The translations under genes were made by a program, and so were the position numbers. The notes below the pieces were generated by a model. That model was not told where the DNA came from. It did not search any database and saw nothing but the letters and a program-made list of their open reading frames with translations. 26,802 nt of DNA from a virus: positions 1 to 26,802 of IMG/VR virus record IMGVR_UViG_3300030061_000258. One strand, given 5' to 3'. Positions 1 to 26,802 of the stretch are shown here, piece by piece; the stretch's first letter is position 1, and every line of letters begins with the position of its first letter.

Positions 1-237
1 TTCTTCATTAGTGCTAAGATATACTCTTGAGTGCTTAGGTGTTCTGTCGTATCTTGCTCTTTTAGATTCTTCCCCTACACTTGCTCTTGATCTTGCCTTA
101 TCTATATTACCACTATGTATTAGTTGGTTTTCTAAATCTATAATCTTATAGCGGTGCTTAACAAGTAGCCTCATAGCTTTATGTATCTTGTTAACCTCAT
201 CTCTATAACTTTCAAAAGTTTCGTTAAATATTACCAT
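1..237 (-). CDS. Hypothetical phage protein, 3' end off the left edge
   Basis: An ATG at 237 opens a frame with no stop through position 1, giving at least 79 residues; the C-terminus lies outside the window. The visible part is charged and largely helical in appearance, beginning MVIFNETFESYRDEV and later containing a basic stretch with RARYDRTPKHSR. I do not recognise the family. It overlaps the end of the preceding gene by 14 bases, as expected for the coupled chain in this genome. It is the last gene seen of the unit started by the promoter near 0.8 kb. That the frame is open and starts in the right place is seen directly; that it is expressed is inferred. Confidence 0.6.
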   Translation of the reverse strand, partial: MVIFNETFESYRDEVNKIHKAMRLLVKHRYKIIDLENQLIHSGNIDKARSRASVGEESKRARYDRTPKHSRVYLSTNEE

Positions 238-517
238 ATTTTTTTATTTTTTGTTTTAGTTTATCGTTTTCCTCTTCTGCTCTTCTAGCTCTTTCTATTG
301 CTCTATTCTTACTAAGCCTATATTCTGATACAGCCTTTTTATAAAGTCTTTTATTGTTAAGATTTTCTTGGAAGTAAAAGGTAATGTTAGAAATAGCCTC
401 AGCCATCTCTTCTATTCTCTCTGTTTTTTTCTTTGTGTATTGCTTTAGTATAATACTAGCTAATAGATTAATATCACCCCATATCTCCATCTCTTTGAGA
501 TTGTCTATTTTTCTCAA
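224..517 (-). CDS. Hypothetical coiled-coil protein, TTG start
   Basis: A 97-residue protein with no family I recognise. The N-terminal half is mixed (DNLKEMEIWGDINLLAS). The C-terminal half, roughly residues 60-95, is rich in Arg, Glu and Lys with heptad-like spacing and should form a coiled coil. No ATG is available at the 5' end. The chosen TTG at 517 overlaps the stop of the upstream small membrane gene as TTGA, the same arrangement seen at 25644-25647, which supports this start. It is the third gene after the promoter near 0.8 kb and overlaps the next gene by 14 bases. Confidence 0.6.
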   Translation of the reverse strand: MRKIDNLKEMEIWGDINLLASIILKQYTKKKTERIEEMAEAISNITFYFQENLNNKRLYKKAVSEYRLSKNRAIERARRAEEENDKLKQKIKKYGNI

Positions 518-621
518 AATAAAAGATCTATAATAGATTCTAAAGATAATAGTAACACACTAAGCCCTAATAAGAATAAAGTGAATAGCCCTAGTGAGAA
601 ATAGTATTTTAGTTTTTTCAT
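514..621 (-). CDS. 35-residue single-pass membrane protein
   Basis: A small frame starting MKKLKYYF, followed by one strongly hydrophobic segment (residues about 8-26, rich in Leu, Phe and Gly) and a short tail ending in ESIIDLLF. It would be an inner-membrane peptide with a positively charged, cytoplasmic N-terminus. The ATG overlaps the upstream stop as ATGA, and its own TGA overlaps the downstream TTG start, so it fits exactly into the coupled gene chain. No function can be assigned; small membrane peptides in phage early regions often act in exclusion or host takeover, but nothing here proves that. Confidence 0.6.
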   Translation of the reverse strand: MKKLKYYFSLGLFTLFLLGLSVLLLSLESIIDLLF

Positions 622-764
622 TTGTTTAGTTCTTTATATAAGTTTTCTAGCATTGTTTTAGTTTCCTGTAGAGTTTGTTTTTTAAAACCATCCTCACAAT
701 TTCTAATTAAGTATTGTAAGTTACCTTTTATTTTACCGAACTCTCCTGCTTGATGTATATCCAT
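618..764 (-). CDS. 48-residue hypothetical protein, first gene after a promoter
   Basis: Starts MDIHQAGEFGKIKGNLQYLI and continues as a charged, probably helical small protein with a single Cys. It is the first gene downstream of the promoter at 782-812. Its TGA overlaps the ATG of the membrane peptide gene as ATGA. The family is not recognised. The position right after a strong early-type promoter suggests early expression. The call as a gene rests on the intact frame, the promoter and the exact stop/start overlap. Confidence 0.6.
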   Translation of the reverse strand: MDIHQAGEFGKIKGNLQYLIRNCEDGFKKQTLQETKTMLENLYKELNK

Positions 765-781
765 AATTATTAATTTTTATG

Positions 782-812
782 CTAATATACAAAACAAAAC
801 AATATAAACAAA
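782..812 (-). promoter_or_regulatory. Bacteroidetes-type promoter for the leftmost gene group
   Basis: On the minus strand TTTG (809-812) is followed after 19 bases by TATATTAG (782-789), one mismatch from the TAnnTTTG -7 box of Bacteroidetes. It occupies the only gap in this area (765-828), between the stop at 829 and the ATG at 764. The TTTG lies inside the 17-bp element also present at the 4.35-kb promoter. Confidence 0.55.
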
Positions 813-821
813 TGTTAATTA
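805..821 (-). repeat. 17-bp promoter-associated repeat, copy 1
   Basis: The minus-strand sequence TAATTAACATTTGTTTA is identical to 4359-4375. It covers the -33 TTTG box and contains a short dyad, AACA-TT-TGTT. Both copies lie upstream of early-type genes, so it may be an operator or an activator site as well as part of the promoter. Confidence 0.55.
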
Positions 822-828
822 CTTTTTT

Positions 829-969
829 TTATTTTTTATCGAAAATAGTAGAACAAATAGCTATTCTTTGGTTTGCATCTTTGTATTCATTAACCATAGT
901 AGGATTACTAATACATCTTTGCATAAAGTCTTTTCTAGATTCGTTTGATTTTGGTTTAGGTAGTGGCAT
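829..969 (-). CDS. 46-residue 'PxPK...RC...QR.A.C' phage protein
   Basis: Begins MPLPKPKSNESRKDFMQRC and later has NQRIAICSTIF. This matches a pattern I know from many phages: a proline/lysine opening, then F..RC, a helical stretch, and QR.A.C near the end, with two conserved Cys (residues 19 and 39). Its function is not known to me. In other phages this small module is often found with or fused to head genes; here it stands alone in the early region, after a PD-(D/E)XK protein. It overlaps the upstream gene by 14 bases and is the last gene before the promoter at 0.8 kb. Confidence 0.7.
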   Translation of the reverse strand: MPLPKPKSNESRKDFMQRCISNPTMVNEYKDANQRIAICSTIFDKK

Positions 970-1381
970 AATTAATATGTATTTTGTGAGCGTTTTTCTC
1001 ATCCAGTAGATAACACTCTTTATTATTTCGTTTCTTAGTCCATAAAGTAGTATCTGGACAATACAGCTCTACAGTTTCTTGTTTAGCTAAATCATTTAGC
1101 CAAAATATATAATGCCCTTTAGGATCAGCTACAAAGTACAAAGCCTGTGCATCCTCAGCTAAAAGTTTATCAAATTTATATTTTTCTATCATTTTCTTTT
1201 CATAATACTTTTTTCTCCACTTAATCTCCATTACAACCTGATTACCTTTTGGAGAAGTACCAATACAGTCAAAATGTTCATAGCCACCCCCACACCACTC
1301 TAGATTCCACCCATCTTGATTTAATAGGCTTACTATGGTTTGCTCGAATTGATGTACTTTATTTAGATTCATATATCTCAT
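956..1381 (-). CDS. Putative PD-(D/E)XK-fold nuclease-like protein (1)
   Basis: A 141-residue protein with a likely nuclease core: Asp38 in HFDCIG, then after a short beta-hairpin Glu52-x-Lys54 in VVMEIKW. This is the D...ExK signature of PD-(D/E)XK nucleases. A following helix rich in Lys and Tyr and a strand (LYFVAD) fit the fold. It could be a DNA-repair or host-DNA-degrading nuclease, or a resolvase-like enzyme. It sits downstream of a second protein with the same signature (1681-2115). The start may be Met1 or Met4; either overlaps the upstream gene. The fold assignment is from motif reading only. Confidence 0.6.
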   Translation of the reverse strand: MRYMNLNKVHQFEQTIVSLLNQDGWNLEWCGGGYEHFDCIGTSPKGNQVVMEIKWRKKYYEKKMIEKYKFDKLLAEDAQALYFVADPKGHYIFWLNDLAKQETVELYCPDTTLWTKKRNNKECYLLDEKNAHKIHINYATT

Positions 1382-1559
1382 TTATATCCTCTATCCAACT
1401 TCTATACAACCTACCATTACAGGTGCAGGGCTCATCGTATTTATGTGAATATAGTTCCGAGTGCAGCCTAGCTACTAACTTGATCTGTGTTTTATTAAGC
1501 TCGTTTTGTTTTTTTCTATTTAAAAACTTTTCCCAAAGTATCCTATCTTCTTTTACCAT
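1359..1559 (-). CDS. 66-residue small phage protein with PCTCNGR motif
   Basis: The protein has a basic helical N-terminus (KEDRILWEKFLNRKKQNEL) and a conserved-looking C-terminal block, YDEPCTCNGRLYRSWIEDI. Small proteins with a C-x-C-N/S pair followed by 'W I . . I N . I Y' are familiar from Flavobacteriia phages and prophages, but I know of no function. The two Cys could bind metal, perhaps as a dimer. It is embedded in the coupled early operon, overlapping both neighbours. Confidence 0.65.
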   Translation of the reverse strand: MVKEDRILWEKFLNRKKQNELNKTQIKLVARLHSELYSHKYDEPCTCNGRLYRSWIEDINEIYESK

Positions 1560-1684
1560 AACTTTACTTTATTTGCTTTATCTTTTCGTTTGTCGCACCC
1601 ACAATCATCTCCCCATATCTTTTTTACGATCCATTTTATTGCTGTATAGGTTGTAATCTTTTCTATTAAATCTCCTAGCCTCAT
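1553..1684 (-). CDS. 43-residue 'GDLIEKIT...GDDCGCDKR' protein
   Basis: Translates as MRLGDLIEKITTYTAIKW..., ending with GDDCGCDKRKDKANKVKLW. This pattern, a short amphipathic helix followed by DCGCD.R and a basic tail, is one I recognise from many Bacteroidetes phages and prophages, where it is annotated as hypothetical. Its ATG overlaps the stop of the upstream nuclease-like gene as ATGA, and its end overlaps the next start by 7 bases, so the gene is well supported despite its size. The C-x-C pair could ligate metal. Function unknown. Confidence 0.75.
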   Translation of the reverse strand: MRLGDLIEKITTYTAIKWIVKKIWGDDCGCDKRKDKANKVKLW

Positions 1685-2115
1685 AAGTGTTTTTTTTCTG
1701 TATATTTTGATATTAAAAATTGTTTTATCAAATATGCTTGTTTTGTTTTAGTATCTCCTTTACATACAAACTTTCTTTCTTTACAATTATGATTAGAGAT
1801 ACATTTTCTAATATTATCTGTTAGTATCCAATTATATTGCATACCATCATATATAACCCAATATTTAGCTTTAGTTGTACTTATACCTGATGGCTTCTCA
1901 TTAGAGGCGGTTTCTATTATGATATTACCTGTTTTTAAACTTCTGTTATCAAACTTAACCTCTACACCAAAATTTAACTCTGGTATAAAAATATCATACT
2001 CTTTAAAGTAGCCATCTACTATGTAGGCGTTTTTGTATTTCTCTTGTATCTTATTTAATACATATATTTCGTGAAACTTACCTCTTTCTAAATCTGCTTT
2101 AAAATCTTCTACCAT
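1681..2115 (-). CDS. Putative PD-(D/E)XK nuclease-like protein (2)
   Basis: A 144-residue protein with Asp41 (KEYDIFI), then Glu52-x-Lys54 (GVEVKFD), and the block TGNIIIE...PSGISTT followed by YWVIYD. The order D-(10)-ExK plus the TGN/PSG segments matches a phage PD-(D/E)XK family. Glu16 in the first helix could complete the site. Likely roles are processing of recombination intermediates or degradation of host DNA. It lies directly downstream of the sigma-like gene, overlapping it by 7 bases, and is coupled to the DCGCD mini-gene. The fold is a fairly confident reading; the substrate is unknown. Confidence 0.7.
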   Translation of the reverse strand: MVEDFKADLERGKFHEIYVLNKIQEKYKNAYIVDGYFKEYDIFIPELNFGVEVKFDNRSLKTGNIIIETASNEKPSGISTTKAKYWVIYDGMQYNWILTDNIRKCISNHNCKERKFVCKGDTKTKQAYLIKQFLISKYTEKKHL

Positions 2116-2600
2116 TCTATATTTTTTATTATTAGCATCTTAGTATTCTTATAAGTATTGTAAAGACTATAGTAGCTTATTCCTGTTTGCTTAGATAATT
2201 CAGCTATTGACATTCCATCAGAAATTAAATCAAAGATTTTGCGATCATACCAATACATTTTATCTAAAAGAGTATTTAGCTCTATCATTTTACCTGTAAT
2301 GTCTTTATGTTTTGTGTTTACTTCAGGCTGTATATATTTTTCTAAGTAATCTACATTGACTTTTTGTATCTTAGATTCTTTTCTACATAAATCTAAAAAC
2401 AAAGATTTTAAAGTACGATACATATAAAAATAGTTGATATCATCATCATAAGTTATATCTAACCCTTTATCGAGCAAAATAGAAATTTTTAGGTAAGCCT
2501 CTTGTACCACATCCTCACATAGGTATCCTTTACACCCAAAACTTCTTACAGTTCTTATCCAGGTTTGATGTTTACTCGCAAGTTTCTCAAGAGTTGTCAA
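2109..2600 (-). CDS. Phage-encoded sigma-like transcription factor, TTG start
   Basis: A 163-residue protein built like a small sigma factor. Residues about 25-75 look like region 2 (CEDVVQEAYLKI, then a helix with LKSLFLDLCRK). Residues about 115-155 look like region 4, with a helix-turn-helix, SIAELSKQTGISYYSLYNTY. Sigma factors bring RNA polymerase to specific promoters, so this protein is the best candidate to direct transcription from the repeated ACAAAA-N12-ACGTTATA elements in the virion module; that link is inference. The first in-frame Met is only at residue 60, inside region 2, so the TTG at 2600, overlapping the ATPase gene by 14 bases, is taken as start. It could instead be a sigma-like DNA-binding regulator without full sigma activity. 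Confidence 0.7.
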   Translation of the reverse strand: MTTLEKLASKHQTWIRTVRSFGCKGYLCEDVVQEAYLKISILLDKGLDITYDDDINYFYMYRTLKSLFLDLCRKESKIQKVNVDYLEKYIQPEVNTKHKDITGKMIELNTLLDKMYWYDRKIFDLISDGMSIAELSKQTGISYYSLYNTYKNTKMLIIKNIEW

Positions 2601-3495
2601 TGTTTAATTGTTTTTTAGTTCTATATTTTATTAAATTTTTACCACCTATTTCAAAACCTACATTGTTCAATATTGACTTAAACATTATTGGGGCTTCGTG
2701 ACTTGTAGGTTTATAGCCCAAAGAAATTTCCTTCACTTTTGCGACAAAAAGTCTAGTATACATCCAAGAATCTGGACTTGCAATATATCTATGAACTATT
2801 AAAAAATCATCACATCTATTGCCATTTACAGCACCCCCCTCACTATCTCCTATAGTAGGCGGAGGAGTCATACCAGATTGAGGATGATTAGGAGAATGTT
2901 TACGGCGTAGGCTCTCAGTCACGGCGTGCGCACATATCCAAGTTGATACATTATATTTTTTGCAAAATAACCGAATCTCAGTCAAGCACTCATAGCTGTA
3001 TTCATAACCATTTGTGTTTCTTAAATCTTTTCTTAAAGAGTTTATAGGATCAATTAATAATCCGTCATAATCCCAAGCATCTTTTACTTTTTCAGCTAAG
3101 TCTAATAATTCTTTGTAAGTGTATTGCCTGTTTATGTCAACAAACTTAAAATGATTATACACAAAGTCTCTAGACTTTTCGTAGTCTTTCTCTTCTATTT
3201 TGTTTATAGGTTTGCCTTCTAAGAATTCAATAAGTTTTTTTATGAGTTGTACAGCGTCATTTTCTGACGAAAATACTAGCCATTTAATTTTATGTTTTAT
3301 TGAATAAAGTAACATAAGATAAAACGTGAAGTGTGTTTTACCTACGTTATTATGCCCCAAAATAAAATTCATATTTCCAGCAACAAAGCGGAATGAAGCG
3401 TCTAGCTCTTTATTACCTAGCTTTAATGCCTCTTTGACTTTACCTTTTCTAAAGTCGTTTAGTTTGTTAATATGTTCATCGTAGTTTATAAGCAT
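2587..3495 (-). CDS. RecA/DnaB-type ATPase, probable replicative helicase or recombinase
   Basis: 302 residues with a Walker A motif, GHNNVGKT (47-54), a second strand WLVFSSEND (72-80), Walker B DGLLIDP (144-150) and a following strand TWICAH (185-190), the order of a RecA-like/DnaB C-terminal domain. It lacks a DnaB N-terminal domain. The block EGGAVNGNRCDDFLIVHR (about 219-236) resembles the end of the DnaB-type core. Probable role: DNA unwinding or strand handling in replication. It follows two OB-fold genes and precedes the sigma-like gene. Oddly, a terminator-like hairpin sits immediately upstream, its T-run ending at this ATG, so expression may depend on read-through. It could also be a RadA-like or packaging-unrelated ATPase. 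Confidence 0.75.
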   Translation of the reverse strand: MLINYDEHINKLNDFRKGKVKEALKLGNKELDASFRFVAGNMNFILGHNNVGKTHFTFYLMLLYSIKHKIKWLVFSSENDAVQLIKKLIEFLEGKPINKIEEKDYEKSRDFVYNHFKFVDINRQYTYKELLDLAEKVKDAWDYDGLLIDPINSLRKDLRNTNGYEYSYECLTEIRLFCKKYNVSTWICAHAVTESLRRKHSPNHPQSGMTPPPTIGDSEGGAVNGNRCDDFLIVHRYIASPDSWMYTRLFVAKVKEISLGYKPTSHEAPIMFKSILNNVGFEIGGKNLIKYRTKKQLNIDNS

Positions 3496-3520
3496 AAAAA
3501 AAGGGGGTAGTTAGCCCCCT
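3496..3520 (-). terminator. Terminator-like hairpin abutting the ATPase start codon
   Basis: On the minus strand AGGGGG-CTAACTA-CCCCCT is followed by a run of T that runs straight into the ATG at 3495. Stem arms are 3515-3520 and 3502-3507. It can stop transcription from the OB-fold genes before the ATPase, or act as an attenuator. Confidence 0.75.
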
Positions 3521-3536
3521 ATATTAAAATAGTTTA

Positions 3537-3878
3537 TTAGAATGGTAGATCATCTTCTCTGTCTGGAGACTGAGCCTCCACAGCTACTTCCTCACGATAC
3601 TCTCTAACTCTCCATCCTTGTAAGCTAGTGAAGTAAAGAGTTTTGCCCTCTCTGTTTTCCCAAGCTCTACCTCTAACATTGTAAAATACCTCTACGTTGT
3701 TACCTACTTTACAAACAGGATCTTCTAAAAGTCCTACATTGTTTTGTGTGAAATCGAGAGCTACTACCTGTGGATATTTATCCATAGTTTCTATAACTAG
3801 CTTTCTTACTCTGAAATTACCTTTTTCTTCTAATTCTGTGATTTGTTTTACTTTTCCTTTAATTGACATTTGATTCAT
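3537..3878 (-). CDS. DUF3127-like OB-fold protein with SSB-type C-terminal tip
   Basis: 113 residues. The N-terminal part (SIKGKVKQI, then RKLVIETMDKYPQVVALDF) matches the DUF3127 pattern, a Bacteroidetes OB-fold family related to single-stranded DNA-binding proteins. The protein ends DREDDLPF, the acidic tip with terminal Pro-Phe that SSB proteins use to recruit replication partners. It probably coats single-stranded phage DNA and docks host or phage enzymes. It lies three bases after another OB-fold-like gene and before the ATPase. Met1 or Met4 could be the start. Confidence 0.75.
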   Translation of the reverse strand: MNQMSIKGKVKQITELEEKGNFRVRKLVIETMDKYPQVVALDFTQNNVGLLEDPVCKVGNNVEVFYNVRGRAWENREGKTLYFTSLQGWRVREYREEVAVEAQSPDREDDLPF

Positions 3879-3881
3879 TTT

Positions 3882-4235
3882 TTATTTATTTACGAAATTT
3901 ATTAGTATTTGTGCATCTGCGATAACAGTATGTATATCAGCTTGAGGGTTACCTCTATTGAAGTCTACTGCTGCCTTAACCATTGATTGTCTTATAATCA
4001 ACTGATCTTTATTGTTGTTTACTGTAGGTTGAGGATTGTACTCTAGCTTAGCTGTTTTGTATTCCTCATTGGTAATTTTAAATTCAATTAAATCTCCCAC
4101 AGATTTTTTGAAGCTTCCCTTTGCCAAAAATTGGTATTCTTTACCATCATCAAAGGTTACTTGATACTTGTTAAAAGTTCCTGAAGCGTTTGTATATTCG
4201 CCTCTAGGACTGATGTACTTGATTTTTCCTTTCAT
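3882..4235 (-). CDS. Putative OB-fold single-stranded DNA-binding protein
   Basis: 117 residues. The first 60 form a run of predicted strands (MKGKIKYISPRGEY, KYQVTFDDGKEYQFL, DLIEFKITNEEY) compatible with an OB fold. A linker with NNNK precedes a helical C-terminal part containing QLIIRQSMVKAAVDF, a pattern I know from phage DNA-binding and replication proteins. Being paired with the DUF3127-like gene supports a role in replication or recombination. It overlaps the upstream 41-residue gene by 32 bases. No catalytic residues are seen. Function is inferred from fold and context. Confidence 0.55.
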   Translation of the reverse strand: MKGKIKYISPRGEYTNASGTFNKYQVTFDDGKEYQFLAKGSFKKSVGDLIEFKITNEEYKTAKLEYNPQPTVNNNKDQLIIRQSMVKAAVDFNRGNPQADIHTVIADAQILINFVNK

Positions 4236-4329
4236 TTTGTAATTTATTAATTTTTTGTGTTAATGATTGTATCCTAAGATTTAGAAAGTGTATTTGCTCA
4301 TCTTTTGGATCTTTGTAATTATATTTCAT
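4204..4329 (-). CDS. 41-residue hypothetical protein, first gene of the early operon
   Basis: Translates as MKYNYKDPKDEQIHFLNLRI followed by a short helix (QSLTQKINKLQNERKN). It would be a small coiled or helical protein. It starts five bases beyond the -7 box of the promoter at 4334-4366, so its mRNA would have almost no leader. It overlaps the next gene by 32 bases. I do not recognise it. The promoter position and coding-like composition support it. Confidence 0.55.
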   Translation of the reverse strand: MKYNYKDPKDEQIHFLNLRIQSLTQKINKLQNERKNQVHQS

Positions 4330-4333
4330 ATTA

Positions 4334-4366
4334 TAAAGTTAAGTAAAAAAAATTGATTTAAACAAA
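4334..4366 (-). promoter_or_regulatory. Bacteroidetes-type promoter of the replication/regulation operon
   Basis: Minus strand: TTTG (4363-4366), 21-base spacer, TAACTTTA (4334-4341), close to TAnnTTTG. The ATG of the first gene follows five bases later. It lies just downstream of the strong terminator at 4375-4408, so it marks a clean transcription boundary between the late block and the early operon. Confidence 0.65.
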
Positions 4367-4375
4367 TGTTAATTA
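4359..4375 (-). repeat. 17-bp promoter-associated repeat, copy 2
   Basis: Identical to 805-821 and in the same position relative to the -33 box. See the finding on the shared element. Confidence 0.55.
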
Positions 4376-4408
4376 AAAAAAAAGAGGCTTACAGATGTAA
4401 ACCCCTCT
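4375..4408 (-). terminator. Strong rho-independent terminator after ninG
   Basis: Minus strand: AGAGG, a two-base GG bulge, TTTACA, a two-base loop, TGTAAG and CCTCT, followed by nine T. The stem is 11 pairs with one G-T wobble. It ends the late/lysis transcript 19 bases after the ninG-like gene and insulates the next promoter. Confidence 0.85.
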
Positions 4409-4426
4409 CAAAACAAAGGAAAAAAA

Positions 4427-4825
4427 TTATAAATTAGTTACTTTTTGTTTATATTCATTTATTAAATCTACTAAATCTTGATCAGTTTGTTTTATTATTT
4501 TCTTACTTTCTATTAACAATTCCTCTGCTATATTATATCCATACTCTTTATTTAGATTCATAGCAAAGATATACTGTCTACCATAAAAGTGGCAATTACA
4601 ACTATAACACTGGCTTCTGCAATTCCGTTCATCCCATCTAAGTATTCTAGATTTCCTAGAAATAAAATGTCCGTTCTGCATACCCTCACCTTTCCAATAT
4701 GCTTTTTTGTTACAGGTATAACATTTTACTATTCCGTTTTTATCTGCATATTTACGCCTTATGTATTCGCTAAATACAGCATCTAACTTTTTAATTAAAT
4801 TTTTTCTAGAAATTTTACGTGGCAT
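4427..4825 (-). CDS. ninG: NinG/Rap-like recombination endonuclease
   Basis: 132 residues, shorter than the lambda protein (about 200). It has the family landmarks: an N-terminal basic helix with LDAVFSEYIRRKYADKNG, the Cys pair in VKCYTCNK (35, 38), NGHFISR (52-57) with His53, WDERNCRSQCYSCN with Cys73 and Cys76, and a C-terminal helix with LNKEYGYN. Lambda NinG (Rap) is a Holliday-junction-directed, structure-specific endonuclease used in phage recombination. The four Cys should bind zinc. It is the last gene before a strong terminator, and is separated from the holin gene by a 111-base gap. Confidence 0.85.
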   Translation of the reverse strand: MPRKISRKNLIKKLDAVFSEYIRRKYADKNGIVKCYTCNKKAYWKGEGMQNGHFISRKSRILRWDERNCRSQCYSCNCHFYGRQYIFAMNLNKEYGYNIAEELLIESKKIIKQTDQDLVDLINEYKQKVTNL

Positions 4826-4826
4826 A

Positions 4827-4857
4827 TTGTAATTTACAAAAAAAAAGTATAACTTTG
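4827..4857 (+). promoter_or_regulatory. Possible plus-strand promoter in the ninG-holin gap
   Basis: Plus strand: TTG (4827-4829), 20-base spacer, TAACTTTG (4850-4857), an exact TAnnTTTG box. It would transcribe antisense to the holin gene. A TA-repeat tract (4860-4882) follows. AT-rich sequence can produce such matches by chance, so the confidence is low. Confidence 0.25.
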
Positions 4858-4859
4858 CC

Positions 4860-4882
4860 TATATATATATATATAATATATA
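4860..4882. repeat. TA dinucleotide tract in the ninG-holin intergenic gap
   Basis: A nearly uninterrupted TA run within the 4826-4936 gap. The rest of the gap is AT-rich with another AT block near 4913-4932. No coding frame is seen. Such tracts melt easily and may mark a promoter or an origin-like site, but nothing more can be shown. Confidence 0.5.
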
Positions 4883-4936
4883 CACTTCCCTTAAACAACT
4901 TACTCTGTAAATAATATATATTAATTATATATACCG

Positions 4937-5386
4937 CTATTTTTTGTTTATTGATTTAAACACTTTCTCAATACCTCTACTACCAAAATAAAAAATAGTC
5001 ATAGTAGAAAACAAAGAAGTAATACTTGGTATGTATTGCTCTCGTATTTGAAACTCTCCTAAGTTACCATCAAAGAAAATACAGCTCATATATAATAAAA
5101 ACATAGCACCATAAGAAATAGGGCGTACTAATCTAGTAATATTGTGCTCATTGTCAGATTGTAGCCTTTTAGTTACCTCTTGCATCTCTATTTCGTCTTG
5201 TTTTAAGAGTTCTAAGGCTATTTCTCTATCTTTCTCTGACATAGTATCATCTTTGTCTAAAATGTTCTTTACAAGTCCTAATACACCATTGTCTGGTAAA
5301 GCTGTACCTACCAAATTTACAATATCACTACCCTTAGACAATAAGAATTTGCCTACTTTAGTTTCGTTAAATTTCTTTTTACTCAT
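4937..5386 (-). CDS. Holin of the 3TM type
   Basis: 149 residues. An amphipathic N-terminal region (KVGKFLLSKGSDIVNLVG) and a charged helix (residues about 50-85, EKDREIALELLKQDEIEMQE) precede the block TRLVRPISYGAMFLLYMSC. Two clear hydrophobic segments follow, about residues 90-106 and 118-136. The 'R.VRP..Y' entry into the membrane part is typical of the GTA/3TM holin family (Pfam PF11351 by pattern). It would form lesions in the inner membrane that release or activate the M15 peptidase encoded two genes upstream. It overlaps the 48-residue gene by 8 bases. Confidence 0.75.
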   Translation of the reverse strand: MSKKKFNETKVGKFLLSKGSDIVNLVGTALPDNGVLGLVKNILDKDDTMSEKDREIALELLKQDEIEMQEVTKRLQSDNEHNITRLVRPISYGAMFLLYMSCIFFDGNLGEFQIREQYIPSITSLFSTMTIFYFGSRGIEKVFKSINKK

Positions 5387-5525
5387 AATAAAATCTCCAT
5401 TTTAATTGTATAATTACTAAGTATATGTTTAGCTCCTCATAGTTGTATTCTTCAGGCTCAGCAGGAAAATAATTAAATCCTAAATTAAGTCCATTAGGTA
5501 ACAAAAGTATAATTTGAAAGTCCAT
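5379..5525 (-). CDS. 48-residue conserved phage protein in the lysis cassette
   Basis: Begins MDFQIILLLPNGLNLGFNYF, then a short acidic turn (AEPEEYNYEEL) and a final strand/helix NIYLVIIQLKW. The plan 'LPNGL..G..YF...(acidic) YSELNIYL' is familiar to me from flavobacterial phages next to endolysin genes. It has no signal peptide in the usual sense; the first 12 residues are moderately hydrophobic. TAATG overlap with the peptidase gene and an 8-base overlap with the holin gene tie it into the cassette. Function unknown. Confidence 0.7.
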   Translation of the reverse strand: MDFQIILLLPNGLNLGFNYFPAEPEEYNYEELNIYLVIIQLKWRFYYE

Positions 5526-5893
5526 TAGTAAGTCCAGATTAAGTGTGATGGTTTGTCTTTGTCTATATCAACGTGTATAAACGTATTTGCTATTCCTATT
5601 CTGTTAAATCCTACATCTAAAAGAATATCTACTAGCTCAAATCGATCCTTAGAGTTATTACAGTGTATATCTACTGCAAGTCCTTTAAGGTGGCTAGAGT
5701 TTGGTGATGCTTTATAGCCTCTTGCTTTTAGATCCTCGTTATACTCTTTTGTTCTATAACCGCTTGTTATTTTTATAGGTTTATCAAACTTTTCTCTAGC
5801 TAAGTCTAACATCTCTAATATTTCAGAATTCATATTTTTACCTGATCCTAACTCATCAGGGCTATCAAATTCTGTATAATTAAAATATCTCAT
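5525..5893 (-). CDS. M15-family peptidase, endolysin candidate
   Basis: 122 residues with the D-Ala-D-Ala/L-Ala-D-Glu peptidase M15A pattern: TSGYRT (43-48), NSSHLKGLAVDIH with His68 and Asp75, and FIHVDID with His107. These three residues should hold the catalytic zinc. The protein is a bare catalytic domain without signal peptide or cell-wall-binding domain, so it should depend on the holin for export. It would cut peptide cross-links of the Gram-negative murein. It lies within the lysis cassette, overlapping both neighbours (ATGA upstream, TAATG downstream). Confidence 0.85.
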   Translation of the reverse strand: MRYFNYTEFDSPDELGSGKNMNSEILEMLDLAREKFDKPIKITSGYRTKEYNEDLKARGYKASPNSSHLKGLAVDIHCNNSKDRFELVDILLDVGFNRIGIANTFIHVDIDKDKPSHLIWTY

Positions 5894-6987
5894 AATTTAT
5901 AATTTAGTCCAACTTTAATTTCTTTTAGGTTTCTATCCCAATATCTCTGCAAGGTTACTTCTGTAAATACACCTAATTTACCCCATCTAAATCCAAATAC
6001 AGATCCTGCAGAATAGTCTAACCAATCTCCATCTACAAAGTTATTATAAGAATATCTTTCATCTCCACTCATTAGCTTATGTTTAGTTAGTATGTTACCG
6101 TATAAATGTAGCCAGAAGTTCTTTTTATAGTGGTAAAAGTCTAAACCTGCAACTACTGCTAAATCCGCAAAGCTACCTATCTTAGATAGTTCCTCAGCAT
6201 TGTAACGATTAACTACGTTTTGAAATATACCATTACGATAATCTGCATCACTTGCTGCTATTAAGTTTCCTTGTTGATTAAACCATAAATAGTCATAGCC
6301 TAAACTTTCTCCTGTAAATGGATCTATCATCTCGTATAATTGATCTGTATGGTATTCGTAGGCAAGTTCCCACCAAGCATTTTGCTCTAAGTATTTTTGA
6401 ATAGGATTATGCCCATAGGCTTTTGAATAACCTCTATAGATTGAACCGACACTTAAACTTAATTTCTTACCGATAGGCAATCTAAACCTAAGCTCTGCAC
6501 TTTTATAGTCTATATCAATTAATTCGTTCTTTTGATATTCGCCTTTTGCTAACCAATACTTAGCTAAATATCTTACAAATACTTCTTGATTTTCAAACTC
6601 TCTAGAAGCTTGTCTACCTCTTGAATATTCATATAAATACTCTAAGCCTTTATAAGCACCTATATTAGATTTTACAGATTGATTCTTTTCCGTACCATCA
6701 TAGAACTTATTTCTATCTTCATATTGAAAAAAGGCTAGTTTTCTAATACCATAAGTAGCCATCATATCAGATGGGTGTTTACGAGTAGTCTCTATTAGCT
6801 CATTATCTTGAGTAACTACAAATGTTTGTGGAGCTTGTATCGAGTTAGTTTGCGAGTAAGCACCATATATAGTAGAATACTTAAATACCTTTTTAAATAT
6901 GTTATCCTTTTTTTCTTGACTGTTTGCGTTTATACTTACGATAAGAGCGCACAATATCATTATTAATTTGTTTATGTTTTTTTTCAT
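5890..6987 (-). CDS. Exported, probable outer-membrane beta-barrel protein
   Basis: 365 residues. It opens with a typical signal peptide, MKKNINKLIMILCALIV, with a probable cleavage near INANSQ. The mature part is rich in Tyr, Phe and Trp and has alternating amphipathic stretches (for example KSAELRFRLPI, FWLHLYGNIL, SVFGFRWGKLGVFTEVTL) and ends in an aromatic strand, KVGLNYKL, as do many outer-membrane barrels. I infer an outer-membrane or periplasmic protein made late in infection. Possible roles are disruption of the outer membrane at lysis or blocking of superinfecting phage. It overlaps the preceding gene by 86 bases, which is unusually long here. Confidence 0.6.
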   Translation of the reverse strand: MKKNINKLIMILCALIVSINANSQEKKDNIFKKVFKYSTIYGAYSQTNSIQAPQTFVVTQDNELIETTRKHPSDMMATYGIRKLAFFQYEDRNKFYDGTEKNQSVKSNIGAYKGLEYLYEYSRGRQASREFENQEVFVRYLAKYWLAKGEYQKNELIDIDYKSAELRFRLPIGKKLSLSVGSIYRGYSKAYGHNPIQKYLEQNAWWELAYEYHTDQLYEMIDPFTGESLGYDYLWFNQQGNLIAASDADYRNGIFQNVVNRYNAEELSKIGSFADLAVVAGLDFYHYKKNFWLHLYGNILTKHKLMSGDERYSYNNFVDGDWLDYSAGSVFGFRWGKLGVFTEVTLQRYWDRNLKEIKVGLNYKL

Positions 6988-7417
6988 AATAATAACCTCC
7001 TTTTTGTTTATCTAGTTTTCGTTTTTTGTTTTTAGGGTTTTTTAAAATATTAATAGTTATCCCTGCTGATACACCCCCTAATACAGCTGAAAATAAATCG
7101 TTTTTATCTATCGGTGAATTTCTTACAGCTGCATCTATAGTCTCTTTTACAATACCCATACCAATAGAAGCTGATACGCCATTCCAAAAAGCTTTTTTCT
7201 TATTAGCAGTTTTTCGATATGTAAAGTCATAAGCCATAGCACTTGCTGTAGCTCCTACTAGAAAATGTAACCTATGTTCTGGGCTTAGTTTTTTATCGTA
7301 ACTTTGAAAGGGAATATCATTAGGCGCATTGTTTTGAGATAATGTAAAAAATGTAACTAACCCTAGAAGCGTTGTGATAATAATTCTTCTATATGTTTGT
7401 TTAATTCTTCTCTCCAA
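6902..7417 (-). CDS. Membrane-anchored YfiM/DUF2279-like protein
   Basis: 171 residues from a TTG at 7417; no Met occurs before residue 60, so the exact start is uncertain. A basic N-terminus is followed by a hydrophobic segment (IIITTLLGLVTFFTL) and SQNN, which looks like a signal peptide or anchor. The core HFLVGATASAMAYDFTY...GIVKETIDA resembles the 'DKxxHF.vG...A...KE..D' pattern of YfiM/DUF2279 proteins, with a Gly-rich hydrophobic segment (FSAVLGGVSAGITINIL). The C-terminus is extremely basic (about 125-171). It lies among other envelope proteins beside the lysis genes, so an envelope or spanin-like task is possible. Confidence 0.5.
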   Translation of the reverse strand: MERRIKQTYRRIIITTLLGLVTFFTLSQNNAPNDIPFQSYDKKLSPEHRLHFLVGATASAMAYDFTYRKTANKKKAFWNGVSASIGMGIVKETIDAAVRNSPIDKNDLFSAVLGGVSAGITINILKNPKNKKRKLDKQKGGYYYEKKHKQINNDIVRSYRKYKRKQSRKKG

Positions 7418-7686
7418 TTTTCAGGTAGTTTTAATGTTATACCGCTTTCTATTCTTAACTCCTCCTCACCATCATTATATAAAACAATAGTAGGTAGGTA
7501 TTTAATCTCTTTAAATCGTTTTGGTGCTTTAGACATATATAAAGTTTCTATATTGTAATCCTTATAATTATCTAAAGATACCTGCTCTGCAAATTCTGCT
7601 GTATACTGAACTATCGAAATAGATTCAGTTTGTGCAAAATTAACAACCCATACAAAAAGGGCAATTCCCGTTACATTCCATTTCAT
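7363..7686 (-). CDS. Exported thioredoxin-fold-like protein lacking CxxC
   Basis: 107 residues. The start MKWNVTGIALFVWVVNFAQ looks like a signal peptide. The rest (SIVQYTAEFAEQVSL, IETLYMSK, YLPTIVLYNDGEEEL, RIESGITL) follows the strand/helix plan of thioredoxins, including the cis-proline-like PT before a strand and the 'DG.E..R..G' turn. No CxxC motif exists, so it cannot be a dithiol oxidoreductase. It would act in the periplasm, perhaps as a binding protein. The fold call is tentative. It is coupled upstream (ATGA) and overlaps the next gene by 55 bases. Confidence 0.45.
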   Translation of the reverse strand: MKWNVTGIALFVWVVNFAQTESISIVQYTAEFAEQVSLDNYKDYNIETLYMSKAPKRFKEIKYLPTIVLYNDGEEELRIESGITLKLPENWREELNKHIEELLSQRF

Positions 7687-7985
7687 CTATTTTTACTTAT
7701 TTGATACAATCTTTCATCAATCTTATTAAGTTGTTCTTTAATTTCTCCGACTGATTTTTCTAAACCCTCTACCTTTTCATTAGTGTTAGATATTTCTGAT
7801 CGAACCAATTCATCTTTATAACTCCACTCAATTTTAGAGACTTCAGGTTTAGGTAATTCTTTTGCTACAGCTATATCAGACTTTAAAGCAAAATACATAC
7901 TTGCTAAACTAATAGCACCACCTACTATAATACCTATAGTTTTAAGATCTAAAGTTACATTGGTATTCTCACCTATCTTAGTCAT
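7683..7985 (-). CDS. Membrane-anchored coiled-coil protein
   Basis: 100 residues. A short polar start (MTKIGENTNVTLDLKT) precedes one transmembrane helix (about residues 16-36, IGIIVGGAISLASMYFALK), a Pro/Glu linker and a long coiled coil (about 60-98, EISNTNEKVEGLEKSVGEI...). Proteins of this layout are common in Flavobacteriia phages near the fibre and lysis genes. The topology, with an inner-membrane anchor and a coiled coil reaching outward, would suit an inner-membrane spanin or a holin accessory factor. This is inference; I recognise no catalytic motif. Confidence 0.65.
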   Translation of the reverse strand: MTKIGENTNVTLDLKTIGIIVGGAISLASMYFALKSDIAVAKELPKPEVSKIEWSYKDELVRSEISNTNEKVEGLEKSVGEIKEQLNKIDERLYQISKNR

Positions 7986-8157
7986 CTTTTTTTAGCTTTT
8001 TATATTTAGCTTTATATTCACTCCATCCATCAGGAGCTTTACCTTTCCATTCTATAATAGCATTATTCCCATCTAACTGTATTTTATGTGAGTGGGGGGT
8101 AGGTATGCTATTAATTTTATGTATTAATTCTTTTCTAGATTTAAAATTATATTTCAT
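7978..8157 (-). CDS. 59-residue hypothetical protein
   Basis: Begins MKYNFKSRKELIHKIN and contains IPTPHSHKIQLDGNNAI and a basic end (KAKYKKLKKDD). It overlaps the upstream gene by 11 bases and the downstream gene by 8. There is no recognised domain; the two His residues in PHSH are not in a known motif. Inclusion is based on the intact frame, the tight fit between neighbours, and amino-acid composition that reads like a real small phage protein. Confidence 0.6.
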   Translation of the reverse strand: MKYNFKSRKELIHKINSIPTPHSHKIQLDGNNAIIEWKGKAPDGWSEYKAKYKKLKKDD

Positions 8158-8284
8158 CTTGATCCTCTTTATTTATACTTTCGTTAATTATACTTACAAT
8201 TTTTTGAGCTTGAGGTAATAGCGCTATAGGCATAGTACCAATAACCTCATTAATTCTTTTTATTTGATCTTCTGTTATTTCCAT
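8147..8284 (-). CDS. 45-residue small helical protein
   Basis: Begins MEITEDQIKRINEVIGTMPI and continues with LLPQAQKIVSIINESIN before an acidic tail. It appears to be two helices around a Met-Pro turn. A similar layout ('QI..IN.VI..LP...A..IV..L') is familiar from small genes downstream of flavobacterial phage fibre genes. It starts two bases after the previous stop and overlaps the next gene by 11 bases. Function unknown. Confidence 0.6.
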   Translation of the reverse strand: MEITEDQIKRINEVIGTMPIALLPQAQKIVSIINESINKEDQDEI

Positions 8285-8285
8285 A

Positions 8286-8546
8286 TTAATCTATATAATC
8301 ATCTTGATAATTTTCAGGTAAATAGCTTTCCATTTCTGCTATCTGCTCTGCTGTTAATTCGTTTTTATAAAAATCATTAGCTAACACAAACTTAAAGTGT
8401 TCTTTAACAACTTCAACTTGTTCTTCACTTGTATTGTTATCAGCTATTTCTAAAAGTTGGTTAGGTAGTTGAAATTTAATATTATCTATATCAGACTGCC
8501 CATAACCTTTTTCTGTTGTTATTATATTTCTTTTCATAATTAGCAT
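8286..8546 (-). CDS. Hypothetical acidic protein downstream of the tail fibre
   Basis: 86 residues, or 83 if translation starts at the second Met (MKRNIITTEKG). Acidic, mostly helical in appearance (NTSEEQVEVVKEHFKFVL, LTAEQIAEMESYLPE). It overlaps the fibre stop by 7 bases. Its location right after an S74 fibre gene raises the possibility of a fibre-assembly role, but there is no motif to support that. Confidence 0.6.
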   Translation of the reverse strand: MLIMKRNIITTEKGYGQSDIDNIKFQLPNQLLEIADNNTSEEQVEVVKEHFKFVLANDFYKNELTAEQIAEMESYLPENYQDDYID

Positions 8547-10240
8547 TTACAATTATTACACTCTTTTATTTCTTTTATTTCACTCTTTAGCTCCTGTATA
8601 GCTTTTACTAAAACAGGTACTAATCTACCATAACTAGCTTCTAATTTATCAGGATTTTCAGAGTAAACTAATTTTAAATAGTCATTATCTACCTCTTGTA
8701 AATCTTGTGCAATAAATCCTAAATCTTTTTGTCCTACTTTACCACCATCTCTCATATCCCAATCAAAAGTAACAGGCTTTAGTTTTTCAATTATATCTAA
8801 ACCATAATTAGAATCCTCTATATTTGTTTTATCTCTTTTATCTGATAAAGCTGTAATACTCGTTACTTGGCATCTTAAAGTAGTTATAGATGCATTTCCT
8901 AAAGTTATTGTATTACTAACTGAGGTTGATGATGGCTCTGAATCATAACCTATAATAGTATTATTACTCCCTGTTATATGATCCGATCCTGCAAAATAAC
9001 CTATAGCTGTATTTCTAATCCCTGTAGTTACATCAGTTAAAGCATAATTACCAACTCCTACATTAAATCCACCTGTACTACTCCCTGAAACGCCTTTTAA
9101 AACACCTTTACCTACAGCTGTAATTCCTCCACCTGTATTAAAATATCCTGCCTCATCCCCTACACAAGTTCTTTCGCCATTTGTAGTATTAGAATAACCT
9201 GCATTATAACCTATATTAGTATTATCATTCCCTGATGTTTGTGAAAATCCTGCTTGATAACCAATACTATGATGATAACTTGAAGTGTTCAATCTTGCCG
9301 CCCTATAACCTACAACAACCACACCTGTACCACCTGCACCACCATCCTTAGCTTGATAACCAAGAATAGTACCATTTGAGCCAGTATGATTTTCGCCTGC
9401 CTCATAACCCATTATAGTATTAGAGCTTGAGGTAGTTAGAGTTTCTCCTGCCATAACTCCTACTATTGTATTACTGCCACCTGTAGTAATATCTTTTCCT
9501 GCTTGATAACCTATAGCAATATTTCTATCTCCACCATTTAAATCTTCTAATGCTTCATAACCTATTGCTACACATTGGTAAGAGTTGCTACCTCCTGAAT
9601 TACCTTTACCTGCAAAAGCACCGATAAAAACATTTCCATAATTATTAATGCTTGGATCAACATATCTTCCCGCTTCAGTTCCCATACATACATTGTAATT
9701 AGAATCTGTTATACCTGCTCCTGCAAACTCTCCAATACAAAGATTATCTATTCCTGAAGTTAAATTATCTGCCGCACTTGCACCCATTACAAAATTTCCT
9801 GAAGGTGTTCCTGATAAACTTGATGGGATATTAATAAAATATGCTGAATCTGAATCTACTGATACATCACTTAAATCATTTAAAGCTGATGCTCCACCTC
9901 CACCACCTGATCCGTTGGCTGCTGCTGTTATTCTACCCTGTGCATCTACTGTAATATCTGCTGAGGTATAACTACCCGCTGACACAGCTGTATCATCTAA
10001 AGCTAGTGTAATGGTATCAGATGCACCATCAACTGTAGAGGTAAGAGCAGTTCCTCCTGCTATATCTAAAGTATCTCCTGTACTTAACACTCTAGTTCCG
10101 CCTACATCCCCTGTTATATTAAAGTCTGTAAGGTTAGATGGGCTAATTCTTACGTTATCTGTACCATCATAACCTACAACAAAATCTACATTTGCGGTAC
10201 TTGTTTTTAAATCAAATTGTGAAAATTTTTTATTTGCCAT
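8540..10240 (-). CDS. Tail fibre/spike with repeat shaft and S74 chaperone domain
   Basis: 566 residues. An N-terminal attachment region (MANKKFSQFDLKT...VDFVVGYDG) is followed by a Gly-rich linker. A shaft of about 16 copies of an 'N..IG..AG....TG' repeat runs from roughly residue 165 to 445, as in YadA-type head domains and other beta-roll trimers. The C-terminal peptidase S74 domain starts at Ser466 in SDKRDKTNIE and includes GFIAQDLQ; in this family the domain trimerises the fibre and then cuts itself off just before that Ser. The chain ends ECNNCKC. It should be the receptor-binding fibre. The shaft repeats are the part most likely to vary between relatives. Confidence 0.85.
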   Translation of the reverse strand: MANKKFSQFDLKTSTANVDFVVGYDGTDNVRISPSNLTDFNITGDVGGTRVLSTGDTLDIAGGTALTSTVDGASDTITLALDDTAVSAGSYTSADITVDAQGRITAAANGSGGGGGASALNDLSDVSVDSDSAYFINIPSSLSGTPSGNFVMGASAADNLTSGIDNLCIGEFAGAGITDSNYNVCMGTEAGRYVDPSINNYGNVFIGAFAGKGNSGGSNSYQCVAIGYEALEDLNGGDRNIAIGYQAGKDITTGGSNTIVGVMAGETLTTSSSNTIMGYEAGENHTGSNGTILGYQAKDGGAGGTGVVVVGYRAARLNTSSYHHSIGYQAGFSQTSGNDNTNIGYNAGYSNTTNGERTCVGDEAGYFNTGGGITAVGKGVLKGVSGSSTGGFNVGVGNYALTDVTTGIRNTAIGYFAGSDHITGSNNTIIGYDSEPSSTSVSNTITLGNASITTLRCQVTSITALSDKRDKTNIEDSNYGLDIIEKLKPVTFDWDMRDGGKVGQKDLGFIAQDLQEVDNDYLKLVYSENPDKLEASYGRLVPVLVKAIQELKSEIKEIKECNNCKC

Positions 10241-10251
10241 TTTATTTTATT

Positions 10252-10416
10252 TTATTCTCTTGTTATATATGCACCTAATTCAGTAATTATATAATCACCT
10301 AGCTCAGTTAGTATCTCAAAAAACCTTGTAGGATCTACATACTGCTCATATATATTTCCCCAAGTATCAGACACAAATCCCCAGTCTGTAGTTTCGTATA
10401 TCTTACCCCACGCCAT
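10252..10416 (-). CDS. WG-IY mini-protein B (54 residues)
   Basis: Starts MAWGKIYETTDWGFVSDTW, then GNIYEQY and a helical end (FFEILTELGDYIITELGAY). A longer frame begins at 10500, but its first 28 codons only shadow the neighbouring mini-protein in another frame. The start chosen at 10416 gives a protein that aligns with mini-protein A (MAFGNIYNTTWWG). Two 'W-G-x-I-Y' units occur within each. Its location between the head-tail connector and the fibre suggests a minor virion or fibre-associated protein. I know similar sequences from Flavobacteriia phages only as hypotheticals. Confidence 0.7.
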   Translation of the reverse strand: MAWGKIYETTDWGFVSDTWGNIYEQYVDPTRFFEILTELGDYIITELGAYITRE

Positions 10417-10417
10417 T

Positions 10418-10507
10418 TTAAGTAGTATATTCATAGTAGATGTCTCCCCATCCATCCTCTTCAGGAAGCCCCCACCAAGTTGTGTTATATATATTTCCAA
10501 ATGCCAT
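10418..10507 (-). CDS. WG-IY mini-protein A (29 residues)
   Basis: A 29-codon frame, MAFGNIYNTTWWGLPEEDGW followed by GDIYYEYTT. It ends one base before the ATG of mini-protein B, to which it is clearly related, and its ATG overlaps the upstream stop as TAATG. The tiny protein has four Trp/Phe and five Tyr, unusual for random sequence. It is probably a tandem duplicate of B without the C-terminal helix. Function unknown. Confidence 0.7.
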   Translation of the reverse strand: MAFGNIYNTTWWGLPEEDGWGDIYYEYTT

Positions 10508-10620
10508 TATTTATTAGTTTTATAAGTTGTTGTTATGTTTTGTGTATTATTGCTATACCAATTCATATTTAAATACTTTTTTAATTTTACTATATTTTTG
10601 TTTTTTGGTTTGTATCTCAC
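10507..10620 (-). CDS. 37-residue basic protein, GTG start
   Basis: A frame that starts at a GTG overlapping the connector stop (GTGA) and ends overlapping the next ATG (TAATG), filling the gap exactly. The protein is very basic at its N-terminus (RYKPKNKNIVKLKKYL) and then polar (NMNWYSNNTQNITTTYKTNK). Translation could alternatively begin at the internal ATG (MNWYSNN). No family is recognised. The perfect coupling on both sides is the main support. Confidence 0.5.
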   Translation of the reverse strand: MRYKPKNKNIVKLKKYLNMNWYSNNTQNITTTYKTNK

Positions 10621-11117
10621 AGTACCCATCCATTAAAGGTTGCATCAGTATCTGGGTAAACATCACTACCGCTATTCTGATTATACTCAGGAAATAAACC
10701 ACTATTTTCACAAATATAATCTAGGAATCTGTTTGTATAATACTCTGCGGTATTTCTAGCTTTTTGTACTAAGAAATCTACCTCTACTTTACTTACAGTT
10801 TCAGCGTTCTCGCTTGTATGTTTAAATACACCACCATTCTTAATTTGATAAGCAGCGTAAGGTATATACTCAGCTTGAGCGTACCATATTAACATTGGTT
10901 GTAAATATTCGTTTACTAGTGTTAGATAGTTTCCTGCTAAACCTGCACCAGAAATATCAGCACCTATCTTATCATATAACTTAGTTCCTAAATAATTTTG
11001 TATCTCTATCTCTTGAGCTACTTTAATAAATTGTATAAATTTATCTGTATCTACATTACCATCTATTATAGAGTTTTTTACTAGATCTGTTCTTGTTATG
11101 AATAATACTGTAGCCAT
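10617..11117 (-). CDS. Head-tail connector, DUF6712/gp6-like
   Basis: 166 residues, almost entirely helical: ITRTDLVKNSIIDGNVDTDKFI, then helices with VAQEIEIQNYLGTKLYDKI and NEYLQPMLIWYAQAEYIPY. The plan of an N-terminal 'I...D' entry, an eIqniLGt.LYdki helix and a C-terminal helix with YYTNRFLDYI matches DUF6712, a connector-type family in Bacteroidetes phages. It should bind the portal ring and form the head completion adaptor. The gene follows the portal gene by 3 bases, the expected place for an adaptor. Confidence 0.75.
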   Translation of the reverse strand: MATVLFITRTDLVKNSIIDGNVDTDKFIQFIKVAQEIEIQNYLGTKLYDKIGADISGAGLAGNYLTLVNEYLQPMLIWYAQAEYIPYAAYQIKNGGVFKHTSENAETVSKVEVDFLVQKARNTAEYYTNRFLDYICENSGLFPEYNQNSGSDVYPDTDATFNGWVL

Positions 11118-11120
11118 CTT

Positions 11121-13055
11121 TTATCTTTTTAAATTATCATAAGTGAATCCCATCTTATTCCAATAAGCAGCGGTATAACCCTCATACTGCATATTTCTAG
11201 GTGCTATAGCTACCTTTTTAGCATTAGTCTTAGGTTTAAAACCATCACTTATAGCTTTATTTGTGCTTACTGTATTACCTAAACTTCTATCACCATCTTT
11301 TCTAGCGTATATCTTTCTAGTGAAGCGATGAAAACATCGAGCCCCGCCTTTGTACAGCCAGATCGAATATGTTGCTGCACCACCTTCTCCAAAGCCTGGA
11401 TTAACTGCTTTATCAGTCATAGCTATAATATCCTCTTTACGATAAACTTTATTAGCTGCCATCATTTTCTTACAAAACTCTCTAGATGAATCAGCTTTAC
11501 CAGGTGCTTTAGTGTACATATATCTTACTAAGTATGTAACATCATCTTTCTTTTTACTTTTCCCATCTTGCTCACTCTCTTTGTATGGAGTTGCTTTACC
11601 TACTCTAGCTAATTTTACTTCGTTGTTTAGTTGCTCAATATTTGCATCTAATTCATCTTCTAAGTCATAGTCAACCTCGTGCTCATCTATTAAATCATAC
11701 TCTTTTAATAAGTCATCTTCGTTTTCTCCTAAATCTATGAACTTATCTAATTCAGAAAGATTTGTAACCTCTGAGTGATCTTTACAAGGCATATACCAAA
11801 CCATATCACCCTCTTTGTGTTCGTGGTAACCCTCGCATCCCATTTCTTTAGCTTTCTCTATAGCCTTTTCTTTAGTATCATAAACCTCTTGCCCATCTAT
11901 CTTTTTTAGCTTAACACCTGTCTCCTCTTCTCTAGTTTCTGCATCCATTACATTAGTTAAGTCTGTAAATTCAAGTGGCTGAAGCGTTTTAAAGTATAAA
12001 TGAAGCGAGATATCATTGTAGCCTAGTATTTTATCAAAAGCATTAATTAAAAGCGTTTGAAAAGGGCGTATAACCATATTATCCATTAATATGCTAGCGG
12101 TTTTTAGCTCATCAGCATTACTACCAAAGCCTGTGTTATCTTTTACACCAAGTAGCATAGGGCTTACAACTCTATGTGCTACCATAATCTTTTTAGAACT
12201 TTCATCACTTAAAAACTGGTACTGATTGTGAGCATCACTTAATTGAATTGGCTCGATTGTTGCAGCTGTACTCGGATCATCATTAAAAGCTAATATAAAC
12301 TTACCAGCATTACTAGAGCCTGAAAATTTCTCATAGATACGCCTTTCTATCATCTCTCTTTCTTCGGGTGATGGAGTACCATTATTCATATTAATTAACA
12401 TACTAGGTGCTAAACCTTGCAAAATATTATTTAGGTGATAATTAGATATTTCCTGTTCCAACTCGGCATATTGTGTACCTCCCTCATAATCTGGTGGTGA
12501 GTAGTATTTGTATCCTGATCTATAAGGCTTAACATAAAGTATTTCTAAGCCCTCATTAGACATACCAAAAGCAGGTATTCTTTTTAAATCATTGCCTCTA
12601 CGATATTTAGCCCAGTCATTAAAGTAAAAATAAGCAGGTATCTCACCTTTCTCGTTACACTTTTCAGCCCTTAGAGTTTCTACAGGTATGTGTTCTAGTT
12701 TTACGATTCTACTTCTATCTTTAGAATAAATCACCTGTATTGCACATTGTCCCATTAATTTAAGATCAGAGCTTAATCTTCTTACTACCTCATCTTGAAA
12801 TAAAGACTTCATTTGAGCGTATTCATTAGGCTTTCTACTAGAATCAGTAGCATCTAAACCTTTTCCGTAGATCATCTCTGAAATACCATTAATAATAGCC
12901 ATATTAGTAGGTGAGCCATTATACCTATCTATTAAGTATTGAAAATAGTTATTATCTGATCCAAATTCTACCCAGTCACTTCCAGCTTTCTCCTTTACTT
13001 GAGGAGAGGTGTAAGTGCTTAAGTTAACAATACTTAATTGTGTTTTATTTTTCAT
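11121..13055 (-). CDS. Portal protein with C-terminal MuF-like extension
   Basis: 644 residues, longer than a simple portal (about 400-500). Residues 1-370 look like a portal: DNNYFQYLIDRYNGSPTNMAII, a crown/wing section, and VAHRVVSPMLLGVKDNTGFGSNADEL. A Cys-containing module (388-427, MGCEGYHEHKEGDMVWYMPC) and an acidic linker follow. Residues 502-590 contain SREFCKKMMAANKVY (Cys528) and GGARCFHRFTRKIYARK (Cys574, His576), laid out like the 'R..H...G' and 'GA.CRHxCRC' parts of MuF/SPP1 gp7 minor head proteins. So the protein probably forms the DNA gate and also brings an internal head protein as a fusion. The fused domain call is inferred from motif layout. Confidence 0.75.
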   Translation of the reverse strand: MKNKTQLSIVNLSTYTSPQVKEKAGSDWVEFGSDNNYFQYLIDRYNGSPTNMAIINGISEMIYGKGLDATDSSRKPNEYAQMKSLFQDEVVRRLSSDLKLMGQCAIQVIYSKDRSRIVKLEHIPVETLRAEKCNEKGEIPAYFYFNDWAKYRRGNDLKRIPAFGMSNEGLEILYVKPYRSGYKYYSPPDYEGGTQYAELEQEISNYHLNNILQGLAPSMLINMNNGTPSPEEREMIERRIYEKFSGSSNAGKFILAFNDDPSTAATIEPIQLSDAHNQYQFLSDESSKKIMVAHRVVSPMLLGVKDNTGFGSNADELKTASILMDNMVIRPFQTLLINAFDKILGYNDISLHLYFKTLQPLEFTDLTNVMDAETREEETGVKLKKIDGQEVYDTKEKAIEKAKEMGCEGYHEHKEGDMVWYMPCKDHSEVTNLSELDKFIDLGENEDDLLKEYDLIDEHEVDYDLEDELDANIEQLNNEVKLARVGKATPYKESEQDGKSKKKDDVTYLVRYMYTKAPGKADSSREFCKKMMAANKVYRKEDIIAMTDKAVNPGFGEGGAATYSIWLYKGGARCFHRFTRKIYARKDGDRSLGNTVSTNKAISDGFKPKTNAKKVAIAPRNMQYEGYTAAYWNKMGFTYDNLKR

Positions 13056-13417
13056 ATTATAATATAATCATTATCGTAAGCATCTGTGCCAGTTGGAACT
13101 GTATATGATCCATCATTAACTGAGTAGTAATCGTTGTTAGACTGATTAATAGTTTGATCTGTACAGAAAATCTTATCCTTATAAATGATACTTGCGCCAT
13201 CTTTTACAGTCAAATCATAAAACCTACCCTCTACTAATACAGGGCTTAATACTTTAGATATTACTAAATAATTCTTATTTGTTGTTGTACTTATTGATGA
13301 GTATGTAGTTGAGGTATTCGTTGAATCATCTCTTAATATCATACTAACAGTACCTGCATAACTTCTAGGAATTATATTTAGAGTTTGTGATGATGCTGAT
13401 GTTGTTAAGTGTATCAT
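13052..13417 (-). CDS. Hypothetical beta-rich virion protein behind a late promoter
   Basis: 121 residues, rich in Ser, Thr and Tyr and built mostly of strands (IHLTTSASSQTLNII, GTVSMILRDD, NYLVISKVL, GRFYDLTVKDG). It resembles small structural proteins of flavobacterial phages but I cannot name it. It opens the portal/connector gene group: the ATG is five bases after the ACGTTATA element, and three terminators lie upstream. The ATGA overlap with the portal gene indicates coupled translation. Confidence 0.65.
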   Translation of the reverse strand: MIHLTTSASSQTLNIIPRSYAGTVSMILRDDSTNTSTTYSSISTTTNKNYLVISKVLSPVLVEGRFYDLTVKDGASIIYKDKIFCTDQTINQSNNDYYSVNDGSYTVPTGTDAYDNDYIII

Positions 13418-13422
13418 ACCTA

Positions 13423-13448
13423 TATAACGTACTTTCTTTAGATTTTGT
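13423..13448 (-). promoter_or_regulatory. Putative late promoter P5 (ACAAAA-N12-ACGTTATA)
   Basis: ACAAAA at 13443-13448 and ACGTTATA at 13423-13430; the ATG follows after five bases. Shares ACAAAATCT with P1. Sits immediately after the terminator at 13453-13485. Confidence 0.6.
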
Positions 13449-13452
13449 ACAT

Positions 13453-13485
13453 AAAAAAAGAGAGGCGTATTACTACAACCTCCCT
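13453..13485 (-). terminator. Terminator 3 of 3 after the tail tube gene
   Basis: Stem AGGGAGG/CCTCTCT (13479-13485 with 13459-13465, one G-T pair), 13-base loop, then seven T. Its T-run is five bases from the ACAAAA box of P5. Confidence 0.65.
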
Positions 13486-13514
13486 CTTATTACATTCAAT
13501 CTACTACAATATAC

Positions 13515-13542
13515 AAAAAAAAAGGGAAGTACAAAACTTCCC
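13515..13542 (-). terminator. Terminator 2 of 3 after the tail tube gene
   Basis: Perfect seven-pair stem GGGAAGT/ACTTCCC with a five-base loop, followed by nine T. Confidence 0.85.
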
Positions 13543-13596
13543 CTCTAACAAAAACTAATATTTATGAAAACTTAAATTAAGTCTAAGTAAAGATAT

Positions 13597-13625
13597 AAAA
13601 AAAAGGGATACGATTTACATACCCC
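13597..13625 (-). terminator. Terminator 1 of 3 after the tail tube gene
   Basis: Stem GGGGTATG/CGTATCCC (eight pairs, two G-T), loop TAAAT, then eight T. It begins 30 bases after the tube gene stop. The 237-base interval 13418-13654 otherwise holds no coding frame. Confidence 0.8.
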
Positions 13626-13654
13626 TTTAATTTTTCTGATTTTAATTATTCCTA

Positions 13655-14179
13655 TTAGTTAGGAGTAATTTGTGATCCCTGATTAGCTCCTGTAACTACA
13701 CTCGCTTGAGTGAAGTCTGGTGCTGCTTTCTCTGTAGCTATAAATGTTAAAGAGTAACCACTCTTATCTCCCATAGCTGCTCCTGTTCCAAAAGTACCTG
13801 TAGTTAATTCAGCTCCGTTCTCTTTACCTAGTAAGAAGTAGTTTCCATTGTAATCCTCTACCCAAATATGTGGGCGAGCTATTGCAAGAAGTCTTAATTC
13901 ATCCTGAGTATCTTTATCTAAGAAAGTAAAGTTAAGAGTAAGGGTGCTTTCATAAAAAGTAGTACCATTGTCTCTAGAGCTTGTTACAGTAGTTTCTAAA
14001 GATGAATCACCTTTTAAATCAAACTGATATACGGTAGGAGTACCAGAAATAGCTGTAATCTCAAAAGAAGTGATTGTAATAGTGCCTAATCCACCAAAGT
14101 CAGTGAAATAAACACTTTTTAAACCACCTACTGCTGATTTACAGGGTACTGTTCTACCATTAGTTAATAAACAAGCCAT
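13655..14179 (-). CDS. Major tail tube protein
   Basis: 174 residues. The start MACLLTNGRTVPCKSAVGGL and the blocks VYFTDFGGLGTITI, YQFDLKGDSSLETTVTSSRDN, GTTFYESTLTLNFTF and RPHIWVEDYNGNYFLLG match the tail tube protein of Bacteroidetes siphophages as I know it. It is beta-rich, fitting the stacked-hexamer tube fold. The presence of a tube together with a tape measure implies a long tail. The gene follows the capsid gene across a terminator hairpin, and three terminators follow it, so its mRNA may be a short, abundant monocistronic transcript. TAACTTTA precedes the ATG by a few bases and could be a -7 box. Confidence 0.85.
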   Translation of the reverse strand: MACLLTNGRTVPCKSAVGGLKSVYFTDFGGLGTITITSFEITAISGTPTVYQFDLKGDSSLETTVTSSRDNGTTFYESTLTLNFTFLDKDTQDELRLLAIARPHIWVEDYNGNYFLLGKENGAELTTGTFGTGAAMGDKSGYSLTFIATEKAAPDFTQASVVTGANQGSQITPN

Positions 14180-14195
14180 ATTCTAAAGTTATTAT

Positions 14196-14218
14196 AAAAA
14201 GGGTAGCCTAAACCACCC
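14196..14218 (-). terminator. Terminator or attenuator after the major capsid gene
   Basis: Stem GGGTGG/CTACCC (14213-14218 with 14201-14206, one G-T pair), six-base loop, then five T. It lies in the 54-base gap between the capsid and tube genes. Confidence 0.65.
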
Positions 14219-14233
14219 CTCTTAGATTAGTTA

Positions 14234-15163
14234 TTATGAATAGTAAACAATATCTGCTCCTACTCCAATTTGACATCCTGCTGTATATCTCATAATTACT
14301 CTAACATTCTGAGATCCATCTTTGTCAGCCATATCAATAAATCGAACTTCATTAATATCTGAGACTAAGCCCGTGCCAAAGAAAAGGTTGCTTTTGTAAG
14401 TAAGAAGCATTTTGTTGTTACCCATTCCGTTACAAACAAATACTGGAATACCTTCAAAAGTTAATTGTGCTCCATTAGAATACCAAGATGTACCTTGATT
14501 GTCGATACCAGCTGCACCTAAACCTGCTGTTCCAAAACCTCCTAAAGCTCTAATATAAGCTCTAGCTACATTTGTTGATACATAAAGAGTTAAGTCTGAT
14601 TTCTGTAATGTTTGCTTATTAGCAGCATCTACTACAGCTCCCATTTGTGCAATTACATTAGCTGAATCAACAGCTACTGCTGCTACATCTACTACAGTTG
14701 CATCAGCTAAAGCTAAGTTTTGAAAACCATCAAAGTCATCAGCACCTGCTGCACCTGCCCAGATAGAAGTTTCTAAAGCATCTGCTACTTGAGCAGCTAC
14801 TCTTGAGATTACATAATCCTCAAAAGAAGCAGGAATATCAGCATAAGCTGAAAAACCCAGCTCAATCGCTTGCCATTCATCTCTAAGCTCTTTTTTACAT
14901 AACTGAGCGTTAGCTTGAAGTTCTTTAGTTTCTAAAACTTTCTCTGTTAAAGTAAGCGTTGTTGTTGTTGCATCAAAGTCACACGATGCACCTTTTACTA
15001 CGTTTGCCCAAGCACCTACCTGAATTACAGATTTGTACTTTACATTAGGCATAATTGTCACTGCTCCTGCATCTAAAGTTGATGCACTAAGCAACGCACT
15101 GCCTATAATTTTACCACTAAATTCACCTGCGTAAGTTCCAGCGGTATAAGTTGGATTTGCCAT
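14234..15163 (-). CDS. Major capsid protein
   Basis: 309 residues, the size of an HK97-fold capsid without a delta domain. Typical parts: MANPTYTAGTYAGEFSGKII at the N-terminus, an 'ESWGAA..DD..G' segment (ETSIWAGAAGADDFDGFQNL), helix VIAQMGAVVDAANKQTL, LTLYVSTNVARAYIRAL, and the close RVIMRYTAGCQIGVG. High Ala content and the position just downstream of an acidic scaffold gene and just upstream of a tail tube gene support the call. N-terminal delta-type residues are absent, consistent with a separate scaffold. A hairpin follows the gene and may stabilise or end its mRNA. Confidence 0.85.
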   Translation of the reverse strand: MANPTYTAGTYAGEFSGKIIGSALLSASTLDAGAVTIMPNVKYKSVIQVGAWANVVKGASCDFDATTTTLTLTEKVLETKELQANAQLCKKELRDEWQAIELGFSAYADIPASFEDYVISRVAAQVADALETSIWAGAAGADDFDGFQNLALADATVVDVAAVAVDSANVIAQMGAVVDAANKQTLQKSDLTLYVSTNVARAYIRALGGFGTAGLGAAGIDNQGTSWYSNGAQLTFEGIPVFVCNGMGNNKMLLTYKSNLFFGTGLVSDINEVRFIDMADKDGSQNVRVIMRYTAGCQIGVGADIVYYS

Positions 15164-15175
15164 TTTTAATTAATT

Positions 15176-15796
15176 TTAATTATTATACATTTTACTTAAT
15201 ACACGATCTAAAGAAGTCTGCGCTCTTTTTTGTGCATACTTTAGATTGATCTTTTTGTTATCCACTTCTGGATTATGAGAAATAGCTTCAGCAGCTGGAG
15301 TTTCTGATAACTCTTGCTTAACTTGCTCCTCAACTTTTTCAAAATCTTCTTTTTCTCCCATCTTAGATTTTAAATCTGCAATAGCATCTTCAAGATTTTT
15401 AATTCTTTTTTCCATACCTTCCCAATCATATACAGCAGCCTCTTTGCCATCATCTTCTAATTCCTCTTCTTTCATCTCATCTTCTTTTTGTGGTACATCA
15501 TCTGATACAACTCTGTAATCAGCAATAATACCCTCTTCTTCAACTACTAAAAGTTTACCATCTTCCATTACATACTCTCCGATTGGCATAGCTACTTTCT
15601 CATCATCAGTTACGATAAATATTTCATCACCTTTTTCAAATGAGCTAGATTCAACGATTGTTCCGTTTTCAAGTTTAGCCTGAGCTAACTCTACTTTAAC
15701 CTCTTCTTGAGTTTCTTTTAACTCAACAGGGTTTTTTTCTATCTCCTCTTCCCCAAGGAAAGTCTTGATATTGTTTAAAATTTCTGTTGCTTTCAT
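15176..15796 (-). CDS. Acidic coiled-coil scaffold-like head protein
   Basis: 206 residues, very acidic, with Glu-rich helices (EEEIEKNPVELKETQEEVKV), a small beta section (KGDEIFIVTDDEKVAMPIGEY) and a coiled coil (GMEKRIKNLEDAIADLKSKM). It ends in a basic helix (KINLKYAQKRAQTSLDRVL) such as scaffolds use to contact the shell. With no scaffold domain elsewhere and its place between the XkdF-like protease and the capsid gene, it is the scaffold candidate. It begins the scaffold/capsid unit behind late promoter P4, whose ATG spacing is exactly five bases. Confidence 0.7.
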   Translation of the reverse strand: MKATEILNNIKTFLGEEEIEKNPVELKETQEEVKVELAQAKLENGTIVESSSFEKGDEIFIVTDDEKVAMPIGEYVMEDGKLLVVEEEGIIADYRVVSDDVPQKEDEMKEEELEDDGKEAAVYDWEGMEKRIKNLEDAIADLKSKMGEKEDFEKVEEQVKQELSETPAAEAISHNPEVDNKKINLKYAQKRAQTSLDRVLSKMYNN

Positions 15797-15801
15797 ATTA
15801 C

Positions 15802-15827
15802 TATAACGTGTTTAAATTTATATTTGT
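15802..15827 (-). promoter_or_regulatory. Putative late promoter P4 (ACAAAT-N12-ACGTTATA)
   Basis: ACAAAT at 15822-15827 and ACGTTATA at 15802-15809; ATG five bases downstream. It exactly fills the gap between the Cys-rich mini-gene and the scaffold gene. Confidence 0.6.
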
Positions 15828-15835
15828 ATTTTTGA

Positions 15836-15979
15836 TTAAGTTGTTTTAGTTATGTTCCCAATACCTTGCGCTCTTATGCTACCATCACAGCACTTTACAT
15901 TGTAAGTGTTGTCCTCACACAAACAACCTCTTCTGCCTCCTCTAGGGCTTGATTTACCTGGTATAAATACTTTTCTCAT
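15836..15979 (-). CDS. 47-residue Cys-rich phage protein
   Basis: Begins MRKVFIPGKSSPRGGRRG, then CLCEDNTYNVKCCDGSIRAQ and GIG. The C-x-C ... CCDGS..AQGIG block is one I have met in many phages as a hypothetical. Five Cys in 47 residues suggests metal binding or disulfides inside the virion. The ATG overlaps the upstream stop as ATGA. It is located between the protease and scaffold genes, so it is probably a minor head component, but no function is proven. Confidence 0.75.
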   Translation of the reverse strand: MRKVFIPGKSSPRGGRRGCLCEDNTYNVKCCDGSIRAQGIGNITKTT

Positions 15980-16095
15980 CTACCTTGTCCTTTATATATT
16001 TTTTTGTATCCTGTTTGTCCTACACTCGCATTCTTACTATGCGGATGTGATTTTCTTTTTGGTTTTATATATCCTCTAACTATATTTCTAGCCAT
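15976..16095 (-). CDS. 39-residue basic phage protein ending YKKIYKGQGR
   Basis: Starts MARNIVRGYIKPKRKSHPHS and closes GQTGYKKIYKGQGR. Short basic proteins or C-terminal tails with 'Y.K.Y.GQGR' recur in phage head regions. Its start overlaps the protease stop (TAATG) and its stop overlaps the next start (ATGA), so three head genes form one coupled unit. High positive charge fits DNA or scaffold binding in the prohead; function is inferred. Confidence 0.75.
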   Translation of the reverse strand: MARNIVRGYIKPKRKSHPHSKNASVGQTGYKKIYKGQGR

Positions 16096-17114
16096 TATTT
16101 AATAGGAATACAATTAGGTACTAACTTTCCATTTTTCATTTTCATTCCGTACTGCTCGTATCCTGCTGTGCAAGGTTTCTTAAGATCTATTAAGTCTAAT
16201 TCTTTTAACTTTGCAAAGCTCCATCTCTTAGCAGCTAAACCACCCCAAAGTAAATAAGATATAGTACCACACGCCTCTTTATCTGACTCATCATAATACT
16301 CCTCAGCTCTACTTAGATAGGAGTACATTCTTTTTATAGTTTCTATGCTTATTGCTTTGCCTTGAGCAAGTTGTTTAGCTCGTATCTTGCCAACTTGAGT
16401 AGCACACTTGTTATTTATTTTTTCGTTTAGCTTTATGCCTCTTTTTGCATTGTTTTTTACCGCATCTGGGTAATCAGTATAAGATTCTAACTCTCTTCTC
16501 TTACCACCCTTTACTCTACCATCATCTTTTACGATAGATCTAATTACTGATAGCATCTCTGCTGCCTCTTCCTCTTCAAAGTCATTTACAGGCTCTTGAG
16601 GGCGTTCAGCTTTATCTGCAAAGTAACCCTCGATACTAAATCCTTTTACTTTTCCTGTTTTTACATATTCATCCCATACCTCATCAGAGTTAACCTTAAC
16701 TGCACCCATCCAAGTACCTACAGGTACATCTAATCCATACTTTCTAGATTTATCGTGTACATCATCTTCTACTAACCAAGATTCTACTAAAGTCAATCCT
16801 TGCAAACTATGCTGATGCTCTAGTGTAGTATTGTTTTGTTTACCATTCATTAAATACAACTGAGATGCTTTCTCTATTGTTTTTTTTGAGAAATAGATAT
16901 AATACTCTTCCTCTCCACTCTTTCTGTATATTGGTTTATTAGGTACTAGTAATGCACCCATTAAGATTCGCTTCTCGTTTGATACTTCTGCTAATTTAAC
17001 CTCCTGTGATTTAAGGGCTATAAAATCTTCCTCTATAGCTGGTGATTCCACTAAAGAAATAGCTTCTATCCCTGAAAATACATTGTCACCTAAAATAAGT
17101 TCTATAATCTTCAT
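16095..17114 (-). CDS. XkdF-like prohead protease with extra C-terminal modules
   Basis: 339 residues. The N-terminus (DNVFSGIEAISLVESPAIEE, then DFIALK) is the XkdF opening. Residues 50-165 are a protease-like core: His100 in TLEHQH, ESWLVED (111-117), and Ser160 in VKGFSIEGYF, which fits the 'H ... mS.G' layout of prohead proteases. Residues about 205-310 form a separate helical module (AVKNNAKRGIKL, then CATQVGKIRAKQLAQGKAIS, IKRMYSYLSRAEEY). The last 24 residues have two Cys around GYEQYGMKMKNGKLVPNC. The core should cut scaffold and head proteins during maturation; the other modules are of unknown role. It starts five bases after late promoter P3. Confidence 0.75.
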   Translation of the reverse strand: MKIIELILGDNVFSGIEAISLVESPAIEEDFIALKSQEVKLAEVSNEKRILMGALLVPNKPIYRKSGEEEYYIYFSKKTIEKASQLYLMNGKQNNTTLEHQHSLQGLTLVESWLVEDDVHDKSRKYGLDVPVGTWMGAVKVNSDEVWDEYVKTGKVKGFSIEGYFADKAERPQEPVNDFEEEEAAEMLSVIRSIVKDDGRVKGGKRRELESYTDYPDAVKNNAKRGIKLNEKINNKCATQVGKIRAKQLAQGKAISIETIKRMYSYLSRAEEYYDESDKEACGTISYLLWGGLAAKRWSFAKLKELDLIDLKKPCTAGYEQYGMKMKNGKLVPNCIPIK

Positions 17115-17119
17115 ATTAT

Positions 17120-17145
17120 TATAACGTTTAATTTATTTTTTTTGT
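17120..17145 (-). promoter_or_regulatory. Putative late promoter P3 (ACAAAA-N12-ACGTTATA)
   Basis: ACAAAA at 17140-17145 and ACGTTATA at 17120-17127; ATG five bases downstream. It fills the gap between the tape measure stop and the protease start. Confidence 0.6.
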
Positions 17146-18834
17146 TTATCCTAAAGTTGCTCCTGTTATTATATTCCTTTCTAACTCTTGAGCTGTTGAT
17201 ACATCTCCACTAACTACAAAGGCTTGTATTGGTGCTTGTTGTTGTTCTCCTAAAGCTGAAGCTAGTGCATTAGCTCCTCCTCCACCTGCTAAGTTAAATT
17301 GTGGAGGTATTGATTCTGCTACAGATGGACTTGAAATTGATGGCGCTGATATACTAACACTACCACCTGCACTACCTGCACCTGCTGAAGCCATAGATGC
17401 AGCTTGTTTAGTTTTACCAATAGCTTGTTTTACTGCTGATATAATTCCAACCGCCTGAGCTGCATAAGCTATTAATAAAGGTATGTTTTGTGGAAAACCT
17501 ACTTTAGCGGTTTCTGCGCTACCTGCTGCTACTGCACTACCTGCTTTAGCTCCATCTACTGTAGCTTCTACTGCAGCTTGTTGAGCTTTAATTAAAGTTT
17601 TCTTAACCTCTAATATGTTTTCCCTAGCTGCTAATAATGTTTTAGCTACTAAGATAGCTTTACCTAATCTACTTTCTTCTCCTGCTAATCTAACTGCTGT
17701 ATTAAATGTATGTTCTCTAATTGCTATCTTTTGTGCCTCTATTTCTTTTTCTCTTTGTAATCTAGCCAATTGATCTGCCGCTGCCTGAGCATCAGCTTCT
17801 TTTTGCTTTTTAATTTCCTCATCTTGCCTAGCTTTTAATGTCTCAAAAGTTTCTCTATTCACAAAACCAACACCTGGTATAAAGAAATTATTTTCAGCAA
17901 ACTCTTTCTCTGCTGCTCTTTGCTGATCTAATAAAGCTTTTCTCGCTGCGGCTTCCTCTGCTGTAAATGCAATTATTTGCCCTGTTACTTCTTTTTGTTT
18001 TGTTAGTCTAGCTTGTTCTAGTCTAATTAATTCTGCTTTTAAATTTGCCTCCTCATCTAAATCCTCTTTAGTTGATCCACTTAGTTCATTCTCAGCTTGT
18101 TTAGCTTGTAGTCTTAATTTAGCAGCCTCTATTTCTTTGTTTGTAATATCTTGCTCTACTTTACCTGCTTCTTTAAGAAACTCAATTCTTTCTTGTACTG
18201 TAAATTTTTCTTTGTTTACAGATTGCTCTAAAAGTTCAGCTCTCTTTCTATCAGCCTCTGCTCTTTCTACTATTAACTCTCTTTGTTGTTTATCAGCCTT
18301 AGCTCTAAGATCTGAAAGCTCACCTGCTATTGCTATTTCTTTACGAGTTTCTTCTCCAAAGTTTTTAATACCCTCTGTTACATCATTTAATGCCTCGCCT
18401 GCTGCTTTAAAGTTACCTGTGAAGACATTAAACATTACATTACCAAAATCACTAATAATGTCAATTACGTTTCCTGTAACAACGCCTATTTGAGTCATTA
18501 GTTTAGCAAATCTATTTTGTCCCTCTTCTGAGTTTTTAAACATTGCAACAAGTGATCCTATAGCTAAAACTAAAGCTCCAACACCTGTAGCTAATATTGC
18601 TACTCTTAAATTCTTAAAGCTTTTTACTACATTACCTATAGTACCTCTTAGACTTTTAAATTTAGTAATAGCTCCACCTGTAGTGCTATCTAATATATTC
18701 CCTAATTCCTCTTGAGATTCTGTAGTTTTATCTACTTGCTTTTCTAACTTAGAATACTCTTTCTGCATTTCATCTAAGTTAGCTACAGCCTCTTTGTATC
18801 TTAACTCAAAATCTATATAGACTTTCTTTGCCAT
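17146..18834 (-). CDS. Tail tape measure protein
   Basis: 562 residues. Starts MAKKVYIDFELRYKEAVANL and has long coiled coils (about 15-45 and 175-370, rich in Glu, Lys and Ala). One hydrophobic segment lies near the N-terminus (about 72-98, VAILATGVGALVLAIGSLV) and another in the C-terminal third (NIPLLIAYAAQAVGIIS). The end, APIQAFVVSGDVSTAQELER, is typical of tape measures in Bacteroidetes phages. Its length sets tail length; at about 0.15 nm per residue this predicts a tail of roughly 80 nm. No muralytic domain is seen. It overlaps a 49-residue gene by 22 bases. Confidence 0.85.
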   Translation of the reverse strand: MAKKVYIDFELRYKEAVANLDEMQKEYSKLEKQVDKTTESQEELGNILDSTTGGAITKFKSLRGTIGNVVKSFKNLRVAILATGVGALVLAIGSLVAMFKNSEEGQNRFAKLMTQIGVVTGNVIDIISDFGNVMFNVFTGNFKAAGEALNDVTEGIKNFGEETRKEIAIAGELSDLRAKADKQQRELIVERAEADRKRAELLEQSVNKEKFTVQERIEFLKEAGKVEQDITNKEIEAAKLRLQAKQAENELSGSTKEDLDEEANLKAELIRLEQARLTKQKEVTGQIIAFTAEEAAARKALLDQQRAAEKEFAENNFFIPGVGFVNRETFETLKARQDEEIKKQKEADAQAAADQLARLQREKEIEAQKIAIREHTFNTAVRLAGEESRLGKAILVAKTLLAARENILEVKKTLIKAQQAAVEATVDGAKAGSAVAAGSAETAKVGFPQNIPLLIAYAAQAVGIISAVKQAIGKTKQAASMASAGAGSAGGSVSISAPSISSPSVAESIPPQFNLAGGGGANALASALGEQQQAPIQAFVVSGDVSTAQELERNIITGATLG

Positions 18835-18962
18835 AACTGTTCTTTTATTTGTTTATATCCCTCTTTTAATGTTTGTGGTATTTTATATTTACCTTTTGCT
18901 ATTTTTATATTTTCCGTTTCAGCCTTTGCATAAGGCAATAACTCTATTATATTTCTTATCAT
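18813..18962 (-). CDS. 49-residue basic protein before the tape measure
   Basis: Begins MIRNIIELLPYAKAETENIK, continues IAKGKYKIPQTLKEGYKQIK and ends EQLWQRKSI. Its ATG overlaps the upstream stop (TAATG) and its tail overlaps the tape measure start by 22 bases, so it fills a 127-base space that would otherwise be empty. It could be a tail-assembly helper because of its location, but no motif shows this. Confidence 0.65.
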   Translation of the reverse strand: MIRNIIELLPYAKAETENIKIAKGKYKIPQTLKEGYKQIKEQLWQRKSI

Positions 18963-21163
18963 TACGTTAATACACTTTCTGTATAAGTTGCTGTTTTAAC
19001 AATTAGCTCTAATTCTGATTTACCTGTTGTTAAATTCATTCTTATACTATTTATATAATATTCTTCTGTACCTATAGTTATAATGTCATTTAGCTTATAG
19101 TTTAACATAAAGCTAATAGGTAATTGTGCTTTCACTTTTACTATTCTGTTTTTCTTATCAAATGTTTGGACTATATATTGCTGATAAAACCTATTAAATA
19201 AATTATTAGTATTTACGTTTAGCTTATAAACATCATACTCATTATCGAAGCTTAAAGAATGATCCCCAGTACCAATAATAGTTTCGTTTGGTGAAATGTT
19301 AGATGGTGCATTATAGGTGCTAAAAGTACCACCACCAACAATAGGATTACTTGCTGTTAAAAATCTATTAAAGAAAATATAAGGTTTACCTAAAGCCGGT
19401 TTGCTATCTGCATCTACCCACCAACCCATAATGTTACCTGAACCTGTTAATGTAGAAGTAGTTGTATTTTGTATATCAAACAAGGGGCTTCTTTGAAAAG
19501 GTAGTTTTTGTTCAAATGATTCTCCATCGTATTTTTCAGGAGCTGAATAACTTAAATCAGCAAACGCTTTACTAAATTTATCTACATATTCTAAACCAGT
19601 TTTAGTAACAGGATCAGAGTATTTAAAATCTATCCTACTATATGGTATTGATCTATCTATTGTAGAATCATTAATATCTATGTATTTAGTTATATCCCTT
19701 GTAGTACCTGCTGTCATAAAGTTATCAAAAGTCTCTACATATATTGTACTGCTATCCAGTTTAGTGTAAGCTACCAAATTAAACATCTTAAAAAGTCCTG
19801 TAAGAAAATCTATAATTTTCATTTTAGGTAAGTAATCTTGTATAAATATACTATAACCCAAAGTGAAACCTGCATTACTATAATCGTGGTTTGAAGCTGC
19901 TCCGTTTACTGTTTTAATAATTCTCATAGCTTCTGATGGAGGAGTTAAAGGTGAGAAAACTTGTACGTTTTGATCTTCGATTAAAAATTGTATATCATAT
20001 GTTCTTTGATCTAAAGTGCCACTAGTTAGATTTGTAAGTGTAACAGTTGTAGTAACTGCTGGATTAAGTGTTACGTTATCTCTATAAAACAATAGCTCGT
20101 TTGTTGTTATATCTATAACTTTTATTTTACCAAAAAAAGATGTTATACTAGGATCTAACCTTAACCTAATACCATAAGTTTCACCTGCATTTACAACTAA
20201 CTTACCACCTGTTAAAACATCTCCTGAGCCTGAAACATATGTAAAATCCGCTAAGGTTAGTTTTTTATTTCTAGTGCTAAAGTCAATACCACTATAAGAT
20301 TCATTGGCACCAGCCTTACTTGTTTTCTCTCTATGCAACCACATATAAAGTCCATCAAACATATCACTACCAAAAAAAGATTTAGTAGTTACTGTAGCAC
20401 TTTCTAATACAACAAAATCATCATTAACCTCTGTAATTACATTATCACTATTTTCTGCTAATACAAAGTCATCAGTAACCTCATCTGACATATTAAAAGT
20501 AATACCATATTGTGTTTGTATAGCTTCTATTATTAGCTTTAGCTTTATAGCAGGTTTTAACTCTTTTTTAAGATTAGCAAAAGTTACATCATATATATTA
20601 GGATCTGAGGTAGTTGCGGTGTTATATATATAATAGTTTTGTAATGTTATTAATGGCAGAACTATATTTCTATTTGAGTCGGATGTCGATACCACACCTG
20701 TAGTTTGTAATCCTGTTTGAAAAGAATCAAACAAATCATTGTTATTATAACTAATATCGTATGTACTTAAAGGGTTTAATGAGCTTAAATCCTCATTACC
20801 AAATAAGTCATTAAGGTTACTAGGCTTTCCAAAAAATACTACTTTATAAGAATAAGGTAAATTGTTTTTCATTCCTACCCCATCTAACCTTATCTTACCT
20901 TTTTTAAATGGTACTTGATTTATCTCGATTCTTGCCTCTACTTGAAACCTAGCATCAAATCCACCTGTAATATTGTAGTTATAATAATGCTGAAATAGCT
21001 TGTTGTTAGTTGCTGAGGCAGGTAGATTAAAGGTTTGTGAGAAAGGCGTAAATATCTTACTTATATCTAAGATGTTTTGTAAAGAGTCAGTAATATTGAT
21101 GGATTCATCTTTAAATAAATCAACTCTTGTATCTGCAATAAATAATTGTACCTCACGTTTCAT
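18962..21163 (-). CDS. Large tail-associated structural protein
   Basis: 733 residues. The N-terminal section (LFIADTRVDLFKDESINITD, then FTPFSQTFNLPASATNNKLF and HYYNY) is a pattern I associate with a conserved Flavobacteriia phage family. The rest is beta-rich, with a helix near the centre (LKPAIKLKLIIEAIQTQYGI) and a C-terminal domain containing YSRIDFKYSDPVTKTG and ITIGTEEYYINSIRMNLTTG. The layout, N-terminal ring-like domain followed by larger strands, could be a distal tail or baseplate hub protein. It is paired with 21163-22125 (TAATG overlap). It lies upstream of the tape measure rather than downstream, where tip proteins usually are. Confidence 0.6.
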   Translation of the reverse strand: MKREVQLFIADTRVDLFKDESINITDSLQNILDISKIFTPFSQTFNLPASATNNKLFQHYYNYNITGGFDARFQVEARIEINQVPFKKGKIRLDGVGMKNNLPYSYKVVFFGKPSNLNDLFGNEDLSSLNPLSTYDISYNNNDLFDSFQTGLQTTGVVSTSDSNRNIVLPLITLQNYYIYNTATTSDPNIYDVTFANLKKELKPAIKLKLIIEAIQTQYGITFNMSDEVTDDFVLAENSDNVITEVNDDFVVLESATVTTKSFFGSDMFDGLYMWLHREKTSKAGANESYSGIDFSTRNKKLTLADFTYVSGSGDVLTGGKLVVNAGETYGIRLRLDPSITSFFGKIKVIDITTNELLFYRDNVTLNPAVTTTVTLTNLTSGTLDQRTYDIQFLIEDQNVQVFSPLTPPSEAMRIIKTVNGAASNHDYSNAGFTLGYSIFIQDYLPKMKIIDFLTGLFKMFNLVAYTKLDSSTIYVETFDNFMTAGTTRDITKYIDINDSTIDRSIPYSRIDFKYSDPVTKTGLEYVDKFSKAFADLSYSAPEKYDGESFEQKLPFQRSPLFDIQNTTTSTLTGSGNIMGWWVDADSKPALGKPYIFFNRFLTASNPIVGGGTFSTYNAPSNISPNETIIGTGDHSLSFDNEYDVYKLNVNTNNLFNRFYQQYIVQTFDKKNRIVKVKAQLPISFMLNYKLNDIITIGTEEYYINSIRMNLTTGKSELELIVKTATYTESVLT

Positions 21164-22125
21164 TAAATAATGTTATTAATAATATCGTTAGCATCTTCTA
21201 CATCTAGTGTATATTGTACTAGTTTATCGTTTACAGATGTTTTCTTTGTTAGTGAATTAGTAACTACTGTAACAGGGTGCCATTGTTTAGTGATAAAAGC
21301 ATCTCCACTTGGAGTGTCGTAGTATATCCATACATACTCACTTAACATTATATCTTGTATTACATCATTGTAAGCAGTTAATAAATAGTTGGTGTTTAGA
21401 GTAAAGCGTTTCCTACCATTTTTGTTAAATGTTAATATTTGATGATCCTTTTTGTCATAAGAGCTAGAGGATTGTGTAAATATATTTCTTTTAAACGTAT
21501 CACTTTTTGTAGTTATACTTTCTACATTCTTTAAGAAAAAATAAAAGTCCTGTGGAATACCTGCTTTATTAATAAACCTCATCTGTATTGCATCATACTT
21601 TGGATTGCATATTCTATCAATAGTCCAAGTATTATTAGTACCAACAACTGTTGTAGCTGAGGTGCTTATGGTGTTTTTTGTTAAAGTTCCTCCTGCCCAT
21701 TCATAAGCAAATGAAGCTGTGTTATCTGGTAAATAAATCGTTTCTGTACCGCCTGTATTTGTTACTGCTTCATCAGTCGTATCAACCTCTGAATAACCAT
21801 CCCAAAAACTATTGTATCCATAATAGCCAGTATGTGTTACTGTTGCTGTAGCTAATTGTGTACCTCCACCATCTACCGCATCATAAGCATACCAAGTGCC
21901 ACTTATTGATACTGTATCTATATCATCTCCTGTTGCTCCACCATAATTAGCTACATAGTAATCTTTTGCTAAAGTAGATAGTTCAAATACTGTTCTATTA
22001 TTTGTAGCATTTTTTACTATCGTGTATCTTAGTGTGCTATCAATAGTCAACTCTAACTTTGCTGATAAGTGTGTAGCTGTTGTTACATTTAAAAAAAAGG
22101 GAGTTCTTAGTAATATCGTTGCCAT
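21163..22125 (-). CDS. Conserved tail-associated protein of unknown function
   Basis: 320 residues, mostly beta strands: RTPFFLNVTTATHLSAKLEL, RYTIVKNATNNRTVFELSTL, SFAYEWAGGTL, WTIDRICNPKYDAIQMRFIN. It has many Tyr/Trp and no signal peptide or catalytic motif. Its neighbour relation (tail completion genes before, large tail protein after, translational coupling to the latter) indicates a virion protein, probably part of the tail tip. I cannot name the family. Confidence 0.6.
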   Translation of the reverse strand: MATILLRTPFFLNVTTATHLSAKLELTIDSTLRYTIVKNATNNRTVFELSTLAKDYYVANYGGATGDDIDTVSISGTWYAYDAVDGGGTQLATATVTHTGYYGYNSFWDGYSEVDTTDEAVTNTGGTETIYLPDNTASFAYEWAGGTLTKNTISTSATTVVGTNNTWTIDRICNPKYDAIQMRFINKAGIPQDFYFFLKNVESITTKSDTFKRNIFTQSSSSYDKKDHQILTFNKNGRKRFTLNTNYLLTAYNDVIQDIMLSEYVWIYYDTPSGDAFITKQWHPVTVVTNSLTKKTSVNDKLVQYTLDVEDANDIINNII

Positions 22126-22127
22126 AA

Positions 22128-22646
22128 TTAGTTTTTATTCATATTCTCAGGGAAAAATCTTTTATCTTGTTCTATATCAAAGACAAATGCCTCAGCTAAT
22201 TCATCTGGTATATATTTAAAGGCTCTTTGAAAAGGTTTAGTAAAAAAGTAACTAGGTTTTATTCCGTGTAAAAATATACTTCTAGCTACTGCATATTGTA
22301 AAGACTTTCTCTTAACAAATTTACCTGACTCATCTCTAGTACCCTCTAATCCTTTTCTTACTACCCATTGACTAAATGCTGAGGGTGGTGGCATCTTGTT
22401 TGTGTATTTATAAGGCGTGTTATATTTTGTCTTAGTACCACTTACCCCTAAATCTTGAAAAGCACCATAGTCATCCATACTAAATAAAAGATCTATAGAA
22501 TCTTTATACTCATTAATTCTGTACTCTAAGCTATCATATAGGTTTTTAGTAACATTCTTTTTTTCTCTTGTAAGATTAGTTCTAGCCTGTTGTATAACAT
22601 ACTTAGCAAACTTGTTTAATATTTCTTTGGTATCTTTTAGTCGCAT
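22128..22646 (-). CDS. HK97 gp10-like tail completion protein
   Basis: 172 residues with an N-terminal helix (EILNKFAKYVIQQARTNLTR), then KNLYDSLEYRINEYKDSIDLLFSM, DYGAFQDLGVSGTKTKY, and near the end YAVARSIFLHGIKPSYFFTKPF. 'Y..FQdlGvsG', followed by helices and 'hGikps.Ff.kp', is the layout of HK97 gp10-type completion proteins adapted to Bacteroidetes phages. It should stabilise the top of the tail at the neck. It overlaps the putative terminator gene by 10 bases. Confidence 0.75.
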   Translation of the reverse strand: MRLKDTKEILNKFAKYVIQQARTNLTREKKNVTKNLYDSLEYRINEYKDSIDLLFSMDDYGAFQDLGVSGTKTKYNTPYKYTNKMPPPSAFSQWVVRKGLEGTRDESGKFVKRKSLQYAVARSIFLHGIKPSYFFTKPFQRAFKYIPDELAEAFVFDIEQDKRFFPENMNKN

Positions 22647-23110
22647 AAGTTTATATCGTTTTGTACAAACACATCAAAAGTACAAGTCACACCTGCCATC
22701 TCATTTTCAAATCTTTCATAAAAGAATTCACAACTAGCATCCCCTGTTAATTGGTATTTATTAAAATGTATTGTGCCTTGCCTTAATGCTCCTACTAATC
22801 TGTTTACTACTGCTAATTGTGTATTGATTACATCCTGCTCATTATTGTTACCTCTAAATATATCAGTAGTTTCTTCTTTGCTGAGGTTTACTAAGTCCAT
22901 AGCTAATACACTTATATTAAATTGTAACACCTCTTCTGTTATTGTAACACTATTTATTATAATATGAGATAAAGGAAAGATTGTTTGTTTAGATAAGTCT
23001 ATTTCTGTTATATCCCCTGTTGTTACAGTATTAACATTATTATCAGCTAATAACTGATCCTTTATAGTTTGTGTTATTTGATAATATCCTCTTACCCCTT
23101 GATTACTCAT
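22637..23110 (-). CDS. Tail terminator-like protein
   Basis: 157 residues: GYYQITQTIKDQLLADNNVN, then FPLSHIIINSVTITEEVLQF, NISVLAMDLV, DVINTQLAVVNRLVGALRQG and TCTFDVFVQNDI. The combination of an N-terminal helix, strands, a central helix and a final strand fits tail terminators, which cap the tail tube. The adjacent gp10-like gene supports this. It overlaps the upstream membrane peptide gene by 8 bases. Confidence 0.65.
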   Translation of the reverse strand: MSNQGVRGYYQITQTIKDQLLADNNVNTVTTGDITEIDLSKQTIFPLSHIIINSVTITEEVLQFNISVLAMDLVNLSKEETTDIFRGNNNEQDVINTQLAVVNRLVGALRQGTIHFNKYQLTGDASCEFFYERFENEMAGVTCTFDVFVQNDINLCD

Positions 23111-23234
23111 TTATATTTCTTTTTTTTCTTATTGTTATATACAGCATAGGAAGTGCTGCTAATATGATAAATGTAAATAGATTTAGATGTGGCTCTCCAC
23201 AAAGTCCTAATAAGTGTTTAATAGTTTCTATCAT
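23103..23234 (-). CDS. 43-residue membrane peptide with LCGEPH motif
   Basis: Begins MIETIKHLLGLCGEPHLNLF, then a hydrophobic helix (FIILAALPMLYITI) and a basic end (RKKRNINE). The 'LLG.CGEPH.N' start followed by one membrane span is a pattern I recognise from Flavobacteriia phages near tail genes. Orientation would put the basic tail in the cytoplasm. The ATG overlaps the previous TGA (ATGA) and its end overlaps the next start. Its role is unknown; the motif includes a Cys and His. Confidence 0.7.
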   Translation of the reverse strand: MIETIKHLLGLCGEPHLNLFTFIILAALPMLYITIRKKRNINE

Positions 23235-23335
23235 TTTTTCATTTTCTTTTTAATTTGATTAGCCTCATAGTCTGCCTTATCTTTCATATAGCTTAATGCA
23301 TATAAACATTCGTGCATACTTAGCTTAGTGATATC
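23231..23335 (-). CDS. Predicted -1 frame extension of the tail chaperone gene
   Basis: A 34-codon frame open from the slippery site to a TGA at 23231. It reads DITKLSMHECLYALSYMKDK followed by ADYEANQIKKKMKK. In the fused form it would extend the 211-residue part of the upstream gene to 245 residues. If no frameshift occurs, a 28-residue protein could start at the internal ATG (23317). The pattern 'L...E.L.AL.Y..DK...E..Q' has coding character, and it reaches the next gene's ATG with an ATGA overlap. So either as a fusion or alone it is very likely translated. Confidence 0.6.
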   Translation of the reverse strand, partial: DITKLSMHECLYALSYMKDKADYEANQIKKKMKK

Positions 23336-23967
23336 TTTAAATCTTCTAATATCTCCTTGAGCGAGTCCGTGAATTGATTGATACCACCCCCATTTTCTTC
23401 CAAAATTAGCCTCTGAGCTGAGTTCATCTCCTCCTCCTGTAAATAGCTCAGCATAGTTTTCGATAAGTCCATCCCTAAATGATAAAAAAAAACAATAGAG
23501 CCTAATACTGCATCCATCGGCATATCTTTCATTAAATCAGACTTATCACCTTTGTATTCCTCTATTAAATACTTATTGCTGTATCTTTGAATAATAGGGC
23601 GGTATAAAACACCCATAGCCTTTTCAATATTATCAAAGTCTCCTATATAAGTATCTAAATCTACATACTCACCAAAAGTCATTTCTTCAATATTTGGTAT
23701 AAACCCATACTCTACTCCATTAATAGTAAACTCTTTTACCAGTGGAGGCGTTTCTTTAAACATCTCTGATAATACGTTAGTAATATCTCGTATGCTAGTA
23801 GCCCTCATCTTTAGAATTAAATCTGATCTAATACCACAAAATATTTCAATCATTTTGATAGCTAGAAAAGATTCATCATCATTATTATCTTGTATCTTTA
23901 AAAACTTTTGATACTGAGCTAAAGTTATCTCGTTAAGAGAATTAGGTACTATTACTTCTTTTCTCAT
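23320..23967 (-). CDS. Tail assembly chaperone-like protein (short form)
   Basis: 215 residues: MRKEVIVPNSLNEITLAQYQ, then FTINGVEYGFIPNIEEMTFG, EYVDLDTYIG and AMGVLYRPII. The combination 'EITL.QYQ.FL' and 'YGFIPN.eeMTfGEY.DLDTY' belongs to a Bacteroidetes phage family I know only loosely. I call it chaperone-like because of its size, mainly helical composition, position beside tail genes and the slippery TTTAAAG near its end, the hallmark of gpG/gpGT-type pairs. It lies far from the tape measure gene, which is unusual for that role. Late promoter P2 precedes it with the ATG at the standard five-base distance. Confidence 0.65.
   Translation of the reverse strand: MRKEVIVPNSLNEITLAQYQKFLKIQDNNDDESFLAIKMIEIFCGIRSDLILKMRATSIRDITNVLSEMFKETPPLVKEFTINGVEYGFIPNIEEMTFGEYVDLDTYIGDFDNIEKAMGVLYRPIIQRYSNKYLIEEYKGDKSDLMKDMPMDAVLGSIVFFYHLGMDLSKTMLSYLQEEEMNSAQRLILEENGGGINQFTDSLKEILEDLKISLS
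23335..23341 (-). other. Slippery heptamer for programmed -1 frameshift
   Basis: On the minus strand T TTA AAG (zero-frame codons 210-211 of the upstream gene) has the X XXY YYZ form. Slippage would read TTT AAA and continue in the -1 frame for 34 codons. An imperfect stem (GCTAAGTATGCA with TGCATTAAGC) begins ten bases downstream and could stimulate it. Confidence 0.6.
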
Positions 23968-23972
23968 ACTTA

Positions 23973-23998
23973 TATAACGTAAAAAATAAAAGTTTTAG
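23973..23998 (-). promoter_or_regulatory. Putative late promoter P2 (CTAAAA-N12-ACGTTATA)
   Basis: ACGTTATA at 23973-23980 with ATG five bases downstream; upstream box CTAAAA at 23993-23998 is the most diverged of five. It fills the 34-base gap after the large terminase gene. Confidence 0.55.
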
Positions 23999-24001
23999 AA
24001 A

Positions 24002-25207
24002 CTAACTTATAGTGTACTTACCTCTACTAGGGTTTTTAAGTTGGAAACTTACAGCGTATCTTACTGCATCTATTAAATGGTTAAATTTGTCTATAGGTGT
24101 GTTAGACTTTCTTTCTAACCAAGAGTAGTTGTTTAGTTCTTTGATGAGGTTAATACTATCCTCGCTTATCACTAAATCATAATCCTGTAATAACGATATA
24201 CCATATGTTACACTACCTTGCCCTTTTACACTAGGCTTTACATTACATCCTTTTGATCGTATCTCACTAATTAGTCTAGGCTCAGCACTATCAGCTACTA
24301 TTAAGCCATCTTTAGCGTGTTGTTGATTTAAGCGTGTTATTTCGCTTGTAGTTAAGCTAGGTAAGTAAAAACACTCTTTAAGGTATATTCGTTTATTAGA
24401 AGTGTCTATATTGGTTTCTATTAGCGTTGTAGGATCATTACTAAATCCATAATCTTGCCCCCATACGCTTACACCTACTTTCTTAAACTCACCAATACTC
24501 CAATTACTAAATATTACGCCCTCTGCTTTATCTAACCATCCACCCATTATAGCGTGTTTGTATTTTAGTGGGCGTCTTACTTTTAATTCGTTTATTTGCT
24601 TTAAAAATGATTCTGATAGGTTTTCTAGATTGTCTTGGTAGGTAGTGTGTATGTAAGTACAATTATCTTTGGTGTTATTGCTACCCTCTTGTACTCCTTT
24701 ATCCTCAAAGAATCTTTGATATATCCAATGCTCTTTAGTAGTAGGGTTAAGTATTAATATTATCCTGTTTTGGTTTTTAGTTTCTCGTATTGTTAAATCT
24801 ATCTTATCAAACGTACCCTCATCTGTTAATTCCTCAGCCTCATCTAATACCCAAGTAGTAACACCTGTAATAGATTTAAGATTTGCTGTTTGATCTCCTG
24901 ATGATGTTTTAATACCCTTAAATACTATCTTACTTCCTGATCTTATATTTATTATTTCATCTTTGGTTATGTGAAAGTCGTCAAACTTATCTAAGAGTTC
25001 TATCTTCTCTATAAATTCAGGTATAATAGAAACATATGCTGAGGTTAGTGTATATCTAGTGAATAGTATTGTGTGGTTTGCCTCGTATGTTAGCAGCACT
25101 AGCATTAAGTTAACAGAAAATGATTTACCAGAAGCTCTACCTCCTGTTATTACATAATATCTAGTATCATTACCAATAGCTTGGTATTTAGTGTTTATAT
25201 CAATCAC
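24002..25207 (-). CDS. terL: Terminase large subunit
   Basis: 401 residues with the two-domain terminase plan. ATPase: GGRASGKS Walker A (22-29) and WVLDEAEE Walker B plus catalytic Glu (119-126), with the coupling motif region ILNPTTKEHW. Nuclease: GQDYGFSNDPTTLI (Asp252), VADSAEPRLISEIRSKGC (Asp306) and FNHLIDAVRYA with the last Asp, the usual acidic set for a RNase H-like fold. It resembles the Terminase_3/PBSX group. It pumps DNA into proheads and cuts concatemers. It overlaps the small subunit gene by 4 bases (ATGA). Confidence 0.9.
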   Translation of the reverse strand: MIDINTKYQAIGNDTRYYVITGGRASGKSFSVNLMLVLLTYEANHTILFTRYTLTSAYVSIIPEFIEKIELLDKFDDFHITKDEIINIRSGSKIVFKGIKTSSGDQTANLKSITGVTTWVLDEAEELTDEGTFDKIDLTIRETKNQNRIILILNPTTKEHWIYQRFFEDKGVQEGSNNTKDNCTYIHTTYQDNLENLSESFLKQINELKVRRPLKYKHAIMGGWLDKAEGVIFSNWSIGEFKKVGVSVWGQDYGFSNDPTTLIETNIDTSNKRIYLKECFYLPSLTTSEITRLNQQHAKDGLIVADSAEPRLISEIRSKGCNVKPSVKGQGSVTYGISLLQDYDLVISEDSINLIKELNNYSWLERKSNTPIDKFNHLIDAVRYAVSFQLKNPSRGKYTIS

Positions 25208-25470
25208 TTAAACTTGATTAGATCCTTAAAGCTGATACTAAAGCCCTCTGAGCTGCTAATATCTATCTTTTCTTTTGGTTTACCATATCTGTAATTAAAA
25301 TACATTTGTATTGCTCTTATATCACCTTTAGCTATTAGTTCTCCTAGTTTCTTTAGTGCAATATCACTATCAATAATATTATCTAACCTTTCTACTAATT
25401 TATATTCATCAGCTTTAGGTTTTCTACCTGCTCCTAATCTACTACCTCCTCTATTTTCTAGTTTGTACAT
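25204..25470 (-). CDS. terS: Terminase small subunit-like DNA-binding protein
   Basis: 88 residues. The N-terminal GGSRLGAGRKPKADEYKLV is the small-terminase 'GAGRKP' signature, a basic hook that can lie in the minor groove. A helical part (LDNIIDSDIALKKLGELIAK) and YRYGKPKEKI follow. It would recognise phage DNA for packaging together with the large subunit, whose gene overlaps. It is short for the family, where 130-170 is more usual. The start is 26 bases downstream of late promoter P1, and a palindrome sits in that leader. Confidence 0.75.
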   Translation of the reverse strand: MYKLENRGGSRLGAGRKPKADEYKLVERLDNIIDSDIALKKLGELIAKGDIRAIQMYFNYRYGKPKEKIDISSSEGFSISFKDLIKFK

Positions 25471-25480
25471 TTTGAAAAAC

Positions 25481-25494
25481 TTTGATTAATCAAA
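25481..25494. repeat. 14-bp perfect palindrome in the terS leader
   Basis: TTTGATTAATCAAA reads the same on both strands and begins two bases downstream of the ACGTTATA box of P1, covering the expected transcription start. Perfect 14-mers of this kind can arise by chance in AT-rich DNA, so position is the main argument for an operator. Confidence 0.45.
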
Positions 25495-25496
25495 TA

Positions 25497-25522
25497 TATA
25501 ACGTTAGTTTTCAAGATTTTGT
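25497..25522 (-). promoter_or_regulatory. Putative late promoter P1 (ACAAAA-N12-ACGTTATA)
   Basis: ACAAAA at 25517-25522 and ACGTTATA at 25497-25504. Unlike the other four, no ATG occurs at five bases; terS begins 26 bases downstream. TATATTTG, an exact TAnnTTTG box, overlaps the element, so the host polymerase might also use this site. Confidence 0.6.
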
Positions 25523-25647
25523 TCTGGTAGTCTTTTTTTAATCTCTAGTATCTCTCTAGATAACTTATCTACCATTATATAAAGATTAGCTGTTATTCTT
25601 TCTATCTGTGCTATCTTTTGTTTTTGTGTCCATTTCTTATCTTTCAA
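25504..25647 (-). CDS. 47-residue helical protein, TTG start
   Basis: Fills the space between the methyltransferase and terS genes. It begins at a TTG overlapping the methyltransferase stop as TTGA. The chain is (M)KDKKWTQKQKIAQIERITAN, then LYIMVDKLSREILEIKKRLP and a short end, probably one long coiled-coil helix. Its stop overlaps the ACGTTATA box of P1. The family is unknown. The frame, coupling and composition support it; the non-ATG start lowers confidence. Confidence 0.55.
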   Translation of the reverse strand: MKDKKWTQKQKIAQIERITANLYIMVDKLSREILEIKKRLPEQNLEN

Positions 25648-26267
25648 AATAATCTTGTTTGTTGTTTATGTTGTTCTATTCGTTTGTTTGCTGCTTCAAA
25701 GTATTCTTTGTCTATTTCGTATGCTGTTAGCTCAAAGCCTAAATTATGACAAGCTATAGCTATTGAGCCACTACCTAAATGTGTGTCAAGTATTGTATCT
25801 CCCTCTTTAGCATAATTCATAAGCAACCACTCATATAACTGTATAGGTTTTTGTGTAGGGTGTATGCTTCCACCCTCCCACATTATTTGATGCTGAATTT
25901 GCTTTCCTGTGTCAAATACTTTACCATTGATGTTATAAGAAGTCCATAATAATTCAGCTTGTGCAAAATTAGGTGCAGGATTGTTTTTTACCCAACAAAT
26001 AAAAGATTTGGTGGAGTATAAATGCTCCATAAAATAATTAGCTCCACAAATAATTTGATTTTGACTTACTCTAAATAATTCTTTGAAATAATATTTATTT
26101 GGAGTTGCATCATCCCAATTTTTGTTTTTCGCTTCATACTTTTTTCTTGAATGTAAACCCACACCTTGAGCAGCACCAATACCATAAGGAGGATCAACAA
26201 TAGCTAAGTCAAACTGATTGTCTGACATCTCTTTCATTGCCTCCATACAGTCTTGATTGTATATCAT
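25644..26267 (-). CDS. DNA methyltransferase, DPPY type (N6-adenine or N4-cytosine)
   Basis: 207 residues. The catalytic motif DPPYGIG (25-31) comes first and the SAM-binding motif DTHLGSGSIA (161-170) last, the order of beta-class enzymes; the usual F.G.G is HLGSG here. WEGGSIHPTQKPIQLYEWLL is typical of phage and restriction-type N6-adenine methyltransferases. The target section between the motifs is short (about 130 residues). With no cognate nuclease nearby it is an orphan enzyme, probably protecting phage DNA from host restriction. It overlaps the upstream gene by 4 bases (ATGA). Confidence 0.85.
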   Translation of the reverse strand: MIYNQDCMEAMKEMSDNQFDLAIVDPPYGIGAAQGVGLHSRKKYEAKNKNWDDATPNKYYFKELFRVSQNQIICGANYFMEHLYSTKSFICWVKNNPAPNFAQAELLWTSYNINGKVFDTGKQIQHQIMWEGGSIHPTQKPIQLYEWLLMNYAKEGDTILDTHLGSGSIAIACHNLGFELTAYEIDKEYFEAANKRIEQHKQQTRLF

Positions 26268-26626
26268 TCTGTTCCTGATATTATTTGATCGTGTGGTATT
26301 CTGTAAGTTCCAAACTGTTCATCATAACCATCATTAAACTTATCTCCCTCGATCTCTTTTTGGAGATGGGCAAGGCTGCGCCAAGCAATCTTTGCTGAGT
26401 GGCGTACCCCATCAATATCATACATACCATTTTCCATTAAGTGTCGCATAAGTGCATCTAAGTCATCACTACTCTTTTCTCTGTCCCAATGTATATCTTC
26501 GTCTGGGTGATGTTGTTTACTTCCTATGTAGCTAACTCTTGCTACTTCGCATAAAGCGTCAGGAAAGTATTTTATTAGCCCTCTATACAAGGGTGTCTCT
26601 TTTCTCTTTTGTTTGTTCTTTTCCAT
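26264..26626 (-). CDS. DUF5664, dATP/dGTP diphosphohydrolase-like protein
   Basis: 120 residues. KYFPDALCEVARVSYIGSKQ, HHPDEDIHWDREKSSDDLDA, LMRHLMENG, DIDGVRHSAKIAWRSLAHLQ and KEIEGD give the DUF5664 plan, with acidic/His residues (HHPDED, D..DALMRHL) that would bind metal and nucleotide. The Pfam name (PF18909) is dATP/dGTP diphosphohydrolase N-terminal domain; the relation to MazZ-like pyrophosphohydrolases suggests dNTP pool adjustment. It is coupled with the methyltransferase gene. It could be an ordinary nucleotide-pool enzyme; no PurZ-like gene is visible here, so modified adenine is not implied. Confidence 0.75.
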   Translation of the reverse strand: MEKNKQKRKETPLYRGLIKYFPDALCEVARVSYIGSKQHHPDEDIHWDREKSSDDLDALMRHLMENGMYDIDGVRHSAKIAWRSLAHLQKEIEGDKFNDGYDEQFGTYRIPHDQIISGTE

Positions 26627-26802
26627 CTATTTCTTTTAAGGGTAATGTATCAACTATCATCAAAAGTTTCTTTAAGTCCTTTGATTTTGTGTAGTCTACT
26701 ATGTGGTTTATTAATGCTTTTCTTAATTTTGATTTGTTTCTTAGTCTAAGTAAGATAATATCAAAATACTTATCTAATAAAGGATTATATCTTCTATGAG
26801 TT
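26583..26802 (-). CDS. Hypothetical protein, 5' end off the right edge
   Basis: A frame open from the right edge to a TAG at 26583 gives the last 72 residues of a gene. Visible part: HRRYNPLLDKYFDIILLRLR, then NKSKLRKALINHIVDYTKSK and a polar C-terminus. It is helical and basic, with no recognised motif. It overlaps the DUF5664 gene by 44 bases. Coding call rests on the absence of stops and composition, and the start is unknown. Confidence 0.5.
   Translation of the reverse strand, partial: THRRYNPLLDKYFDIILLRLRNKSKLRKALINHIVDYTKSKDLKKLLMIVDTLPLKEIDGKEQTKEKRDTLV

Follow-up and report, generated by a model that had tools for sequence, protein, structure and literature searches.

Promoter-like elements at the heads of the virion gene units

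What directs transcription of the virion genes of this phage, and where do the resulting mRNAs begin? In the window (the whole stretch of DNA analyzed, 26,802 nt, IMG/VR record IMGVR_UViG_3300030061_000258), the sequence ACGTTATA occurs five times, always on the minus (coding) strand and never on the plus strand, while shuffled windows held a mean of 0.85 copies with a maximum of 3, and 0 of 100 shuffles reached five. A second box lies exactly 12 nt upstream of each copy, reading ACAAAA at the 25497, 17120 and 13423 copies, ACAAAT at the 15802 copy and CTAAAA at the 23973 copy. In four of the five copies N5-ATG follows directly, i.e. the element ends exactly 5 nt before the start codon, and three of the intergenic gaps are just 31-39 nt long. 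The exception is the terS copy, which overlaps the end of ORF 25504-25647 and stands 26 nt from its ATG. The elements and the sequences next to them are as follows.

25497..25522, minus strand: predicted late promoter 1 (terS/terL unit), ACAAAA-N12-ACGTTATA, terS ATG 26 nt downstream, predicted leader of ~20 nt
25481..25494, minus strand: perfect 14-bp palindrome TTTGATTAATCAAA lying within the terS leader, where transcription is predicted to start
23973..23998, minus strand: predicted late promoter 2 (tail-chaperone-like gene 23320-23967), CTAAAA-N12-ACGTTATA-N5-ATG, relatives compared
17120..17145, minus strand: predicted late promoter 3 (maturation protease 16095-17114), ACAAAA-N12-ACGTTATA-N5-ATG, relatives compared
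15802..15827, minus strand: predicted late promoter 4 (scaffold-like gene 15176-15796 and capsid 14234-15163), ACAAAT-N12-ACGTTATA-N5-ATG
13423..13448, minus strand: predicted late promoter 5 (gene 13052-13417 and portal 11121-13055), ACAAAA-N12-ACGTTATA-N5-ATG, relatives compared
13453..13488, minus strand: terminator hairpin with T run, directly upstream of predicted late promoter 5, kept in relatives

The two-box pattern by itself is moderately rare (16 matches with up to 3 mismatches versus 8.8 expected, with 1 of 100 shuffles reaching 16), and the weight comes from the exact ACGTTATA copies together with their conservation. A 35-nt matrix was built from 55 non-redundant sites at other loci, excluding nine loci with the window's own sequence and retaining close relatives. 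This matrix ranked the five ACGTTATA sites 1-5 in the window, at 16.0-31.3 bits, versus 10.9 bits for the next window site and 14.4 bits for the top of 20 shuffled windows, and it placed the element at no other genes of the window.

Two known promoter types were considered for the elements. A host sigma-A promoter was excluded by reading the sequences: TAnnTTTG is absent at the expected place in all five, and no minus-strand match of a TTTG/TAnnTTTG scan falls at any of them. T4-type late promoters consist of a single TATAAATA box; here, ACGTTATA is paired with another box 12 nt before it. The first-pass annotation had reported the five coding-strand copies, the ACAAAA-like box at a fixed 12-nt distance, a terS-leader copy running into the end of the preceding small gene and a poor match to the host consensus, and all four observations held.

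Spacing and conservation in related phages

Among relatives, the consensus is ACAAA-N14-CGTTA-N7-ATG. Counting distinct contexts, a measure that takes in orthologues, CGTTA-N7-ATG was found in 106 versus 15-49 at 19 other spacings, and ACAAA-N14-CGTTA in 52 and its N12 form in 28 versus 0-8 at 20 other spacings. A pattern scan of IMG/VR with the correct ATG spacing gave at least 119 stretches, mostly gene starts. Among the 118 matches listed, 100 had an open frame of at least 100 codons; 108 had frames of at least 40 codons, of which 63 were protease orthologues. When the ATG was moved 3 nt further as a control, the complete scan gave 26 stretches, with 4 frames of that kind.

We also surveyed TerL loci, taking 76 of 80 and excluding four that had no upstream sequence or were partial. 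The two-box form, here without the need for a nearby ATG, was present in 45 of the 76 (the terS copy), while 31 lacked the strict form upstream of terL. That the terS copy is kept without a nearby ATG argues against a translation signal. The scaffold copy (predicted promoter 4) is retained in close relatives and gone in distant ones, in which the -10 box drifts (TTATATA, AGTTAT, CGTTATCA) and the element is missing at some protease starts. In the Nonlabens phage isolate P12024L, the element stands ahead of seven genes, including the heads of the capsid, portal and terminase units; the capsid protein, compared with named phages, matched solely the four P12024 records. A scan of genome contigs yielded one MAG contig, with GTTATA-N5-ATG twice. 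In this family of marine flavobacterial phages, one short two-part promoter probably drives the virion genes.

Terminators and start-codon context

A terminator precedes the element of the portal-unit gene g13417 in 18 of 18 non-redundant relatives, and its T run begins 38-60 nt before the ATG (38-43 nt in 13 of the 18). At g14179 loci, from which the element is absent, a terminator was found upstream in 29 of 31, mostly 20-29 nt before the ATG; thus, a gene just past a terminator need not own a promoter.

The sequence before the start codon differed between element genes and control starts. Positions -13 to -11 were A-rich in 63 of 73 control starts versus 14 of 40 protease and g13417 starts (p 4e-8) and 27 of 67 starts of all four element genes (p 2e-8). 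A T at -1 was found in 37/40 protease and g13417 starts, 56/67 starts of all four genes and 39/73 control starts, and it is frequent at g14179 too (25/31). With the box and N7 present, all 124 distinct starts that opened 60 codons or more were ATG, with 0 GTG and 0 TTG, and upstream of the four window genes there is no in-frame ATG, GTG or TTG as far as the nearest stop. Given ordinary promoter geometry, transcription would start at the AUG or within a base or so. The first-pass annotation had predicted a start 5-8 bases past ACGTTATA, which in four of the five copies is on or beside the ATG, so that these transcripts would be leaderless.

A sigma factor-like gene and its co-occurrence with the element

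2109..2600, minus strand: gene for a 163-aa ECF-type sigma-factor-like protein, listed with a TTG start, with matches to phrog_1740 and by fold; proposed promoter reader
4334..4366, minus strand: promoter-like site of host type, TTTG-N21-TAACTTTA, differing from TAnnTTTG in its last base, where the operon leading to the sigma gene begins

ORF 2109-2600 matched phrog_1740 with an E value of 3.2e-6, and its Pfam scores were under the curated cut-offs (Sigma70_r2, 16.7 bits with a cut-off of 24; Sigma70_r4_2, 14 bits with a cut-off of 25.7). The best fold matches of its structure model (pLDDT 83.5) were sigma factors, with sigmaE 1or7 at Z 10.4 (rmsd 7.3, 128 aligned), a Z near 10 being not strong for helical proteins. 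Matches to sigmaE 1or7 and other ECF sigmas ran over residues 1-163, sigmaE region 4 (2h27) gave Z 9.6 (rmsd 3.1, 67 aligned), and the best Foldseek E value was 0.0068. As modeled, the protein has the ECF layout: it consists only of two small domains, sigma regions 2 and 4, and its size is within ~160-200 aa.

The sigma gene was found in 19 of the 22 records searched, with a distant version in P12024L that is annotated Sigma-70 region 2 and shares 24% identity with the window protein. A protease match was present in 24 of 24 records chosen from the sigma search, in G029 over residues 201-308 only and in G042 with a best match over 208-307. At the thresholds used, the window sigma had no match among named phages, and among 50,697 phage records P12024L/S were the only relatives of the phage sigma found; the P12024L sigma, compared with named phages, matched only the same four P12024 records as the capsid protein. 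We infer the pairing of sigma and element from their co-occurrence. Covariation between them, which was clear in small sets and weak in a larger one, carries little weight: the partial correlation between -10 and sigma divergence was 0.43 in 17 genomes (control stretch 0.34) and 0.40 in 12, these sets excluding L005 (the window sequence) and the L019 protease start, and it was 0.27 versus 0.15-0.16 for neighboring stretches in 30 genomes, excluding L411, L429-L436, L019 and L066.

The host-type site (4341) follows a terminator where the early operon begins, and similar TTTG/TTTA-N17-18-TAnnTTTA sites were seen, among the matches listed, in several but not all close relatives. A relaxed TTTG/TAnnTTTG scan proved unspecific, with 43 sites versus a mean of 29 and a maximum of 35 in 30 mononucleotide shuffles, and only the 4341 site was used.

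The first-pass annotation had read the elements as two-box late promoters with a fixed spacer, a reading supported by related phages, the comparison it had itself proposed. Its "phage-specific polymerase specificity" is narrowed: the phage has a sigma factor-like gene, and of 20 window proteins compared with Pfam none matched an RNA polymerase, in a record that may be incomplete. The N5-ATG spacing at four of five copies, the 163-aa sigma-like gene and the leaderless consequence were not among its points.

A model for virion gene transcription and its alternatives

We consider it likely that host RNA polymerase, carrying the phage ECF-type sigma, reads the predicted late promoters, giving leaderless virion mRNAs and a terS mRNA with a leader. 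Computed here were the element with its spacing and its conservation, the placement of terminators, the sigma-like fold and the co-occurrence of element and sigma. In the proposed mechanism, the host-type promoter would head the operon with the sigma gene (2109-2600), and the sigma would redirect host RNA polymerase to the five copies, which would serve as the phage's late promoters, their late timing being drawn from the kind of genes concerned. With aACAAA(A) at ~-33 to -26 and CGTTA(TA) from ~-12, transcription would begin ~8 nt after CGTTA. At four promoters the start would fall on the A of the ATG, give or take about a base, and the tail-chaperone-like, protease, scaffold/capsid and portal units would yield leaderless mRNAs; the terS transcript would carry a leader of ~20 nt. 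The exact start and leaderless translation are predictions from sequence, and the rarity of leaderless mRNAs in hosts of this phylum counts against them.

The same promoters might instead have a reader of host origin (an ECF or another sigma), or depend on host polymerase plus a phage activator, with a different role for the phage sigma-like protein. The divergence of the phage sigma between the window and P12024L, which nevertheless have CGTTA-N7-ATG in common, would fit such a reader, as would the weak covariation test. However, the sigma gene in 19 of 22 records and the protease match in every sigma-search record speak for a phage partner, and drift of the -10 between clades of one phage family fits it better than a fixed host factor; we regard this alternative as unlikely. 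It also seems improbable to us that transcription starts slightly further up, or at multiple positions, to give short leaders of ~2-10 nt. ECF transcription start positions do vary. In F. psychrophilum, the sigma-A type box is placed at -12 to -5 (PMC9723704), and ACGTTATA so placed would put the start one base before the ATG. The sharply fixed distance from CGTTA to ATG, with the signal lost in IMG/VR on a 3-nt shift, the T before the ATG in 37 of 40 starts and the scarcity of an A-rich leader stretch all weigh against such leaders.

The fixed distance to the ATG could also mean that the ATG-proximal part of the element acts in the RNA, as a signal for translation initiation, and not as promoter DNA, and A at -3 and -6, common in element starts, favors initiation in F. 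johnsoniae (PMC6847099). This we find very hard to credit, as the terS copy has no nearby ATG, a conserved ACAAA box lies ~30 nt upstream, other window genes do without the element, and one copy stands directly behind a terminator.

Promoters read by host polymerase with the phage sigma, if placed so that the first message base is fixed at the AUG, offer a sharp prediction of 5' ends and, if true, would supply flavobacterial genetics with a compact pair of promoter and sigma. Should the leaderless part hold, virion genes would use the translation route of 5.5% of the mapped mRNAs of F. psychrophilum (PMC9723704). A broader proposal is possible, though we hold it to be slightly less likely than not: a lineage-wide class of leaderless virion mRNAs made through a phage ECF-type sigma, in which late translation would bypass the A-rich leaders on which host genes and other phage genes rely, and one sigma would switch both transcription and translation mode. 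In titles and abstract openings of the open-licence literature, we found no description of late gene control, or of such a promoter, leaderless late genes or a sigma, in these flavobacterial phages.

Comparison with known systems

In ECF-type promoters, the -10 contains CGT and the -35 contains AAC, ~16-17 nt apart, and the ECF -35 is GGAAC. By reading, CGT is present in five of the five copies and AC lies 17 nt before it in four, the 23973 copy being the exception; an A precedes the AC in two. The present system partly resembles ECF (group IV) sigmas, sigmaE and the flavobacterial motif SM6 in its two-domain sigma-like protein of ~160 aa, in CGT in the -10 and in AC at the -35, ~17 nt upstream of CGT in several phage copies. 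It is unlike them in being phage-encoded and tied to virion genes, with an A-rich -35 (ACAAAA) in place of GGAAC.

Late transcripts of the Thermus phages phiYS40 and P23-45 are reportedly leaderless, a likeness to the leaderless late mRNAs predicted here, although these are other phages with other hosts. Like the T4 and SPO1 factors, the phage sigma would turn the host RNA polymerase over to phage genes; in contrast to the T4 late system, the element is ACGTTATA with an upstream box and not TATAAATA. The regulators of P23-45 are gp39 and gp76 (PMC5312081), and the phage late sigma systems include T4 gp55 and SPO1 gp28 and gp34 (PMC9429907). In Deinococcus-Thermus, a -10 box adjoining the ORF is described as giving leaderless mRNA (PMC12340547); unlike that box, which serves bacterial genes in another phylum, the present one is a phage element with an upstream box that stands before a set of virion genes.

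The late element in the window and in related phages

The 26,802-base window is an entire virus record. Its long frames lie mostly on the minus strand, and the proteins recognised by Pfam and PHROGs include TerL, the portal, an XkdF-type maturation protease and a virion structural protein (capsid). The first-pass annotation had described five copies of ACGTTATA on the coding strand, with an ACAAAA-like box 12 nt before each of them, and all five were seen as claimed. They are also exactly the top five scores in the window for a matrix built from 55 non-redundant sites at other loci; this training set kept close relatives and excluded nine loci carrying the window's own sequence. In four of the five copies, ACGTTATA is followed by exactly five bases and then ATG; the four genes so linked have no in-frame ATG, GTG or TTG upstream as far as the nearest stop, and three intergenic gaps measure 31-39 nt, roughly as long as the element itself.

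The expectation that related phages carry the element in equivalent positions was borne out: in the best 80 of more than 598 capsid-gene relatives, it was found again before the same genes. Among these 80, the -10 box varies between clades (CGTTATA, CGTTATCA, AGTTAT, TTATATA) and the distance to ATG is largely kept. Distant relatives have lost the scaffold copy and lack the element at some protease starts. At 45 of the 76 loci examined, the strict two-box form lay upstream of terL, and at 64 of the 76 there was a looser CGTTATATA or TGTTATATA; in the listed cases, a leader separates this element from the next start.

In the Nonlabens phage P12024L, the element precedes gp01 (head of the unit containing the capsid homologue, 29% identity), gp05 (upstream of the portal), gp08, gp37 (upstream of TerL), gp42, gp45 and gp46. 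Read by eye, six of these genes have CGTTA-N7-ATG and gp37 has N6; T or C directly precedes ATG in 6 of the 7. Small annotated genes (gp04, gp07 and gp44) diverge from three late promoters of this phage (locus L163). A host-like TATATTTG box lies shortly before the starts of gp04 and gp07, so host-type and late promoters may stand back to back.

Spacing of the boxes and the start codon

We counted spacings in the window, 158 IMG/VR loci and P12024L, taking contexts as distinct by sequence and including orthologues. For CGTTA-N7-ATG there were 106 distinct contexts, compared with 15-49 for each of the other 19 spacings; for ACAAA-N14-CGTTA there were 52 and for the N12 form 28, compared with 0-8 for each of the 20 remaining spacings. 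Scanning IMG/VR for the pattern correctly spaced from ATG returned at least 119 stretches. Among 118 matches read, frames of 60 codons or more were opened by 104 and frames of 100 codons or more by 100 (stop counted, frames running off the contig included). When the ATG was moved 3 bases downstream, the complete scan gave 26 stretches, 5 opening frames of at least 60 codons and 4 of at least 100. Among the right-spacing matches listed, 108 frames of at least 40 codons formed 11 clusters, the four largest having 63, 16, 16 and 5 members. The cluster of 63 comprises protease orthologues; those of 16, 16 and 5 had no BLAST match to the window proteins supplied. All 124 distinct element-linked starts with frames of at least 60 codons were ATG. 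The element is very probably a promoter.

Start-codon context and terminators

Published studies state that initiation in F. johnsoniae is promoted by adenines at -12 and -13 (PMC6847099), that 5.5% of F. psychrophilum mRNAs are leaderless (PMC9723704) and that 5' UTRs shorter than 10 nt make up about 3.7% of those in B. thetaiotaomicron (PMC7366714). Control starts from the same genomes (capsid, portal and g14179, the gene downstream of capsid) were A-rich at -13 to -11 in 63 of 73 cases, compared with 14/40 for the protease and g13417, the gene upstream of portal (p 4e-8), and 27/67 for all four element genes (p 2e-8). T at -1 was found in 37/40, 56/67 and, for controls, 39/73; gene by gene, it reached 25/31 in g14179, which has no element, and only 9/17 in the scaffold gene. 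A T at this position is consistent with transcription starting on the A of ATG, and transcription probably begins at the AUG.

Upstream of g13417, all 18 non-redundant loci have a hairpin (-8 kcal/mol or better) plus a T run starting 38-60 nt before ATG (38-43 in 13 of 18), with differing stem sequences. The space left between terminator and ATG fits a promoter and little else. This argument is not watertight, because g14179 has such a terminator in 29 of 31 non-redundant loci, mostly 20-29 nt before ATG, with no late element. In the window, this conserved terminator is perhaps partial, setting the capsid excess:

14196-14222, minus strand: conserved terminator between the capsid gene and g14179 (29/31 non-redundant loci)

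A phage sigma factor as the candidate reader

ORF 2109-2600 matches the RNA polymerase sigma factor family phrog_1740 (E 3.2e-6) and, with scores below the cut-off, Pfam sigma regions 2 and 4. Its AlphaFold2 model (pLDDT 83.5, pTM 0.70) is closest to ECF sigmas: sigmaE 1or7 (Z 10.4, rmsd 7.3, 128 aligned) and sigmaE region 4, 2h27 (Z 9.6, rmsd 3.1, 67 aligned), with modest Foldseek E-values (best 0.0068). A profile of 22 phage sigmas found the protein in 19 of 22 hand-chosen records including P12024L, whose gp35 is 24% identical to the window sigma; the three records without a match are 18.9, 20.7 and 24.1 kb. Each of 24 records hand-picked from 78 sigma loci had a protease match (E 0.001 or better), in record G029 only over residues 201-308.

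Given capsid divergence, the partial correlation of -10 with sigma divergence was 0.43 (17 genomes) and 0.40 (12) (p 0.0002), while the corresponding stretch of control genes gave 0.07 and 0.00 and a second control stretch gave 0.34 and 0.20. In 30 genomes, with protease divergence as the given, the correlation was 0.27 (p 0.0015), with 0.15-0.16 (p 0.006-0.018) for other stretches. On these results, the sigma-element pairing is supported mainly by co-occurrence. The phage sigma probably reads the element.

The 53,010-base contig IMGVR_UViG_3300030202_000332 (loci L005, L009, L085 and L089) carries two related capsid gene copies (100% and 94%) and two related sigma gene copies (99% and 81%), an arrangement suggestive of two joined phages or of a chimeric assembly.

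Proposed regulatory logic

4334-4366, minus strand: host-type promoter-like site at the head of the operon leading to sigma
3496-3519, minus strand: hairpin GGGGGCTAACTACCCCC followed by seven T, directly abutting the ATG of the AAA/DnaB-like gene at 3495
25481-25494, minus strand: perfect 14-bp palindrome TTTGATTAATCAAA at the predicted terS transcript start

The operon containing sigma would be headed by the host-type site. The AAA/DnaB-like gene lies upstream of sigma, and the hairpin before it, with sigma downstream, could delay sigma; among the 15 distinct sequences listed, it is flush with the ATG in 14 (locus L104 has extra bases), with loops and stems changed. Sigma would then activate five units, namely terS-terL, tail, protease, scaffold-capsid, and portal onward. 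The terS palindrome is possibly an operator or packaging-protein site; several relatives have ATTGATTAATCAAT or the near-palindromic ATTGAATAAACAAT in roughly that position.

We found no description of this promoter system in the open-licence papers searched. Its component parts are of known kinds; their combination is new.
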